Origin: Halomicrobium sp. LC1Hm
Lineage (GTDB): Archaea; Halobacteriota; Halobacteria; Halobacteriales; Haloarculaceae
NCBI RefSeq assembly: GCF_009617995.1
Contig: NZ_CP044130.1
Location: forward strand, 1-64,000
DNA: 64,000 bases
Direction of reading: 5' to 3'
Below, piece by piece: positions 1 to 64,000 of the stretch. The position numbers and the translations under genes were made by a program. Under the pieces are notes generated by a model. That model saw nothing but the letters and a program-made list of their open reading frames with translations, was not told the origin of the DNA and searched no databases. How positions within the stretch are numbered: the first letter of the stretch is position 1; the number at the start of each line of letters is the position of its first letter.

Positions 1-98
1 TTTCAAATCTATGCTTATTAAACGTCGTCCAGATAGAAGCGAAGTCGCAGTGGACTGTTTCGAGAGTATTACATCGATACAATGACGACCCAGTATCG

Positions 99-1976
99 AT
101 GCCCTCCACCTCCGTCATGCGGACCGAATTCCGGCGCTATCTCCGCGGGAAGACACCGTGGATTATCGGGTTGTGCTTCGTCCTGGTGAGCGGATTGCCG
201 ACGCAACCGGACGCAGACGTTGTCCAGGTTCTCGGTGATGCAGTCGTGTTCGTAGATGCTCAAGTTGCCGTTGCAGTCACCGTGCCATTCGCTGCGGCCG
301 CGCTCGGCTTTCGATCGATTATCGGCGAACGTGAGAACGGAACTGCTCGGGTACTTATCGGGACCCAGCTTACTCGACGTCAATTCGTTCTCGGCAAAAC
401 ACTCGGCCGTAGCGCAGCTCTTGCCGTCCCAATTGTCGCTGGAACTATCGTCGTCGTCGGCTCCGATATCTTCCAGTATGGCCGTTTCTCGGTCCCACTA
501 CTGGTCGGACTACTACTCATTTCCCTCGGCTATGTGTTTGCATGGGTCGGGGTGACAGTGGGGCTGTCGGCTGCGAGTTCGTCAACGGCTCGTGCTGCCG
601 TAATCGTCTTCGGTGTAACGCTCTTTCTCGGTGGTTTCTGGAACTCCCTCACGCTCCCATTCCTCTGGCAGTTTGTAACCGGCTCCGCACCGAGCAACCA
701 GATGGCAAATTCGGCAGCTTTCGAGGCTGCAAAGTGGCTCTCGCTTCCGAGCGCGTACTACGTCCTTACCGACTGGCTTCTCGGCGGGCCTGTCGGGCCC
801 GCGAGTGCGGCTTCTCAGGTCTCCGATGCTCTTAGAAGAACTGGACAGGCCACATCGACGGGTCCAGTGATTCCTCTATGGACTGCCCTTATAATCGCCT
901 CTGCGTGGCCGGCGATAGCTCTGAGTGGCGGTACAGCGGTCTTTCGACGGAATGATGTCGCCCCAGCCAGCGGGACGGGAATTCTTCAGAAGCTCTGGAA
1001 TCTATCCCCGTCACATCTCCTGTTGGGTCGGTTTCCATCCAAATGGATACCTGGCCAGAACAGTGTCGTTGACTCACTACCTGGGTCGTGGCAGCCGGTG
1101 GCTCGCCGCGAGTTCCGTCGTCTCGTTCGAACACCTGGCGTGTGGGTACTCGGCGTTCTCGTTCTCGGTGCTGGCGTTTTGAACCTCTCCCCGACCACGC
1201 TCGTTCAGGACTCGCTTGGTGCCCGTGTCCCGCTGGCAGGGCTTCAGACGCCTATCGCTTTGCTGGGCGGTGTTGGTATCCTCTTTGGCACTTTCCGGAC
1301 GGTCACACGCGAACGCGATACTGGGAGCATCCGGGTGACTGCAGGCACCGCGGCCTCACGGGCAAATACCCTTGTTGGTCTCGTTCTCGGCCGTGCGAGC
1401 GCGTTCGCCGTTCCGGTCGTCGGTGCCGTTCTTGGGACCTGTCTCGTTGCAATCCCTCGATACGGGCTGGTCCCCTTTGATACGCTTGCCGGCCTTCTGG
1501 CAGTTACTCTCGTCTTTGTTGGCTGTATGGCTGGACTCGGTGTTGCAATCTCAACAGTCATACGGAGCCAATCCGTTGCTGGAACGGTGATTCTCGTGTT
1601 CACCGGGCTTCATTTTGCGTGGTTCCCGATATCGAACGCACTCTACGGTGCTGTCACTGGTACGAGTGTCGACGGGTTCGCTCCACCGAACAATCCGATA
1701 TTCGTGTTCGTACGCTGGCTCCCACCGCTCCGACTGTTCAATGTCATTACAAACTCGATTCTCGGGGTCCCGAATTCGGCAGCATCAGCGGCCGGTGTCA
1801 TCAGCGATCTGCAGGAAAACGTGATCTCGAATATCGTGGTCGTACAATCAGCCTATGGCTCGAACGTACCTGCGTGGTACCTGCATCCAACAGTTGCGTT
1901 CGTCGAGCTCATCCTCTGGTGTGGCATCCCGTTCGGGGTCGCACTCGTCCTCTATCAGTATCGTAGTGTTGACTAA
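99..1976 (+). CDS. ABC-2 type transporter permease (NosY-like, two fused halves)
   Basis: This is a 625-residue polytopic membrane protein with about a dozen hydrophobic segments. It has an internal duplication: each half opens with an EFRR segment (near residues 10 and 337) and carries an R.RENGT or R.RDTGS loop, the usual pattern of haloarchaeal ABC-2/NosY-like permeases. It would form the membrane part of an exporter whose ATPase is expected just left of the window edge. Methionine codons at 99 and 117 could both start it; no Shine-Dalgarno site decides. No permease partner follows, and the next 400 bp is non-coding. The substrate cannot be told from sequence. Confidence 0.8.
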   Translation: MPSTSVMRTEFRRYLRGKTPWIIGLCFVLVSGLPTQPDADVVQVLGDAVVFVDAQVAVAVTVPFAAAALGFRSIIGERENGTARVLIGTQLTRRQFVLGKTLGRSAALAVPIVAGTIVVVGSDIFQYGRFSVPLLVGLLLISLGYVFAWVGVTVGLSAASSSTARAAVIVFGVTLFLGGFWNSLTLPFLWQFVTGSAPSNQMANSAAFEAAKWLSLPSAYYVLTDWLLGGPVGPASAASQVSDALRRTGQATSTGPVIPLWTALIIASAWPAIALSGGTAVFRRNDVAPASGTGILQKLWNLSPSHLLLGRFPSKWIPGQNSVVDSLPGSWQPVARREFRRLVRTPGVWVLGVLVLGAGVLNLSPTTLVQDSLGARVPLAGLQTPIALLGGVGILFGTFRTVTRERDTGSIRVTAGTAASRANTLVGLVLGRASAFAVPVVGAVLGTCLVAIPRYGLVPFDTLAGLLAVTLVFVGCMAGLGVAISTVIRSQSVAGTVILVFTGLHFAWFPISNALYGAVTGTSVDGFAPPNNPIFVFVRWLPPLRLFNVITNSILGVPNSAASAAGVISDLQENVISNIVVVQSAYGSNVPAWYLHPTVAFVELILWCGIPFGVALVLYQYRSVD

Positions 1977-2383
1977 CCGCGACAGTATGTACATAGCAAA
2001 CAGATCCTGGGTACGGAGAGATCAGGGCTGCTGTGGCTCAATTCTCTGACCTATATCAGCGTTCGCAGCTTTACCAAGCAACTGGTTCAGTCACCATCTC
2101 AGTAATCCGGCAAGTGAAGCGCGGTCATACAGCGGGCTTGAAGTATAGACTGGTCACTTGATAGTCGGTTGGCGAGCAATTCGACGGAAGACAGTCCGGC
2201 GAGACTTACACGTCACACCCACATCAGGAAGACGATTTACACACCGATCGCACCACTGTCGTGCGATCTGGTGTGCATTGATTTTCAATAGCTACTATAT
2301 TATTGTGTCACTCAGAGCGTGTACATCGAGAGTTCTGGTCTCACCTACTGCATACGATAGTATCAACACAGTGAATGGTTCTG
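1977..2383. other. Intergenic region with a 70-bp hairpin repeat copy
   Basis: About 400 bp lies between the ABC-2 permease and the small membrane gene on the opposite strand. I see no convincing gene. It contains one copy of a hairpin repeat (2232-2301) that recurs near 60.1 kb. Confidence 0.6.
2232..2301 (+). repeat. 70-bp dispersed hairpin repeat, copy A
   Basis: This segment matches 60133-60202 at about 90% identity over 70 bp. Both copies contain an inverted repeat with arms close to CACACCGATCGCAC and GTGCGATC.GGTGTG, followed by a shared AT-rich tail (GCATTGATTTTC..AGCTACTATATT type). No gene lies inside. The stem followed by an unpaired tail resembles the ends of IS200/IS605-type elements and their non-coding derivatives, but no tnpA or tnpB is present, so the origin is an inference. 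Confidence 0.75.
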
Positions 2384-2671
2384 CTAGATGTTCTGTTGTT
2401 TTGGATCAAGCATAACAGATCGTAAGATCAGCAGCATTCCAACAGAGACGAGTATCCCTTGAACGAGCGCGGCTGAAAATAACGACGTGTTGAACGTATT
2501 GAGGATAAGTCCTTCACAAACCGCGCCGATTCCGATAAAGACGAATCCGACCGAAACGTAGAACATCGGACTGCTTTCACTCCGGCGATACGCATAGAAC
2601 GCAAGATACGCAACAGAGAGACTCAAAGAGAGCGCGATCAGCTTTATGGCGATGATCGGGATGCTGATCAT
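2384..2671 (-). CDS. Small three-helix membrane protein of haloarchaeal type
   Basis: This 95-residue protein has three hydrophobic segments (about residues 3-25, 35-55 and 62-84) joined by short charged loops and a polar C-terminal tail. It overlaps the upstream HTH gene by 4 bp (ATGA), so the two are translationally coupled. Small membrane proteins paired with an ArsR-like winged-helix regulator are common in haloarchaea; the membrane partner may modulate the regulator, but that role is an inference. Confidence 0.75.
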   Translation of the reverse strand: MISIPIIAIKLIALSLSLSVAYLAFYAYRRSESSPMFYVSVGFVFIGIGAVCEGLILNTFNTSLFSAALVQGILVSVGMLLILRSVMLDPKQQNI

Positions 2672-3027
2672 ATATTCTCGCGAAAATTCTTCCAGAGCGT
2701 GGTGAAGTTGTCGGCGAGTTCGTCCCGTGTCTCGACGGACAGTTCGAGCTCACCGTCGGAAATGGCGACGTGGAGCGTTTCGATTGTCGTCTCGAACCGT
2801 TGTTTGTGTTCGCCACCAGAACCGATCGTCGAATGGACTCTGATGAGACCGTATTCCTGTAGGGTAGAGATACGACGGTAGATTGTCGCCAACGACGCAT
2901 CACATCGCCGACTGAGCTCTTTCGCCGTCTTGGGGGTTTCATCAGCAGCTAGCAAGATTTCCCGAGAGTAGTCGTCTGCGAAAAGCTCTAAGAGGGTCGC
3001 AGACTGGCTGTTTTCCCCTGTCGTCAT
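2668..3027 (-). CDS. Winged helix-turn-helix transcriptional regulator
   Basis: This 119-residue protein has a winged-helix domain over residues 10-75: an A-D-Y-S-R-E-I-L first helix, the recognition segment ASLATIYRRISTLQEYGLI, and a wing before a C-terminal helical tail. The pattern is that of ArsR/TrmB-like haloarchaeal repressors. It lacks the cysteine pair of metal-sensing ArsR proteins. It is the first gene of a two-gene unit with the small membrane protein. It is divergent from the thiol-redox operon that starts near 3195 and could regulate it. Confidence 0.8.
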   Translation of the reverse strand: MTTGENSQSATLLELFADDYSREILLAADETPKTAKELSRRCDASLATIYRRISTLQEYGLIRVHSTIGSGGEHKQRFETTIETLHVAISDGELELSVETRDELADNFTTLWKNFRENI

Positions 3028-3194
3028 ATCCTCATATTACGTGTTCATCTGCAAAGAAGCGACGATTTGGCCACACCAAACGTGTCGTTGCTATGAACAA
3101 CAAAACGGAGCTCCCACGAAATCGAATCAGCTTTTCTACGAACGAGCAAAGAGCCAGCCTGCTTTATTTACCGGAGATCCAAATGGGAATAGGA

Positions 3195-3635
3195 ATGCGA
3201 TCGTCATCAAGACGCTACCTGAAAGCAGTAGCCATCAGTGCCGGTGCGTTCGTGCTCTTTGGGATTGTCACGGGCTTGATTCCGAATCCTCTCTACATTC
3301 GGCAGGTACCACGAACGCCGCTAGATTATCTCTTTCTCACTACTACTGCGGCCTTCCTGGGAGTATACACCTTGCAACGAACCAACAACCAGCGCAATGA
3401 CGACAAGACAGCGACTGCAGGAACAGTGGTGGGCTTTCTGGCATTCGGCTGTCCGATCTGTAATGCGTTTCTGCTCGCCTTGTTCAGTAGCTCCGCACTA
3501 ATGACGCATTTCGACCCGTTACGACCCCTCTTAGGTATCGTAAGCGTCGTGTTCCTTGCAGGACTTCTCTACAGCCGTTCACAGAGTTCGTGTGACGCCT
3601 GTGGTATGGAAGAACAGGGAAGTCAAACTCACTAG
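3195..3635 (+). CDS. Membrane protein with CPIC motif, first gene of thiol-redox operon
   Basis: This is a predicted four-helix membrane protein of 146 residues. A CPIC motif (F-G-C-P-I-C-N) sits at a membrane boundary near residue 90, and a second CDAC pair lies near the C-terminus. I chose the ATG at 3195 because a TATA-like CTTTATTTA at 3162-3170 lies 27 bp before it, giving a leaderless transcript; in-frame ATGs at 3093 and 3183 are alternatives. Neighbouring SCO, TlpA and CcdA genes suggest a role in thiol or copper handling at the membrane. The family was not recognised. Confidence 0.65.
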   Translation: MRSSSRRYLKAVAISAGAFVLFGIVTGLIPNPLYIRQVPRTPLDYLFLTTTAAFLGVYTLQRTNNQRNDDKTATAGTVVGFLAFGCPICNAFLLALFSSSALMTHFDPLRPLLGIVSVVFLAGLLYSRSQSSCDACGMEEQGSQTH

Positions 3636-3647
3636 CAAGCATTCAGA

Positions 3648-3908
3648 ATGACAGACACTGCAACAGGCGAAGCTGAAGACACGGACTCGAAGAACAGATG
3701 GCCCCTGATCGGGCTCGGCGGTGCCGTAAGTCTCTGCTGTCTCTTTGCGGCACCAGCAGCGACAGGTGCAGCCGGAACCACCGTTGCTGGAGGGGCCACA
3801 GCGGCATTCGGTGGCGGCATAATTCGAATCCTTGTTTCAGCCATAGCCGTTGGTATTGTTGGCGTTGCCATCCAACTGTGGCTCTCTTCGTCGTCCTGCG
3901 AACGATGA
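3648..3908 (+). CDS. Small glycine-rich membrane protein
   Basis: This 86-residue protein has a polar N-terminus of about 18 residues, then two hydrophobic helices. The first contains L-C-C-L and leads into a Gly/Ala/Thr-rich turn; the second ends in a serine and cysteine-containing tail (SSSSCER). It starts 12 bp after the preceding gene and lies 75 bp before the SCO gene, so it is probably in the same operon. The cysteine pair in helix 1 would suit metal transfer or a thiol role. The family is not recognised. Confidence 0.6.
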   Translation: MTDTATGEAEDTDSKNRWPLIGLGGAVSLCCLFAAPAATGAAGTTVAGGATAAFGGGIIRILVSAIAVGIVGVAIQLWLSSSSCER

Positions 3909-3982
3909 GCGCAGATCCACCTTCTTTGCTGGCGGTGCAAAACGCCAGACGATACTTGTTCGGATGATGGCAAGCCACGGAT

Positions 3983-4669
3983 ATGGATCGACGAAGGTAT
4001 TTGCAGTCGATCGCTGCAGCCGGGACTACCGCAAGCGTCGCAGGTTGCTTCGGCGTACTTACTGAATCTGGCGCTGAGGGAACAGTCCTTGGCCCGCCTG
4101 AACAGGATCTAAGTGAAGCCGCTCACCCGAGCTACGGCGACGAGATGCCCGCGTTCACCGTCCCCGACCCGATTACGGGTGAAGATATTTCAACGACTGA
4201 TTTTGAGGGGGAGCGAACCATCCTCTGGACATCGTTCTACACGAATTGTCCAGACGGCGTTTGTCCCGCCCTGATTCTCCGACTGCGGCGGGCACAGGAA
4301 GTCGCTACCGAGGGAGGCTACGGCGACGCCGCCGCCTTTCTCGCACACACCTTCGACCCCGAGCGCGACACGGCAGATGTCCTCCGCGAGTACGCCCGCC
4401 AGCAGGGGGTCAATCTCGACGCCGGCAACTGGCACTTCCTTCGGCCGGAGAGCTACAAAGCAGGGAAGGAACTGCTAGAAGAGCAGTTCGGACTCTTCAT
4501 CGAGAAGCGACCTGCTGAGGATCTCGAGAATCTGGAGTATCAGTTCCCGCACTACGGGCTGATCCTCCTCGTGAACGAGCGTGGCATCGTCGAACGGGCG
4601 TACCCGAACGGTGCGTCGGTCGATGTCGAGATCGTCGAAAATGATTTTGAGCAGGTGGTTACAGGATGA
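3983..4669 (+). CDS. SCO1/SenC-family thioredoxin-fold lipoprotein
   Basis: This 228-residue protein has a Tat-lipobox signal (RRRYLQS..AGC, residues 3-22). It then has a thioredoxin-like SCO domain with the metal-binding cysteines in T-N-C-P-D-G-V-C-P (C89, C94) and a conserved histidine in Q-F-P-H-Y near residue 190. The cysteines are spaced CX4C rather than the CX3C of classical Sco proteins. SCO proteins deliver copper to, or reduce, the CuA site of haem-copper oxidases outside the membrane. It overlaps the TlpA gene by 4 bp, so the operon is tightly coupled. An alternative role is a general extracytoplasmic thiol oxidoreductase. Confidence 0.85.
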   Translation: MDRRRYLQSIAAAGTTASVAGCFGVLTESGAEGTVLGPPEQDLSEAAHPSYGDEMPAFTVPDPITGEDISTTDFEGERTILWTSFYTNCPDGVCPALILRLRRAQEVATEGGYGDAAAFLAHTFDPERDTADVLREYARQQGVNLDAGNWHFLRPESYKAGKELLEEQFGLFIEKRPAEDLENLEYQFPHYGLILLVNERGIVERAYPNGASVDVEIVENDFEQVVTG

Positions 4670-5214
4670 AGCGTCGGGACCTCCTTGCTGGACTCGCTAG
4701 TGTCGGGGCAATTGGTGGCGCTGGGCTCGTTGGGGCAGGGACCGTTCCCGACACCTTCAACACCGGAAGCGAGACACCGGAGCCAGTCGAACCGACGACA
4801 CTCGATACGATCGAAGCGCCAGGAAGCCGCGATGGTGAGGTGACGATTCCCCCAGATAATCAAGCCACATTCGTCGACTTCTTCGGGACCTGGTGTGCGC
4901 CCTGTGTGGAACAGATGCCAGCACTCGGTGAGGCCGAGGACCGGATTGGTGATGAGGTGCTATTCCTCTCGGTAACGACCGAAGACGTTGGTGGCTCGGT
5001 AAGTGAGGAAACAGTCGTCGAGTGGTGGCGCGAGAACGACGGCGACTGGTTAGTCGCTGCTGACGTGACCGCCGAACTTGCAGCAAAGCTCAACGTCGGA
5101 TATTACCCGACTGCTGTGGCACTCGATGCGACTGGGCGAATCCAGTGGTCTGAAAAGGGTATTCATACCGCTGACGAGATCGTCTCTGGCATCAAAACCG
5201 CTCTCAACGCATGA
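4666..5214 (+). CDS. TlpA-like extracytoplasmic thioredoxin
   Basis: This 182-residue protein has an N-terminal Tat-like signal (KRRDLLAGL) and one hydrophobic stretch without a lipobox cysteine. A thioredoxin fold follows, with the active site W-C-A-P-C (C77, C80) and the cis-proline loop G-Y-Y-P near residue 145. The family reduces disulfides outside the membrane, for example in cytochrome c or CuA maturation. It overlaps SCO upstream and CcdA downstream by 4 bp each, so all three are made together; CcdA would supply its electrons. Confidence 0.9.
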   Translation: MKRRDLLAGLASVGAIGGAGLVGAGTVPDTFNTGSETPEPVEPTTLDTIEAPGSRDGEVTIPPDNQATFVDFFGTWCAPCVEQMPALGEAEDRIGDEVLFLSVTTEDVGGSVSEETVVEWWRENDGDWLVAADVTAELAAKLNVGYYPTAVALDATGRIQWSEKGIHTADEIVSGIKTALNA

Positions 5215-5876
5215 TCAGCGAGGCACTTCTGACGAATGTCTCGTTCGCGCTCACAGCGGGTGTAGCAACGTTCTTTTCACCGTGTGCCTACCCGCTGCTA
5301 CCGGGCTACGTTGGCTTCTCCGTGAACTCTACTGACACCGAAAGCGCCTCTGTCACAGGCTCCGGGATTCGAGGTGTGGCAGCCGCATTTGGCGTTCTTG
5401 CGACGTTTGCGTTGCTGGGCGGGGCAACGGCGTGGGTCGGCCACGAGGCACTGTCAGATATCACCATTTTCGAGACGCTAGTCGGCGGATTGCTCATCGT
5501 CTTCGGATTGCTTGTCGCATTCGACCGGGCTCCGTCACTGTCATTATCACTTCCAAAGCGCCGCTCAAGCGTTCTCGGCTTCGGTCTTTTTGGCGCGGGA
5601 TACGCACTGGCTGGTGCCGGATGCGTCGCCCCAGTCTTCCTCGCAGTCGTAGCCCGGGCCATCACCCTCCCGACTGAAGCAGCGATCCTCGTATTAGGGG
5701 TCTACGCCGGCATCGTTGCTGTACTAATGGCTGCAACAACCGTCGCAACTGGAGTCGGTATCATCAGTAACGCAAATCGCGTAATGGCACATTCCGGGTG
5801 GTTCAAGCGGCTCGCCGGCGTTGTGATGATCGTTGCTGGAGTCGGCCAACTCTATCTCTCGCTCATTGTATACTGA
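5211..5876 (+). CDS. CcdA/DsbD-type transmembrane thiol electron carrier
   Basis: This 221-residue polytopic protein has six predicted helices. It carries the two family cysteines, one in S-P-C-A-Y-P-L-L-P-G-Y (residues 22-31) and one in A-G-A-G-C-V-A-P near residue 140. CcdA passes electrons from cytoplasmic thioredoxin to extracytoplasmic thioredoxin-fold proteins. The 4-bp overlap with the TlpA gene makes that TlpA the likely acceptor. It is the last gene of the redox operon, which converges on the decayed arsenic pseudogene. Confidence 0.9.
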   Translation: MISEALLTNVSFALTAGVATFFSPCAYPLLPGYVGFSVNSTDTESASVTGSGIRGVAAAFGVLATFALLGGATAWVGHEALSDITIFETLVGGLLIVFGLLVAFDRAPSLSLSLPKRRSSVLGFGLFGAGYALAGAGCVAPVFLAVVARAITLPTEAAILVLGVYAGIVAVLMAATTVATGVGIISNANRVMAHSGWFKRLAGVVMIVAGVGQLYLSLIVY

Positions 5877-5923
5877 ACAATCATCCAATGATGGGCGACC
5901 GTCGGAGGATATGACTTCTCCCT

Positions 5924-6855
5924 TCAGAGATGACGTTGGTCAACGTATTCGCGTGTTTTTCCCTGCAACACGTATTCGATCTGTTGGAGGTCTTCGATCG
6001 TCCTCGAACCAGTGATAAACATCGCCGTCTGTAGTTCCGCAATCAGATCCTCGACTCGCTCGATCACGGCTTCAGCACCCTCTGTAGCCGGTGTCAGGAG
6101 CGGTTTCGCCAGCCTGCCGGCGAGTACACCTAGCGCAATCGCTTTTGCCACGTCTAATCCTGTCCGGACACCACCACTCGCAATTACGCAGTCGTGTTCG
6201 GCAACACACTCGATCGTACTCTTGCCGACGCTGCCCTTCCCGGTGAAGAAGAGGTACCGTGTCTCGTCACCCAATAGAAGCTGGTCGGCGATCGCGTCAG
6301 CGTCAGTCATCGACTCGAAGTCGACCGCAGTCTCGGCGTCGACATCGGTTGCAGTTCCGACTTCGACGGTCGCCTCGTCGCCGTCGTACAGGACGCCACC
6401 GACATCTTCGAGGAGGTCGAGTCCCGAAACCTCGCCCGGCTGGAGTGGATACGTCGCCATCGCGTCGGCGTCGAACTCCGTCCGTGCGCGCTCAATGGCG
6501 GCCTGCTCGTCTGCACGCTTCTCCTCGAAGAACGGATCTTCACACACCGACTCGGGGAGGTGGCCGTTGACGATCAGCAGTTGGGACTCGATCTCGAGCT
6601 CGCCGAGCAGTTCGCGCATCGGTTCGATCGTCTCCTGGCGGTACTTCTCGGCGGCGGTGTCCGGATCGATCTCCTGGCCGAAGATATCCGAGAGATTCGG
6701 CGCGAGGTCAGGCAGTGTCTCGTAGTCGTTGTCGGCGAGCCAGGTTGTCGTCGCGCAACGCACGGTGCTCTTGCCGACACCGCCTTTGCTACTGAAAAAG
6801 ACGAACTCGGTCTCTTCACTCGTTGGCTCGACGATCGCTCGTGCGTCGGTGGGTG
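5924..6855 (-). pseudogene. Decayed arsA ATPase joined in frame to the C-terminus of type 2 IPP isomerase
   Basis: The reading frame keeps parts of ArsA. It has the first P-loop [10 protein letters not shown], then fragments of the A1 domain with several internal in-frame losses (the DTAPTGHT switch region is missing), and a second P-loop altered to [10 protein letters not shown]. Right after the second P-loop it switches to about 95 residues that are clearly the C-terminal phosphate-binding part of Fni/Idi-2 ([29 protein letters not shown] end). Neither half could be active. I read it as a deletion-scarred remnant of an ars operon fused to an idi2 tail. Confidence 0.8.
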
Positions 6856-7013
6856 TTTGTGCTGCCTGATCGCCCGCGAGACTTCGACATTCTCGAATTC
6901 TGCTTCGAGTTGATCGAGGGCAGCACTGACTGCAACGAGTTCGTCGTCGGGTCAGGACCACAGACGCCGGTGGAGCAACACATCGCCTCTTCGTACAGGG
7001 TGAGTTCCGTCAT
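6856..7013 (-). pseudogene. arsD remnant with frameshift
   Basis: The frame opens with [20 protein letters not shown], the hallmark N-terminus of the ArsD metallochaperone with its Cys-Cys and GVCG site. Directly after GPDP the reading frame shifts by one base, and the family sequence continues in another frame ([20 protein letters not shown]). It then runs into the arsA remnant without ArsD's C-terminal half. ArsD normally hands As(III) to ArsA. Here neither protein would be functional, and the locus keeps only ArsR and ArsC intact. Confidence 0.8.
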
Positions 7014-7334
7014 TGGGAGACAGAGGCTGCTTGCTCGATTGTCTGGTCGACAGTTCGGCTACTTTCGAACATAATTGGGACGGTGTTCCATCGCATTCGA
7101 TTGAAGAGATATTCAAACATTAGTATAAGATCTTCGACTCGATGCAGATTTTGTTCAACTCGTATGCTAAAGCGTCAGGCTAAAGCGACTTAGAGCGTCT
7201 AGAAAGGGTATCGTCGACAGATATTCCCTTGAATCTGTATCGTGTATCTCTAAATTAGCTGGCAGTCTGATGACTGCCCGTCGCTCGCGGCACACTCCAT
7301 AATACTTAATCCACTATATTTTCAATCGTTGTGT
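7014..7334. promoter_or_regulatory. Divergent intergenic region with arsR promoter
   Basis: This 320-bp AT-richer spacer separates the arsD remnant from arsR. I see no gene. A TATA-like ACTATATTTT at 7313-7322 lies before the ATG at 7335, fitting a leaderless or very short-leader arsR transcript. Two direct copies of GCTAAAGCG lie near 7166-7190. Confidence 0.5.
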
Positions 7335-7727
7335 ATGTCCTCGACTGAGCGACTACAGCGGTATCTCGCCGACGAACGGGGTGGGTGTGGTGACGAGGAA
7401 GTGTCCCAGCGCCTGGCAGAACTCGAAGAGATCGACGCGGCCGCGGGCGGACCTGCGCTGGGCCAGGATGTCGGATTACTATCGGCGCTCGCGAACGAGA
7501 CCCGGTACAAGATCGTTCGCATCCTTCACGTCGCTGACGAGGAACTGTGCGTCTGTGAATTTGCACCGCTGCTCGACGTCAGCGACAGCGCGATCAGCCA
7601 CGCGCTGTCCCAGCTCACCGACGCCGGACTCGTCACGCGCCGTAAAGAGGGGAAATGGCGGAAATATCGAGCGACAGCGCGCGCCAACGCCGTCCTCATC
7701 GCTCTCGACGGATCGCGGGAGCTATGA
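7335..7727 (+). CDS. arsR: ArsR-family metalloregulatory repressor
   Basis: This is a 130-residue winged-helix repressor. The metal-sensing motif E-L-C-V-C-E-F (C72, C74) is present in the third helix, followed by the recognition helix S-D-S-A-I-S-H-A-L-S-Q-L and a beta-wing. Such proteins release DNA on binding As(III) or Sb(III). I start it at the ATG at 7335; the TTG two codons earlier is less likely. It lies between the decayed arsD-arsA and arsC and probably controls arsC, 180 bp downstream. Confidence 0.92.
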   Translation: MSSTERLQRYLADERGGCGDEEVSQRLAELEEIDAAAGGPALGQDVGLLSALANETRYKIVRILHVADEELCVCEFAPLLDVSDSAISHALSQLTDAGLVTRRKEGKWRKYRATARANAVLIALDGSREL

Positions 7728-7906
7728 CCAGTCGACGAGGGCGACCGACGAGCTAGCTCTCACCGCACCGTTGGAACCCGCTTTCGGATTCGCTGTCAGT
7801 GTTGGAGCGTGGCTCTCGATGTCCAGATAGGCGACTATTGTGGGCTATATAGGGCGAGATATGCATCATATGAACCCTAAAGCTGGCGGAAGAGAAGGCG
7901 TTTCTC

Positions 7907-8338
7907 ATGGATTCGAAATCGACGGCGAAGTTTGGATTCGTGTGCGTCCAGAATGCCGGTCGTAGTCAGATGTCTGCTGCGTTCGCCGAGCGAGAACGCG
8001 ACCGACGGGGGCTCGGAGACAACATGGAGATCCTTACAGGTGGGACACACCCGGCTGAGCACGTTCACGAGGAAGTCAGTACGGTTATGCAAGAGCGAGA
8101 TATCGATCTCTCCGACCGAACACCGCGGGAGGTCTCGACTGACGAACTCGAATCGTGCGACACTGTCGCAACGATGGGCTGTTCGACGCTCGAATTGGAC
8201 GCAGAGGACGTCGACGTTCGGGACTGGGCGTTAGACGATCCCCACGGACAGGATCTCGACGCCGTCCGCGAGATTCGTGACGAGATAGAACGACGCGTCG
8301 AGGCGCTATTTGACGAAGTCCATCAAGCCGAACCGTAG
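7907..8338 (+). CDS. arsC: Arsenate reductase / low-molecular-weight phosphatase fold
   Basis: This 143-residue protein has the LMW-PTP P-loop C-V-Q-N-A-G-R-S (C13 to R19, CX5R) and the general-acid region W-A-L-D-D-P-H-G. A resolving cysteine pair lies in S-C-D-T-V-A-T-M-G-C, spaced as in thioredoxin-linked ArsC. It would reduce As(V) to As(III) for export. No efflux pump is left in the window because arsA is broken; an ArsB or Acr3 elsewhere would be needed. A TATA-like CTATATAGGG at 7845-7854 lies upstream. Confidence 0.9.
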   Translation: MDSKSTAKFGFVCVQNAGRSQMSAAFAERERDRRGLGDNMEILTGGTHPAEHVHEEVSTVMQERDIDLSDRTPREVSTDELESCDTVATMGCSTLELDAEDVDVRDWALDDPHGQDLDAVREIRDEIERRVEALFDEVHQAEP

Positions 8339-8441
8339 CGCAGACGCAACGACATCGCGCACTCGCCCGTTTCCTCTACTCGCTGCGGTCGACGCGAAGA
8401 GGTCAACAGGATCGAGATAGCAGAGAGGTAATGTAAGCAAT

Positions 8442-8519
8442 GTGCTCTTGGCAGTAGTCCTCGCTGGCTGCTCGGAGACGACGCCGTCAGAACCGCCGGA
8501 GGGGACGCGATGGACCGCG
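8442..8519 (+). pseudogene. Possible remnant of a lipoprotein N-terminus
   Basis: A GTG-started stretch between arsC and the convergent ABC permease encodes a short signal-peptide-like segment with a lipobox (LLAVVLAGC) and a Ser/Thr/Pro-rich start of a mature protein. It then runs antisense into the permease gene and loses any sensible composition. It may be the truncated 5' end of a lost lipoprotein gene. Confidence 0.3.
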
Positions 8520-9545
8520 TCAGCTCTCGGGCCGGTGTCGCTCACCCCTCGATGCGGGTTCGTTCGTATCGATACTGCCCATCTCGGGTGTCTCTTCCTC
8601 GCCGAAGGCGGTCTGGAGCTTCCCGATCACGACGGTGACGACGTAAATCGCGACCGCGACGAGGACGATAACACCTCCGGCAGTCGCCTCACCGTAGTAC
8701 GACGCTCCGATGCCGAGAATAACTGCCAGTTCGGCAAGTACGACCGAGATCAGGAGAGATTCGTTGAAACTCCGTGCGACCTGGCTCGCGCCAGCGACGG
8801 GGACGACGAGCATCGCCGCGACCAGGATGACGCCCATGATCTGCATCGCGCCGACGACGACCATCGCAGTCAGCATCACCGTGATGCGGTTGTACCAGCT
8901 CACCGAGAGACCCGACACCGCAGCGGCCGTCTCGTCGAAGGTGACGTACAGTAGCTGGTTGCGTGTGAGCCCGATCACGCCGATGATGATGCCAAACAGC
9001 GCCAGCAGTATCGCCGCACTCTCGTTCGAGACGGTAGAGAGATTGCCGAAGAGGAACTGATTCACGCCGACAGCGAGCCCGCCTGCGTTGATGCTGATCA
9101 GTGTCGTTCCCAGCGCGAACCCCGTCGAGAGCACGATCGCCATCGAGACGTCGTTGTAGGCGTCCGTCGCCTCCGAGATGAGCTCGATGAGCAGGGCTGC
9201 GATCATCGCAACGACGACGGCCGTCAGATACGGCGATACTCCCAGGTCGATGACGGCGTTCAGGAACAGGCCGATCGCGACGCCAGCGAATCCCGTGTGG
9301 GCGAGTGCGTCACCGATGAGCGCGAGCTGGCGGTGGACGAGGAACGTCCCGATCAGCGGTGCCATCACGCCGATACAGAGACCGACCAGGATCGCCCGGT
9401 GCATGAAGCCGTACTGGAGGATTTCGAGGCCGGTCTGTCCGGCGAGCCACGACATAATCTCCGACCAGTACGCCAGAAACCAGTACAGCGGCCCGAGCAC
9501 AGAGTCCAGCAGTCCCGTTTGAAGCGAAAGAGCGAGGGGTATCAT
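8520..9545 (-). CDS. Metal ABC transporter permease (ABC-3 family, ZnuB/MntB-like)
   Basis: This 341-residue membrane protein has about eight helices and the ABC-3 permease signatures, including an R-A-I-L-V-G-L entry helix and the loop G-D-A-L-A-H-T-G-F-A-G-V-A. A polar tail of about 30 residues follows the last helix. It would form the channel for Zn(II) or Mn(II) uptake. Its start overlaps the stop of the ATPase gene by 4 bp, and it is the last gene of the operon transcribed from 11426. Confidence 0.9.
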   Translation of the reverse strand: MIPLALSLQTGLLDSVLGPLYWFLAYWSEIMSWLAGQTGLEILQYGFMHRAILVGLCIGVMAPLIGTFLVHRQLALIGDALAHTGFAGVAIGLFLNAVIDLGVSPYLTAVVVAMIAALLIELISEATDAYNDVSMAIVLSTGFALGTTLISINAGGLAVGVNQFLFGNLSTVSNESAAILLALFGIIIGVIGLTRNQLLYVTFDETAAAVSGLSVSWYNRITVMLTAMVVVGAMQIMGVILVAAMLVVPVAGASQVARSFNESLLISVVLAELAVILGIGASYYGEATAGGVIVLVAVAIYVVTVVIGKLQTAFGEEETPEMGSIDTNEPASRGERHRPES

Positions 9546-10330
9546 CGAGACCCACCCAGCAGGTTCGCCGTGGTGCCGAACGCGCGAGCAAGGGAGTCAC
9601 TCTCGACGAACTCACTGGCCGGTCCGTCGAAGTAGATCTCCCGGTTGAGACAGACGACGCGTTCGGCGTGTTCGGTGACCGCACCGAGGTCGTGCTCGAT
9701 GAGCAAGACCGTGATACCGTTGCCGTGCAGCGAATCCAGGAGGTCGTAGAACGCCTCGACGGACTCCATGTCGACGCCGACGGTCGGCTCGTCCAGCACG
9801 AGCAGGTCGGCCTCACCGGCGAGCGCACGGGCGATGAATGCCCGCTGGCGCTGGCCGCCCGACAGCTGTGTGACGCGGCGATCGGCGAACGCCGTCATAC
9901 CGACGGTGGCAAGCGCCTCGTCTACGATGTCCCAGTCCGCGCCCGAGAGCCGACCGAAGCCGACGTGTGGGAACCGCCCCATCTTCACGACTTCGCGGAC
10001 GGTGATCGGCATCTCTTTCGAGGCACTGGCGTGTTGGGCGACGTAGCCGAGACGGGAGCCGTCGTCGAACTCGTGGGAGGGCTCCCCGAAGAGCCGAGCG
10101 ACGCCCTCGTCCGGTCGAACCAGCCCCAGCAGCAACTTCATCAGCGTCGACTTTCCCGAGCCGTTCGGACCGACGATCGCAACGTACTCGCCAGGGTCGA
10201 TCCGAAGCGAGATGTCCTCGACGACCGGGGTAGACGTGTACCCGAAGTCGACGCCGGACAGTTCGACAATCGGCTCGGTACTGTTGGCCGACTCTGCGCT
10301 CGTGGTGTTCTCGGGATTGTGTGTGCTCAT
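9542..10330 (-). CDS. Metal ABC transporter ATP-binding protein (ZnuC/MntA-like)
   Basis: This 262-residue ABC ATPase has Walker A G-P-N-G-S-G-K-S-T (residues 54-62), signature L-S-G-G-Q-R-Q-R near 156, Walker B L-L-V-L-D-E-P near 177, and an H-loop E-H-D-L near 210. It drives metal uptake with the ABC-3 permease downstream (4-bp overlap). The binding protein gene lies 7 bp upstream. Confidence 0.93.
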   Translation of the reverse strand: MSTHNPENTTSAESANSTEPIVELSGVDFGYTSTPVVEDISLRIDPGEYVAIVGPNGSGKSTLMKLLLGLVRPDEGVARLFGEPSHEFDDGSRLGYVAQHASASKEMPITVREVVKMGRFPHVGFGRLSGADWDIVDEALATVGMTAFADRRVTQLSGGQRQRAFIARALAGEADLLVLDEPTVGVDMESVEAFYDLLDSLHGNGITVLLIEHDLGAVTEHAERVVCLNREIYFDGPASEFVESDSLARAFGTTANLLGGSR

Positions 10331-10337
10331 TGGACGA

Positions 10338-11426
10338 TCACTCGAAGTTCAGCCACTCGTCGGCCCAGCCGTCGGGGCCGACTTCCTCGGGTCGTTTGTT
10401 GCCGAGGACGACCTCGAACGTGGGCATGTTGATGTTGTAAGCGATCTCCTCGTAGCCCCAGTCGTTCTCGACCCAGTCCTCTCGGACCCCCGCGTAGGGG
10501 GTGACGGGGAGATAGCCAGTAACTCGTGTTTCTTCGAGCAGTTGCTTCGCGGGCTTCCGTGACTCGAAGACACCGTTGGCGATGTAGTCGATGTCGTTTT
10601 CCTGGATGACCGCCTTCGCCTCGGCGATGTCAGAGGGCTTGACGTCGCCACTGGCTGCGAGGTTCGTGACGAGGGGAACCATCTCGGCGTCGTACGTGAC
10701 CCCGATGTACTGGAAGGCGTTGTGCGCCGCGAGTTGCACGACGTTTCGGTCGGCGGCATCGAAGATGGCCCGGTAGTCCCGATCGATCCGTTCGAGGGTC
10801 TCAGAGTTGTACGTCTCGGCGTTTTTCCGGAGCGTCTGTGCGTGTTCGGGTGCGAGTCGTGCGAGCCCGTCGGCGATGTTGTCGACCGATTGCTTCGCGC
10901 GGTCGGGATCGAGCCAGAAGTGTGGGTCCTTCCCCTGTTGCTTTCCGACCCCCTCTTCTTCGGGGTCCAGCGTCGCAGCGAGGTCGACCATTTCGACGCC
11001 CTCACGGACGTTGATCAACTGTGTGTCGACATCGTCGTCTTCGAGTGTCTGAATCGCGCGGTCGGCCCACGGCTGGAATCCTGGCCCGACGTGGAGAAAC
11101 GCATCCGCTTCGATGATGTCTTTCGTGACGCTCGCATTCGGCTCCCACCCGTGACCGTGCAATCCGGTCGGAACGAGATTTTCCACCTGGATTGGCGTCC
11201 CGTCGACGATGTTCCGTGCGAAGTCGTAGAAGCTGAAGAAGGAAGCGACTGCAACGGAGGTTCCGTCTCCGTTCGCGCCGTCCGCGTCGCTCGTGGACTC
11301 AGAGTCGTTGCTACCGACGCTGTTCGTACAGCCGGCGAGGCCGGTGGCGAGAAGTCCCGCACCGGTAGTAATGGCTCTTCTGCGTGAGAATCTGTCCCGC
11401 GTTCGAGACTGCGTCGTGTCGTCCAT
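10338..11426 (-). CDS. Metal-binding ABC lipoprotein (ZnuA/TroA family)
   Basis: This 362-residue protein has a Tat-lipobox signal (SRRRAITTG..LAGC). A cluster A-I domain follows, with probable metal ligands in G-L-H-G-H-G-W-E-P, D-P-H-F-W-L-D-P and A-A-H-N-A-F-Q-Y. The pattern fits Zn(II) or Mn(II) binding; the two cannot be separated by eye. It is the first gene of the three-gene uptake operon. A reverse-strand TATA element (CTATATAATT, 11451-11460) lies about 25-30 bp before the ATG, and a DtxR-like palindrome sits just upstream of it. Confidence 0.92.
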   Translation of the reverse strand: MDDTTQSRTRDRFSRRRAITTGAGLLATGLAGCTNSVGSNDSESTSDADGANGDGTSVAVASFFSFYDFARNIVDGTPIQVENLVPTGLHGHGWEPNASVTKDIIEADAFLHVGPGFQPWADRAIQTLEDDDVDTQLINVREGVEMVDLAATLDPEEEGVGKQQGKDPHFWLDPDRAKQSVDNIADGLARLAPEHAQTLRKNAETYNSETLERIDRDYRAIFDAADRNVVQLAAHNAFQYIGVTYDAEMVPLVTNLAASGDVKPSDIAEAKAVIQENDIDYIANGVFESRKPAKQLLEETRVTGYLPVTPYAGVREDWVENDWGYEEIAYNINMPTFEVVLGNKRPEEVGPDGWADEWLNFE

Positions 11427-11482
11427 CGTCGACTAGCTAGAGATAGATCAAATTATATAGTAGTTCTCATCAAAGGTAAAGA

Positions 11483-11496
11483 TTAGACTAGGCTAA
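11483..11496. promoter_or_regulatory. DtxR/SirR-like palindrome upstream of the metal ABC operon
   Basis: TTAGACTAGGCTAA is an imperfect dyad (TTAG.CTAG.CTAA) about 60 bp upstream of the metal-binding lipoprotein gene on the minus strand and 22 bp before its TATA box. It resembles the boxes at 11701 and 17281 and the TTAGGCTAACCTAA-type sites of DtxR-family metalloregulators. No DtxR-family gene is in the window. Confidence 0.55.
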
Positions 11497-11700
11497 TTCG
11501 TAGTCGTAGAGTCCTTCGCGGGGTATCGCTGCCGGTGATACTGCGGTATCGTGTGGGCAACAGTGCTCACGACGATAGCTTCGAGGCATCCCTCGACCGG
11601 CGTGACGAGCCCTCGACGTGAGAGCCGGCCGCAACTGCCAACACACCCACGGACGTATCGGTGGGGCGGCTCGGCGAAGTACCGGAACGCTTTTACTATA

Positions 11701-11714
11701 TTAGGCTGGCCTAA
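11701..11714. promoter_or_regulatory. Iron-box-like operator between TATA and start codon
   Basis: TTAGGCTGGCCTAA is a near-perfect palindrome placed directly after a TATA-like TTTTACTATATT and 5 bp before the ATG at 11720. It overlaps the expected transcription start, where a bound DtxR/IdeR-like repressor would block initiation. The binding protein gene is therefore probably iron-repressed. Confidence 0.75.
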
Positions 11715-11719
11715 AACTC

Positions 11720-12940
11720 ATGAGAGGCGACAGCAGCGGTCAGGAGCCACCGACACGACGTGAGTACATGAAGTACGGCGGCGCAGTCATCGGCGGAGGT
11801 TTGCTCGCCGGCTGTACGGGCGACAGCGGGTCCGGCGGTGACGGCGAGTCGACGGACGCCAGGGCCACGACCCCGGAAGCCACAGCGGCGGCGACAGAAA
11901 CCGACGCCGACACCAGTTACTCGGTAACGATGGAGCCGATGGGCACCGTCGAGTTCGACGCACCGCCCGAGCGCTGGGTGAGCTATCTCAGTACGTACGG
12001 CGACATGGGCATCGCCCTGGGCAAAGCCGACAGCCTGCAGGGATTGTGGGACCCCGACGGAATGCCCGACGTGTTCTACGACGCGTTGCCTGGGGTCGAC
12101 ATCTCCTTCGAGGACGTCTCGCCGATCTCCGGTGACGGCGAGTTCGACAAGGAGATCTTCTACGAGCTAGACGCCGACGTACACCTACTCGATCCGAACT
12201 GGATCGGCGTGTTAGCCGACGACTGGGACGAGGACGACGCCGAAGAGATCGCCACCGGCGTCGATCCGTTCCTCGGGAACTACATCCGGCGGCGTGGCGA
12301 CGACTGGCACGACTACCCGTACTACTCGCTGTACGAGGCCTTCGAGATCGTCGCGGACGCGTTCGACGAGCGAGAGCGCTACGAGGCGCTCGCGTCCGTC
12401 CACGACGACGTGCAGGCGACCATCGAGGAGCGGCTGCCGCCGGCAGCGGAGCGACCGACCGTCGGTCTCGTATCGGTCAACTCGCAGTTCGAGAACGCCA
12501 CGTTCTACGTCTATCCCGTCCAGGCGGGGAACAACCACAAGCAGTACCGCGACCTCGGGATGCGCGGAGCCTTCGACGACCACATCGAGGGAGGCTACGG
12601 CCAGTTCGACTACGAGCAACTGCTGGACGTCGATCCCGACGCGATCGTGTTCCAGTACGGCTTCTCACACGTCTCGACCGAGGAGTTCGAGTCCCGAATG
12701 GAGACGATGCGTGCGGATCCGGTCGGCAGCCAGTTGTCGGCGGTTCAAAACGACCGGCTGTACCGCGGCGGCACCGCGTACCAGGGGCCGATCGTCAACC
12801 TCTTCCAGACGGAGGCGGCGGCGAGACAGTTCTACCCCGAGGCGTTCGGCGAGTGGAACGGGATAGAGACACTTCGGGAGGAGTCGCTCACGCTATTCGA
12901 TCGACAGCGGGTCGCAGACGTCATCAGCGGAGACTTCTGA
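11720..12940 (+). CDS. Iron/siderophore-type ABC substrate-binding lipoprotein, copy 1
   Basis: This 406-residue protein has a Tat-lipobox signal (RREYMKYGG..LAGC, residues 13-32), a Thr/Ala/Asp-rich linker, and a periplasmic-binding fold of the FecB/FepB type. Characteristic segments are V-E-F-D-A-P-P-E-R-W near residue 76 and a C-terminal G-P-I-V-N-L-F-Q-T-E helix. It is clearly paralogous to the gene at 17300 (shared KQYRDLG, Y.GPI.N.FQTE, LFDRQR). No permease or ATPase lies next to either copy. The operator at 11701 implies iron control. The last base of its stop codon is the first base of an 80-bp repeat. Confidence 0.87.
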   Translation: MRGDSSGQEPPTRREYMKYGGAVIGGGLLAGCTGDSGSGGDGESTDARATTPEATAAATETDADTSYSVTMEPMGTVEFDAPPERWVSYLSTYGDMGIALGKADSLQGLWDPDGMPDVFYDALPGVDISFEDVSPISGDGEFDKEIFYELDADVHLLDPNWIGVLADDWDEDDAEEIATGVDPFLGNYIRRRGDDWHDYPYYSLYEAFEIVADAFDERERYEALASVHDDVQATIEERLPPAAERPTVGLVSVNSQFENATFYVYPVQAGNNHKQYRDLGMRGAFDDHIEGGYGQFDYEQLLDVDPDAIVFQYGFSHVSTEEFESRMETMRADPVGSQLSAVQNDRLYRGGTAYQGPIVNLFQTEAAARQFYPEAFGEWNGIETLREESLTLFDRQRVADVISGDF

Positions 12941-13019
12941 TACTACCGGCTGTACATCTGTGACCGATTTTGCCACCCCGAGGTGGCGAAGATCGTCACG
13001 AAGTGACAGCCGGCAGTAT
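12940..13019 (+). repeat. 80-bp palindromic dispersed repeat, copy 1
   Basis: The repeat has terminal inverted repeats ATACTACCGGCTGT and ACAGCCGGCAGTAT, with a second inverted repeat at its centre (TTTGCCACCCC / AGGTGGCGAA). It matches copies at 17149 (direct) and 63245 (inverted), all exactly 80 bp, and a decayed copy at 51952. It abuts the stop codon of the preceding gene and encodes nothing. The structure suits a small non-autonomous mobile element or a long hairpin terminator. Confidence 0.9.
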
Positions 13020-13140
13020 GAGCGTACTCGGGACGGACCGAGAGAGACAGTCGTCGGCGTCGACTCGATCGAGACCTTCGACTATCAGGAAAGAGAATCG
13101 GTGCACGTGATTGATTAAACAGCACCGCCTCTGTACAGTA

Positions 13141-16100
13141 ATGAATCATACAGAGAACGCCACGTCGGAAGAGATTCGTCTTCTGTATGTGAACGACGAC
13201 ACCGACTTCGTCGATCTGGCACGCGCCAAGCTCCAGAATCACTCTTCGGCGTTCGAGATTTCGACTGCCGGCACCGTCGCAGCCGCCCGTGAACAGATCG
13301 AGACGGCGGCCATCGACTGTGTGGTCACTTCCTACTCGCTGCCGGACGGAACGGGAATCGAGCTCATCGAGCAGCTCCGATCGGCAGACACCGAGTTGCC
13401 GACGATCCTGTTTACCGGCAGGGGCAACGAGCGGATCGCCAGCGAAGCGACGCAGGCGGGCGTCTCGGACTACATCCCGCTGCGGGCAGACCAGCACAAC
13501 TTCGAGCTACTCGCACGCCGCATCCACACGCTGGTCGAAGCCACACGCAAAGCGGCCATCGCACAGCGGCTCTCCGACCGGTTCCAGCGGACGCTCGAAC
13601 GTGCCACAGACGCGATCTACGCGGTAGACGACGACTGGCGGATCGAGTACATGAACGAGAAGATGGCCGACCGGATCGGCAGGGACCCAGAGAGCATCGT
13701 CGGCAGCAGAATCTGGGACGAGTTCCCCTCCATCGTCGGCACAGAACTCGAAGAGCGGTATCGGACTGCCATGGAGACCGGCGAGCCGGTGTCGTTCGAG
13801 CAGCGCCTCGGCGACCCTTTCGACTACTGGGTCGAGGTCCGGGCGTTTCCCGACGACGACGGCCTGACCGTCTTCTCGCGTGAGACCACGGCCGAACGGG
13901 AGCGAGAGCGAGAACTGGAGCGCAGCGCGGCGATCCTCGAAAACATCCACGACATCGTGTTCGTCGTCGGCGAGGACGGCATCGTGAAGTTCGCGAACGG
14001 AGCCGGGAAACGCCTGGTCGGGGAGAACCAGTCGACGACACTCGATGGGCGACAACTCGACGCGGTCGTCGAGGAGCGACTCTCCGACGACGAGGCAGAG
14101 CAGCTACAAAGCGTCATCGACGCCGCACTCGACCGGCCAGAGGGCGACGGTGGCCTGACCGGCCTGTACGACTCGGACCTACAGGTCGATATGGCGGTCG
14201 GGAACGACGAGCGGACCTTCGACATCCGCGTGACGCCGTTCCGGAGTGGCACCAGCGAGCAGGTCCTCGTCGTCGCCCGAGACATCACGGAACAGAGCGC
14301 AGTCAAGCAACGAGTAGAGCGAGAGCGTGACGCGCTCCGAGAGCTTCAGGGCATCATGGCAAAGAGCGACGTTTCGGGCGAGACCCGGCTCCGGGAACTG
14401 CTAGCGGTCGGCTGTCGGACGCTGGACCTGGAGATCGGGATCGCGTCGCGCGTTCGGGGCAGCGAGTACACCGTCGAGGCAGTCCACGCACCGGAAGCCG
14501 ACATCGAACTGGGAGCGCAGTTCGAGCTCGAAGCGACGTACTGTGCGGAGGTCATCGACGATGACGGGATCTGTGCGTTCACCGACGCGGTCGCCGACGG
14601 AAAGCGGACCCATCCCGCATATCGCGAACTCGGCCTGGAGTCGTACATCGGTGCGCCACTCGTCGTCGACGGTGAGCGCTACGGAACGATCAACTTCTCG
14701 AGCCCGACCACACGAGTCACCCCGTTCGAGGTGGCCGAGCGGACATTCGTCGAACTGTTGTCGGAACTGGTGAGTACCGAGATAGCCCGAAGTCGCGACC
14801 AGACCGAACTCGAACGGCAGGACTTCCTCTTCGAGCGGGTACAGGACATCGCGGAGATCGGAGTCTGGGAGTACTTCCCCTCGACGGGCGATCTCGAGTG
14901 GTCCGACGGCGTCCGTCGGATCCATGGTGTCGATGACGACTACGACCCGTCACTCGAAAGCGCGCTCGACTTCTACCATCCCGACGACAGGGAAACGATC
15001 GCGACTGCTGTCGAGCGGACACTCGAACACGACGAGGCATACGACCTCGACCTCCGGATCGTTCGAGCCGACGGCGAGATCCGGGACGTGCGCGTGTGGG
15101 GCGAACGCGTCGACAGCACGCCTCACGGCACGACCGTGCTCCGTGGCGTCTTTCAGGACATCACCGAGCGGAAAGCCCAGGAGCGCGACCACCGAGAGCT
15201 CGCAGAGGAGTACGAGGCGCTGCTGGAGACGTCCGGTGACGCGATCTTCCTGCTGAACGTCGATACGACCGGCTCGGAGCCAGCATTCGAGTTCTCACGG
15301 CTCAGTGCGGGATACGAGAATCAGACCGGGCTCACGACCGAGGCCGTTCGCCACCAGACGCCAAGCAAGGTGTTCGGAGCGGAACGCGGCGCAGCGCTCG
15401 AAGCGAACTACAGCCGCTGTGTCGAGCAACGAGAGCCGATTTCGTACCGCGAAGAACTGGCCATCGACGAGGGCGCGCGGTTCTGGGAGACGAGCCTCGC
15501 ACCGGTGATGGTCGACGGTGAGATCGTCAAGATCGTCGGTATCGCACGCAACGTCACCGAACAGGTCGAACGTGAGCGGGATCTCGAAGCGACGAACCAG
15601 CGGCTCGAATCGCTCATCGAGGCGACGCCACTCACGGTGATGGAGGTCGACCGTGACGGCATCGTCACTCGCTGGAACGACGAGGCCGAGAAGATGTTCG
15701 GCTGGTCGCGAGCGGAAGTGCTCGGGGAGCCAAACCCGATGATCCCCGAAGACAGGCAGACCGAGTTCGACGAACATCGACAGCGAGCCATGAACGGCGA
15801 GCGGATCCGCGGCAAGGAGATACGACGAGAGACCAAGGACGGCGACGAACTGGACCTACTCTTGTCGGTTGCGCCGATCAGCGATCCCGACGGCGAGGTG
15901 ACGAGCATCCTCGCAGTGCTCGAAGACATCACCGAACAAAAAGAACTGGAGACGAAACTGCGCTCGCTACAGGAGACGGCCCAGCGGCTCAGCAGGGCAC
16001 AGTCCAGTGACGAGATCGGTGAGATCGCCGTCGAGGCAGCCGTCGAGATTCTGGGCTTCGAGCTGACGGGAATCTGGGAGGCAGACGAACGAGCGGACGA

Positions 16101-17043
16101 ACTCGTTCCGCTGGCGTCGAGTGAGGCCGTCGGGGACCTGCTCGGCGAGTTGCCACAGCTCCAGCCCGAGGAGAATCTGGCCTGGGAGGCGTTCGAGTCC
16201 TCGGAGCTGCGGACGTACGACGATCTCCAGGCGGAGCCGGGAATCGACGAGGCAGACGCGCTGCCGGCGAGTGGGCTGTTCGTCCCACTGGGTGAGTACG
16301 GGCTCGTCGGCGTCGGGACCTCGAACGAGCGAGGGTTCTCCGAGACGGACGTAGACCTGTTTCGCATCCTCGGAGCGACCGTCGAAGCCGCCTTCGGTCG
16401 GGCGAACAGAGAGGCGAAGCTACAGCGCCAGAACGAACGTCTGGACCAGTTCGCGAGCGTCGTCGCTCACGACCTCAGGAACCCGCTCAGCGTCGCGATC
16501 GGGTTCACCGACATCGTCCAGCAGACACAGGATCCGGCACACTTCGAGAAGATCGAGACCGCACACGAGCGCATCGAGCGTCTGATCGACGACCTGCTCA
16601 CGCTCGCGCGTGGCGAGTCGACCGTGACCGAGACCGAGGAGATCGACCTCGAAACGATCGCGACGGAAGCGTGGGGGTACGTCGACACGAGCGCGGCGAC
16701 ACTGACGGTCGAATCTGTCCCGGTCGTCGCGGGCGACAGTGGTCGCTTGACCCAACTGTTCGAGAATCTCTTTCGGAACGCCGTCGAACACGGCGGCGAA
16801 GAGGTTGCAGTGAGCGTGGGACGACTGGCAGAGACGGACGGGTTCTACGTCGAAGACGACGGTGTCGGCATTCCGCCGGAGAAGCGAGCGACAGTGTTCG
16901 AACACGGCACCACCACCAACGAGGGCGGCACCGGCTTCGGGCTCTCGATCGTCGAAGACATCGCGAAGGCCCACGGCTGGACGGTCAGTGTCACCGGCGG
17001 GACAGCGGGCGGAGCGCGGTTCGAGTTCGAGATGTCCCCGTGA
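13141..17043 (+). CDS. Large hybrid sensor histidine kinase: pseudo-receiver, multiple PAS/GAF, HisKA, HATPase
   Basis: This is a soluble protein of 1300 residues. Residues 12-125 form a receiver fold, but the phospho-acceptor Asp is a Ser (V-V-T-S64-Y-S-L-P) and the conserved Lys is missing (DYIPL), so it cannot be phosphorylated in the usual way. Several PAS domains follow, with GAF domains near residues 415-550 and 960-1090. Then come the H-box (V-V-A-H1110-D-L-R-N-P-L), N-box (F-R-N-A-V-E-H) and G-boxes (D-D-G-V-G-I-P; G-T-G-F-G-L-S-I-V). The ATG at 13141 has a TATA-like ATTAAAC 25 bp upstream. There is no membrane segment, so the input is probably cytoplasmic (redox, light or a ligand). 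Direct 80-bp repeats flank the gene. Confidence 0.9.
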   Translation: MNHTENATSEEIRLLYVNDDTDFVDLARAKLQNHSSAFEISTAGTVAAAREQIETAAIDCVVTSYSLPDGTGIELIEQLRSADTELPTILFTGRGNERIASEATQAGVSDYIPLRADQHNFELLARRIHTLVEATRKAAIAQRLSDRFQRTLERATDAIYAVDDDWRIEYMNEKMADRIGRDPESIVGSRIWDEFPSIVGTELEERYRTAMETGEPVSFEQRLGDPFDYWVEVRAFPDDDGLTVFSRETTAERERERELERSAAILENIHDIVFVVGEDGIVKFANGAGKRLVGENQSTTLDGRQLDAVVEERLSDDEAEQLQSVIDAALDRPEGDGGLTGLYDSDLQVDMAVGNDERTFDIRVTPFRSGTSEQVLVVARDITEQSAVKQRVERERDALRELQGIMAKSDVSGETRLRELLAVGCRTLDLEIGIASRVRGSEYTVEAVHAPEADIELGAQFELEATYCAEVIDDDGICAFTDAVADGKRTHPAYRELGLESYIGAPLVVDGERYGTINFSSPTTRVTPFEVAERTFVELLSELVSTEIARSRDQTELERQDFLFERVQDIAEIGVWEYFPSTGDLEWSDGVRRIHGVDDDYDPSLESALDFYHPDDRETIATAVERTLEHDEAYDLDLRIVRADGEIRDVRVWGERVDSTPHGTTVLRGVFQDITERKAQERDHRELAEEYEALLETSGDAIFLLNVDTTGSEPAFEFSRLSAGYENQTGLTTEAVRHQTPSKVFGAERGAALEANYSRCVEQREPISYREELAIDEGARFWETSLAPVMVDGEIVKIVGIARNVTEQVERERDLEATNQRLESLIEATPLTVMEVDRDGIVTRWNDEAEKMFGWSRAEVLGEPNPMIPEDRQTEFDEHRQRAMNGERIRGKEIRRETKDGDELDLLLSVAPISDPDGEVTSILAVLEDITEQKELETKLRSLQETAQRLSRAQSSDEIGEIAVEAAVEILGFELTGIWEADERADELVPLASSEAVGDLLGELPQLQPEENLAWEAFESSELRTYDDLQAEPGIDEADALPASGLFVPLGEYGLVGVGTSNERGFSETDVDLFRILGATVEAAFGRANREAKLQRQNERLDQFASVVAHDLRNPLSVAIGFTDIVQQTQDPAHFEKIETAHERIERLIDDLLTLARGESTVTETEEIDLETIATEAWGYVDTSAATLTVESVPVVAGDSGRLTQLFENLFRNAVEHGGEEVAVSVGRLAETDGFYVEDDGVGIPPEKRATVFEHGTTTNEGGTGFGLSIVEDIAKAHGWTVSVTGGTAGGARFEFEMSP

Positions 17044-17148
17044 CACTGCCGGCGGTCTGTCACGAATGGCTCCGCCCGACGAGATCGGACGGCGACAGCA
17101 GTCCACCAGTCACGACGGCGACCAGCGACAGACGTGAGGGCCGCAGTA

Positions 17149-17228
17149 ATACTACCGGCTGTACATCTGTGACCGATTTCGCCACCCCGGGGTGGCGAAG
17201 ATCCTCACGAAGTGACAGCCGGCAGTAT
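17149..17228 (+). repeat. 80-bp palindromic dispersed repeat, copy 2
   Basis: This copy has the same orientation and length as copy 1, with only a handful of differences. Its central palindrome is perfect (TTCGCCACCCC / GGGGTGGCGAA). The end CAGTATAAAC resembles a TATA element. Copies 1 and 2 bracket the histidine kinase gene as direct repeats. Confidence 0.92.
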
Positions 17229-17280
17229 AAACAGGGTGGCGAGAGTGTTTGGCCGGCCTAAACCACAGTGCATTTATACC

Positions 17281-17296
17281 TTTAGGTTAGCCTAAA
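17281..17296. promoter_or_regulatory. DtxR/IdeR-type iron box
   Basis: TTTAGGTTAGCCTAAA fits the half-site pattern of DtxR-family iron boxes closely. It lies between a TATA-like CATTTATACC (17271-17280) and the ATG at 17300, covering the expected leaderless transcription start. Repression under iron-replete conditions is expected. A half-site (GGCCTAAA) also lies at 17256-17263. Confidence 0.85.
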
Positions 17297-17299
17297 AGC

Positions 17300-18550
17300 A
17301 TGGTCGACGACGAGACATCGACGCGACGTGACGCGATCAAGTACGGGTTCACCGTCGCCGCATCGGGCCTGCTGGCCGGCTGTACCGACCAGAAGAGCTC
17401 GGGGTCTGACGTGACCGAGACGGCGACCCCCGAGCCGACGGCGACGGCCTCGAAGGAGGACACGCCCACCGAGCAGTCGTACACGGCGACGATGCCTCCC
17501 GTCGGTGAGGTGACCCTCGAAGCGCCGCCGTCCTCGTGGATCGGCGGGCTCGGGTTCACTGCCGACGTGCTGACGGCGCTTGGACAGGCAGACGGCGCTG
17601 TCGGAATGGTCGACCCGAGCTTCTGGTACACCGGGTTCTACGACTTCCTCGACGGCGTGACCGCACCGTCGACGGACGACCTCGCCCAGATCACGACCGA
17701 AGACCGGGAGACGGACGTCGAGATGGTGTACGAGCTGGAGCCGGACCTCATGGCGGTCGACCCGAACGCCCTGATGGGCATTTACGGACTCGACGAAGAA
17801 GGGGCGCGCCAGATCGAAGCGGACGTGGCCCCCTGGTTCGGCAACGAGAGCAGGCGAAAGCGCTTCGACGGCTGGACACACTGGCCGGTCGGAGAGCCCT
17901 ACGACTACCTCTCGCTCCCCGAGTACATCCCGAAGTACGCGGCGCTGTTCGGCGAACGAGAACGGGGGAACGCACTGCTGGAGCTGTACGAACCGTTCGT
18001 CGAGGAGGTCACCACTCGGCTCCCACCGACCGAGGACCGGCGGTCGATGGCGCTGGTCAACGGCCGGTACAACCCCGAGAACCGGGACGGATGGGTCGTC
18101 TACAACCCGAACTCCGAGGTCGAAGCGACGTGGGGCAAAAAGCAGTATCGAGACCTGGGCGTCGTCGACGCGTTCGAGGGGGCCTACGACGGCCAGTCGT
18201 CGGTGACCGTCGACCACGAGGGACTGCTGGAGTACGATCCCGACGTGATCATCTTCAACTTCGGGATCACCTACCGGGACTTCGACGGCACGAACTACAT
18301 CCAGCAGCAACGCGAGTTGCTCGAAGACCACCCCGTCGGGAGCAGGGTGACCGCGGTCGACAACGGGGACCTGTACGTCGGGGGCACGCCCTACCAGGGA
18401 CCGATCATCAACATGTTCCAGACCGAGATGGCGGCAAAGCAGCTCTACCCCGAGGAGTTCGGCGCGTATCCGGGCTACGGAGAGCTGTCGGCTGACGAAC
18501 AGCTGTTCGACCGACAACGGCTGGCAGCGATCGCGACCGGTGATGTCTGA
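17300..18550 (+). CDS. Iron/siderophore-type ABC substrate-binding lipoprotein, copy 2
   Basis: This 416-residue paralogue of the gene at 11720 has a Tat-type signal and lipobox (TRRDAIKYG..LAGC), a Thr/Pro/Glu linker, and the same FepB-like fold ending in G-P-I-I-N-M-F-Q-T-E and L-F-D-R-Q-R-L. A strong iron box controls it. As with copy 1 there is no permease or ATPase nearby, so both probably feed a BtuCD-type transporter encoded elsewhere. The two may differ in siderophore preference. Confidence 0.87.
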   Translation: MVDDETSTRRDAIKYGFTVAASGLLAGCTDQKSSGSDVTETATPEPTATASKEDTPTEQSYTATMPPVGEVTLEAPPSSWIGGLGFTADVLTALGQADGAVGMVDPSFWYTGFYDFLDGVTAPSTDDLAQITTEDRETDVEMVYELEPDLMAVDPNALMGIYGLDEEGARQIEADVAPWFGNESRRKRFDGWTHWPVGEPYDYLSLPEYIPKYAALFGERERGNALLELYEPFVEEVTTRLPPTEDRRSMALVNGRYNPENRDGWVVYNPNSEVEATWGKKQYRDLGVVDAFEGAYDGQSSVTVDHEGLLEYDPDVIIFNFGITYRDFDGTNYIQQQRELLEDHPVGSRVTAVDNGDLYVGGTPYQGPIINMFQTEMAAKQLYPEEFGAYPGYGELSADEQLFDRQRLAAIATGDV

Positions 18551-18570
18551 TACTGCCAGCGGTACGAGGG

Positions 18571-21500
18571 TCACGCGAACCGCGCGAGCCACGACTCGAT
18601 GTCGTCGACCGGCGCGGTGCCGGCCGTCGAGTCGACGCGCTCGCCCACGCAGGTGATGCGCCCCCGGACCGTCGCGTCGTCGAGCTGGCGTTCGAGCAGC
18701 CAGGCGTAGAAGGCAGTCTGGAGCGCGTATCTGTCGCGGGTGGCGTCGGTGTCGGCGAGGACGAGCTTGATGTCGTCGACGTACCACGTGCCGTCCGGAG
18801 CGCGCGAGACGATGTCGGCGTGGTTCCGGGTCTCGATGGTGTGGTCGGCGACGGGAATCACGGCGTCGAGTGGCTCCTCGACGTAGACGGCGCTCGACTG
18901 CAGGCGCTCCCAGACGCCGGTCGCGGCGAACTGCGGACAGACGGTCTCGCGGACGTAGCTCGCCACCTGCTGGCGCTCGCGGCCGCCGACATCGCGGCAC
19001 TGTTCGTCGATAGCGGCTTCGAGCCTCCCCGCGAGCGGTTCGGCACAGTCTTCCAGCGTCGCGGTCGAGACGCCTCGCTCGACGGCGGCCGTGAGCACGT
19101 CGTGTGCGATCGTGCCGAGGTCGTCGGGACCGACCGCGTCGAAGGCCAGCGGGAGGTCGTCGGCGGGAGCGGGGCGCTCGCTGTGAAGTGAAGTCCCTTT
19201 GAGGTGGTCGAGCCAGTGCTCGTCCAGTCCCGTCGCCAGCGGGTAGAGCGTACTGCCGTTGACGAAGCGCGGCGTCCGGCCCGTCCGGGTCGGCGACGGC
19301 GCGAGCGCGGTCCGTGGCGTCGGGCGGCTCGACGGCGAGACGCTGGCGTCGTAGGCCACGTCGAGACAGCCGATCGTCAGCGGGTACTCCCCGGTCGGTC
19401 GCTGGAGTGTGGTGTCGATCCGACCGCGCGAGAGCGAGTCGGGGAGATCGAGCGCCCGCCGGATCGTCGTCACCCAGCTGTCCTGTGGCGGCGTTCCGAC
19501 GCTCGTCGCGTCCCGTGGCACCGAGAGGACGAGGTGGTCCCGAGCCCGCGTCATGGCGACGTACAGCGTCCGCCAGCGGTCCGCGCGGTGTGCGGCCGCG
19601 AGTTCGCTGAACACCGGCGGGCCGCCGATTCGCGGTTGCTCGTCCCCGACCCAGCGGTTCGTCGCCCAGCGGAGCCGCGGCACCGACTCGACGCCGTGGG
19701 CACCGGGTTCGTCGATCGGGACCGACGGCGCGGTCGCTGGCGGTGCGAGCGCGAGCGTCTCACCGCGGGCCACGAACGAATCGCGGTGCGGGCCGTTGAC
19801 CCCGAGCGGGCGGCTCAGATCGGCCAGACAGACGACGTCGGCCTCGTCGCCTTTCGCGTTGTGGATCGTCCGGAACACCACGTCGTAGTCGCTGGCGTCG
19901 GGCACCGGAACGAGCGGCCCGTGAGACGGGGACGCGCGGTACTGCTTGAGGACGCCGGCCAGCTCGGACAGCGAGTAGCGGTCGGTCCCCTCCCATTCCT
20001 CGACGGTCTCGACGAGCGTGTCGAGGACGGCGAGACAGCGCCGCGGATCGTCGACCTGGTCGAACGGATCGGTCGCCAGGGCCAGCGTCTCGACGACGTT
20101 CGCGACGACGAGCGCTCCCGGATCGGCCGCCCGTCGCGCGAGCCGCCCGCGGAGTTCGGCGAGGCCGTCGAAGAACGTCTCGACGCGGGCCGGGAGTCGA
20201 TCGTCGGTCCCGATCTCGTCGAGGCGGTAGTCGGCGGCCGCAGCGATCTCGTGGAGGGTCGATCCGTCGTCGCAGGTCACCGCCGGAACCGCACCGTCGA
20301 GGAGCGCGCGCGTTCGCTCCGGGTCGAACGGGTCGACGAGCCACTCGACGACGCCGACGACGAGTTCGACGAGCGGGCTCTCGAACAGCAGTTCGCTGGC
20401 GTCGGCGACGGACAGCCCCGTCGCTTCCAGACGGGCGGCGAGCGAGCGCATGTTCGTCCGCGTCGGGAAGAGGACCTCCACCGGGCCGTCGGCGTCTCGG
20501 CTCGCGAAGCCGTCGTCGGCCAGCACACCGTGGAGGTAGTTCGAGAGCGGCGCTGCTTCGCTCTCCTCGAACCACGTGGTCGTCCCCGGAGAGCCCTGTG
20601 CCCGGTAGCTCGCGACGTGGACCGCCGGCTCGCTCGTCGGCTCGCGGTCGGTCTCGACGAGCGTGTAGTCGTCGCCGGACCGGTGTAGGCCACCGCGTGC
20701 GGGATCGGTGAACACCGTCTCGAAGACGGCGTCGACGGCCGCCGAGACGTCCGGTCGCATCCGGTAGGTCCGTGCGGCGTCGGCCCGCTCGTGGGGCGTC
20801 CAGGATCGCCCGAAGTACTCCCCTTCCGCGAACGCTCGCGTGAACAGCGCCGGCCGGGCGTCGCGCCAGGCGTAGATGCACTGGTCGGTGTCGCCGGCCA
20901 GCAGGACGCGGGCGTCGTCGGGAACCAGCGGCGCGAGCGCGTCGTGCTGTGCGACGGACACGTCCTGAGCTTCGTCGATGACGAGCGTCTGGAGGGCGTG
21001 CGCGTGGCGCTGTCGGACCCGCTCGCGGAACGAGTCGTCGGCGTCGCCAGCGTCCTCGAAGAAGTCGGCGACCCAGTACGCCACGTCCTGGTGGGCGAGC
21101 ACGCCGCGCTCGCGACACCGGCGGTCGTACTCGGTCTCGTAGGCGGCCACGAGCGAACAGAACTCCTCGACGCGCGCACGCCAGCCGTCGAAACACGTCC
21201 GGGACTGGGCCGTGACCGCCGCCTCGTCGTCGTGTCGCTGCCGGAACGCCGCGGCGGTCTCCTCGTCGAAGAACCGCGCCACGTCACGGACCACGGCCTC
21301 GAACGTGGCCGGGCGACCCTTCGGAAAGGCCTCGTCGATCGCGCCCAGGAGTCTGTCGCGGAACTGCTCGTCGGAGAGTCGGCGGGCGCGCTTGGCCGAG
21401 CGGGCCGTTTCGAGCAGCGCGTCCAGCGTGCGCTCGTCGGCCCCCCGTCCGTCGCTGGCCGTCTCGTCGCCGTAAGCCTCGTCGAGACGCTCGAACCGGG

Positions 21501-21999
21501 CCGTCAGTGACTCGCGGTCACGCAGGGCGTCCAGCGCCGCCTCCCGGAGCGAGGTGAGGTGCGCGTCGTTGCCGACCGTCGGCATCTGGTCGAAGCCGTA
21601 CTCGGCGTGAATCTCCGTGAAGACGGTGCGAAAGATGCTGTCGATGGTCCCGACGTGGTCGGCGTGGCGGACCCGCTCCCGGAGCCGCTGTGAACGCTCG
21701 GGGCTGATGGTCGTCGCCGTCGCCTGCTCGTCGTCGGCGAACGCGGCCAGCGCGGCAGTGATCCCCGGAACGATGCCGGCGGCGTCCTCGCGGGAGAACG
21801 AGACCACGCAGAGCCCCCGTTCGGGAGCGGGCTCGCAGGCGGCCGCCTCGACCAGCGCCTCGGCGGCGACGCGCTCGACGGTCGTCGACTTGCCGAACCC
21901 CGCCGTGCAGTTCAGGACGAACAGCCCCCGGTCGTGAGCGAGGAACGCGTCGCGAATGCGTTCCTGTGCGCCCTCCAGGGGCGGGACGCCGTCGGTCAC
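18571..21999 (-). CDS. UvrD/AddA-like helicase-nuclease
   Basis: This 1142-residue SF1A helicase has Walker A C-T-A-G-F-G-K-S-T (residues 31-39), Walker B L-V-I-D-E-A-Q-D near 340, Q-C-I-Y-A-W-R-D-A motif III, and motif V/VI segments including T-I-H-N-A-K-G-D-E-A-D-V and L-Y-V-A-M-T-R-A-R-D. A C-terminal PD-(D/E)XK nuclease region is present, with the D-x-K site in W-Y-V-D-D-I-K near residue 1075. This is the architecture of AddA/RecB-type double-strand-end resection enzymes. The gene overlaps its AddB-like partner by 4 bp. A role in recombinational repair or degradation of foreign DNA is likely. Confidence 0.88.
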   Translation of the reverse strand: MTDGVPPLEGAQERIRDAFLAHDRGLFVLNCTAGFGKSTTVERVAAEALVEAAACEPAPERGLCVVSFSREDAAGIVPGITAALAAFADDEQATATTISPERSQRLRERVRHADHVGTIDSIFRTVFTEIHAEYGFDQMPTVGNDAHLTSLREAALDALRDRESLTARFERLDEAYGDETASDGRGADERTLDALLETARSAKRARRLSDEQFRDRLLGAIDEAFPKGRPATFEAVVRDVARFFDEETAAAFRQRHDDEAAVTAQSRTCFDGWRARVEEFCSLVAAYETEYDRRCRERGVLAHQDVAYWVADFFEDAGDADDSFRERVRQRHAHALQTLVIDEAQDVSVAQHDALAPLVPDDARVLLAGDTDQCIYAWRDARPALFTRAFAEGEYFGRSWTPHERADAARTYRMRPDVSAAVDAVFETVFTDPARGGLHRSGDDYTLVETDREPTSEPAVHVASYRAQGSPGTTTWFEESEAAPLSNYLHGVLADDGFASRDADGPVEVLFPTRTNMRSLAARLEATGLSVADASELLFESPLVELVVGVVEWLVDPFDPERTRALLDGAVPAVTCDDGSTLHEIAAAADYRLDEIGTDDRLPARVETFFDGLAELRGRLARRAADPGALVVANVVETLALATDPFDQVDDPRRCLAVLDTLVETVEEWEGTDRYSLSELAGVLKQYRASPSHGPLVPVPDASDYDVVFRTIHNAKGDEADVVCLADLSRPLGVNGPHRDSFVARGETLALAPPATAPSVPIDEPGAHGVESVPRLRWATNRWVGDEQPRIGGPPVFSELAAAHRADRWRTLYVAMTRARDHLVLSVPRDATSVGTPPQDSWVTTIRRALDLPDSLSRGRIDTTLQRPTGEYPLTIGCLDVAYDASVSPSSRPTPRTALAPSPTRTGRTPRFVNGSTLYPLATGLDEHWLDHLKGTSLHSERPAPADDLPLAFDAVGPDDLGTIAHDVLTAAVERGVSTATLEDCAEPLAGRLEAAIDEQCRDVGGRERQQVASYVRETVCPQFAATGVWERLQSSAVYVEEPLDAVIPVADHTIETRNHADIVSRAPDGTWYVDDIKLVLADTDATRDRYALQTAFYAWLLERQLDDATVRGRITCVGERVDSTAGTAPVDDIESWLARFA

Positions 22000-24062
22000 C
22001 GGCCGCCCCCCACACTCGTGTCGTCGTCGATCCAGTCGTGGAGCGTCGAGGCGTCGCCGGCCCGCAATCGACGGACCCGCTCGGGCGCGAGGCGGTCGGC
22101 GTCCAGATGGGCAAGCAGTGGCGACCGCTCGTAGCGGACGCCGTCCACGTCACGGGTGTAGCGAGTGACGACGAGGTGGTCGGTGGCGGCCCGGACCGCG
22201 TCGGCGAAGTGATCGAGGTCCCGCTCGGTCGACCAGGCCCCTCGGACGGGGAACTGACGGGCCGCCCGTGTCTGGCCCCGGACGATCGCGGCCCGCAGTT
22301 CGGCCGGCAACTCGCCGTGGGGACGCTGGGGCCACTCGCCGTCGACGAACCCCAGCGCGACCACGAGCGGGTACGTCCGGAGCCAGGCGTCCGTCGCGTC
22401 GAGCACGTCGATGCGCTCGGCGTTGGCGTGTTCGCGCCGACCGGGTCGGGCGGTCGCGAGCGCGTCGAGGACCGTCAGGACGGTGTCCCACGAGGGGTCG
22501 AGGTGGCCCCGTTCGAGCCACTCGGCGTACTTCGCTCGCGTCTCGCGAAGGAGGTGATCGCCGTCGTCCGTGCCGGCGACGCGCTCGACGGCGCGGGCGG
22601 TCTGGGCGGTCTCGGTGTAGTCCGGTCCGTCTGACGCGGCCCGGCGGGGCAGGACCGACTCGTCGAACGCGTCGACGACGGGGACGAGGACGGGACAGAT
22701 GTCGGCCGCCGCGGGCTCGGCGGGCTGCTGGCCGACCCAGTTCAGCAGGCCGACCGCCGCTTCGCGTGCGGTCGTGTCGACGGCGTCGAGCTCCCGGAGA
22801 GCCGTGAGCCATCCGACCCGCGAGCGGGACGCACCGTCGAGCGCACGGCCGAGCGCGTGGACCGTCGGCGGTGGCGTCGGGCGGTCGTGACCGCCGCGGG
22901 GCGGGGTCCACTGGAGTGCGAGCGGTTCCAGCAGCGTGTCGGCGGCGATGTCGTCTGTCGCGGCCGCCCCCAGCAGTTCGCAGACGGCGACGACGAGCCG
23001 GTAGGGGAGCGTCCGCGTCAGCGGGAGCTGCGTCCAGACCGACGGGTGCCGTCCGTACGTCGACAGCGCGCGTCGCACCGGCCGCTCGTAGCGATCGACA
23101 TCCCGAGCGACGAGCGCGACGTCGTCGACGCCGGCACCCGCTTCGAGTGCCCCGTCGACGATCGCCGCCGCGGTGCGAGCCTCGTCGTGTCTCGTCTCGA
23201 CCGCGATCTCGGTCGTCCGCGGCGGCTGGTCGAGTCGACGGGCGGGCGACTGGTCGACGCGGTCCGGAACGGTGTCGGCGATCCCGGCCCGGGCAGCCAG
23301 CCGACGGGCGATCCGCGGGCCGGTCCCGGCCCGGAGGTAGTAGTGTACGTCGACGTCGGTCGCCGTCTCGACCGCCGTGAGAAAGTCCCGGACCGGCGCG
23401 CCGAGGGTGCTGACGCCGGCGAGATCGATCCGCTCGATCGTCGGGAACGTCGCCGACCACACCGCGCTGTCGGTCTCCTCGATCGCGCTCGCACAGGCCC
23501 GAAAGACAGCGCCGGAAGCTGGATAGGCCGCGACACGCTCGTCGAGAGCGTCGACGAGCGCCCCCACACCGGTGCGGAGCGCGCGTGTGTCGGCACTGGC
23601 AGCCGCCGACAGCGACGAGCGAACGTCGTCGAGCGCCGCCGCTCGGTCGGCTCGCCCGCCGGTCAGGAGCTGGAGCTCCTCGCGAGCGACCTCGATCGAC
23701 TCGGCGTGCTCGGTCAGCGCCGTGCCGTAGACGGTGGTGAGCGCCTCGACGCCCGCGGGCGGCTCGTCGAGGAGCGAGCGGAACAGCCGGAGCCGGTCGA
23801 GCCGGTCGAGCGTCTCGACCGCTCGGCCCTCGTGGGTCGAGAGGACCCGCGACGCCACGTCGATCGGCGTCCGAAACAGGACCGACGAACGGGGCCGGCT
23901 GCGCTGTGCGAGCGCCCGCTTGCAGTTGCGCTGGTGGAGCTGCTCGGGCGTCATCACGATGTCGAGCGGGTCGTTGGCTCGCTGCGGGCGTTCCAGAAGG
24001 GACTGCTCGTCGTGGACGTGGACGGCGGGCGAACAGCGCCGGGCGGCGGCAGCGTCGTCCAT
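21996..24062 (-). CDS. AddB-like subunit (inactivated helicase fold)
   Basis: I start this protein at the ATG at 24062 (688 residues); an upstream extension is possible but has poor composition. It resembles the helicase-fold part of AddB, with alternating alpha/beta blocks, a conserved L-G-F-V-D-G-E-W-P-Q-R segment near residue 590, and an L-V-V-T-R-Y-T-R near 645, but no intact Walker A motif. It has no obvious Fe-S cysteine set. Overlap and synteny with the helicase-nuclease gene are the main reasons for the assignment. Confidence 0.7.
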   Translation of the reverse strand: MDDAAAARRCSPAVHVHDEQSLLERPQRANDPLDIVMTPEQLHQRNCKRALAQRSRPRSSVLFRTPIDVASRVLSTHEGRAVETLDRLDRLRLFRSLLDEPPAGVEALTTVYGTALTEHAESIEVAREELQLLTGGRADRAAALDDVRSSLSAAASADTRALRTGVGALVDALDERVAAYPASGAVFRACASAIEETDSAVWSATFPTIERIDLAGVSTLGAPVRDFLTAVETATDVDVHYYLRAGTGPRIARRLAARAGIADTVPDRVDQSPARRLDQPPRTTEIAVETRHDEARTAAAIVDGALEAGAGVDDVALVARDVDRYERPVRRALSTYGRHPSVWTQLPLTRTLPYRLVVAVCELLGAAATDDIAADTLLEPLALQWTPPRGGHDRPTPPPTVHALGRALDGASRSRVGWLTALRELDAVDTTAREAAVGLLNWVGQQPAEPAAADICPVLVPVVDAFDESVLPRRAASDGPDYTETAQTARAVERVAGTDDGDHLLRETRAKYAEWLERGHLDPSWDTVLTVLDALATARPGRREHANAERIDVLDATDAWLRTYPLVVALGFVDGEWPQRPHGELPAELRAAIVRGQTRAARQFPVRGAWSTERDLDHFADAVRAATDHLVVTRYTRDVDGVRYERSPLLAHLDADRLAPERVRRLRAGDASTLHDWIDDDTSVGGGR

Positions 24063-24126
24063 ACCTGTGAGAGAAGTGCAGTTGTGCCCTAAAGGTGCTC
24101 GCCTCGAAGTGAAAGTAGACGCGGCG

Positions 24127-25371
24127 TCACTCGGTCCCGCCGGTGACGGTCCCCTCCATCTCGTCGAGGGCCTCCGTCGCAACGTCGCCGAGTTCGCCGG
24201 CCTCGATGTGTGAGTAGCGCTCGCGGATCATCTCCTCGGAGTTGTCCAGATAGCGGGCGGCGACCGTGTAGCCGAAGGCCCTGACGAGGACCTCGCCCAT
24301 CCCGCGCCGCCCGCCGTGGGGCGCGAGATAGTCGTGTTTCGGGTGGTCGACGTCGATCGCCGCGTCGTCCGAGAGCCGCTGGAGGATCGAGCGAGCGCCG
24401 TCAGTCGTGATCGACGGCGGTCGAACGTCCGCGTCGAGGGCCAGCAACAGGTCCCGGGCGAACGCGTCTCGTCGGTCGTCGATCACCGCCGGGCGTTCCC
24501 CTCGGTCGGCCAGCTCGTCCTCGACGAGGCCCCCGAGCGTCCGCTGGTCGAACGTCGGGAAGACGGGCCACCGCTCGGTCGGCGGAGCCAGCAGCCGGCG
24601 ATAGCTCCGCAGCGGCGATATCACCGGGTCGGGGAGGCTTGCGGCGTCCCACTGCTGTTTCTTCCGATACACGTCCATGCTCCCCTCGTCGAGCGAGAGT
24701 TCCCCCCAGCGGACGCCGCGCCGACGCGGATCGTTGGGATCCCGGAGAACTTCTCCGACGCGGACGGCCGTGTACGCGAGGACGAACACGAGGGCGCGGT
24801 CGCGGGCCGCCTTCAGCGCCGCGTAGCGGGCTCGCTGCTTGTCGAGGGGCGCGGTGTCCGCCGGCAGCGTGGTGTAGGTCTCGATGGCCGTGCGGGCACG
24901 CTCGTCGACGTGTCGGGTGAGCGCGTGGCGCTGCTGGGCGGTCCAGGCCTGCTGGTCGCCGGGCTTGCGGCCGTCGTCCTCGGGTAGCGGGGCCATCGCG
25001 CTCGCCCGCTGGGCGTAGTGGGCTCCGAGGTACCCCTCGTTGACACACCAGCCACACCACGCCGAGACGTAGCGGTAATAGGTGTGGACGGTGTTTTGCT
25101 TGAGCCCGCGATCACCGGCGAGGTGGCGGGCGTAGGCGCGAAAGACGCGTTCGTCGAGGTCGGCGAAGGTGGGTCCCCGGTCGGCGTCGTCAGCGATTCC
25201 AGGCCAGTCGTCGGAACCGGCGTCGCCAGCGGCCCACGCGGCGAATCGATCGAGCTCGCGCGCCGCGTTGCGTCGGTAGTTGCCCCCCTCGCCGCCGCGA
25301 CCCTTCCCTTTGTCCGTGAGATAGCGCTCGAACGTCTCGGTCAGCGGCGTCGAGCGCGACCGATCAGACAC
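24127..25371 (-). CDS. Tyrosine recombinase / integrase
   Basis: This 414-residue protein has an N-terminal SAM-like core-binding domain (residues 10-130) and a catalytic domain. That domain contains an Arg in A-Y-T-A-V-R-V-G-E-V-L near residue 205, an H-x-x-R box in P-H-G-G-R-R-G near 355, and a Tyr in R-E-R-Y-S-H-I near 390. These are the catalytic residues of XerC/phage-type integrases. It sits at the left edge of the kinase region and could have mobilised it, but I found no attachment repeats or tRNA next to it. Its placement beside the AddAB pair may instead mean a housekeeping role. Confidence 0.88.
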   Translation of the reverse strand: MSDRSRSTPLTETFERYLTDKGKGRGGEGGNYRRNAARELDRFAAWAAGDAGSDDWPGIADDADRGPTFADLDERVFRAYARHLAGDRGLKQNTVHTYYRYVSAWCGWCVNEGYLGAHYAQRASAMAPLPEDDGRKPGDQQAWTAQQRHALTRHVDERARTAIETYTTLPADTAPLDKQRARYAALKAARDRALVFVLAYTAVRVGEVLRDPNDPRRRGVRWGELSLDEGSMDVYRKKQQWDAASLPDPVISPLRSYRRLLAPPTERWPVFPTFDQRTLGGLVEDELADRGERPAVIDDRRDAFARDLLLALDADVRPPSITTDGARSILQRLSDDAAIDVDHPKHDYLAPHGGRRGMGEVLVRAFGYTVAARYLDNSEEMIRERYSHIEAGELGDVATEALDEMEGTVTGGTE

Positions 25372-25657
25372 CGCCGGTCACCTCACGACTCTGGCAGGAC
25401 TCCGGCAGCGTCGAAGCGGCGTCGGCGTGTGGCGGTCGCATCGTTCGTGCGCTCCGACGACGCGGGGCCACTTCAATCTGGTCGTGATTACCGACGGCGC
25501 TGGCTGTGCCAGCCACCAGCGGAGCGCGTGACTGTCCGCGGTCCCGGAATCCGTCACAGACGGAGAGACACAGGAGCAGGCAGACAGACGCCGACAGCGC
25601 CACAGTGCAGAGTGATCCACAGATTGATTCCCGGGCGTCGCTACGTATCGCGTAGAG

Positions 25658-26035
25658 ATGGCGGACACTGCTGACGATCGGACGGTAATCGGGCGATACG
25701 AGCGCGTCGAGGTGACTGGTACCACGGGGCAACAGCGAGTGACGGCAAAGATCGACACGGGCTCCGACCGGAGCACGATCGACGAGAGCGTCCTGTCGGC
25801 GATCGGTGAGACCGGCACCGTCGGCGACGTGACGACCCGGTCGGGATCTGAGGCCGAAACGCGCGAGATTGTCTGTGTCTGTGTCGATCTACTCGACGTG
25901 TCCGACGGAGCGAGGGTCGTCGAAGTCGACGTCAGCGACCGATCGGCCTACACCGGTGAGATGCTCGTCGGAGCGGACTTGCTGGCCGAACTCGAACTGC
26001 TGGTCGACGTGACCGACGATCAGACCACCGACTGA
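25658..26035 (+). CDS. Small retropepsin-like aspartyl protease-fold protein
   Basis: This 125-residue protein has the aspartyl protease signature A-K-I-D-T-G-S (D33-T34-G35) with flap and beta segments as in the RimK-associated putative protease family (COG4067-like). A later V-G-A-D-L-L segment may be the second structural motif. The stop lies 4 bp before the HEAT-kinase gene, so the two are co-transcribed and probably work together. It could process a signalling partner or bind peptide tails. Catalysis is not shown. Confidence 0.7.
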   Translation: MADTADDRTVIGRYERVEVTGTTGQQRVTAKIDTGSDRSTIDESVLSAIGETGTVGDVTTRSGSEAETREIVCVCVDLLDVSDGARVVEVDVSDRSAYTGEMLVGADLLAELELLVDVTDDQTTD

Positions 26036-26039
26036 ACCG

Positions 26040-28574
26040 ATGTCACTCGAAGAGATCAGCGCGCAACTCGACGGCGACAATCCAGAGACACGCCTGGGCG
26101 GAGCAGAGGCACTCGCGACACTGGCGAGCGATCGGTCGTTCGATCCAGCGGACGGAGAGACGGAGCCGTTCGATCTGGCGATCGAGGCAGCGACCGACGA
26201 CGATTCGGCAGTTGCCTACAACGGAACGAAGGCACTGAGTCGGCTAGTCAAAGACGGCGCTACCACGGCCGCACTGATGACGGTCACCCCGGCAGACGCC
26301 GATCGGACCTACGCAGAGCGAATCGCCGAAGTCGCCACAGAACGGATCGACGAGTCGAATCCCGGACGCGTCCGCTCTCGTGGCGCACTCGTAATCAGTC
26401 GGCTCGCATCGAACGATGTCGACAGCGTCGTCACCGAAGCCGTCGTTGAACGACTCCTGGACCTGTTGCAGACGGGTCAAAAGGCGATTCGAAAGCGACG
26501 GGCTGCCCTCGCCCTGACGAACCTCGGGCACTACGATCACGAGGGGCGGGCCTTCGTGAGAGCGGAGATGGCGACGGCGGCCGACAGCCTGCGCGAACTC
26601 GCGTCGGCCGACGACGATCTCTTGCAAAGCGTCGGTCTCAGGGCACTCGGCTTCATGGGTCTGTCCGAACCCGAGGCCGCGTTACCAGCGACAGAACTCC
26701 ACGCCGCCGTGGCCGACCGCGAGAATCGACCCCGGAACGTCAACCGTGCAGTCAGATCGCTCTGGCAGATCGGCAGAACACATCCGTCCGTCGTCGTCCC
26801 CGTCAGAGACGAACTCGAAACGCTACTGAGCTATACGGAGACAGACGCGGAAGACGCAGCTCACCTTCCGAAAGACACCGGAGCGTTGGCAAAGCACGCG
26901 AGATACGTCCGGTCGAACGCTGCGATGGCACTCGCCCAGCTCGCTCGCAGCCACCCCGAACAGATCTCCGAGGCCGCCGTCGAACGGTGTGTCGACCTGC
27001 TCGAACAGCGCGACGAATCGATCCACCGTGTCGTGCGACTGCTCGGACAGGTCCACGAGACGCACGGAGACGCGCTCGACACTGCCGACACCACCAAAGA
27101 GGTGCGCTCGTATCTGGCCGCGGAACGTGAATCGAAGACGGCGACCAAGCGCCACACGAAGGCCCGAGGGTATGCCGTGTGGCTCCTGACCCGCCTGTCG
27201 AGTGACGAACCACTCCCCGAGTCGGCGGTGGCGACGGCACTGGACTACCTCACAGCGGTCCCGACCGGAGAGCGGACGGCTTTCGGACCGCTCCGGACCG
27301 AGGCCCTGGCGACAATGAGCCGGGCGTTCCCCGAGCAGGTCACGGCACACGACGAGAGCGTCGACTGGCTCTGCCGACGAGCCGGTGAGAGTGCGACATC
27401 GACGGAACGAGCCGACGCCGTCACTGGCCTGCTGTCGCTCGTCCGCTCCGAAACGAGCACTCCCGAGCACGTCACGTCGGTGCTGGAAGAGCGCCTCGCG
27501 GCCGAGTCGGCACCACGGGTGCGGCGACTACTCGCAGAGGCGCTGGGAGTGGTGTCGACGCCGTCGGCCCGTCGTGTACTCGCCGAGACGGCGGTGACCG
27601 AGTCGAGACCAGACGTGTCGACGGCTATCGACGCCGCACTCGAACACAGCGGACCGTCGACGGAGACACACGCCGGCAAGGACCACCCGCTCGCACCGAC
27701 TGCGTTGCCGGTCGTGTCCGCGACAGCCTACACGCCGTGGCTCACAGAGACGATCGAGTACGGTGATATCGAAGTCCACCATCGAATCCAGCACGGGGGA
27801 ACGGGGACTGTCCACAGAGCGTCGCTGCATCCACCGGCCAAGGCGTCTGCGGAAGCGCCACGGACGATCGCGCTCAAGCGGCCACTGGAACCGGCCGGTC
27901 GGACCGTGGCCGACCTCTCGGAGTACATCGGCGAAGCCGAGAAGTGGGCCCGAGTCCACGACCACCCCAACATCGTGACGATCTTCGGCTGGGGAGCCCA
28001 GCCCCAGCCCTGGATCGCGATGGAGTACCTCGACGAGGGAGAACTGGGAGAGTTCGCCGAGGCGCGATCGCTGCCCGTGTCACAGGGACTCTGGATCGGC
28101 GTCTGTATCGCCGACGCACTACAGCACGCTCACTCACACGGGATCTACCACCGGGACATCACACCGGCGAACGTCCTCCTCCAGCGTCGTCGCGGGTGGC
28201 CGATGCCGAAGTTGGCCGACTGGGGGACCGCACGGAAGAGACACGAACTGAGCTGCGGCGACGAAGCGTACACGCCGGGATACGGCGCACCCGAACAGCG
28301 TCCGGAAAGCGAATGGGCGCGTGAAGTTCCGCCCGCCAAGACGGACATCTACCAGCTGGCGACGCTGGTCTACGAACTCCTGACCGGAGAGCAGCCGTTC
28401 GCTGTCGAGCAAGCAGTACAGAAGAGAGAGCGGGCCCCAGCCCCGCCGGGGGACGTTCGCGATGGCGTCCCCCCAGCCGTCGATGATCTGCTCCGTAGCG
28501 CGCTGCGTCCGGATCCAGCGGCGCGTCCGGAAACGGCCGCTCGGGTCCGTGACGTGCTGGCAGATCAGTGGTGA
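26040..28574 (+). CDS. HEAT-repeat Ser/Thr protein kinase (kinase 1)
   Basis: This 844-residue protein has about 540 residues of HEAT-like helical repeats, then a Hanks kinase domain (residues 573-844). The Gly loop is Q-H-G-G-T-G-T-V, the beta3 lysine is in I-A-L-K-R-P, the catalytic loop is Y-H-R-D-I-T-P-A-N (the only kinase of the nine with a true HRD), and the magnesium motif is D-W-G instead of DFG. The activation segment ends G-A-P-E-Q. HEAT repeats usually bind proteins, so this is likely a sensor or scaffold kinase. It is co-transcribed with the retropepsin-like gene. Confidence 0.9.
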   Translation: MSLEEISAQLDGDNPETRLGGAEALATLASDRSFDPADGETEPFDLAIEAATDDDSAVAYNGTKALSRLVKDGATTAALMTVTPADADRTYAERIAEVATERIDESNPGRVRSRGALVISRLASNDVDSVVTEAVVERLLDLLQTGQKAIRKRRAALALTNLGHYDHEGRAFVRAEMATAADSLRELASADDDLLQSVGLRALGFMGLSEPEAALPATELHAAVADRENRPRNVNRAVRSLWQIGRTHPSVVVPVRDELETLLSYTETDAEDAAHLPKDTGALAKHARYVRSNAAMALAQLARSHPEQISEAAVERCVDLLEQRDESIHRVVRLLGQVHETHGDALDTADTTKEVRSYLAAERESKTATKRHTKARGYAVWLLTRLSSDEPLPESAVATALDYLTAVPTGERTAFGPLRTEALATMSRAFPEQVTAHDESVDWLCRRAGESATSTERADAVTGLLSLVRSETSTPEHVTSVLEERLAAESAPRVRRLLAEALGVVSTPSARRVLAETAVTESRPDVSTAIDAALEHSGPSTETHAGKDHPLAPTALPVVSATAYTPWLTETIEYGDIEVHHRIQHGGTGTVHRASLHPPAKASAEAPRTIALKRPLEPAGRTVADLSEYIGEAEKWARVHDHPNIVTIFGWGAQPQPWIAMEYLDEGELGEFAEARSLPVSQGLWIGVCIADALQHAHSHGIYHRDITPANVLLQRRRGWPMPKLADWGTARKRHELSCGDEAYTPGYGAPEQRPESEWAREVPPAKTDIYQLATLVYELLTGEQPFAVEQAVQKRERAPAPPGDVRDGVPPAVDDLLRSALRPDPAARPETAARVRDVLADQW

Positions 28575-28638
28575 GCGTCGCTCAAAGCGGGATTGGAGTC
28601 ACCGCTGCTCTCTTGTGTCGGTTACTGCAAGCACCCGT

Positions 28639-29319
28639 ATGAACAGACGAGAGTCCCTCGCCGCGTTCGCGGGGGTCGCCGCCGCGCTGGCCGGCTGTAG
28701 CGGGTACGGCAGCGCCACCAGCGAGTCGACGCCGACAAGAGGAGCCGAGAGTGGGATCGACACGGACGCGCCGGGGGCCGGGTCCGCGACGGACCCCGAG
28801 ATGATCCACGTCCGTGGGGCGACCGAACGGGCACCGCTCTGGCTCGCCGATCCAGACGGCGAGACCGAGCGAGAGCGCAGGTCGCACCGCGAGCGGCGTC
28901 GACACTCGCGGACCGTCGTCGACACGCCGGCCCGAGCGGAACGGCTCAGGGTCGCCGACGGCGTCGACGCCGACGGGCTCGACTCGTTCCTGTCGGAGAC
29001 GGACCTCGACAGCCAGACGCTGTATCTGGAGAGCGTCGAGGTCCGGGCCTGCTTCGAGCTGACGCTGTGTCGGATCGAGTGGCAGCCCGACGAAGTGTCG
29101 ACGGACTACGCGCGCACCCAGCTCCCCTACGATACGCGCTGTGGCGTCGACGACCACGTCTTCGAAGCGCGTCTCGTCCGCATTCCGGCCAGCCTCTCTG
29201 CCGACGAGGTGCGTGGCTACGGCTCGTCGATCGGCACGGCCGGCTGTGCGAGACGGAATCGGGCCGAGGCCGAGAGCGGCGACAGTGCGAGCGCCGCGTC
29301 GACGGGAGGTGACCAGTGA
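28639..29319 (+). CDS. Tat-exported lipoprotein, unknown function
   Basis: This 226-residue protein has a Tat-lipobox signal (N-R-R-E-S-L-A-A-F..LAGC). The mature part has several cysteines (R-A-C-F-E-L-T-L-C, D-T-R-C-G-V-D, T-A-G-C-A) that may form disulfides outside the cell. The start is the ATG at 28639, just before the RR motif. It overlaps the next lipoprotein gene by one base, so the two are coupled. It lies 64 bp after kinase 1 on the same strand. No function was recognised. Confidence 0.75.
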   Translation: MNRRESLAAFAGVAAALAGCSGYGSATSESTPTRGAESGIDTDAPGAGSATDPEMIHVRGATERAPLWLADPDGETERERRSHRERRRHSRTVVDTPARAERLRVADGVDADGLDSFLSETDLDSQTLYLESVEVRACFELTLCRIEWQPDEVSTDYARTQLPYDTRCGVDDHVFEARLVRIPASLSADEVRGYGSSIGTAGCARRNRAEAESGDSASAASTGGDQ

Positions 29320-30623
29320 TGGGCGACGACGCTCGGAACGTGGCGGACCGACAGCGCCTGACGCGTCGCGGGCTGCTGGCCGTGGCCGCGACGGGTGCCG
29401 TCGCCGGCTGTCAATCGATCGGCGGGCTGAGCGACGACACAGACGAGCAGATCAGCGTGTTCGACCTCCCCGACCTCGACCGGGAGTCGATCCCGTCGCC
29501 GATCGTCGCCCGATCGGTGCCCGTCGACATCGCGCCGTCGCACCTCACGGCGGCCCGCGAGCGCGTCGACGCGTTGCTCGGCGAACTCCCGACGCCGATG
29601 GGACCCGACGACATTCCCAACGGGTACGTCCGCGAGCGCCTGACCGACAGCGCCAGCGACGCGACGGACGCGCTCGACGACGCACGCACCGCCCGGACGG
29701 AGCTGGAAGCGCTGACGGCGCTGGGCGAGGCGCGCGAACGAGCCAGATACGCGGCCGCCGGCTTGGCGATGGCCGACGATGGACTGTCGGTCGATGGTCT
29801 CCGCGGCGAGCACGGTGAGATCGTCTCGAACGCCCACGCGTTCTGGGACGAGCACACGTACCGCGGGACCGACCCCGTCCGAGCGGCGCTGGTACACGCT
29901 CGCATCGAGGACGCGTTCGATCGACTCGCTCAGATGGACGGCCCACGGATCCACGGCGACGGGGAGCTGCTGACCGTCTCCGAGTGGGGCGAGACCGTCG
30001 AGTCGGCACAGGTCAGTCTCGACGACGCCCGCCACCTCGACAGTCAGTTCACCGAGTCGCTGCCAGCCGACGCCGGGACCGTCGAGGACGCGCTCACCAG
30101 CGGCGCAGAGACGCTGCTGGCCGACGTTCGATCGCGTCGGTCCCAGCTCCCGCCGGAACCGACGCCGGAGGAGTGGGGCGTCGCCGAGAACCTGGTCGCA
30201 GACCTCCGGCGATCGATCGAACGCGGCCCCGCCACCGTCGAGGACGCCAGCGGACCTGCCAGTGCCGTCGTCGACGCGACCGGACGGCTGGCACGGTCCC
30301 GGGCGCTAGAGCAGATCCAGGAGCGGATCGATGCCGGCGAGATCTCAGGCGTCGAGAGCGCCGACGAACTGCGAGCACTGCGGACGACGGCCTACGACGC
30401 GCTCGATGCCGCCCTCGAAACGAGTAGCGACGCCGCGCTCGCCCGGACCGTCGTCAGCGACGTGTCCTGGGAGGTGACCAACGCCGACTGGCGGCTCGCT
30501 CGGTTCGATCGCGACGTGAGGCCAGACCGTCTGGACGATATCGTCGAGGGGTACGTGCTTGCGACGGCCGTCGCACAGGCCGTCCCACCGGCGTGTGACC
30601 AGACGATCGACGCCCTGAACTGA
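29319..30623 (+). CDS. Tat-exported helical lipoprotein, unknown function
   Basis: This 434-residue protein has a Tat-lipobox signal (T-R-R-G-L-L-A-V..VAGC) followed by a largely helical, charged mature protein. Long amphipathic segments are rich in Ala, Asp, Arg and Glu. The ATG at 29319 overlaps the preceding stop; a GTG one codon earlier is possible. It is the second of a lipoprotein pair between kinase 1 and the ParA locus. No family motif was seen. Confidence 0.72.
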   Translation: MGDDARNVADRQRLTRRGLLAVAATGAVAGCQSIGGLSDDTDEQISVFDLPDLDRESIPSPIVARSVPVDIAPSHLTAARERVDALLGELPTPMGPDDIPNGYVRERLTDSASDATDALDDARTARTELEALTALGEARERARYAAAGLAMADDGLSVDGLRGEHGEIVSNAHAFWDEHTYRGTDPVRAALVHARIEDAFDRLAQMDGPRIHGDGELLTVSEWGETVESAQVSLDDARHLDSQFTESLPADAGTVEDALTSGAETLLADVRSRRSQLPPEPTPEEWGVAENLVADLRRSIERGPATVEDASGPASAVVDATGRLARSRALEQIQERIDAGEISGVESADELRALRTTAYDALDAALETSSDAALARTVVSDVSWEVTNADWRLARFDRDVRPDRLDDIVEGYVLATAVAQAVPPACDQTIDALN

Positions 30624-30689
30624 GGCCGAGAGCGTCGACGCTCACTGTCGACCGTCGGAGAGACGCCAGCTCCAGCGGAGCGACAGCTG

Positions 30690-31148
30690 TCAGTCCCAGC
30701 CGTAGCCCCAGCCTTCGAGCTCGGCGACGACGAGCTCCGGGTGTTCCTGTGCGACGACCATCGCGGCCTCGGTCACGTCGGTCTTGTACACGTCCTCGCC
30801 GAACTCGGCTTCCATCGTGGCGACGAGTTCGTCGATGCCCGCCTCGACGTCGTCTCTGAGAAAGACCGGGCGCTGGGTCCGACCGTCCTTGACGCCGTCC
30901 CGAGCGTGGATGTAGGGCAGCGAGTGGCGTTGCTGGTCGTCGGACTGGCGATCGGCGGACCGCTGGCCGCTTTGCTGGCTCGACGGCTCGGGGTCGAGTG
31001 ACGGATCCGTCCGCTCGTCGCTCCCGAGTTCGCTCGGCGACTGGTCGCCAGCGTCGCGTTCCTCGGCGTCGGTCGGTTCGTCGGCCGTCTCCCCACTCTC
31101 GCCGTCGGGGTCGTCGGCGAACGGATCGTCGGTCGAACCCTGCTTCAT
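30690..31148 (-). CDS. Small acidic ParA-partner protein
   Basis: This 152-residue protein has a disordered Asp/Ser/Gln-rich N-terminal half (about 75 residues) and a compact C-terminal part. That part begins with R-P-V-F-L-R-D-D-V-E-A-G-I-D and continues with two helices, which looks like a small DNA- or protein-binding domain of the type coded next to haloarchaeal ParA. Its ATG overlaps the ParA stop codon (ATGA), so it is the likely centromere-binding (ParB-analogue) or adaptor partner. The exact family was not recognised. Confidence 0.65.
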   Translation of the reverse strand: MKQGSTDDPFADDPDGESGETADEPTDAEERDAGDQSPSELGSDERTDPSLDPEPSSQQSGQRSADRQSDDQQRHSLPYIHARDGVKDGRTQRPVFLRDDVEAGIDELVATMEAEFGEDVYKTDVTEAAMVVAQEHPELVVAELEGWGYGWD

Positions 31149-31984
31149 GCTTCCACCGCCCGCATCTCGCGGATGTGTGCCGCCAGCTCGTCGTACTTTT
31201 CGAGGGTGTCCAGTTCGTGGTCGCGTTCGCGCTCCCGGTGGACATCGATATAGCGGAATGCGGTACATTGCTCGGCCCAGCACCCTTCCAGCAGCGACGA
31301 CCGCTCGCGGAACTTGATCGGCAGTTCCCAGCCGTCGGCCGCCAGCTCGTCGAGGAACCGATCCTGGTCGTTCATTCCCTTGTAGCGGTTCGGGACGACC
31401 GCGAGGACGCCGACCTCGATGTCGAGCTGGTCTTCGAGTCCGCCGACCAGCTGGTCGAGTCCCTGCACGGATTCGTACCCCTTGCCGCTGGGCTCGAAGG
31501 GGATGACGACGTGGCGCGTCGCGTGGATCGCGTTGTGGAGTTTGATGTCCGCGCTGGCGGGCGGGTCGACGATCAGCGTGTCGTAGGTCTCGTGGACGCC
31601 GGCCTCCCGCAGGACGCGGAGGAGTTGCTTGTTCGGGTTCCACGACTCCCCGAAGTCCGCGGCCTCCTCCTCGCGTCGGCGCAGATGTTTCGAGGCGTAC
31701 TCGAGGATGTTGTGGGCCGGCACGACGTCGATGCCCTCGCTCGTCCGGACGAGATCGGAGAACTCCCCTCGCGGACGATCGATCATGTGCCGCAAGAGAC
31801 TGTCTGCCTGATCGTTGTTCCGGTCGTCGGCGACATCGAGCAGGTGTGACAGCGACGCCTCCTGCGTGTCCAGGTCGACGACGAGGACGCGCCGATCGGC
31901 CCGAACCTCGGCCTTCGCGAGGTTCGCGGCGAGGGTCGTCTTCCCGACCCCGCCGGCCTCCGAGTACACTGTGTAAGCCAGCAT
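31145..31984 (-). CDS. ParA/MinD-family ATPase
   Basis: This 279-residue deviant Walker ATPase has P-loop E-A-G-G-V-G-K-T-T (residues 9-17), a switch I region V-V-D-L-D-T-Q-E-A near residue 35, and a switch II D-P-P-A-S near 142. The signature lysine of K-G-G-x-G-K-T is alanine here, a variant worth noting because that lysine acts in dimer catalysis. A leaderless promoter (TATA GTTTTATAG at 32008-32016, reverse strand) precedes it. A 13-bp iteron array lies just upstream. It would partition DNA or position a protein cargo. Confidence 0.9.
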   Translation of the reverse strand: MLAYTVYSEAGGVGKTTLAANLAKAEVRADRRVLVVDLDTQEASLSHLLDVADDRNNDQADSLLRHMIDRPRGEFSDLVRTSEGIDVVPAHNILEYASKHLRRREEEAADFGESWNPNKQLLRVLREAGVHETYDTLIVDPPASADIKLHNAIHATRHVVIPFEPSGKGYESVQGLDQLVGGLEDQLDIEVGVLAVVPNRYKGMNDQDRFLDELAADGWELPIKFRERSSLLEGCWAEQCTAFRYIDVHRERERDHELDTLEKYDELAAHIREMRAVEA

Positions 31985-32044
31985 AGCTACCCAGTCGAGC
32001 GCCGCAGCTATAAAACTCAGTCAGACGACTCGGCCAGCCAAGCT

Positions 32045-32122
32045 AGCTAAGTCACTCAGCTAAGCCAGTCAGCTGAGTTAGCTAGATAATCCGAGCAGCT
32101 AACCCAAATAGCTGGTCTGCCC
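32045..32122. repeat. 13-bp iteron array upstream of parA
   Basis: Six consecutive 13-bp units start at 32045, 32058, 32071, 32084, 32097 and 32110. Each opens with AGCTAA or a one- or two-base variant (AGCTGA, AGATAA, AGCTGG), and units 1-2 share AGCTAAG.CA.TC. The array lies 30 bp upstream of the parA TATA box. Such iterons are typical of partition centromeres, autoregulatory operators or replication origins. No replication initiator gene is in the window. Confidence 0.8.
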
Positions 32123-32250
32123 AACCGACAGAGCCAGATGCGTGAATCAGTAGAGCGAGCCACCCGAGAGAGTTCGCCGGTCGACCCAGCCGGCCCGAGA
32201 GAGTCGACCAGCGAGAACCAGGAGAGCGCGCGGCACGGATCGGGCGCGGT

Positions 32251-34632
32251 CTACCTGTCAGCCGTCAGCGCCGCGAGACCGTCCGCGGTGCCGAGATAGA
32301 TCGTCCCGTCAGACACCGCCGGAGACGTGTGGATCCGACTCCCCACGTCGACCGTCCAGCGCCGGTCGCCCGTCGTCGCCGAGAGGGCCGCGAGCGTGCC
32401 GTCGGCACAGCCGGCGACGACCGTCCCATCGACGACGGCCACCGCGTTGCGGACCGACCAGCTGAGCGACCGCTGCCAGCGGACCGCTCCGGTCGCAGGG
32501 TCGAGCGCGTACACGTCGTTCGCGTTGTTGCCGACGAACAGCGTGTCGTTCCAGACGGCCGGCGATCCCGGAATCGAACGCCCGGTGTCGAACGACCAGG
32601 AAGAGTCACCGGTCTCGCAGTCGATCGCGTACAGCGAGTCGTCCCAGCAGCCGACGTACACCGATCCGTCGATCACGGCGGGCGACGACCAGACCGGGCG
32701 GTCCGTCCGGTACGTCCACACGATTTCCCCGGACTCGCGGTCGATCGCGTGGACCGCCTCGTCTTTGGTGCCGACGTAGACGGTGTCGCCCGAGACAGTC
32801 GGTGCCGACTTGATCGGGCCACAGTCGACCGCCCAGCGTCGCCGGCCAGAGTCGGCCGCCACCGCGTACAGCGTCCCGCCTCCGCCGCCGAAGTACACCG
32901 TCCCCGCAGAGACGGTCGGGGTGCCGTACACGCAACCCTCCGTCTCGAAGGTCCACTCCGTGTCACCGGTCGCCGCCTCCATGGCGTACAGGTCACCGCT
33001 CCAGCTCCCGGTGAAGACCCGCCCGTCGGCGACGGCCGGTGCCGAGGCCGTCTCGAGGAGGCCGGTACTCGTCCAGATGGTCCGGCCAGTCCGTGCGTTC
33101 ACGGCGCGAAGTGTGCCCTGGTCCGGCCCGGCATAGACGACCCCGTCGCTGACGGCCGGCGCGACCTTGACGAGGTCCGGCGTCGAGTGCGTCCAGGCGA
33201 CCGACACCGCGCTCTCCGGGCCGTCAGGATCGCCGCTCGTCCCTGTCCGGGCGAAGTTCCCGCCGAGTGTCGGCCACCCAGCGGTCCGAGAGGGCAGGTC
33301 AGACTCCGCCCGAGGTTCGTGAGCGCCGTTCGTCGACCCGGCAGCGACGCCGGTGTGGTCGCCGGGCGAGGCACTGACCGAGCGGTGGTTCTCGTAGGCG
33401 GCGACGCGGTCGGCCATCGATTCGTTTGCCGAGGCGGGATGGGTTCGCGCGTCGTCCGACGACGCTTCGTCGTCCGCGTGCTCGTCGGACCGCTCGGTCG
33501 TGACGCCGTCGTGGTCGCCGGGCGACGCGGAGTACGATCCGTAGTTGTCGTAGTCGGTCACTCGCTCGACCAGTTCCGGGTCGCTGGCAGTGTTCGTCGC
33601 CGTCCGGTCGTCGTCACGCTCCGGGGCTGGCGGCCTCGACGTGTCTGTTCGGTCCGGATGGACCTTCCCGGTTCGTTCGGACCGCCCGTCGAGACGGTCG
33701 CCGACGATCGGTGGCAGGTCGCCGTCAGTACGGACAGCCCGGAGCGCGTCGGCCATCACCGGAATCGCGCTGTAGCGATCCGTCTTGTCCCGTTCGAGCG
33801 CGGTCGACACGACGGCGTCGACCGCCGGAGAGAGCGCGGGCCGTTCGGCGCTAGGCGGCGACACCGGGTCCGCGGACATCGCGACCTGCATCGCCTGGAA
33901 GCGGCTCTCGGGCGCGACCGGTGTCCCGGTCAGGAGTTCGTACAAGATCGTCCCGACCTGGTAGATGTCCGTCAGCGTGTCGGGCTCGCCGAACTCGCCG
34001 GGTTCGAACTGCTCTGGCGCGGCGTAGGCGGGCGAGAGTCCCTCGACCGTGCCGGTCTGGTCGGCCAGCACGCGGGCGAGTCCCCAGTCGGCGACCTTCG
34101 GCACGTCCCAGACGCCGTCAGGCGTCGAGCGAAAGAGGACGTTCGCCGGCTTGAGATCGAGGTGTGCGATCCCCAGGCTGTGAGCGACCGCGACGCCGCG
34201 ACAGACACACTCACCGATCCACAGCGCCTCTGCGGTCGGGAGTCCGCCGTCCGCAGCCGCCAGACGGTCCGCGAGCGTGCCGCCGTCCATGTACTCCATG
34301 GCGATCCAGGGCAGGCGCTCGCCGGTGTCGACGACGCCGACGACGTGCTCCGAGTCCCGCCAGCGCGGGCGCTCTCGCTCGATGCGGTCGACCGTCTCCC
34401 ACGTCTCGGCCTGCGAGAGGAACCGCTCGATCTCGTCGTTTTCGAGCGTCCCCGGAGCCAGTGGTTCTTTGACCGCGATCCGATCGGGCGACCGCTCGTC
34501 CGAGAGGACAGCGACGGAGACGAGCGCGTTGCCGCCCCGGTCGATCAGTTCGCCGGACCGAACGAGCTCCGCCGAGAGGTCCCGCCGGGGCGGGCTCGCG
34601 AACTCGTCGAGCGTCGGTACTGGATCACCCAT
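32251..34632 (-). CDS. Ser/Thr protein kinase with C-terminal PQQ-type beta-propeller (kinase 2)
   Basis: This protein has 793 residues. The kinase domain covers residues 20-300: beta3 lysine in I-A-V-K-E-P, P-W-I-A-M-E-Y-M-D-G-G hinge, catalytic H-L-D-L-K-P-A-N, D-W-G, and Y-A-A-P-E-Q-F. An acidic, Ser/Thr-rich linker (300-470) follows. About eight PQQ-like repeats (475-793) each have a V-Y-V-G / Y-A-I-D / W-x-F core. The propeller is a likely ligand- or protein-binding sensor. There is no membrane segment, so the propeller is cytoplasmic. It lies 53 bp downstream of kinase 3 and probably shares its operon. Confidence 0.92.
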   Translation of the reverse strand: MGDPVPTLDEFASPPRRDLSAELVRSGELIDRGGNALVSVAVLSDERSPDRIAVKEPLAPGTLENDEIERFLSQAETWETVDRIERERPRWRDSEHVVGVVDTGERLPWIAMEYMDGGTLADRLAAADGGLPTAEALWIGECVCRGVAVAHSLGIAHLDLKPANVLFRSTPDGVWDVPKVADWGLARVLADQTGTVEGLSPAYAAPEQFEPGEFGEPDTLTDIYQVGTILYELLTGTPVAPESRFQAMQVAMSADPVSPPSAERPALSPAVDAVVSTALERDKTDRYSAIPVMADALRAVRTDGDLPPIVGDRLDGRSERTGKVHPDRTDTSRPPAPERDDDRTATNTASDPELVERVTDYDNYGSYSASPGDHDGVTTERSDEHADDEASSDDARTHPASANESMADRVAAYENHRSVSASPGDHTGVAAGSTNGAHEPRAESDLPSRTAGWPTLGGNFARTGTSGDPDGPESAVSVAWTHSTPDLVKVAPAVSDGVVYAGPDQGTLRAVNARTGRTIWTSTGLLETASAPAVADGRVFTGSWSGDLYAMEAATGDTEWTFETEGCVYGTPTVSAGTVYFGGGGGTLYAVAADSGRRRWAVDCGPIKSAPTVSGDTVYVGTKDEAVHAIDRESGEIVWTYRTDRPVWSSPAVIDGSVYVGCWDDSLYAIDCETGDSSWSFDTGRSIPGSPAVWNDTLFVGNNANDVYALDPATGAVRWQRSLSWSVRNAVAVVDGTVVAGCADGTLAALSATTGDRRWTVDVGSRIHTSPAVSDGTIYLGTADGLAALTADR

Positions 34633-34685
34633 AGACGACCCAACGATGCTCGTCGGCGACCATAAAACTGCACACAGGCGTCCGT

Positions 34686-35573
34686 CTAGTCACACAGCGT
34701 GTCCCAGAACTCGTCGAGACGGTGCAAGACCGGCCTGATGTCCGCGTAGCGGTCGGCGGGAGCGCGCTCCAGACAGCGGAGAATGACGTCTTCGAGCGCT
34801 CTCGGAACGCCGGGACGGATCTCCGCGGGTCGGGGCGGCTCCTCGTCGAGGGCACGCTCGGACGTGTTCCCGTACGGATGGCGGCCGGTAAAGAGCACGA
34901 AGAGGAGGATGCCGAACTGGAACACGTCGACGCGCTTTTGCTGGCGGCTCTGTACCCGTCGGGCGTGCTGTTCCGGGGCCGCGTACCGGGGCGTGTACTC
35001 GCCGATCGTGTCACTCGGCCCCAGGAGCGCGCTGGCGGTCCCCCAGTCGCCGATCTTCGGGACGTTCCAGCCGTCCTCGACGGTCCGAAACAGGACGTTC
35101 TGTGGCTTGATGTCGCAGTGAGCGACCCCGCGGTAGTGGGCTTCCTCGATGCCGCTGGCGATACACCGGGCGATCCAGAGCCCGTGACAGAGCGACTGGA
35201 CCCCGTCGCGCTCGATGAACTCCCCGAGGTGGCCACCGTCCATGTACTCCATCGCGATCCAGGGCTTTCCCTTGCTCTTCCCGTGATCGACCAGGCTGAC
35301 GACGTGGTCGTGGCCCTCGAACTCGGCCCAGTTCTCGGCCTCTTGGAGGATGCGCTCGATGCGGTCCGCCGTGTCGATCGTCCCCGAGGTGTCGGGCACC
35401 TTGACGGCGATCGCGGTGCCGTCCGAGAGCGAGTGCCGATACACCTCGCCGCTGGCCCCCGTCGCGATCCTATCTGCGAGCTTGAAAGACAGCACGTCGA
35501 GTTCCGCAGAGAGGTCGACCGAGATCGGCGACACGTCCGGGATCTGCTCCGGGACGGACTCACTCGCCGTCAT
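34686..35573 (-). CDS. Stand-alone Ser/Thr protein kinase (kinase 3)
   Basis: This 295-residue protein is essentially one kinase domain after a 25-residue N-terminus. The Gly loop is A-T-G-A-S-G-E-V, the beta3 lysine is in I-A-V-K-V-P, the hinge is P-W-I-A-M-E-Y-M-D-G-G, the catalytic loop is A-H-C-D-I-K-P-Q-N (HCD), the magnesium motif is D-W-G-T-A, and the segment ends Y-A-A-P-E-Q. It lacks the extra domain seen in most of its relatives. It overlaps the upstream zinc-ribbon membrane protein gene by 14 bp, so that protein may be its membrane anchor or input. Confidence 0.92.
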   Translation of the reverse strand: MTASESVPEQIPDVSPISVDLSAELDVLSFKLADRIATGASGEVYRHSLSDGTAIAVKVPDTSGTIDTADRIERILQEAENWAEFEGHDHVVSLVDHGKSKGKPWIAMEYMDGGHLGEFIERDGVQSLCHGLWIARCIASGIEEAHYRGVAHCDIKPQNVLFRTVEDGWNVPKIGDWGTASALLGPSDTIGEYTPRYAAPEQHARRVQSRQQKRVDVFQFGILLFVLFTGRHPYGNTSERALDEEPPRPAEIRPGVPRALEDVILRCLERAPADRYADIRPVLHRLDEFWDTLCD

Positions 35574-35988
35574 CGAGCACCACCCTGTCGCCGGCTCTCG
35601 TCAGGTAACCGTCGCCACACGCCCCACAGCGGTCGCCGACCGACGCGGCCGACGAGTCGAACTCCGTCCCGCAGTTGGGGCAGGTGAGAGATCGATCCGT
35701 CTCGGTGGCGTCGTCGTCGGGCGCTGTGTTCGCTGCCGGTGTCTCGAAGTCCTCGACATCGACGTCGGGAGTCGGACGCTCGGACCGCCACGGTGGGATT
35801 CCGTAGATCGCGACCAACGTCGCACCGACGAGCACGACACTGGTGATCGCGCCAGCGAGACTGGTTTGCAGGGGAGTGAGCGAGAGGCCGAGGACGTCGA
35901 CAACCATCGATACGACGAATCCGATACCGAGGCTGACGACGAAGACTGCGGGGAAGACGACTTTCGTCGACGTGCTGAGTCGGCCCAT
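35560..35988 (-). CDS. Membrane protein with C-terminal zinc ribbon
   Basis: This 142-residue protein has two N-terminal hydrophobic helices (residues 10-32 and 42-64), an acidic linker, and a zinc ribbon with C-P-N-C and C-G-A-C pairs (residues 100-125). The zinc ribbon faces the cytoplasm if the short loop is outside. It is the first gene of a unit running into kinases 3 and 2; the 14-bp overlap with kinase 3 suggests a physical complex. A TATA-like CTTTATTACC lies about 40 bp upstream. Confidence 0.8.
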   Translation of the reverse strand: MGRLSTSTKVVFPAVFVVSLGIGFVVSMVVDVLGLSLTPLQTSLAGAITSVVLVGATLVAIYGIPPWRSERPTPDVDVEDFETPAANTAPDDDATETDRSLTCPNCGTEFDSSAASVGDRCGACGDGYLTRAGDRVVLDDGE

Positions 35989-36149
35989 CTCAGTTACGAG
36001 TTGCTTGCTGGATGACGGTAATAAAGGTGCCTACCGCCACTCAAGACGGCCGGAGTGGAGATCCCTCGGGCGACGGGCTCCGACGCCGCTGGGACACGTC
36101 GTCGACTGCACCGGGCGAGGGTGGCGGCTGGTGGTTTCGAGTGGCTGCC

Positions 36150-37190
36150 CTACAGCGACGGGACGAGCTGGGAGCGCGTCAGCAGCTCACAGAGCTGCTC
36201 GCCGTCGACGAGGCGGACCTGTTCGCTCATCCGTTCGACGCTCTCTCTGGCGTTCTCGGTGAAGCTCGAACTGGTGACGACGGCGACGGAGTCGGCGTCG
36301 AACTCGACGAACAGTCCGGCGGTCCGCTGGACCGTGCGCACCCCCACTTTGTTGCCTGGCTTGTACTGTTTGGCCTGGACCAGTTCGCGCGTGCCGTCGG
36401 CCTGGGCGATGACGTCGACGTTGTAGTCCTGGACGTACTTCGTGGTCCGGGCGTCGAACCCGCCCTCTCGCCAGAGATCCGCGATCAGCACCTCGAACTC
36501 GCGGTGTGAACAGGACAGCAGATCGTCGCTGGTCCACTCGCCGTCGGTGGCGGCGTTCAGGCGTTCGGCGACGGTGTCGATGCGGTCCGTGTCGCGCTCG
36601 GCGATCGCCTCGTCCAGTGTCCCCCCGAGAGTGGCCTCGGCGCGTCCGAGCTGTGGTTCGCCGACGGCCGACAGCGCGGCGAACAGCTGGTCGGCACGGC
36701 GGACCACGACGGCGGTGCGATACAGCTCGTGGCCGGCCGACCGGAGCGACGAGAGACCGCCGCTCAGATCGTCCGCGACGGCAGCGTCCCCGGCGTCTCG
36801 GAGTCGATCGACGGCCGTCGCGACCGGCGCACTGGGATAGCGCTCCTGGAGTTCGAACGCCAGCGCGGCGAACGCGAAGAGAGCGTCACAGTAGTCGAGA
36901 ACCGCGGCGCGCCGACGCGCTTCGATCGACTGGTCGTTGGCCACGTCGACGAGTCGTTCGGTGATCGCCTCGATGGGCAGTGAGAGAGACTCCTGCTCGG
37001 ACAACGTCTGTCCGCGTTCGATTGTCGAGCGAAAGCGTCGTTTGCGGCGCTCTCCGACGGTCTCGCGTGGCTCGGTATCGTCGAGCGCGGGTTCGAAAAA
37101 CTCCGTGAGGTCGAAGGCGGGCTCGACATCGGAGTGGGCAGCGTACTCAGCCGTCAGGGTCTCGACAGCCCTCGCAACCGAATCGAACAT
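36150..37190 (-). CDS. Mrr-like PD-(D/E)XK restriction endonuclease-fold protein
   Basis: This 346-residue protein has a helical N-terminal part (1-230) and a C-terminal Mrr-type domain: F-E-V-L-I-A-D-L-W..G-G-F-D-A, then Y-N-V-D-V-I-A with the catalytic Asp and the Q-A-K of V-Q-A-K-Q-Y near residue 280. The domain ends with the usual V-V-T-S-S-S-F-T and E-x-A-R pattern. Such proteins cleave modified or foreign DNA. No methylase is present. Its place inside the kinase island hints at a defence setting. Confidence 0.82.
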   Translation of the reverse strand: MFDSVARAVETLTAEYAAHSDVEPAFDLTEFFEPALDDTEPRETVGERRKRRFRSTIERGQTLSEQESLSLPIEAITERLVDVANDQSIEARRRAAVLDYCDALFAFAALAFELQERYPSAPVATAVDRLRDAGDAAVADDLSGGLSSLRSAGHELYRTAVVVRRADQLFAALSAVGEPQLGRAEATLGGTLDEAIAERDTDRIDTVAERLNAATDGEWTSDDLLSCSHREFEVLIADLWREGGFDARTTKYVQDYNVDVIAQADGTRELVQAKQYKPGNKVGVRTVQRTAGLFVEFDADSVAVVTSSSFTENARESVERMSEQVRLVDGEQLCELLTRSQLVPSL

Positions 37191-37326
37191 TGCCGGAGAT
37201 ATGCCACCGTGTGCGCATAAAACGTCTCCATAGCACCCCCACGCCGTTCTCGTCTTCGACTTCGATACCTTCGAGGGCAGGACCAGAGTGCGGTTCTGAA
37301 CGAGACCGGCCAGCCACAGGCGGCGT

Positions 37327-37764
37327 TCAGCTGTCCTCCAGCAGATCGAGAGTCTTCTGATCGCGGTCGCCGTCGTAGTACCGCTCCAGTGCCGTGGCGA
37401 ACGGCGTCGGATCGTCGGCGACCGTCTCGAACAGCGTCATGGACGACCGGAACTTCAGATCGTCCGGCGAGCCGAAGATGTCGTTCGCGGAGCGCCCTTC
37501 GAGGTCGTCGACGATCGCGGTACACTCGCGTAATCGGGCTCCGAGAGTGGGATGGCGCAGGTAGGCGTCGGCTTTCGCTCGCGAGGCGATGGCGAACCGC
37601 TGGGCCATCTCACTCCGGCCGAGCCCGGCGACCTGGGGAAACACGAACCACATCCAGTGGCTGCGTTTCTGGCCCGACCGGAGTTCCCGCTTGACCGTCC
37701 CGATGACCGACTCCTGTGCCTCGACGAAGCGCTGTAGGTCGTGAGGGTCCGCTGCACTGGGCAT
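37327..37764 (-). CDS. DUF1810-family protein
   Basis: This 145-residue protein is started at the ATG at 37764, where the family sequence begins (D-P-H-D-L-Q-R-F-V-E-A-Q). It has the family hallmarks H-W-M-W-F-V-F-P-Q-V-A-G-L-G, a Y-L-R-H-P-T-L-G-x-R-L helix, and a D-x-x-K-F-R-S-S-M-T-L-F segment. DUF1810 proteins are small, helical and of unknown activity; links to NAD or ADP-ribose metabolism have been proposed from gene context. It lies in the same orientation as the Mrr-like gene, 136 bp away. Confidence 0.85.
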   Translation of the reverse strand: MPSAADPHDLQRFVEAQESVIGTVKRELRSGQKRSHWMWFVFPQVAGLGRSEMAQRFAIASRAKADAYLRHPTLGARLRECTAIVDDLEGRSANDIFGSPDDLKFRSSMTLFETVADDPTPFATALERYYDGDRDQKTLDLLEDS

Positions 37765-37884
37765 CGAGTGCCCGTTCGACGCGCTGGCGCTTAGTTGCCC
37801 CGGCGTCACCGTCGAGACCCGTCGGTAACACGGCGGGGGCGCGCAGACTCAACAGTTTTGGCGCTGGCGTGCCGTCGTGGCCAC

Positions 37885-38721
37885 ATGGCAGGACTCGACT
37901 CGGAGATGGAGCGCCGTTTCGACAAGTCGATATCTGAGTTACAGGCCGAAGCCGACCAGTTCAAGACGCGGGCCCAGTCCGACCCGGCGGTCGTCGCCAC
38001 GTACCTGCCACGGCTGCGAAAGCTCCTGGAAGCCGCGGGCTACAGCCGCGACGAGATGATGGTCAGAGACGACGTGCAGCGGACGATACTGGCGATCGCG
38101 GACCAGCGGCCGGAGGCGCTCGCCGACGAGTACCCCGACCTGGTGGCGGCGTTCCTCGACACGCGCGAGACGAGAGTCCTGGCCCAGCGACTCCTGCACA
38201 ACTGCGCCGAGCTCTGGGCCGATGGCGTGACGCGCCAGGAGATCACGGATGGGCTCGACGTGGTGGAAGGCGAGATCGTCGATCAGCTCGCAGACATCGC
38301 GGAGCAGGTCGACGACGACGGCCGGGTGCCGGGCAACGGTGCCACGGCGATGGTGCTCAGCCAGCGGGTGGCCGACTTCGCTCACAGCGTCGCGGGCCGC
38401 CAGCAACTCGTCGTCGAGGCCGCCTCTGACGCGCTGTTCGACCTCGTCCGGTTCCACGCCAGCGAGAAAGGAGTCGACCCGATCGACGGAGCCGTCGATC
38501 TGCGATCTCGATACGAGACCGCCAGCGAGCCGTTCGTACGCGGCTTCTCCGATCGGGGGACGATCGAAGCGATGCGAGAGACCGAGGAGACCCAGACGAA
38601 GAACTACGTCCTCCGCTACGTGGTCGACGCACTGGTCGGCACGTCCCTGATCGTCAGCGTCGAGCGAAGCGAGGCCCGAATGTTACGGATCGAGGCGGTC
38701 CTCGCCGAGCGAGATCAGTGA
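37885..38721 (+). CDS. Helical protein of unknown function
   Basis: This 278-residue protein is started at the ATG at 37885. It is predicted to be almost wholly helical, with charged amphipathic segments and no membrane span or signal. It shows no catalytic motif I can name. Its 3' end overlaps the end of kinase 4 on the opposite strand by 7 bp. A HEAT-like or four-helix-bundle adaptor for a neighbouring kinase is possible. Confidence 0.6.
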   Translation: MAGLDSEMERRFDKSISELQAEADQFKTRAQSDPAVVATYLPRLRKLLEAAGYSRDEMMVRDDVQRTILAIADQRPEALADEYPDLVAAFLDTRETRVLAQRLLHNCAELWADGVTRQEITDGLDVVEGEIVDQLADIAEQVDDDGRVPGNGATAMVLSQRVADFAHSVAGRQQLVVEAASDALFDLVRFHASEKGVDPIDGAVDLRSRYETASEPFVRGFSDRGTIEAMRETEETQTKNYVLRYVVDALVGTSLIVSVERSEARMLRIEAVLAERDQ

Positions 38722-40325
38722 TCGGGGGCGTCCATCGCGGCGAGCACCGCCGCGAGAGACCGATCGTCGCACCTGGCGATCGCGTCGGCGAGTGACAGCT
38801 CGTCGGTTCCGGAGTCGATCCCGTCGATTGCCGCCGCGAGGTCTCGCTCGCTGCCCTCGGGGAACGCAGCCGGGTCGAACCAGCCGTCGGTCCGCAGGTC
38901 GCCGCTCCCCCCAGCGTCGTCCTCGGACGTATCGCCGTCCGTCTCGGGGCTGTCGTCCGCCGAAGACTCGCCGTCCTCGGAGCGTTCCTCTCTGATCTGC
39001 TCGACGCGCTCCCTGAAGCTCAGATCCTCGTCCTCGCTCTCGTCCGCTTCGGCGGTGTCCGTGTCGTCGTTCGAGGGTGATTCTCCGTCCTCGGAGCGTT
39101 CCTCCCTGATCTGCTCGACGCGCTCTCTGAAGCTCAGATTCTCGTCCTCTCCGCTCTCGTCCGCTTCGGCGGTGTCCGAGTCGTCGTCCGACGATGATTC
39201 GCCGTCCTCGGATCGCTCCTCTCTGATCTGTTCGACGCGCTCCCTGAAGGTCAGGTCCTCGTCGGGGTCGTCGGTGTCCGTGTCCGTCGCGTCGTCCTCG
39301 CTAGAGGCAACTTCGGTCGAATCGGCGTCCGTGGATGCGCTCTCTGCGGCGTCGACGCGGGGCGAGCGGTCGTCTGCCGAGAGGCGGTCGGCGACGATGG
39401 GAGGGAGCGCGCTATCCGTCCGGGCCGCCTGGAGTGCTTGCCTGAAGATCTGGATGGCGTCGTAGCGGTCGCGCTTGCTCGTTTCGAGGGCGGTCGAGAC
39501 GATGGCGTCGAGTGCCGGAGACACGTCGTCGCGGTGCGCGCTCGGCGGTGCTGGCGGATCACCGTACACGACGTCGTGCATGACGCTCATCCGGTTGCCG
39601 ACGTAGGGCGGGCGACCGGTGAGCAGCGCGTAGACCAGCGCTCCGACCTGGTACACGTCGGTCAGCATGTCCGGGTCGCCGAACTCGTCGGGTTCGAACT
39701 GCTCGGGTGCGGCGTAGGTGACCGAGAGTCCCTCCATCGTGCGGGTGTGTTCCGAGAGCGAGCGGGCGAGCCCCCAGTCGGCGATCTTCGGCACATCCCA
39801 GGCGTCGCCCGACGTGGTTCGAAACAGCACGTTCGACGGTTTGACGTCGAGGTGGGCGACCCCGTAGTTGTGGGCGAGTTCGATCCCGCGACAGACACAC
39901 TCGCCGACCCACAGGGCTTCGTCCAGTGCCAGCCCGTCGGTGCCGTCGAGGCGCTGGGCGAGGTCGCCGCCGTCCATGAACTCCATCGCGATCCAGGGCA
40001 GGCGCTCGCCGGTGTCGATCACGCCGACGACGTGCTCGGAGTCCGCCCACCGGCGCTTCTCGCGCTCGCGGCGGTCGACCAGCTCCCAGGTGCGGGCCTC
40101 TTCCAGGAACGTCTCGACCACGTCACCGGTCAGCGTTCCGGGGTCTGCGGGCTCCTTGAGAGCGATCCGATCGGGCGGCTCGTCGTCCGGGACGGCCGCC
40201 TCGTAGACGAGTGCCTGTCCACCGGCGTCGAGCGGGGACTTCGCGGCGTCGATCGTCCGGTAATCGAGGTCTCGACGCGGCGGACTCGCGACCGCCGAGC
40301 GGTCGGGAATCCGAGGATCAGTCAT
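38715..40325 (-). CDS. Ser/Thr protein kinase with acidic tandem repeats (kinase 4)
   Basis: This protein has 536 residues. The kinase domain (20-300) closely matches kinase 2: I-A-L-K-E-P, P-W-I-A-M-E-F-M-D-G-G, H-L-D-V-K-P-S-N, D-W-G-L-A, Y-A-A-P-E-Q-F. The C-terminal part has three near-identical 38-39-residue units, each with the core FRERVEQIREERSEDGES followed by an Asp/Ser/Glu-rich spacer. A final helical domain ends at A-M-D-A-P-D-H. The charged helix plus serine-rich spacer could be a docking or autophosphorylation array. It lies 56 bp after kinase 5 and is probably co-transcribed with it. Confidence 0.92.
   Translation of the reverse strand: MTDPRIPDRSAVASPPRRDLDYRTIDAAKSPLDAGGQALVYEAAVPDDEPPDRIALKEPADPGTLTGDVVETFLEEARTWELVDRREREKRRWADSEHVVGVIDTGERLPWIAMEFMDGGDLAQRLDGTDGLALDEALWVGECVCRGIELAHNYGVAHLDVKPSNVLFRTTSGDAWDVPKIADWGLARSLSEHTRTMEGLSVTYAAPEQFEPDEFGDPDMLTDVYQVGALVYALLTGRPPYVGNRMSVMHDVVYGDPPAPPSAHRDDVSPALDAIVSTALETSKRDRYDAIQIFRQALQAARTDSALPPIVADRLSADDRSPRVDAAESASTDADSTEVASSEDDATDTDTDDPDEDLTFRERVEQIREERSEDGESSSDDDSDTAEADESGEDENLSFRERVEQIREERSEDGESPSNDDTDTAEADESEDEDLSFRERVEQIREERSEDGESSADDSPETDGDTSEDDAGGSGDLRTDGWFDPAAFPEGSERDLAAAIDGIDSGTDELSLADAIARCDDRSLAAVLAAMDAPDH
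38955..39265 (-). repeat. In-frame tandem repeat, three units of 114-117 bp inside kinase 4
   Basis: The DNA encoding FRERVEQIREERSEDGES and the following acidic spacer recurs with period 114 then 117 bp. Identity between units is high at the nucleotide level, so the array is recent or kept alike by recombination. The unit number could vary between strains without shifting the frame. Confidence 0.85.
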
Positions 40326-40381
40326 TGGCCAGGTGTTGGGCAGAGAGCGACATCAAGCTTGGCGACGACAGCGACCGTGGT

Positions 40382-43282
40382 CTACTCCTCGCCGAGCGCG
40401 GACACGACGCCGTCGTGCGTGGCGACGTACACCGTGCCCTCTGCCACTGCTGGCGACCCGTCGATGAGACTGCCGGCCCGGTAGTGCCACCGCTCGTCCC
40501 CCGTCGCGGCGTCCAGCGCGTACAGACACTCGTCCCAGCTCCCGACGAAGAGGGTGTCGTCGGCGACGACCGGCGCACTGTTGATCTGTCCCGTCGTGTC
40601 GTAGCGCCAGCGTTCGGTGCCACTGTCCGCGTCGATCGCGAGGACGTAGCCGTCGATACTGCCCGCGTACACGGTGTCACCACAGATCGCCGGTGCCGAC
40701 CGGCCGTTGCCACCGGCGTCGAACGTCCAGCGCTCGGTGCCCGTGTCGGCGTCGAGGGCCACGACGCACCCGTCGTTGGTGCCCGTATAGAGGACGCCGT
40801 CCGAGACCGCTGGCGTCGACATCGCCGGTCCGCCGGTGGGGTAGCGCCACAGGTGCTCGCCGGAGTCGGCATCCAGCGCGGCGAGGATGCCGGCCCCACT
40901 GGAGGCGTACACCGTCCCGTCGACGACAGTGGGGACCGCGCCGATCTTGCCGTCGGTCTCGACGGCCCACCGCTCGTCGCCCGTCGTGGCGTCCAGCGCG
41001 TAGACGTGCTTGTCGTAGCTGCCGACGTACACCGTCCCGTCGACCACTGCGGGCGCGGCGTCGACCATTCCGCCCGTTTCGACCGCCCAGCGAGTCTCTC
41101 CGGTCGCGGCGTCGAGCGCGTACACGTGCTTGTCGTGGCTGCCGACGTACACCGTCCCGTCGACGACCGTCGGCGGCGACTGGACCGGATTGTCGGTCTC
41201 GTAGCTCCACCGCGTCTCACCGGACGCCGTCGCCAGTGCGTAGACGGCCATATCGTCGCTCCCGACGTACAGCGTGTCGTCGACGACGGTCGGTCCACCC
41301 TTGATCGAATCGCCCGCCTGGAACGTCCAGCGTTCGGTGACGGGTGGCGTGGGACCGACCGCACTCTGTCGCGGGCCGGATCGCGACGCGCTCCCGTGGA
41401 GGGTCGGCCAGTCGCGGTCGTCGGCCGTCGGCCCCGAGCGGTCCGCACTCGTCGTTTCCGGCGCGGGGGGATCGGTCGTCGGAGTGGGGTCGCGGTCTGC
41501 CGTCGCGGGCTCGGTCGCGCTCTCCGAGTCGTCCGGCGTCGACTCCCACTCCCCAGCGATCCGCTCCAGGGCGCGACGGAGGTCGATCGTCGCCTCGTAC
41601 CGATCGGCCGGGTCCCGCGCCAGTGCGCGCTCGAACACGTCGTCGAGAGCGGCCGGCAACTCTGGACGGCGCTCGCTGGGCGGCCTGTGATCGGCGTCGA
41701 GGACGCGCTCGATGCGCTCTCGTTCCGGGGTCGCGGCGAAGTCGTCGACGAACGGATGCGTTCCGGTGAACAGCTCGTAGAGGACGATCCCGAGCTGGAA
41801 CTGGTCGGTCCGCTGGTCCGTCGTGCCCTGACCGTCCTGTTCGGGGGCGCAGTAGCCGGGCGTCGAGATGCCGACGGCGGCCCCCTGGCCCAGCAGCGAC
41901 CGGGAGAGCTCCCAGTCGGCGACTTTCGGAATCGGCCACCGGTCGGGCTCGCCGGAGGTAAACAGGACGTTCGACGGCTTCAGGTCGAGGTGGACGACGC
42001 CGCGGTGGTGGGCGTGCCAGACCGCGTCGACGAGTCGCTGTGCGGTCCAGAGCGACTGCTCGACCGTCGCGTCCTCGGCGACGGCGCGAAGGTCCGGTCC
42101 GTCGACGACCTCCGTGGCGATCCAGGGCACCGGCGCATCGCCGCGGAGCCAGGGGAGCGGGTCGTACCCCCAGTCGATCACCGAGACGACGTTCGGGTGG
42201 TCGTCGAGGCCGGCCCACTGCCGGGCCTCGTGATCGAACCCGTCGATCGTCTCCTCGGTCAGCGTCCCGTGTCGAGCGGGATGTTTCACGGCGATGTCGT
42301 CCGGCCCGTCCTCGCCGGGGCGACGGACCCGGTGGACGACCGTCGTCGCGGTGCGGCCGATGACGTCGTCGTGGCGCAGTGCGGACGGGTCGAGCGACAC
42401 CGACGGCGTCTCTCCTCCCTCGTCGAGATCTGGTTCGTGTGCAGAGTCCATGGTCGTGGTTCGTTGGTGTTGCTGGCGATTCGACGCAGCCTGAGCGGTC
42501 TCTTCGGCGGCTGCGCTCTCGACGGAGTCACCGTCGAGCACCGCAAGCGCCCGTTCGGCGGCTTCGCGTACGCGCTGGTCGTCGTCGTCGAGTGTGTCCT
42601 GCAGATCGTCGACGGCCGGTTCGATCGCAGTCGGTCGTTCGCTGGCGACGTTTTGCAACGCCTCGGCGGCCGCAGTGCGTGTCGCGGCTTTCTCCTCGTC
42701 GAGGAGTGTCAGAAGCGAGTCGACGACGGGGACGACCGATCCGGGATAGGCGCTCGCGACGTTTTTGAGCGCGATGGCACCGGCGGCACGCGCCGTGTCA
42801 CGCTCGTCGTTTCGCAGCGACCGGAGCTCCGCGACCAGCGGCTGGATCGATTCGGGATACTCCGCTGGCGTCACAGTGGCGCGTGTCGCGTTGCGCGCCT
42901 CATAAAGGAGCGTCCGGAGGTCGGGAACCGCCGGTCGGACCTCCTCGGGGTGTGCCTCCGCGACCGCAGCGAGTGCGAGGGCGGCGTTCCCACGTAAACC
43001 CGGATGGGTGTCAGTGAGACACTGTCTGAGACCATCCACGGCAGGAACGACGGCGTCTGGTCGGTCCCGAGCGACGGTCGCAAGTGCCAGAGCCGCCCCA
43101 GCGCGAACGTCTCCGCCGTCCAGAGGGGCCTCGGCCGATTCAGCGGGCGATGCAGGAGCCGTCGGTTGGGGATACTCCAGCAGTTCAGTGAGTTCCTCGA
43201 TCTCGTCTGCAGCGACAGTGTGGCGCTCGGAGTCGGCTTTGGACCGGAGACGAGACACCCGCTGCAATGCATCGACACGCAT
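40382..43282 (-). CDS. HEAT-kinase-PQQ three-part Ser/Thr kinase (kinase 5)
   Basis: This protein has 966 residues. HEAT/armadillo-like repeats cover 1-255. The kinase domain (about 300-585) has a beta3 lysine in I-A-V-K-H-P, H-L-D-L-K-P-S-N and Y-C-A-P-E-Q. PQQ-type propeller repeats (about 645-966) have cores such as G-T-V-Y-V-G-S-H-D-K-H-V-Y-A-L-D. The Gly loop is degenerate (G-R-T-A-T-T-V) and the magnesium motif reads D-W-E instead of D-W-G, so activity may be reduced or altered. It combines the accessory modules of kinases 1/7 and 2. It is the first gene of a pair with kinase 4. Confidence 0.92.
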   Translation of the reverse strand: MRVDALQRVSRLRSKADSERHTVAADEIEELTELLEYPQPTAPASPAESAEAPLDGGDVRAGAALALATVARDRPDAVVPAVDGLRQCLTDTHPGLRGNAALALAAVAEAHPEEVRPAVPDLRTLLYEARNATRATVTPAEYPESIQPLVAELRSLRNDERDTARAAGAIALKNVASAYPGSVVPVVDSLLTLLDEEKAATRTAAAEALQNVASERPTAIEPAVDDLQDTLDDDDQRVREAAERALAVLDGDSVESAAAEETAQAASNRQQHQRTTTMDSAHEPDLDEGGETPSVSLDPSALRHDDVIGRTATTVVHRVRRPGEDGPDDIAVKHPARHGTLTEETIDGFDHEARQWAGLDDHPNVVSVIDWGYDPLPWLRGDAPVPWIATEVVDGPDLRAVAEDATVEQSLWTAQRLVDAVWHAHHRGVVHLDLKPSNVLFTSGEPDRWPIPKVADWELSRSLLGQGAAVGISTPGYCAPEQDGQGTTDQRTDQFQLGIVLYELFTGTHPFVDDFAATPERERIERVLDADHRPPSERRPELPAALDDVFERALARDPADRYEATIDLRRALERIAGEWESTPDDSESATEPATADRDPTPTTDPPAPETTSADRSGPTADDRDWPTLHGSASRSGPRQSAVGPTPPVTERWTFQAGDSIKGGPTVVDDTLYVGSDDMAVYALATASGETRWSYETDNPVQSPPTVVDGTVYVGSHDKHVYALDAATGETRWAVETGGMVDAAPAVVDGTVYVGSYDKHVYALDATTGDERWAVETDGKIGAVPTVVDGTVYASSGAGILAALDADSGEHLWRYPTGGPAMSTPAVSDGVLYTGTNDGCVVALDADTGTERWTFDAGGNGRSAPAICGDTVYAGSIDGYVLAIDADSGTERWRYDTTGQINSAPVVADDTLFVGSWDECLYALDAATGDERWHYRAGSLIDGSPAVAEGTVYVATHDGVVSALGEE

Positions 43283-43363
43283 TCTCTCACCGAACCCTCA
43301 TCTCTCAGAGAGTACATCGGAACAGGTGTTGAACTTTTTCGTGCGGAGTGACGGCCGACGGCG

Positions 43364-43669
43364 TCAGTTGATCTCCGGCTCGATCGTCAGCATCGTCCCC
43401 GAGATCCCCAGCGCCGCGCCGATGCCCGCCAGGACGACGATCAGTCGCTTCTCCTCGAACGTCAGCGAGAACAGCTGTGCGCCGATAGTCGCCTCTGCGT
43501 AGACGACGATGCCGCCGATGACCAGCCCCGCGATGGCCCCGAGCAGGATGCGCTGCTCCATCAGCGTGAACACGCCCAGTACGAGGACCGCACCGAGTAC
43601 GAGATTGACGAGCAGTGCCAGCGCCAGCGTCCACAGTGGTAGTGCCATATTGGATCGCTCCCAGTACAT
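43364..43669 (-). CDS. Small three-helix membrane protein
   Basis: The protein has 101 residues if started at the ATG at 43669, which lies about 24 bp after a reverse-strand TATA element (CTTTATG, 43690-43696). An internal ATG at 43648 would give 94 residues beginning MALPLW. It has three hydrophobic helices with E-Q-R and E-E-K-R loops. It is divergent from the HTH-kinase gene, and the shared promoter region holds a perfect palindrome. Role unknown; a membrane partner of kinase 6 is possible. Confidence 0.6.
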   Translation of the reverse strand: MYWERSNMALPLWTLALALLVNLVLGAVLVLGVFTLMEQRILLGAIAGLVIGGIVVYAEATIGAQLFSLTFEEKRLIVVLAGIGAALGISGTMLTIEPEIN

Positions 43670-43723
43670 CGTCCGATGCACACCAGATACATAAAGATTT
43701 GGCTTTGAAAGATGCAATATTGA

Positions 43724-43740
43724 GTCTCCAAAGTGGAGAC
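43724..43740. promoter_or_regulatory. Perfect 17-bp palindrome in a divergent promoter
   Basis: GTCTCCA-AAG-TGGAGAC has 7-bp arms and a 3-bp spacer. It lies between the TATA box of the leftward membrane gene (43690) and that of the rightward HTH-kinase gene (GCTATTACTT, 43821-43830). Kinase 6 carries its own winged HTH and is the obvious candidate to bind here. A single arm, TTGGAGAC, recurs just after the TATA at 53491. Confidence 0.6.
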
Positions 43741-43852
43741 AAGTGAGACCAGAACCGCGACGAACCACCGTCGGAAGACGCGCGTCGAAACGCCGGAGCG
43801 ATCTCGAACACTCGGGACAAGCTATTACTTTTGGCACGCGGATGGTGTGATA

Positions 43853-45319
43853 ATGACGGATTCCGAGGAAGAGGAGACGCCGACGCTCACGGAGATATTC
43901 GAAACGGTCGAGAGCGAGGCCGAGCTCACCGGGCGGAATCTGACCGTGCTCCGAACCGTCCTCGAACGGGAGCCCGCGGGGATCACCGATCTCGCCGAAG
44001 TGCTTGACCACCCCCACCACGAGCTCCGATACTCGCTGCGAGTGCTGGAAGAGGAGAACCTCATCGAGCCGACGGCGGAGGGCGCGGTGACGACCGGTGA
44101 CGTCGTCGGGTCGATCGAAGCTGCAAACGCCGGACTGGAGGAGCTTCAGTCCGGACTCCGGGCGTGTGCAGCGGCATTCGGGTCGGACGAGGGACAGTCG
44201 AGCGAGGCGACGGAAGCGGATGCCCTCGAAGGAGAGAGACGGACGGAAGGGACAGCGGGCCGGGAAACAGAGCAGGCGGAAGGACAGCAAACGACCGACG
44301 CGTCGCCGGGCGAAGCGAGCAGCGAGTCGGCGTCGACGGCCGAGACGGCGTCTGCGACCGAGACGGAATCGGCGGCCGAGAACACCGATGAGACCGAATC
44401 GACGGCGGCCACCGAGGCGTCGGCCGACGCGCAGTCCTCTACTGCGACGACGGTCGAGACGGCCTCGAAAGTGCCCGACGTGGCGAGCGTGCAGAGTCCG
44501 GCCCGAGAGGAGCTGGCGTACGCCGATTTCGAGATCGAGGAGCAACTCGGACACGGGGGCAGCGGCGTCGTTCACGAGGCACAGTACCGCGTCGACGGTG
44601 AGCCGACGACGGTCGCCCTGAAGGTGCCGAACTTCGAGGGGACGATCACGTCGTCGGTGATCGAGGACTTCGAGCAGGAGGCGGAGACGTGGTCGTTGCT
44701 GTCGCCCCGGGACCACGTCGTCGGCGTCGTCGACAGCGGGACACAGCCCAAGCCCTGGATCGCCATGGAGTACATGGACGGCGGCACGCTGCGCGAGCGG
44801 CTCTCGGAGTTTTCCATCGAGCAGGCCGTCTGGACGTGCGAACGGATCGCGCAGGGAGTTCGCCACGACCAGACCGGCGTCCTCCACCTGGATCTCAAGC
44901 CCGAGAACGTCCTGTTTCGCCGGACCGGCGAGGGGAGCTGGGACGTGCCGAAGATCGCCGACTGGGGGCTGGCACGCACGCTCAAAGAACACCAGCCGAC
45001 CGTCGAGGGCATGTCGCCGACCTACGCCGCCCCCGAGCAGTTCGACGCCGAGGAGTTCGGCGACCCCAGCAGCAAGACGGACATCTACCAGCTCGGCGTC
45101 CTCATGTACGAGGTACTGACCGGCCGGCCGCCCTTCGAGGGCAACAGCGTCGCGCTGATGAACGCGATCCTCACCGAGGAGCCCGAGCCACCGGCGGCGG
45201 TCGACGATCGCGTCCCGCAGGCCGTCAGCGACGCCGTGATGAAGGCGCTGCGAAAGGAGCCAGCGGAGCGGTTCAGTACCGTCGAGCGCCTCCAGTCCCA
45301 GCTCCGGGCACAGCTCTGA
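43853..45319 (+). CDS. Winged-HTH Ser/Thr protein kinase (kinase 6)
   Basis: This protein has 488 residues. The ATG at 43853 follows a TATA-like GCTATTACTT by about 25 bp. The N-terminal winged helix-turn-helix (residues 10-85) has a recognition region D-L-A-E-V-L-D-H-P-H-H-E-L-R-Y-S-L. A low-complexity Glu/Thr/Ala/Ser linker (105-215) follows. The kinase domain (220-488) has a complete Gly loop G-H-G-G-S-G-V-V, V-A-L-K-V-P, P-W-I-A-M-E-Y-M-D-G-G, H-L-D-L-K-P-E-N, D-W-G-L-A, Y-A-A-P-E-Q-F. A kinase fused to a DNA-binding domain could phosphorylate in response to a signal and act on its own promoter. The gene converges on kinase 7 with one base between stop codons. Confidence 0.92.
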   Translation: MTDSEEEETPTLTEIFETVESEAELTGRNLTVLRTVLEREPAGITDLAEVLDHPHHELRYSLRVLEEENLIEPTAEGAVTTGDVVGSIEAANAGLEELQSGLRACAAAFGSDEGQSSEATEADALEGERRTEGTAGRETEQAEGQQTTDASPGEASSESASTAETASATETESAAENTDETESTAATEASADAQSSTATTVETASKVPDVASVQSPAREELAYADFEIEEQLGHGGSGVVHEAQYRVDGEPTTVALKVPNFEGTITSSVIEDFEQEAETWSLLSPRDHVVGVVDSGTQPKPWIAMEYMDGGTLRERLSEFSIEQAVWTCERIAQGVRHDQTGVLHLDLKPENVLFRRTGEGSWDVPKIADWGLARTLKEHQPTVEGMSPTYAAPEQFDAEEFGDPSSKTDIYQLGVLMYEVLTGRPPFEGNSVALMNAILTEEPEPPAAVDDRVPQAVSDAVMKALRKEPAERFSTVERLQSQLRAQL

Positions 45320-45320
45320 G

Positions 45321-48143
45321 CTACAGCTCGTCGAGGTGGGCCTGCAGCCGCGACTGCAACCGTTCGATCGTCTCGAAGCGGTGCTCTGGCTCCCTGGCGA
45401 GGGCCGTCTCGACGGTGTCGTCGATCCCGGCGGGGAGAGCGTCGACTCGCTCGCCCGGCAGTTCGGGGTCCTCGGACAGAACGCTCTGCATCACGGCCAC
45501 GTCGGAACCGGTGAAGGGAGGCTCCCCGACGAGGAGTTCGTAGAGGACGACCCCGAGCTGGTAGATGTCCGTCTTGCTGTCGGGCGTCCCGTAGGTGTCG
45601 GGATCGAACTGTTCCGGTGCCGCGTACGTCGCGGTCATCCCGCCGGCAGTCGCGCCGTGCTCGTTCAGCAGTCGGGCGATTCCCCAGTCGGCGACCTTCG
45701 GCACGTCCCAGACGCCCTCGGGCGTCGCCTCGAAGAGGATGTTCGCGGGTTTGAGATCGAGGTGTGCCATCCCGGTCTGGTCGTGTCGGACCGCGTTCGC
45801 GACGCGCTCACAGATCCACAGCGCCTGGCGGTCGTCACACGCGCCGATCCTGTCCGCCAGCGATCCCCCGTCCATGTACTCCAGTGCGATCCAGGGGAGG
45901 GGCTCGACGTCCCAGTCGATGACGGCGACGACGTGAGCCCGATCCGAGAGTCGCTCCCACTGCCGCGCCTCGCGCTCGAAGGCGGCGATGTCGTCGGCCG
46001 TCTGTGTCCCCTCCGTGACGGGCTCTTTGACGGCGACCGTCCGCGACGCCCCGTCGATCTCGACTGTCCCCTCCCGGACGATCGCGTTGCCGCCACGGCC
46101 GACGACTCGACCGGTCTCCACGTCGCCGTAGTCCAGCGACAGCGACGGGGCCTGCGTCGGCTGGCCGGTCGGTATCGCCGTCGAAGCGGACTCGCTGGTG
46201 GTCTCCGACTGCTCGTCGCGGACCCGGTGATCGGTCGCCTCGGACCGTGCCCCCGCCGGGCGCTCCGAACCGGAGGCCGCGTCGGCCGGCGACTCCGCAT
46301 CCCGCTCGGTCGAACTGCCAGGATCGTAGTCGAGCGCCGCGAGTGCCGCCTGGGCGGCCGCCCGCACGTCGTCGTCGTAGTGCGTGCGGAGTGGCGCGAT
46401 CTGCTCGGCCGCCGACGCCGCGCCGAGCGCCGCGAGCGCCCCGCAGGCTTCGACGCGGGGACTGGGGTAGTAGTCGTCGAGCAGGTCGACGAGCGGATCG
46501 CGCGCGGCGCGGAGCTCGCGACCCCCCTCGGCGAACGCGCCGATCGCCTCGGCCGCGGCCGCCCTGACCATTGCGCTTACGTGTCCCAGCCGAGTGACGA
46601 CCGACGAGACGTGATCGTCGGTCACCGCGTCGGGATGGGCCTCGCCGATCTGGCCGAGCGCCTGGAGCCCTCGTTGTTCGACGAGTGGGTCGCCGTCGTC
46701 GACGGTCGCGAGAACGGCGGGGAGCACGGCGTCGGCCAGTTCGCGATCGGCCGCGCCGATCCGTCCGAGGGCGTCGACGGCGTCCGCCCGGACCGATTCC
46801 TCCGCGTCGTCGAGGAGATCGAGGAGGGGAGCCGTCCCGGCCGAGACGGCCGCTCCCGTGGCGTGCTGGTCGACCAGCGGTCGAACGGCCGCTGGGCGTT
46901 CGCCGCCGAGTCGACCGATGGCAGAGGCCGCACTCGATCTGGTGGCCCAGGACTGGTGGTCGAGGTGGTCGACCATCCCGTCCAGCCCGTCGACGACCAG
47001 GTCCGGGCAGTGCTCGGCCAGCCGGCCCAGCTCGCCAAGCACCGTGCTCTTCTCGAAGTCCGGTGCCGACGACAGCGCCGAGAGGTGCGCGCGTGTCGCG
47101 CGCTCGGCTGCCTCGGCCAGTCGAGCCTCCAGCGGGGCGAGGGCGGTCACGGCCTTTCGTCGTATCTTCGAGTCGGAATCGTCGGCGGCGGCCACGAGGT
47201 CGTCGGCGACGCGTTCGAGGACGGCCGGCTCCGTCTCGCCGAGCGTCCCGAACAGGTCGATCGCCCCCTTCCTGACCATCGACTCGTCATCCGTCAGGAG
47301 CAGTGTGAGCCGGTCTACGTGGGGATCGAGGAGCGCCGGTCGGTCCTCGGCGATCGTCTCGACCGCGCTGACGACGTGCCAGCGAGACGCCTCGGAGACC
47401 GCGCTCTCGACGCCGCTTTGCATCGTCGCCTCGACCAGCGGCTCGACCAGCGACGCCCCCGAGTCCGAGCGGCAGGTCACGAGGTTCCGCACGCCGTACA
47501 CCACCCCCTTGTTCGGGAGCGCGCCGCGGTCGAGTTCGCGCTCGAACCGTTCCACGACCTGCGCGCGCACCTGCTCGTCTTTGCCCGCGATCGTCCCCAG
47601 CGCCTTCCCGGCGGCTTCACAGAGCAGTCCGAGATCGTCCTCGGTCGGTTCCAGACAGTCGAGCAGCGTCGGGACCGTGTCCCGGACTTGCTGGGGAAAG
47701 AGGTCGTAGATCGCGGCGAGTGCTGCCGCCCGCTTCGAGCGGGCGAGCTCCTCGTTGTCGGTGTCGGCCAGCGTTCGGTGGTACTGACCGACGGGATCGG
47801 CCCGCGCGACCGGCGTCCGGTCGAACGCTGGCTCTGCCGCCGCGACTCGTGTGCGATCGAACTCCGCGATCGCGGCCACCAGCGTCGGACGGCTGATCCG
47901 GTCGGTGTGGACGACCGCGTCGATCAGCGGCTGGACCAGCGATGCCACTGCCCCTGGGTCCCGTGCCGCTGCCTCCCTGGCCAGTTGCGCCGTGACGTGG
48001 ACGACGCCGTGGTTGTCCGACAGCAGCAGCTCCTCGATGCGCGACCGGTCGTCCTCGGTGTACGCGGCCGGGTCGTCGGGCAGCGTCGCGAGGAACGCGC
48101 GAGCCTCGTCGAGGTGGACCTCGCCCTCGTCGGTGTCGCTCAC
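45321..48143 (-). CDS. HEAT-repeat Ser/Thr protein kinase (kinase 7)
   Basis: This protein has 940 residues: about 610 residues of HEAT/armadillo-like repeats, a variable Ser/Glu-rich linker, and a C-terminal kinase domain (about 665-940). The domain has Gly loop G-R-G-G-N-A-I-V, V-A-V-K-E-P, P-W-I-A-L-E-Y-M-D-G-G, H-L-D-L-K-P-A-N, D-W-G-I-A and Y-A-A-P-E-Q-F. The layout matches kinase 1 with a longer repeat array. It lies 48 bp downstream of kinase 8, on the same strand, and both are probably one transcript. Confidence 0.92.
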   Translation of the reverse strand: MSDTDEGEVHLDEARAFLATLPDDPAAYTEDDRSRIEELLLSDNHGVVHVTAQLAREAAARDPGAVASLVQPLIDAVVHTDRISRPTLVAAIAEFDRTRVAAAEPAFDRTPVARADPVGQYHRTLADTDNEELARSKRAAALAAIYDLFPQQVRDTVPTLLDCLEPTEDDLGLLCEAAGKALGTIAGKDEQVRAQVVERFERELDRGALPNKGVVYGVRNLVTCRSDSGASLVEPLVEATMQSGVESAVSEASRWHVVSAVETIAEDRPALLDPHVDRLTLLLTDDESMVRKGAIDLFGTLGETEPAVLERVADDLVAAADDSDSKIRRKAVTALAPLEARLAEAAERATRAHLSALSSAPDFEKSTVLGELGRLAEHCPDLVVDGLDGMVDHLDHQSWATRSSAASAIGRLGGERPAAVRPLVDQHATGAAVSAGTAPLLDLLDDAEESVRADAVDALGRIGAADRELADAVLPAVLATVDDGDPLVEQRGLQALGQIGEAHPDAVTDDHVSSVVTRLGHVSAMVRAAAAEAIGAFAEGGRELRAARDPLVDLLDDYYPSPRVEACGALAALGAASAAEQIAPLRTHYDDDVRAAAQAALAALDYDPGSSTERDAESPADAASGSERPAGARSEATDHRVRDEQSETTSESASTAIPTGQPTQAPSLSLDYGDVETGRVVGRGGNAIVREGTVEIDGASRTVAVKEPVTEGTQTADDIAAFEREARQWERLSDRAHVVAVIDWDVEPLPWIALEYMDGGSLADRIGACDDRQALWICERVANAVRHDQTGMAHLDLKPANILFEATPEGVWDVPKVADWGIARLLNEHGATAGGMTATYAAPEQFDPDTYGTPDSKTDIYQLGVVLYELLVGEPPFTGSDVAVMQSVLSEDPELPGERVDALPAGIDDTVETALAREPEHRFETIERLQSRLQAHLDEL

Positions 48144-48191
48144 GAGTCGCCCCTCCGCTCGCCTGACGCCGTTCGACGCTCGCCGAGCGGC

Positions 48192-50657
48192 TCACTCCTC
48201 GGTGACATCGATCACCCCGCCGACGCCGACCGTCTGTCCCATGTCCCGGATCGAGAACACGCCCAGTTCGGGCACGTCGGTGATCGGTTCGACGCTGAGT
48301 GGCTTCTGGGGTTCCAGGACCACCTCGGCGGTGTCGCCGTTCTGGATGAAGTCCGGGCGCTCCTCGATGACACGTCCGTCGTCGGGATCGACCGTGGCCT
48401 CGATACTGTCGATGGTACAGGCGACCTGTGCGGTGTGTGCGTGGACGACCGGCGTGTACCCCGCCGTGACGACGCTCGGATGGTCGGTGACGACGATACG
48501 GGCCCGGAGCCGATCAGCGACCGGCGGCGCACCGTCGAGCGGACCACAGACAGCACCTCTGCGAACCTCGCCCTGCTCGGTCCCACCGACCTGGAAGGCG
48601 ACTGTCTCACCCGGACCCGCTTGCGCGATCGCCTCGTGGTTCTGCTCGATCGTCTCGACCGCGCCCGCTACGTCGGCCGGACGGAGCCAAACGTCGTCGC
48701 CGCCTTCGAGCGTTCCCGCCACGACATCGCCAGTCAACACGGTCCCGGCGTCCGAGAGCGTGTACGCGTCCTGAATCGGGAGCCGAAGCGTGGCGCTCTC
48801 GGCCGCCGGAACCGTCGCGTCCTCGAACTGGGCCGCCAGCCGCTCGACGTGGTCCTGTGGAGCGAACGCACAGTCGGTCAGTCGGTCAACGAGATCGTCC
48901 TCGGGCGTCGACGCTGGCCGCGCTGCGGACTCGACAGCGGTCACAGCGCCGATCGCGACAACCTGGCCGGCGTCGCGAACGGTGAACCAGCCCGTTTCCG
49001 GAGCCTCGTCGATCGGATCGACGGCGAACGGCCGCTGGGGAGAGAGCGACGCCTGAACGATGTCGCCCGGTTCGGCGTAGTCGGGCGTCCGCTCGATTTC
49101 CCACGTACCGTGGTCGCCTACGGGCATCACCCGCCGTGTGAGCCCCGTGATCGACGCCGCGACCTGACCGGTGTGGGTGTGGACGACCGGCGTGTACCCC
49201 GCCGTGATGACGCTCGGATGGTCGAGAACGTACAGCTCCGCCTCGAACGAGTCGACTGCCTTGGGGGCCGAGCTCCGACGAGAGCCGAGAGCGCCCCGTC
49301 GGATGTCGTCTCTGTCAGTGGCGGCGTCCGGAACGAGCGTGACCGAATCACCCGCCGTCGCCGTCTCGATCGCAGTGCCAGAGAGCCCCGCTTCCATCGT
49401 CCCGACAGACAGTTCCGCACCGCCCGGCTCGAAGACGAGACGATCGTCTCTCGACAGCGTTCCCGAGGCCACTGCGGCGGAAACGTGAGTCTCGCCGTCG
49501 ACGGAGAACGTATCGCTGACCGCCAGACGGAGCGGATCGTCTGCCGGCTCGCCGTCGATCTCGCGCTCCGCAGTGTCGAGGAGCAACGCGGCGTCCGACG
49601 CGTCGACGCCGTCGATGTCGTCGATGCCCTCGTACAGCGTTGTAGGACGGTCCCGGTCGGCACCGGACGCCTCGGCGTGGCGCTCTGTTGAGGGCGGCGT
49701 GGCCGCCTCGGCGTGCTGTGACTCGACCGTCTCCGATGTATCGCCGGTCGCCCCAGCCGTCCGATCGGACTCTTCGACGATCGTTTCGAGCACCGACGCC
49801 AGATCTCGGCGGAAGTTGACGACCGTCTCGTACCGTTCTGACTTCTCGGTGGCGAGCGCACGGGCGAAGATCTCGTCGAGGGCGTCGTGGAGGTGGGGGT
49901 CGACGGACGTGGGTGGCGTCACGTCGCCGTCGGTGACCCGACGCATGGCCGCCATCCCCGAACCGGGGAAGGCCCGTTTCCCGGTCAGGGCCTCGTAGAC
50001 GACTGTCGCGAGCTGGAACCGGTCCGTGAAGTCGTCCGGCTTACCGAACGCCTCGGGATCGAACTGCTCGGGGGCGGCGTAGTTCGGGGTCAGCCCGTCG
50101 ACCGTCTCGGACTGCTCTAACAGCGACTCGGAGAGTCCCCAGTCGCCGATCTTGGGGAGATCCCACACCCCGTCGGACGTGGCCCGGAAGAGCACGTTAT
50201 CGGGAGTCAAATCGAGGTGGACGATGCCGTGACGGTGGGCGTGCTGGAGAGCACGGCTGAGACAGACGCCGGTCCAGAGGGCCTGTGCCGTGTCCATCCT
50301 ACCGGCCTCCAGTCGGTCTGCGAGCGTGTCGCCGTCCATGTACTCCAGCGCGATCCACGGGAGACGATCACCCCAGTCGACGACGCTGACGACGTGTGCG
50401 TGGTCGTCCAGCTGTGACCACGTCTCTGCCTCGTCGACGAACTCCGCCATCGTGTCCGTCTCGACGGTGCCATCGACGATCGGTTCCTTGACCACGAACT
50501 GCCGTCCGTCGACGGTGACGGCGGACACCCTGGCGAACCCACCAGAGCCGATCCGTTCCCCGCCCTGGATGTCGTCGTAGTCGAGGGCGCAAACGTCGGG
50601 TCCATCGTACGACGAGGGATCCGGCACGGCGTCGATATCTTCGAAGTCAGCAGCCAT
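48192..50657 (-). CDS. Ser/Thr protein kinase fused to two copies of aEF1A domains II-III (kinase 8)
   Basis: This protein has 821 residues from the ATG at 50657. The kinase domain (30-290) has G-S-G-G-F-A-R-V, V-V-K57-E-P, H147-L-D149-L-T-P-D-N (Thr replaces the usual catalytic-loop Lys), D172-W-G and Y-A-A-P-E-Q-F. After a linker come two tandem copies (about 380-580 and 624-821) of the beta-barrel domains II and III of archaeal elongation factor 1A. Copy 2 is very close to EF1A itself, with L-R-L-P-I-Q-D-A-Y-T, H-P-S-V-V-T-A-G-Y-T-P-V and R-D-M-G-Q-T-V; copy 1 is more diverged. No GTPase domain (no GHVDHGK) is present. It could bind ribosomes, aminoacyl-tRNA or EF1A partners and pass a translation-state signal to the kinase. 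The call is firm; the role is inference. Confidence 0.9.
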   Translation of the reverse strand: MAADFEDIDAVPDPSSYDGPDVCALDYDDIQGGERIGSGGFARVSAVTVDGRQFVVKEPIVDGTVETDTMAEFVDEAETWSQLDDHAHVVSVVDWGDRLPWIALEYMDGDTLADRLEAGRMDTAQALWTGVCLSRALQHAHRHGIVHLDLTPDNVLFRATSDGVWDLPKIGDWGLSESLLEQSETVDGLTPNYAAPEQFDPEAFGKPDDFTDRFQLATVVYEALTGKRAFPGSGMAAMRRVTDGDVTPPTSVDPHLHDALDEIFARALATEKSERYETVVNFRRDLASVLETIVEESDRTAGATGDTSETVESQHAEAATPPSTERHAEASGADRDRPTTLYEGIDDIDGVDASDAALLLDTAEREIDGEPADDPLRLAVSDTFSVDGETHVSAAVASGTLSRDDRLVFEPGGAELSVGTMEAGLSGTAIETATAGDSVTLVPDAATDRDDIRRGALGSRRSSAPKAVDSFEAELYVLDHPSVITAGYTPVVHTHTGQVAASITGLTRRVMPVGDHGTWEIERTPDYAEPGDIVQASLSPQRPFAVDPIDEAPETGWFTVRDAGQVVAIGAVTAVESAARPASTPEDDLVDRLTDCAFAPQDHVERLAAQFEDATVPAAESATLRLPIQDAYTLSDAGTVLTGDVVAGTLEGGDDVWLRPADVAGAVETIEQNHEAIAQAGPGETVAFQVGGTEQGEVRRGAVCGPLDGAPPVADRLRARIVVTDHPSVVTAGYTPVVHAHTAQVACTIDSIEATVDPDDGRVIEERPDFIQNGDTAEVVLEPQKPLSVEPITDVPELGVFSIRDMGQTVGVGGVIDVTEE

Positions 50658-50812
50658 GGTCGGAGTGACCAGTGGACGGATGTTAAAACTAGAACTCTCC
50701 GCGAAGCACAAGAGTTGAGACGCTGGCCCGGAAACAGTGGCGACGACAGAATGGTCCAAACGTCGTGCGGAACAGGCCTCGTCGGAACCGCCGGCTTCCA
50801 AGGGAGCGCGCG

Positions 50813-51955
50813 ATGACGGACGACGAGCCGCCGCGGTTCGTGACGACGACAGAGCAGTTCTCGGCGGACTTCGGGACGACGACGGTCGAGTCCGAGCCGG
50901 TGCTCGTCCACAGCCTGGCGGGCGAAGGCGGCCGGGCGGTCGTCGGGGTCTACTCGACCGAGATCCACGAGGGCGAGTGTCACCTGGCGGTCGGGATCGA
51001 CGAGACAGTCCCACGGAAGACAGCCGAGCCACAGAGCCCAGACACCGCAGCGAACGACGACCCCGACGCCGAAACGACGGTCGCCAGACCCGCCGAGAAG
51101 GTGCCCGAGCCGGTCGGGCCGCCGCTGCCCGAGTCGGTCACCTACAGCGAGCTGACGATCGGCGAGCGCGTCGGTGACGGCGGCTTCGCAGAGGTCAGGG
51201 CGGCGACGGTCGAATCGTCCCCGGACGCGGAGCTCGCGGTCAAGCGCCTGACCGACGAGGGGACGCTGGCCAGAGCGACGATCGACCGGTTCGTCGAAGC
51301 GGCGAAGCTGTGGGCCCAATGTGGCGACCACCGCCACGTCGTCAGCGTCGTCGACTGGGGGAAGGTACCCCGGCCCTGGATCGCGATGGAGCGCCTGACC
51401 GGCGGCGACCTGCGCCAGCGCCTCCGCGACGCCGACGACGGGCTCGCGGTCGACGAGGGGCTGTGGATCGCGAGCATGCTGGCCGAGACCCTCGCCGACG
51501 TACACCACCTCGGCGTCCGGCACTTCGATCTCCGGGCCCGAAACGTCCTCTTCGCCTCGACGACCGACGAAGCGTGGGACCTCCCCAAGATCGGCGACTG
51601 GGGCGTCGCGAAGACACAGCGCAGCGGCGACGATCCGACGGCGCTCGATCCCCGCTACGCCGCCCCCGAGCAGTTCGAGTCCGACCGCGAACTCGACCAC
51701 CGGACAGACATCTACCAGCTCGGGACGGTGCTCTACGAACTGCTGACCGGACGGGTGCCGACGGCGACGGGAGCCGAGGGCGAGTCGGTCGCCGAGCGGT
51801 CGCTGCCGACGCCGCCGTCGGAACTGCGCCCCGAACTGCCGTCGTCGGTCGACGAGGTCGTCCAGGCCGCGCTCGCACCGGCCCCCTCGGAGCGGTACAG
51901 TCGGGCGATCTACCTCGCCGACGCGCTGGACGATCTCGTCGACGACACACCGTAA
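50813..51955 (+). CDS. Ser/Thr protein kinase with unknown N-terminal domain (kinase 9)
   Basis: The protein has 380 residues when started at the ATG at 50813. Residues 1-75 form a small beta-rich segment of unknown type (V-L-V-H-S-L-A-G-E-G-G-R-A-V-V-G-V), then an acidic linker. The kinase domain (105-380) has Gly loop G-D-G-G-F-A-E-V, L-A-V-K-R, P-W-I-A-M-E-R-L-T-G-G, a changed catalytic loop H-F-D-L-R-A-R-N (Lys to Arg), D-W-G-V-A and Y-A-A-P-E-Q-F. It is divergent from kinase 8 across a 155-bp spacer with a reverse-strand TATA (TAGTTTTAAC). Activity may be weak given the Lys change. Confidence 0.9.
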   Translation: MTDDEPPRFVTTTEQFSADFGTTTVESEPVLVHSLAGEGGRAVVGVYSTEIHEGECHLAVGIDETVPRKTAEPQSPDTAANDDPDAETTVARPAEKVPEPVGPPLPESVTYSELTIGERVGDGGFAEVRAATVESSPDAELAVKRLTDEGTLARATIDRFVEAAKLWAQCGDHRHVVSVVDWGKVPRPWIAMERLTGGDLRQRLRDADDGLAVDEGLWIASMLAETLADVHHLGVRHFDLRARNVLFASTTDEAWDLPKIGDWGVAKTQRSGDDPTALDPRYAAPEQFESDRELDHRTDIYQLGTVLYELLTGRVPTATGAEGESVAERSLPTPPSELRPELPSSVDEVVQAALAPAPSERYSRAIYLADALDDLVDDTP

Positions 51956-52023
51956 CAGCCGTCTAAAGTGATTTTGCCGCCCCGGAGTGGCGAATGGATG
52001 CACGAAGGGACAGCCGTCAGTAT
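51952..52023 (+). repeat. 80-bp palindromic dispersed repeat, decayed copy
   Basis: This segment keeps the right terminal repeat (ACAGCCGTCAGTAT), the centre (TTTTGCCGCCCC / GAGTGGCGAA) and the CACGAAG spacer of the 80-bp element. It has lost about 8 bp and parts of the left end. It begins at the stop of kinase 9. The terminal CAGTATTA lies about 30 bp before the ATG at 52052 and may serve as that gene's TATA element. Confidence 0.7.
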
Positions 52024-52051
52024 TAGATGGGCGTCACTGCAACCGAGTGGT

Positions 52052-52684
52052 ATGTTCTGGCAGGGACTCGACGACTGGATCGAACGCGAGTTCGGCGCGC
52101 GTGACGAGGGGCTGCTAGACGTCGAGCTGGAGGCGAAGCACCTCGAACTGGTCGAACGCGAGCAGGCGGTCGAGTACGAACTCGTCGGCGAGGAGATGGC
52201 GGAGGTAGAGGGGCATTTCGAGGAGACGGTTCGGGCGGGTGTCGACGCCGAGGGCCACGAGCGGGAACGACACGAAGAGAGAGCCGAACAGCTCAAACTG
52301 GAGTGCGAGCAGCGAGCGGAAAGGCGCGACAGGCACGGACGGCGACTCACCGCAACGTGGGTCATCCGCGCGCTCCGTGCGGTCGAGGGCGAAGCGCCCC
52401 AGGCTGTCCAGCGACGAGTGAACCGAGCGCGGGCGGATTCCAGCGTGGAGTTGCGCCGGGCCGACGAGTATCTCGCCGCCGTCGCAGACGCACTGGCAAT
52501 CGACGATCGGTACCTCCCCGACTGGTCGCTCGACCCGGAGCCGATGCCGGAGCCGTTCGGCGGGGCCGACGGTCCGGGGTTCGATCCCGAACCGCTCGAC
52601 CAGGCCGACGACGAACCGACGATCGATTTCAAAGCGACCGACGACGAGTGGACACTGGAGGACGTGATCGACCTGGGCGAGTGA
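52052..52684 (+). CDS. Charged helical protein with WIEREFG N-terminus, paralogue A
   Basis: This protein has 210 residues. The N-terminus F-W-Q-G-L-D-D-W-I-E-R-E-F-G-A-R matches the next gene's G-L-G-E-W-I-E-R-E-F-G-V-R. A long charged helix rich in Glu and Arg (residues 20-95), probably coiled coil, follows. A globular part contains T-W-V-I-R-A-L-R-A-V, then an acidic tail. The family is unknown. The two paralogues lie between the last kinase and a coiled-coil operon and may be kinase substrates or adaptors. Confidence 0.7.
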   Translation: MFWQGLDDWIEREFGARDEGLLDVELEAKHLELVEREQAVEYELVGEEMAEVEGHFEETVRAGVDAEGHERERHEERAEQLKLECEQRAERRDRHGRRLTATWVIRALRAVEGEAPQAVQRRVNRARADSSVELRRADEYLAAVADALAIDDRYLPDWSLDPEPMPEPFGGADGPGFDPEPLDQADDEPTIDFKATDDEWTLEDVIDLGE

Positions 52685-52754
52685 CGCGACACCGCGCGCG
52701 TTCGAAACGCGACCACGGAAAGATTCACCGTGGCGTGGGCTCAAACGGCGAGTC

Positions 52755-53372
52755 ATGGAGACGTTCGGACTCGGAGAGTGGATCGAGCGCGAATTCGGTG
52801 TGCGTGGCGAACGACTCTCGGAGGAGCGACGCGGGCCCGACGATCTCGACCACCTCCTTGCCACACAGGAACGAGCGTATCGGTGCAATATCGAGCGGCT
52901 TGCAAAACTGTCTCACACGTACGAAGAGATCGTCAAAGAAGCCAGAGGGGCCTCGGAAGCACAAATCAAAGAACGGAAGGCGAAAGCAAAAAAGATCAAA
53001 AAGGAGCACGACCGGGTAGCGCAACGCGTCCACAAGCACGGACTGCGAATCGTCGCAATCGTCGCCGTCGGGATGGTGCGAGACCTCGGCACAGAGGAGT
53101 TAGAGTCCGACACCGTCGAGAGCCGACTCCACACTGGGGTAGCGGCGACCGTGGTCGGCGATGCGTACCTTCCCGAGTATCGAACGGTCGTCGCCAACGT
53201 CCTCCAGTTTGGCTACAACACGCGCAGTTTGCTCCTCCCCGATCACACCGCTCTCAAGTCCCCGTTCGACCGCGAATCCGATGCGACTGACGCGTCCGAA
53301 GCACTCGACGAGATAGATCTCTCGGAGTCGTCCGACGACGCGGAAGACCTCGACATCCTCGGTGATCTGTAG
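52755..53372 (+). CDS. Charged helical protein with WIEREFG N-terminus, paralogue B
   Basis: This protein has 205 residues. It shares the N-terminal W-I-E-R-E-F-G-x-R motif, the central charged helix (here Lys-rich, A-K-A-K-K-I-K-K-E), an I-V-A-I-V-A-V-G-M-V-R segment at the same place as paralogue A's T-W-V-I-R-A-L, and an acidic Ser/Asp C-terminal tail (D-L-S-E-S-S-D-D-A-E-D-L) that could be phosphorylated. It starts 70 bp after paralogue A. Tandem duplication followed by divergence is likely. Function unknown. Confidence 0.7.
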   Translation: METFGLGEWIEREFGVRGERLSEERRGPDDLDHLLATQERAYRCNIERLAKLSHTYEEIVKEARGASEAQIKERKAKAKKIKKEHDRVAQRVHKHGLRIVAIVAVGMVRDLGTEELESDTVESRLHTGVAATVVGDAYLPEYRTVVANVLQFGYNTRSLLLPDHTALKSPFDRESDATDASEALDEIDLSESSDDAEDLDILGDL

Positions 53373-53453
53373 GCAATCAGCGCGAGGGAAGCGGTTCCCA
53401 CACTGTTGGCTGTCTGCTCGTGGACAGTGAATGTACCAGACCGTCAGTATCGA

Positions 53454-53469
53454 TGGACAATTGTGTCCA
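53454..53469. promoter_or_regulatory. Palindrome upstream of the coiled-coil operon promoter
   Basis: TGGACA-ATTG-TGTCCA has 6-bp arms and a 4-bp spacer. It lies 14 bp before a TATA element (TTTATAG, 53483-53489), in the usual position for an activator or repressor site. TTGGAGAC follows the TATA and resembles one arm of the palindrome at 43724. Confidence 0.5.
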
Positions 53470-53517
53470 ATATGGAGAAACTGTTTATAGTTGGAGACGG
53501 AACGTTGTTCCAGAGAC

Positions 53518-53610
53518 ATGAGAGTCACGACAGACCGGTGTGTGAGGCGATTGTCACCGACCGGCGTCGGGACGGCGTGCTCGGCCCAGCGGAGGGACGA
53601 CCCGAGATGA
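53518..53610 (+). CDS. Possible 30-codon upstream ORF overlapping the next start (ATGA)
   Basis: An ATG at 53518 sits about where the TATA at 53483 would place the transcript start. It opens a 30-codon Arg-rich frame whose TGA overlaps the ATG of the following gene (ATGA at 53607-53610). This would couple translation of the main gene to the leader. The alternative is a simple untranslated leader of about 90 nt. Confidence 0.35.
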   Translation: MRVTTDRCVRRLSPTGVGTACSAQRRDDPR

Positions 53611-54131
53611 GCGATACCGGAGAGTATCTCGTGGTCGTCGACTACGAGGACGAACGCGAGCGAAAGCGCGCGGAGTACCTGCTCGACAACTGGGAAGACG
53701 GGACGATCGAGTCCCTCGACGGTATGTCCCGCGTCGTGCGCGGCGTCGACATCGACGAACTGTACGATCAGCTGGCGGCGAAGGTGCCAGAAGATGAGTT
53801 GTCGGCGTACGAACTGAACCGCGTCGACACCGAGGCGACGCAGGTCCAGGCGACGATCGACGAGACGTTTGACGACGTCGAGGCAGACCGCGTCGAGTGG
53901 GCGATGGAGTCCATCATGAAAAAGCGAAAGGCGGTCGATCAGGGGTCGACCGCCGAAGGAGAGAGCCTCTGGGCAGTCTACACGAAGAAGGGGCGAGCCG
54001 AGATCAGGTACGACATTCGACAACAAGAACAAAGTACAATCCGACTCCACATCGTTATCGATGGTTTTGGAGACGCTCCCGAGTTCCTTCGTGAGTTTAT
54101 CCAAGAAGAGATCGGGTACATGATTGCCTAA
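53607..54131 (+). CDS. Unknown protein, first main gene of the coiled-coil pair
   Basis: This protein has 174 residues from the ATG at 53607; the frame is open upstream, but a promoter lies inside that extension. It has an alpha/beta N-terminus (Y-L-V-V-V-D-Y-E-D), a helical middle, and a C-terminal beta-rich part (L-W-A-V-Y-T-K-K-G) followed by a helical end. No known motif was seen. The stop is 2 bp before the ATG of the 689-residue coiled-coil gene, so the pair almost certainly acts together. Confidence 0.65.
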   Translation: MSDTGEYLVVVDYEDERERKRAEYLLDNWEDGTIESLDGMSRVVRGVDIDELYDQLAAKVPEDELSAYELNRVDTEATQVQATIDETFDDVEADRVEWAMESIMKKRKAVDQGSTAEGESLWAVYTKKGRAEIRYDIRQQEQSTIRLHIVIDGFGDAPEFLREFIQEEIGYMIA

Positions 54132-54133
54132 CA

Positions 54134-56203
54134 ATGGGAACGATCAAAGACAAGCGCGAGGAGCTGACGTATCCGGCCCACCAGGTCTTGCAGAAGGATC
54201 TGGTCGAACTAGCGAACTACTCGGCGCAGCGCCGCCGAGACCTGTACAACCAACTCGAACAGAACAAAGAGGAGTACGAGTGGGACTTCTACCCCGAACA
54301 CCGGGAGTCGATCCCCGAGGCGACGAAGGAAAACGAGCTCGCTTCCTTCGAGGCCGCGAAGTTGCTCCTGGCGACGGCGATCGAGGAGGCCGCCGAGACG
54401 GATCCCGAGTCGAAGGGGTTCATCGACCAGTTCGAGGCGGGAGAACGCGAGTTCGTCAGGCAGTTCGACGATTTCCGCCGGAAGTTCAAGCAGATCGACG
54501 AGGAGAACCTGGAGACCAACATCAAGAACAAAGACGGGAAGATCCACGAGTTCGTCACCGAGGAACTCGAGGCCCAGGCCGACCTCAGAGAGTCGCTGCT
54601 GGACACGTCGTCGAACGAGATCCGCGGTGCGACGATCTCGTACTTCCAGCGGGAGTTCGAGGAGTTCTTCGAACTCGCCGACGAGGCCGTCTTCCTCTAC
54701 ATCAAACACCACGGACTCCCGAACACCATCGAAGGTATCGTCAGTGCCGCGGGAGCGGCCCGGGACGCGAAATCCGAGCGAGAGGCCATCGAAGCGACGG
54801 TACGGGACGAACTGGAGTCGCTCTCGGAGACGATCCACCACAGCCTCCGGGATCAAGAGCGAGCCCTCCGAAGCGAGATGAGTCGTCTCCAGTCGGAGAT
54901 GGCGACCGGCGGCGTCGACGCGGACGCCGTCGAAGGCGAACTCGACGAGATCAAAGACCAGATCGCGACCCTCTCGGAACAACGCTCCGCAGACAGACGG
55001 GAGATCTCGGAGAAACTCGACACGATCTCGACGCTGGAAGGCGATCTCGAAGCCCAGATCGACCAGCTAGAGGCGGCCCGCGAGGAGACCCGCCAGGAGC
55101 TACAGGACGAGGCCGCGTCGAAAGCCGCGTCGCTGCTCGAAGACGAACTCGAACGCCTCTCCGAGCGGAAAGGCGATCTCAGCGCCGAGATCCAGCGGCT
55201 ACGGAACGAACGCGAGCGCCTGGAGACGACCGGGGATCGGCTAGACCGGGAGTTTGGCGACCTCGAAGAGCGGGTCGCGACGGCCGAACAGCGGGTCGAC
55301 CAGGTCGACGAGCTGGACGACCGCGTCAGTGAGATCGCCGAGTCCGTCCGGAGCCAGCGCGAGGAGCCCGACGGGAAGGCGATCCGCGCGGAAGTGGCGC
55401 GGCTGTACGAGATGGACTACATCGCGCGATTCGAGACCTCCGTCGAGGAGGCGACCCACCTGACACTCCCCGGTGGCGATCGCTTCGAGATCCCAGAGGG
55501 GTTCTGGGAGGATCGCCGGCGACACTTCACCGGGAACCATCGATCGATCGTCGCAGACGCACTGGACGACGAGACCACGGTCGACCGGTACCCGGTCGGA
55601 CGGTTCTCGACCTATCGCGTGCGGACGAACAAGTTCGTCGCGTTCTCGGAGACGAAGCTGGTCGTCGAGGCGGTCGTCGCCGCGAACCTCGAAGCTTTCG
55701 CCGCGAACGGCTTCGACGCGCGGCCCGCCGGCCTCGACGACCTCATCGATGTCGTCAACGAGACGGTCGCCCGCGCCGAGTCGAACGACACGACCCACCT
55801 GATCGGCATCGCCTCACCCACCGGCTGGACCGACGACGTGGAATCGTTCGTCCAGAACGAGGACGCAGCGCGGTCTCGGTTCGACCAGCAGGTGAGCGTC
55901 TGTCTGGTCGACATCCAGTCCAACGGGCTGATCTACGACCGGAACGACCGCCTCGTCTCCGAAAACGTCGATCTGTTCAGACGAGAGGTCGATAGCGAGC
56001 GCGTCGCCGACTGCATCGAGGTCCTGCGAAACGACTACGTCGACGACCCGATGACCGAAGTCGTCCAGCACCACACGGTCGTCGATGAACACGACTTCGG
56101 CCCACACATCGTGCGGGCCGCCTTCGAACGACTGGCCGACGACGGCTATGGCGAGACTGGCTACCCCAACACCGCCGACGGGCTCTGTTTCGTCGTCGAC
56201 TGA
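54134..56203 (+). CDS. Large coiled-coil protein with C-terminal alpha/beta domain, unknown
   Basis: This protein has 689 residues. Residues 1-220 are helical and charged. Residues 230-420 are a long heptad-rich coiled coil. Residues 425-689 form an alpha/beta domain with hydrophobic strands (T-H-L-I-G-I-A-S-P; V-S-V-C-L-V-D-I-Q) and a winged-helix-like end. There is no P-loop, so it is not an SMC ATPase. The overall plan of helical platform, coiled coil and globular tail suits a structural, nuclease-linked or toxin-like partner. It is the last rightward gene before the PP2C phosphatase. Confidence 0.7.
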   Translation: MGTIKDKREELTYPAHQVLQKDLVELANYSAQRRRDLYNQLEQNKEEYEWDFYPEHRESIPEATKENELASFEAAKLLLATAIEEAAETDPESKGFIDQFEAGEREFVRQFDDFRRKFKQIDEENLETNIKNKDGKIHEFVTEELEAQADLRESLLDTSSNEIRGATISYFQREFEEFFELADEAVFLYIKHHGLPNTIEGIVSAAGAARDAKSEREAIEATVRDELESLSETIHHSLRDQERALRSEMSRLQSEMATGGVDADAVEGELDEIKDQIATLSEQRSADRREISEKLDTISTLEGDLEAQIDQLEAAREETRQELQDEAASKAASLLEDELERLSERKGDLSAEIQRLRNERERLETTGDRLDREFGDLEERVATAEQRVDQVDELDDRVSEIAESVRSQREEPDGKAIRAEVARLYEMDYIARFETSVEEATHLTLPGGDRFEIPEGFWEDRRRHFTGNHRSIVADALDDETTVDRYPVGRFSTYRVRTNKFVAFSETKLVVEAVVAANLEAFAANGFDARPAGLDDLIDVVNETVARAESNDTTHLIGIASPTGWTDDVESFVQNEDAARSRFDQQVSVCLVDIQSNGLIYDRNDRLVSENVDLFRREVDSERVADCIEVLRNDYVDDPMTEVVQHHTVVDEHDFGPHIVRAAFERLADDGYGETGYPNTADGLCFVVD

Positions 56204-56342
56204 GACCGACAATCCTCCGTACGGGACTGGCTCCGTCAGTGGGAGGTGTTCGCCACCTTGGGGCGGCCAACTGCCCGGCAGACGCAGCCGTGGGGCGAGA
56301 GCAGTCCCCCGAAGTGGCGACGAAGCAGACACCACGGTGTGG

Positions 56343-57065
56343 CTACGCCGTTTCGGTCCGACAGAGACCGACGGTGACGTTGTCCGGTCCGCCTCGATCG
56401 TTGGCTTCCCGGATCAGATCCGTCCCCGCGGCTTCGAGCGACGTGGCGTCGAGACAGGTCGCCTCGATAGTGTCCTCCGGAACGGGGTCGGTGAGCCCGT
56501 CCGTACAGAGCAGGAGCCAGCCCGCCGAGATCGACTGTGTGTACAGGTCGACGTCGAGGTCGTCGGCGGTCCCGATCGCTTGGGACAGCACGTGACTCAT
56601 CGGGTGGTTCGAGGCCTCTTCTGGCGTGATCTCGCCCGCCTCGACGAGTTCCTGGACCTGCGATTGGTCGGTGGTTACCTGCTGGAGTTCGTCGTCGACG
56701 TAGTAGGCGCGGCTATCACCGACGTTGGCGATCGTCGCGGTGTCGTCCGCGACGAGTGCAGCGACGAGCGTCGTCCCCGGCGTCTTGCGCTCGCCCGCCG
56801 CGAGGTCGGTCACGGCGTCGTGTGCGGCCCGGAAGCCGCGTTCGAGCAAGTCCGCCGGCCGGTCGGCATCCTCAGGCGTCTCCGACGTGACCGTTTCGAA
56901 CAGTCGCTCGACGGCCGTTGCACTCGCTTCGGCACCCTTCGAGTGGCCTCCCATGCCGTCGGCGACGACGACGAGTTCGCGCCCGTCGTCGAGCGACGCA
57001 CAGCGAGACGCATCCTCGTTTTCGGAACGCTGCTGGCCGACGTTGCTGTGACAGTAAGAGATCAT
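56343..57065 (-). CDS. PP2C-family Ser/Thr protein phosphatase
   Basis: This protein has 240 residues from the ATG at 57065. All PP2C metal-site motifs are present: S-E-N-E-D-A (residues 14-19), V-A-D-G-M-G-G-H (35-41), G-T-T near 95, N-V-G-D-S-R-A-Y near 115, C-T-D-G-L-T-D near 180, and G-G-P-D-N-V-T-V near 225. It is the only protein phosphatase seen in the window and lies at the right end of the nine-kinase cluster. It is the natural candidate to reverse their phosphorylation. Confidence 0.95.
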   Translation of the reverse strand: MISYCHSNVGQQRSENEDASRCASLDDGRELVVVADGMGGHSKGAEASATAVERLFETVTSETPEDADRPADLLERGFRAAHDAVTDLAAGERKTPGTTLVAALVADDTATIANVGDSRAYYVDDELQQVTTDQSQVQELVEAGEITPEEASNHPMSHVLSQAIGTADDLDVDLYTQSISAGWLLLCTDGLTDPVPEDTIEATCLDATSLEAAGTDLIREANDRGGPDNVTVGLCRTETA

Positions 57066-57202
57066 AGTTGGGCTGCGACGAACGGATCGTGACCGACCGG
57101 TTATCACGCATCGCAGATAACTGTACTGCCGGGCGAGGGGGCGACTGTTTGCTGGTCGGGCCATCGCATCGGTTTTCACCCTGCTGGACCGACACCGAGA
57201 CG

Positions 57203-57448
57203 GTGGCGGACACGACAGTGACGGTGTACACCCGAGAGGAGTGTCACCTCTGTGACGACGCACTTCAGATGATACGGACGGTGACTCAGTCGGTGGCTCG
57301 ATCGGTCGACATCGAAGTCGTCGACATCGACGAGGCGTCGCTGGGCGAGGAGTACGGCGATCGCGTCCCCTACGTGCTCGTCGACGGCCGACCGGCGTTC
57401 AAGTTCCGCGTCGACGAACGGGAGCTACGACAGAAGCTGGTGGCCTGA
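57203..57448 (+). CDS. Glutaredoxin-like thioredoxin-fold protein
   Basis: This protein has 81 residues from a GTG at 57203, the first start that fits the fold; a longer ATG-less extension is unlikely. The active site C-H-L-C follows beta strand 1 (V-T-V-Y-T-R-E-E). The cis-Pro loop is R-V-P-Y-V, with D-G near residue 62. The family (NrdH/DUF836-like) reduces disulfides with glutathione or other small thiols. It is divergent from the PP2C gene. Confidence 0.85.
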   Translation: MADTTVTVYTREECHLCDDALQMIRTVTQSVARSVDIEVVDIDEASLGEEYGDRVPYVLVDGRPAFKFRVDERELRQKLVA

Positions 57449-57460
57449 TCGACGCTCCCG

Positions 57461-57734
57461 GTGTCCGCCGTCGCCGAGAATACGCTGAACCGAGTTCGGG
57501 ATGTGCCTCTAATAGATCCATCTTTTCAAGACTATTGGTCAGACTTCGAGGTTTTCTCTCCAAATAGTACCAATATCTACGCAACTTGTATAAATATAGG
57601 TTCGATAGCGCCGGTTTTAGAGTTCAACTTCGGTCCTAATTATGAAAGTCATCAAATACCGCCAGATTTCCCATTAGGGTATAGAACGAAGACCGGTCAC
57701 GACTACACGCCCCGATCAAGTGCCGTCGCGCCCC
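57461..57734 (+). pseudogene. AT-rich ORF remnant of foreign composition
   Basis: From about 57490 to 57690 the GC content falls well below that of its surroundings. The rightward frame stays open with AT-ending codons (P-S-F-Q-D-Y-W-S-D-F; F-N-F-G-P-N-Y-E-S-H). The frame ends inside the 3' end of the opposite-strand sulfatase gene. It looks like the leftover of a horizontally acquired, low-GC gene. I cannot name its family. Confidence 0.4.
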
Positions 57735-59078
57735 TCAGTACTCTTTGTATCCCTTCTCGATGGGCTTGATCTCTGGCGTCTCTCCTTCGACCGCCGCGAT
57801 GTAGTCCGCGAGACGATTGCGGAGGTCGTCCGCGACATCGCGGTAGTTAGATCGGCCGGCGAGGTTCACCTGTTCGCTCGGGTCCCGCCGGAGATCGTAG
57901 AGGTACCGTTCGAGGTACCGCTCGCTCGAAGGTTGACCGTTGCCTCCTCGCCAGCCAGTCAGTTTAGGTGCCGCAACGGCGTACTTCCAGCGGTCCGTCC
58001 GGATCGCTCGTCCGACCTGGGACTCGCTAATCTGGATGAAGGCGTCCCCATCCTCGTCTGCTTCGTCGCCTCTGACAACAGGGAGAAAACTCTCGCCGTG
58101 CATCTCGGCAGGGACGTCGATACCGGCGACATCGAGAAGTGTCGGCGGTAGATCGACCGTACTGGTCACGCGGTCGATATTGCGACCGCCGTCGAAACCC
58201 GGACCGGAGAGGATCGCCGGAACCCGGACGGCGGCGTCGTGGGGCGTCCGCTTGTACTCGCCGGGCCGGGTCCGGAAGTGACAGCCGTGGTCGGCAGTGT
58301 ACGCGAAGACGGTATCGTCTCGAACGCCTCTGGCCTCGAGATCCGTCACGAGGTCGTTTACACACTCGTCCAGACGCCTGACCATACCGTAGTAGTCTGG
58401 CAGTTCACTGTACCAGTCACCGAGGCCGTCGATCAAGTCCGGAGGGACGTACGGATCAGTCTCGTACCGTTCGGCGTACCCGTCTGGAGCGACGAACGTC
58501 CACATGTCGTTCTGGTGGTGGGGTTCGAGGTAGGAGACCACCAAGAAGAACGGCTCAGAGAGCGAGTCCAGTGCCTGTTTGGCGAATCGCGTGAATGCGT
58601 CCGTGCGGTAGTCGTCGAAGGTGACCTCGGATCCGGACCCGTCAAACAGGTGGCCCTGGTCGGGTGTCGACGTGAACTCCGGAACGTCCGCAGCGAGCCA
58701 GAAGTCTTCGTACCCGCCACGCAGGTGTTCCGGGACAGGTTCGTCGAACGTCCCCCCGATATGCCAGTTGCCGACGAACCCCACGTCGTAGCCCGCATCG
58801 GCGAAGCGGTGAGCGAGCGTATCGGTCGACTGGTCGAGTGCGAACGATTCACGCCACACACCCGTCTCAGTCGCGAACTGTCCAGTCTGGAACGCGGCCC
58901 GGAACGGAGCACAGCCGGGCTGGGGCGTGATCGCTCGGTCGACTCGAACACCGCGGCGCGCGAGAGAGTCCAGCGTCGGCGTGAGATCCATCGGGTTACC
59001 GTACGCGCCGACCGTATCCCACCGCTGCTGGTCCGTCGTCACGACCAGCACGTTCGGGGGCGTTCGTCCTGCGGTCAT
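57735..59078 (-). CDS. Type I sulfatase (FGly-dependent)
   Basis: This 447-residue sulfatase starts with the metal-binding strand V-L-V-V-T-T-D-Q-Q-R. It has the maturation motif C56-A-P-F-R (CxPxR), whose cysteine becomes formylglycine, an Y-T-A-D-H-G-C-H metal site near residue 265, and R-T-P-H-D further on. There is no signal peptide, so it acts in the cytoplasm. A TATA-like AAGTATAAACGG lies about 25 bp upstream. A formylglycine-generating enzyme is not in the window. With the GH4 enzyme and sugar-binding protein nearby, it may remove sulfate from imported sugars. Confidence 0.92.
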   Translation of the reverse strand: MTAGRTPPNVLVVTTDQQRWDTVGAYGNPMDLTPTLDSLARRGVRVDRAITPQPGCAPFRAAFQTGQFATETGVWRESFALDQSTDTLAHRFADAGYDVGFVGNWHIGGTFDEPVPEHLRGGYEDFWLAADVPEFTSTPDQGHLFDGSGSEVTFDDYRTDAFTRFAKQALDSLSEPFFLVVSYLEPHHQNDMWTFVAPDGYAERYETDPYVPPDLIDGLGDWYSELPDYYGMVRRLDECVNDLVTDLEARGVRDDTVFAYTADHGCHFRTRPGEYKRTPHDAAVRVPAILSGPGFDGGRNIDRVTSTVDLPPTLLDVAGIDVPAEMHGESFLPVVRGDEADEDGDAFIQISESQVGRAIRTDRWKYAVAAPKLTGWRGGNGQPSSERYLERYLYDLRRDPSEQVNLAGRSNYRDVADDLRNRLADYIAAVEGETPEIKPIEKGYKEY

Positions 59079-59149
59079 ATCAGCTACAACCGACGGATCC
59101 GTTTATACTTATCCTTCAGCCAGTGTCGACCACGACGACGCGGGCCCGA

Positions 59150-59935
59150 TCACCGAACCAGGCGGTTCTGGATGGCGGTCGCCGTGCTGCCGACGATGCT
59201 GGGAAAGTCGGCGCGGGCAGACTTCTCGGTCATCCGGTCTGCCGGACCTGAGACGGTCACCGCACCGACAGCAGTGTTATCAGCTCCCGTGATCGGTGCG
59301 GCGACACAGTGTCGGTCAGTCATGAGTTCACCGCGGTCGTGTGCGAAGCGATTGTCGCGAGCGGTACGGAGCTCTTCCAGAAGCTCTCGGCGGTCGGTCG
59401 TCGTGTTCTCGGTGAGAGCGGGCAGCCCGTGTTCGTCGAGGATGCGCTCACGCTCCTCCTCTGGAAGATACGCGAGGATCACCTTGCCGCCGGCGGTGGC
59501 TGTCAGCGGCACCCGTTCTCCTTCGCGGAGAGCGACCGAGTCCGTCTCCTCGCTCCGAACACGAGAGAGATAGACGCCACGTCGCCGTTCGGGGATCATC
59601 ACGCTGGCGACTTCACCGGTCGACGCCGCGAGGTTCTCCAGATGATCTCGCGAGATCTCGTACAGATCCATCCGACCACGAACGCTCGTTCCGAGTCCGA
59701 GGAATCCGAGACTCAGTCGGTACTCGCCGTCTTCGGCGACCACGTATTCGAGTTCGCGAAGCGTGGTGAGGTGTTTGTGGACCGTTCCCTTGCTGAGCGA
59801 TAGCTCCTCGGCGAGTTCGGTGACGCCCGCAGAGTCCCGACCTTCGAGGGCCTCGATCACGCGGAAACTGGTCACAGTCGTCCTCGCAGTCCGCCCGTCG
59901 ACCGCTTCGGCGGGTGGGATCGTTCGATCGTCCAT
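59150..59935 (-). CDS. IclR-family transcriptional regulator
   Basis: This 261-residue regulator has an N-terminal winged HTH (residues 20-80, V-T-E-L-A-E-E-L-S-L-S-K-G-T-V-H-K-H-L). The IclR effector domain contains V-A-S-V-M-I-P-E, L-T-A-T-A-G-G-K-V-I-L-A-Y, and C-V-A-A-P-I-T..A-V-G-A-V-T-V-S-G-P. IclR proteins in haloarchaea govern sugar and aromatic pathways. A palindrome (GTTCAT-N5-ATGAAC) overlaps its own promoter and two more lie upstream, which implies autoregulation. Confidence 0.93.
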   Translation of the reverse strand: MDDRTIPPAEAVDGRTARTTVTSFRVIEALEGRDSAGVTELAEELSLSKGTVHKHLTTLRELEYVVAEDGEYRLSLGFLGLGTSVRGRMDLYEISRDHLENLAASTGEVASVMIPERRRGVYLSRVRSEETDSVALREGERVPLTATAGGKVILAYLPEEERERILDEHGLPALTENTTTDRRELLEELRTARDNRFAHDRGELMTDRHCVAAPITGADNTAVGAVTVSGPADRMTEKSARADFPSIVGSTATAIQNRLVR

Positions 59936-59965
59936 ACGTCCATTTCACCATGCAGGCACATAGTT

Positions 59966-59982
59966 GTTCATGTTTTATGAAC
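59966..59982. promoter_or_regulatory. IclR operator candidate 1
   Basis: GTTCAT-GTTTT-ATGAAC has 6-bp perfect arms and a 5-bp spacer. It lies 31 bp upstream of the IclR start and overlaps the reverse-strand TATA-like TTCATAAAAC. The position fits autorepression. Confidence 0.7.
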
Positions 59983-60132
59983 GCCTTGGGCAGCGATGCG
60001 ACGTTCGTCTCATCTATGCCGACGAAACTAGACGAAGGGCCGACACAGAAAAGGGTGACAGTCGAGGGAGACCGAGTCCCTCGACGTCTAGACGGGCACG
60101 GCATGACAGAGCACGCGATAGTAACAATTGAA

Positions 60133-60202
60133 ACGATTTACACATCGATCGCACTGCTATCGTGCGATCAGGTGTGCATTGATTTTCGATGGCTACTATA
60201 TT
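60133..60202 (+). repeat. 70-bp dispersed hairpin repeat, copy B
   Basis: This copy matches 2232-2301, in the same orientation. The stem is formed by CACATCGATCGCAC and GTGCGATC.GGTGTG, with a conserved tail ending in GGCTACTATATT. See copy A for the possible origin. Confidence 0.75.
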
Positions 60203-60317
60203 CAGGTGCCGATCATTCGGTCGAAAGTACCGTGCGAGAGCTGGCCCTGACCGGAGAAATTACCGCCGTTGGAAAAAGATAACAACAGTACGTTCATTAT
60301 CTCTGTTCGGCGATGTT

Positions 60318-60334
60318 GTTCACAATACATGAAC
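60318..60334. promoter_or_regulatory. IclR operator candidate 2
   Basis: GTTCAC-AATAC-ATGAAC has the same arm sequence (one mismatch) and the same 5-bp spacer as candidate 1. A lone half-site (GTTCATT) lies about 30 bp before it. It sits in the non-coding stretch between IclR and the GH4 gene. Confidence 0.65.
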
Positions 60335-60507
60335 AGTGGCGAGTGCCATCCGGACCGATCCGGCCGCGTAGTCAACTCTTCGTCTGGCTGACTCCCAATA
60401 AACGACTGTACCGTTCGAGAGATCCGACAGATGCAGTAGTTTTGACTCGACGATTCGGATTATCGCTATTTCTGAGAAGGACGTGGTGTGTTGAGCGAAG
60501 TTGGGCC

Positions 60508-60524
60508 GTTCATAAAGTATGAAC
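60508..60524. promoter_or_regulatory. IclR operator candidate 3
   Basis: GTTCAT-AAAGT-ATGAAC has perfect arms and a 5-bp spacer, like candidate 1. It lies 56 bp past the 3' end of the GH4 gene and 190 bp from candidate 2. It does not sit at a visible promoter for a known gene. Confidence 0.65.
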
Positions 60525-60579
60525 GATAGTGAGAGGTCGCAAACCGACCCGGACGGCCAGTCTGGTGGGTGCGCCGTGG

Positions 60580-61887
60580 TTAGTTCAGCGCTGGCAGATA
60601 CGCCTCGTTCGCTTCGAGCAATTCCTCTGTCATCTCGTGGATTTCGTCGAGACCGAGCGCGGCGGCAGTGAGCGGATCCTGTTTGACCGCACGGTGGATC
60701 TTCTCGCGGTCGTTCTCGAGGGCCCCCTCGACGACGAGTTGATTGACGGCTACGTGTTGCTGGGGGAACGTTCGAATCGAAGACGGCAGTTCGCCGACCG
60801 AGCACGGGTGCAGGCCCGTACCATCGACGAGCACCGGGACCTCGACGCAGGCGTCGGACGGGAGGCTGGTGATCGCGTCGGTCTGGTTGCTGACGTTGAG
60901 GTTCAGTCTGCGTGGAGTGTCCGTCTCGATCGCGTGAATGAGGCGGGAGGCGTACTCCTCGGACCGGTCGACCGACACCTCGTCCAGGTCGATATCGAAC
61001 TCCGGATCGTCGCGGTGTTCGGAACGCTCCTGCCACCCTTCGAGATACGTCGCCGTCGGCATGCGTTCGGCATAGTCCGTCCCCGTCAGTTCCTCGATCG
61101 TCGCCTCGTCGGTCCGGAAGTAGGGGACGTACTCGGACATGTGGTGGGACGACTCCGTCGGGAAGTAGCCGAAGTGACGCAGCATCTCGAAGCGGACCGT
61201 GTCACGCTCGTAGATCTCGGGATCGTCCATGGCCTCTCGGAGCATCGGATAGATACTCTCGCCCTCGTGTTCGGCTTCGAGGAACCAGGCGACGTGATTG
61301 ATTCCGGCGACCCAGTAGTCCAGTTCCTCCTGTGGGACATCGACGTAGTCAGCGATGGCCTCGGCGGTGTGGGGGACACTGTGACAGAGACCGACCGTCT
61401 CGACGTCCGTCGCCTCGAACATCGTCTGACAGAGGATCGACATCGGGTTCGTGTAGTTCAGCAACAGCGCGTCGGGACACAACTCCTCGATATCGCTGGC
61501 GATGTCCAGCATCGTCGGGATGGTCCGGAGTCCCCGGAAGATGCCGCCGGGACCGATAGTGTCGCCGATAGCCTGCTCGACGCCGTACTTCTCCGGGATC
61601 CGGATCTCGTTCTCGAACGGTTCGGTGCCACCGACGTTGATCATGTTCAGGACGTAGTCAGCGCCCTCCAGTGCTGCTCGTCTGTCCGTCGTCGACTGGA
61701 TGCTCGCGTCGAGCCCCTCGTTTTCGACCATCGCCTCGGCGATTCGAGTCGTCTTGGCCAGGCGGGACTCGTCGATGTCCATCAGCGCGATCGTACTGTC
61801 GTCCAACTCCGGAAACGAGAGGATGTCGCCCACGAGTTTCGTGGAAAACACCATACTACCCGCTCCGATGAAGGTGATCTTTGGCAT
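60580..61887 (-). CDS. Glycoside hydrolase family 4 (alpha-galactosidase/alpha-glucosidase type)
   Basis: This protein has 435 residues from the ATG at 61887, 30 bp after a reverse-strand TATA (ATTTATTA, 61914-61920); an ATG at 61902 is too close to the TATA. GH4 features are the N-terminal NAD site I-G-A-G-S-M-V-F, N-Y-T-N-P-M, the metal-binding C-H-S-V motif, and G-I-N-H-V-A-W-F. GH4 enzymes use NAD+ and Mn2+ and a redox-elimination mechanism. The CHSV form is linked to alpha-galactosidases and alpha-glucosidases. It is cytoplasmic and probably acts on sugars imported by the ABC system that starts at 63529. Confidence 0.92.
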   Translation of the reverse strand: MPKITFIGAGSMVFSTKLVGDILSFPELDDSTIALMDIDESRLAKTTRIAEAMVENEGLDASIQSTTDRRAALEGADYVLNMINVGGTEPFENEIRIPEKYGVEQAIGDTIGPGGIFRGLRTIPTMLDIASDIEELCPDALLLNYTNPMSILCQTMFEATDVETVGLCHSVPHTAEAIADYVDVPQEELDYWVAGINHVAWFLEAEHEGESIYPMLREAMDDPEIYERDTVRFEMLRHFGYFPTESSHHMSEYVPYFRTDEATIEELTGTDYAERMPTATYLEGWQERSEHRDDPEFDIDLDEVSVDRSEEYASRLIHAIETDTPRRLNLNVSNQTDAITSLPSDACVEVPVLVDGTGLHPCSVGELPSSIRTFPQQHVAVNQLVVEGALENDREKIHRAVKQDPLTAAALGLDEIHEMTEELLEANEAYLPALN

Positions 61888-62023
61888 TCGATCACCACTC
61901 ATAGGGAGAACGTAATAAATGCTCGTGTTATTCGACGGGGCCGTGTTTAGTTTAGCAAGAAAGGTGGGCTCCGTGTCAGCACACAGCACAACATCTATGT
62001 AGTCCCCCTTCGAGACTGCGTCT

Positions 62024-63078
62024 ATGCCCCTGAGACGACAGTTTATGACGGCACTCGGTGGAACAGGACGGCGATCGCCCTCGGATCGAAGACGATCGCT
62101 GCACAGGAGGATAACGACGACACGGGTCTCCCGGAAGAGTTCCCGGAGCCCGAGGAGATCAGTACCACCAAACCGCCGTCGGTCCCGGAGGCGTTCCCGA
62201 CGGTCTCGACGGACGGCCACTTCACCCCGCTGTCGGATCCCGGGGAAGTCTCGCTCGTCGACGGGGAGACGCCGACGAGTTACGACCTCCGGGGAGACTG
62301 GAGTGAGTTCGGCGACGCCGACGAGATCCTGGTTTACGTCCACGGGTTTGTCGATAGCGTCCCGCATCTCTGGGGACGGTACCAGACCGACCAGGTCCGG
62401 ACCGGCCTCAGGGATGCGGGGTATATCGATGCCTTTAGTATCACATTCACCTGGGACTCTGACGTTGGCTGGACCGACGCGAACGAGATCGCCGAGCGGA
62501 ACGCACTCAAGTTCGGCCAGTGGATCCGAGACCTCCGCCAGTCGGACGACCGGCCGATACGGATCATCGCCCACTCGATGGGCGCGCGGGTCACCTGCTC
62601 GCTGCTGGAAGAACTCCGTCTGGACGTGACCCAGTTCCACTCCTCGCAGGAAGACCACCACACGCCCGAAGAGGGCGTCGTCGATTCGGTGGCTCTGCTG
62701 GGCGGGGCGATCGACAACGATGCCGTCCAACTGAACCGGCGCTGGGGCGAGGCAATCGAGTACTCGGCGGGGGAGCTGTACAACTACTACTCGGACAACG
62801 ACGCCGTGCTCGGACAGGGGTACTACGCGATCGACCAGACCGATGCGGTCGGGCACACCGGTATCGCCAACCCATCGGAGGGCCCGAAGAACTACGCCGA
62901 CCGAGACGTCACCGACGACGTTCAGGCCCACGGCGACTACGACGACGCCGACAACGAGGTCGGTGTGCTCGACGATGTCGTCGAGGACTTCTCGTGTCCG
63001 AACGGCTCCCCCCGCGGATCGGGACGACGTGACGGTTGTCCGGCAGGCGGTTCGGGGCGGTCTGACGCTCGCGATTAG
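62024..63078 (+). pseudogene. Tat-exported alpha/beta hydrolase with a frameshift after the signal peptide
   Basis: The ATG at 62024 opens a Tat signal (R-R-Q-F-M-T-A-L-G-G-T-G) that breaks near 62068. The next frame continues it as T-A-I-A-L-G-S-K-T-I-A-A-Q and then a full hydrolase: Y-V-H-G-F oxyanion region, nucleophile A-H-S-M-G-A, and G-H-T-G late histidine. One missing base near 62068 explains the break. No start codon exists in the second frame before 62578, which is past the oxyanion region. So the gene is inactive or the base is a sequencing error. The family resembles secreted lipase/esterase-like proteins. Confidence 0.8.
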
Positions 63079-63528
63079 GGAAGGAACGTGAGATGAGAGA
63101 GTGTCTCCAGCAGTTGTAACGGAAATACCCGCCTCAGTGAGAAGGAAGATCGAATCGATGAATTTTTTGAGCGTGTGCGAAGGCTCGCTCCAGCGATAGA
63201 TCACGACGGCGAAGCAGCCAAACGTCCCGTCGACGGGGCGGCTCATACTGACAGCTGTAACTTCGTGAAGATCTTCGCCACCCCGGGGTGGCGAAATCGG
63301 TCACAGATGTACAGCCGGTAGTATCACCACCGGACCGCCTTCCAACGAGCCGAGCGGCGACTCCAGACGCGTCGCCACCGATGGGTCAGGAACAGCAGAA
63401 ACGTGCTCCCAGTCTTCGGCCGGCACGACGCCCCGGCGATACACGACCATTCGACGAATCTAGACCTCTGAATAAATGAGGTAAATTATAAATAGGGGAC
63501 GTACTATGCCCATGACAGGGTTTGACCC
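63079..63528. other. Intergenic region with repeat copy and promoter of the sugar-binding gene
   Basis: The 450 bp holds repeat copy 3 (63245-63324). Near the right end is a TATA-like AAATTATAAATAGG (63483-63496). Beyond it an ATG at 63511 opens a six-codon frame (MTGFDP) whose stop overlaps the next start (ATGA). No other gene was seen. Confidence 0.6.
63245..63324 (-). repeat. 80-bp palindromic dispersed repeat, copy 3 (inverted)
   Basis: This is the reverse complement of copies 1 and 2 with few changes. It is again exactly 80 bp, with the central TTCGCCACCCC / GGGGTGGCGAA palindrome intact. Confidence 0.92.
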
Positions 63529-64000
63529 ATGACGGATTTAGATCACTCCACGCTCAGCAGACGTTCGCTCGTGAAAGCGCTCGGTGTCGGCGCGACCGTC
63601 GGTCTCGCCGGCTGTTCCGGTGATGGCGGTAGTCAGGGAACCGACGACGGCGACGCCACCAGTGACAGCACCACCGATTCCGGCTCCACGGAGAGCAGCT
63701 CCGGCGACGTGACGACCCTCACCGCTGCGAGCTGGGGAGAAGGGCTAGAACGGGAGATCATCACAGAGATCCTGAACAACTACGAGCAGTCGACTGATGG
63801 CGTCGAGGTCGACTACCAGAACACGCCAAACGAACAGTACTCTCAGAACCTCCAGACACAGTTCGCCGGTGGTGAGGAGCCAGACGTTTTCTACCTGATC
63901 TCCGACGAAGCGCCGACGTTCATGCGCAACGGCGCTCTTCTGGATATCGGGTCTCGGTTGCAGGACGCCGAGAACTACGACTTCGACGACATTCTCGACA
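63529..64000 (+). CDS. Sugar ABC transporter substrate-binding lipoprotein (partial, runs off the window)
   Basis: The first 157 residues are visible. A Tat-lipobox signal (S-R-R-S-L-V-K-A-L..LAGC) and a Ser/Thr/Asp/Gly-rich linker are followed by the start of a CUT1-type solute-binding fold (T-L-T-A-A-S-W-G, Q-F-A-G-G-E-E-P-D-V-F). It would deliver oligosaccharides to a permease pair expected just beyond the window. The GH4 enzyme and sulfatase upstream suggest a shared catabolic locus. Confidence 0.88.
   Translation, partial: MTDLDHSTLSRRSLVKALGVGATVGLAGCSGDGGSQGTDDGDATSDSTTDSGSTESSSGDVTTLTAASWGEGLEREIITEILNNYEQSTDGVEVDYQNTPNEQYSQNLQTQFAGGEEPDVFYLISDEAPTFMRNGALLDIGSRLQDAENYDFDDILD

Follow-up and report, generated by a model that had tools for sequence, protein, structure and literature searches.

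A single gene on a plasmid of Halomicrobium was found to encode a Hanks-type protein kinase joined to two tandem copies of domains II and III of elongation factor 1A (EF1A). Judging from the residues kept and lost, the paired barrels may be a protein-binding look-alike of EF1A, either a bait or a dock, that controls the attached kinase; this is the explanation we favour, and it is put forward tentatively. The window, meaning the whole stretch of DNA analysed, is the first 64 kb (64,000 nucleotides) of a 223,917-base plasmid contig, in a genome with a chromosome of 3.1 Mb. Among named sequences, the nearest relative was plasmid pHmuk01 of Halomicrobium mukohataei (91% over 61% of the region compared).

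Architecture and relatives of the kinase-EF1A gene

The kinase-EF1A ORF runs on the minus strand from an ATG at 50657 to a stop at 48192 (48192..50657, 821 aa), the extent given in the initial annotation, and the plan proposed there, a kinase with two tandem EF1A II-III copies and no GTPase, was borne out by Pfam, NCBIfam and alignments to solved EF1A structures. The kinase domain, delimited by Pfam and motifs, occupies residues 25–292 (49782..50585, minus strand). It matched Pkinase at residues 33–269 (2.2e-26) and contained a G-rich loop at 37, K57, HLDL at 147–150, N154, DWG at 172 and APE at 195. By motif, it is thus apparently a complete Hanks-type Ser/Thr kinase with all catalytic residues. 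An acidic Ser/Thr-rich linker, recognized by its composition (residues 293–371, 28% D+E; 49545..49781, minus strand), is followed by copy 1 of the EF1A domains (residues 372–577; 48927..49544, minus strand) and then by copy 2 (residues 617–821; 48195..48809, minus strand). The Pfam families GTP-eEF1A_C (2.5e-52) and GTP_EFTU_D3 (4.5e-40) each matched in two stretches, and GTP_EFTU_D2 at residues 638–704 (4.2e-8) was the sole domain II match above the Pfam cut-off. The NCBIfam model EF-1_alpha (TIGR00483) was also matched in two stretches, the best of which covered model positions 225–424, corresponding to domains II-III only. The GTPase domain was absent, with no GTPase match in Pfam and the EF1A model positions before ~220 missing in NCBIfam.

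Copy 2 (617–818) aligned to solved archaeal EF1A with almost no gaps (about 1e-52), and copy 1, searched alone (residues 369–577), gave a full-length alignment to solved EF1A (1.7e-29). Identity to the host EF1A (C1:2789286) was 38% for the diverged copy 1 and 57% for copy 2, and the two copies were 38% identical to each other. The closeness of copy 2 to haloarchaeal EF1A that had been noted earlier therefore held: its identity was 56–59% to haloarchaeal EF1As compared to 44–53% to other EF1As in the phylum sample, making the haloarchaeal proteins its closest relatives. Homology to EF1A and EF-Tu extends over domains II and III, including HPSVxTAGYTPV and RDxGxT. An AlphaFold model of copy 2 from a poor, two-row alignment had a mean pLDDT of 59.7 with domain III blocks mostly at 72–93, and was usable mainly for domain III. 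The best solved match to this low-confidence model was archaeal EF1A (3.1e-15), in agreement with an EF1A II/III fold. Residues 350–821 modelled without an alignment reached a pLDDT of 33.

An orthologue with the same kinase-barrels-barrels plan, EFA46_RS15155, was found on plasmid pCBA1220-02 of Halarchaeum sp. CBA1220. The two proteins were 50% identical overall, and their kinase domains formed a clade with support of 100/99 in a tree of 28 island kinases. On pHmuk01, the flanking DNA was ~91% identical and the gene had shrunk to a 30-codon in-frame ORF, MVANFENIEARRFVGVAVLTVDGVIDVTEE, made up of the first and last codons of the gene together with a piece matching codons 39–51 (the kinase glycine loop). 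The same 30-codon remnant was present at the same site in a second genome of the genus (G167). Two of the three island-bearing Halomicrobium genomes thus have the gene only in decayed form while keeping the rest of the island, and the gene is dispensable. Together, the intact orthologue and the remnants indicate that the gene belonged to the ancestral stock of the island and was lost in the relative, rather than being a chimera or a recent insertion. The initial annotation had named a chimera of two genes as the finding that would overturn it. We give an assembly chimera practically no credence: nothing was found in its favour, the Halarchaeum orthologue is independent, the remnants in two other genomes carry both gene ends and the P-loop piece, and GC3 and acidity are uniform along the whole ORF.

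No full-length relative was found among 392 genomes sampled from the order, 146 from the family and 391 from the class (overlapping sets), or among 26 from one other family. Since only a few candidates are scored in each genome and the Halarchaeum genome itself was missed, the gene is likely rare, to a degree that is uncertain. A first scan of sampled genome contigs also gave no relative, and a scan with a kinase peptide that proved too common matched at least 80 bacterial kinases. In viral contigs, scans with host EF1A, copy 2 and the kinase turned up no relative of EF1A, and kinase matches were limited to four weak ones. Extra EF1A genes occur on other haloarchaeal plasmids; the three cases checked were full GTPases with no adjoining kinases.

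Residue conservation in the EF1A barrels

Four barrel copies were compared, namely copies 1 and 2 of the Halomicrobium and Halarchaeum proteins, against a reference set of 91 positions that were at least 95% invariant among 59 EF1A sequences. Copy 2 of either species kept 63 of the 91 invariants, and the two copies 1 kept 45 and 49. All four retained the domain III invariants better than those of domain II (37/45 compared to 26/46 in copy 2), which may be plain fold constraint. In the tree with EF1A, the copies had very long branches. D324 and V337 were common to all four, which suggests, at the level of shared residues, that they derive from one founding module. It is distinctly improbable that the barrels are only spacers or oligomerisation domains in a decaying gene. 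The strong divergence of copy 1 and the loss of the gene from two of three island-bearing Halomicrobium genomes would suit such a neutral fusion, whereas the retention of both copies and of most domain III invariants in two genera, at ~50% protein identity, argues against it.

The EF-Tu residues that form the aminoacyl-tRNA and switch II pocket were defined from published work (PMC4236685, PMC4329189). The pocket set comprised the aminoacyl and A76 pockets, the 5' phosphate contact and the switch II contacts, transferred to EF1A by an alignment of our own. Invariants lost in all four copies accounted for 6 of 12 pocket positions compared to 10 of 79 elsewhere (Fisher one-sided, 0.006). Against the other domain II positions alone, the figures were 6/12 and 5/34 (p 0.02); for copy 2 of the window protein alone, the difference was not significant (p 0.11). 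As the four copies are related and the positions partly dependent, the statistic reflects a small number of independent events and is taken as supporting evidence, not proof. Pocket residues lost in all four copies included H272, N284, G286 and N288, among others. The EF1A invariants R290 and K354 were likewise lost in every copy, and Q324, which we take to lie at the T-stem-facing edge of EF1A domain III, was replaced by Asp in all four. Some residues that contact the tRNA end persisted: E270 of the A76 pocket in all four copies, and V239 and the 5' phosphate contact R299 in three each.

These losses bear on the earlier suggestion that the protein senses translation state. A canonical sensor of charged tRNA is disfavoured because both the G domain and the charged-tRNA pocket have been lost, and that version is weakened by the preferential loss of aminoacyl and switch pocket residues in every copy. 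There is another version, in which the barrels would bind tRNA that is uncharged, or tRNA regardless of charging, or the ribosome, and switch the kinase on when translation falters. It has a logical parallel in Gcn2, a kinase regulated by a HisRS-related domain (PMC4335047), and could draw on the retained E270, V239 and R299. We nevertheless consider it unlikely, given the absent G-domain tRNA contacts, the degraded aminoacyl pocket, the missing R290 and K354 and the Asp at position 324. The domain III face, by contrast, is retained, which speaks for a protein-binding look-alike of EF1A. Of the functions first proposed for the barrels, acting as a decoy and recruiting partners are candidates that fit better than charged-tRNA sensing.

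The Thr equivalent to EF-Tu T382 was kept in three of the four copies, including both copies 2 (T809 in the window protein). In EF-Tu, phosphorylation of this residue by Doc locks the protein in an open form and halts translation; the corresponding site of eEF1A2 undergoes AMPylation by a eukaryotic Fic enzyme (PMC5851678). The barrels might serve to direct the kinase to translation complexes, so that it phosphorylates EF1A or a partner (aEF1B, Pelota, aRF1 or synthetases) and stops growth, a role that is possible though rather unlikely. The outcome would be of the HipA or Doc kind, phosphorylation of EF-Tu being a block to translation in many bacteria (PMC8807479, PMC5851678), and EF1A partners could bind barrels that descend from EF1A. 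However, barrels that copy the substrate would act as competitors of EF1A instead of recruiting it, and evidence for the substrate in archaea was not found in the literature searched.

The plasmid island and comparable systems

The window contains nine kinases between 26 and 52 kb, the kinase-EF1A protein included; the modules attached to the others are HEAT repeats, PQQ beta-propellers or a winged helix, and some have none. These others are of the same kinase type as the kinase-EF1A protein; for island kinases with HEAT or PQQ modules the identity is 34–50%. From the left edge of the island, they are a HEAT kinase (26040..28574, plus strand), a kinase-PQQ beta-propeller protein (32251..34632, minus), a stand-alone kinase (34686..35573, minus) that formed a clade with Halarchaeum RS15200 in the tree, a kinase whose ~230 C-terminal residues matched no Pfam family (38715..40325, minus), a HEAT-kinase-PQQ beta-propeller protein (40382..43282, minus) and an HTH-kinase (43733..45319, plus), in which the winged-helix match HVO_A0114 fell just under the cut-off. 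The next gene downstream of kinase-EF1A encodes a HEAT-repeat kinase (45321..48143, minus), and its divergent upstream neighbour another kinase (50765..51955, plus), the domain of which grouped with Halarchaeum RS15145 in the tree. A PP2C phosphatase gene, the counterpart of HMUK_RS15880, was also present (56343..57263, minus; ORF extent, the gene being probably shorter at its 5' end), as was a Mrr-type restriction endonuclease (36150..37190, minus). More such kinases occur further along the plasmid, among them a related one with winged-helix and 2Fe-2S ferredoxin domains that is perhaps redox-sensing (C2:80156-82297, plus strand).

The island also encodes a truncated thermosome-like protein (37795..38718, plus strand) that matched only ~residues 372–520 of chaperonins, the C-terminal half, with the N-terminal half missing. 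EF1A stripped of its GTPase is a parallel case. Of 392 sampled genomes, only three yielded this chaperonin half, and the plasmids on which it was found were those of Halomicrobium and Halarchaeum alone. In Halarchaeum, a HEAT kinase and a PP2C gene adjoin the kinase-EF1A gene, with a kinase, a Mrr-type nuclease and the chaperonin half nearby.

Several further genes were noted in and around the island. A small retropepsin-like aspartyl protease gene (25658-26035, plus strand) lies immediately 5' of the first HEAT kinase, and a UvrD-like helicase weakly similar to GajB of Gabija (18571-21999, minus) neighbours a gene with a phage-integrase SAM-like domain (24127-25371). The interval separating the Mrr nuclease from the chaperonin half holds a TnpB gene in pHmuk01 (L137 38614-39831) and a DUF1810 gene in the window (37327-37809). 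On pHmuk01, a Fic-family gene, HMUK_RS15950 (L137 41594-42148), stands beside the Mrr nuclease and is missing at that place in the window. A link between this gene and the T382 site was considered and dropped, as the gene is absent at that spot from both the window island and G167; the four Fic genes of the window genome are all chromosomal.

It is common for kinases to have their regulatory domains swapped. In PADLOC, the kinase domain resembled PD-T4-6 (1.5e-38) and mad6 (6e-33), but every island kinase scored alike against PD-T4-6, no C-terminal module is shared with PD-T4-6 or MAD6, and the similarity is generic to Hanks kinases. The curated NCBIfam scores were missed for both MAD6 (84.5 against a cut-off of 460 bits) and BREX PglW (73.4 against 990 bits). 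The layout of the island recalls that of described conflict systems, among them the bacterial conflict system 4, in which EF-Tu domains are among the variable C-terminal modules behind caspases, with EACC1 (PMC7159879). Both that system and the island join a constant enzyme to a swapped C-terminal module. The constant part here, however, is a Hanks kinase with no caspase or cyclase N-terminus, carried on a haloarchaeal plasmid, and no EACC1 partner was identified for the kinase-EF1A gene. Gcn2 likewise pairs a kinase with a domain that stems from a translation protein, but the kinase group and the translation module differ, and neither Pfam nor NCBIfam gave a HisRS-like domain in the kinase-EF1A protein. 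The initial annotation knew of no described kinase with this plan. A kinase with doubled EF1A II-III domains is indeed undescribed as far as our literature search reached, with the qualification that EF-Tu modules behind caspases are a reported precedent (PMC7159879).

Proposed function and significance

Compared to EF1A and EF-Tu, the kinase-EF1A protein lacks the G domain, has its barrels duplicated and attached to a kinase, and has lost aminoacyl and switch pocket residues. If the barrels are an EF1A look-alike, as we favour, the module would have given up the GTP hydrolysis and charged-tRNA binding of EF1A and kept the domain III face. By imitating EF1A, the barrels would be bound by proteins aimed at its barrel face, either an invader's EF1A-modifying or EF1A-binding protein or a host EF1A partner, and this contact would determine how active the attached kinase is. 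The kinase might then pass the signal on through PP2C and the kinases encoded nearby, as part of a stress or defence response, with slower growth as the probable outcome. Besides the pocket losses and the better-kept domain III, we count in favour of this model the complete catalytic motifs, the retained T382 equivalent, the layout of the island and the resemblance to PD-T4-6 and mad6; the dispensability of the gene weighs against it.

It is plausible from its gene content that the island is a defence system, on the basis of kinases accompanied by a phosphatase, a nuclease, module swapping, plasmid location and similarity to defence kinases. A more specific proposal, which we hold to be quite unlikely, is that the island forms an undescribed archaeal immune or surveillance system, based on kinases, whose stripped EF1A and thermosome copies are integrated decoys that trip a kinase cascade upon attack by an invader.

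To our knowledge, little is known of the targets and inputs of archaeal Hanks kinases. The kinase-EF1A fusion physically ties protein phosphorylation to the translation machinery in archaea. If the barrels bind tRNA, the protein would be a convergent Gcn2. If they serve as bait, it would provide an archaeal example of the integrated-decoy principle familiar from the immune systems of plants.
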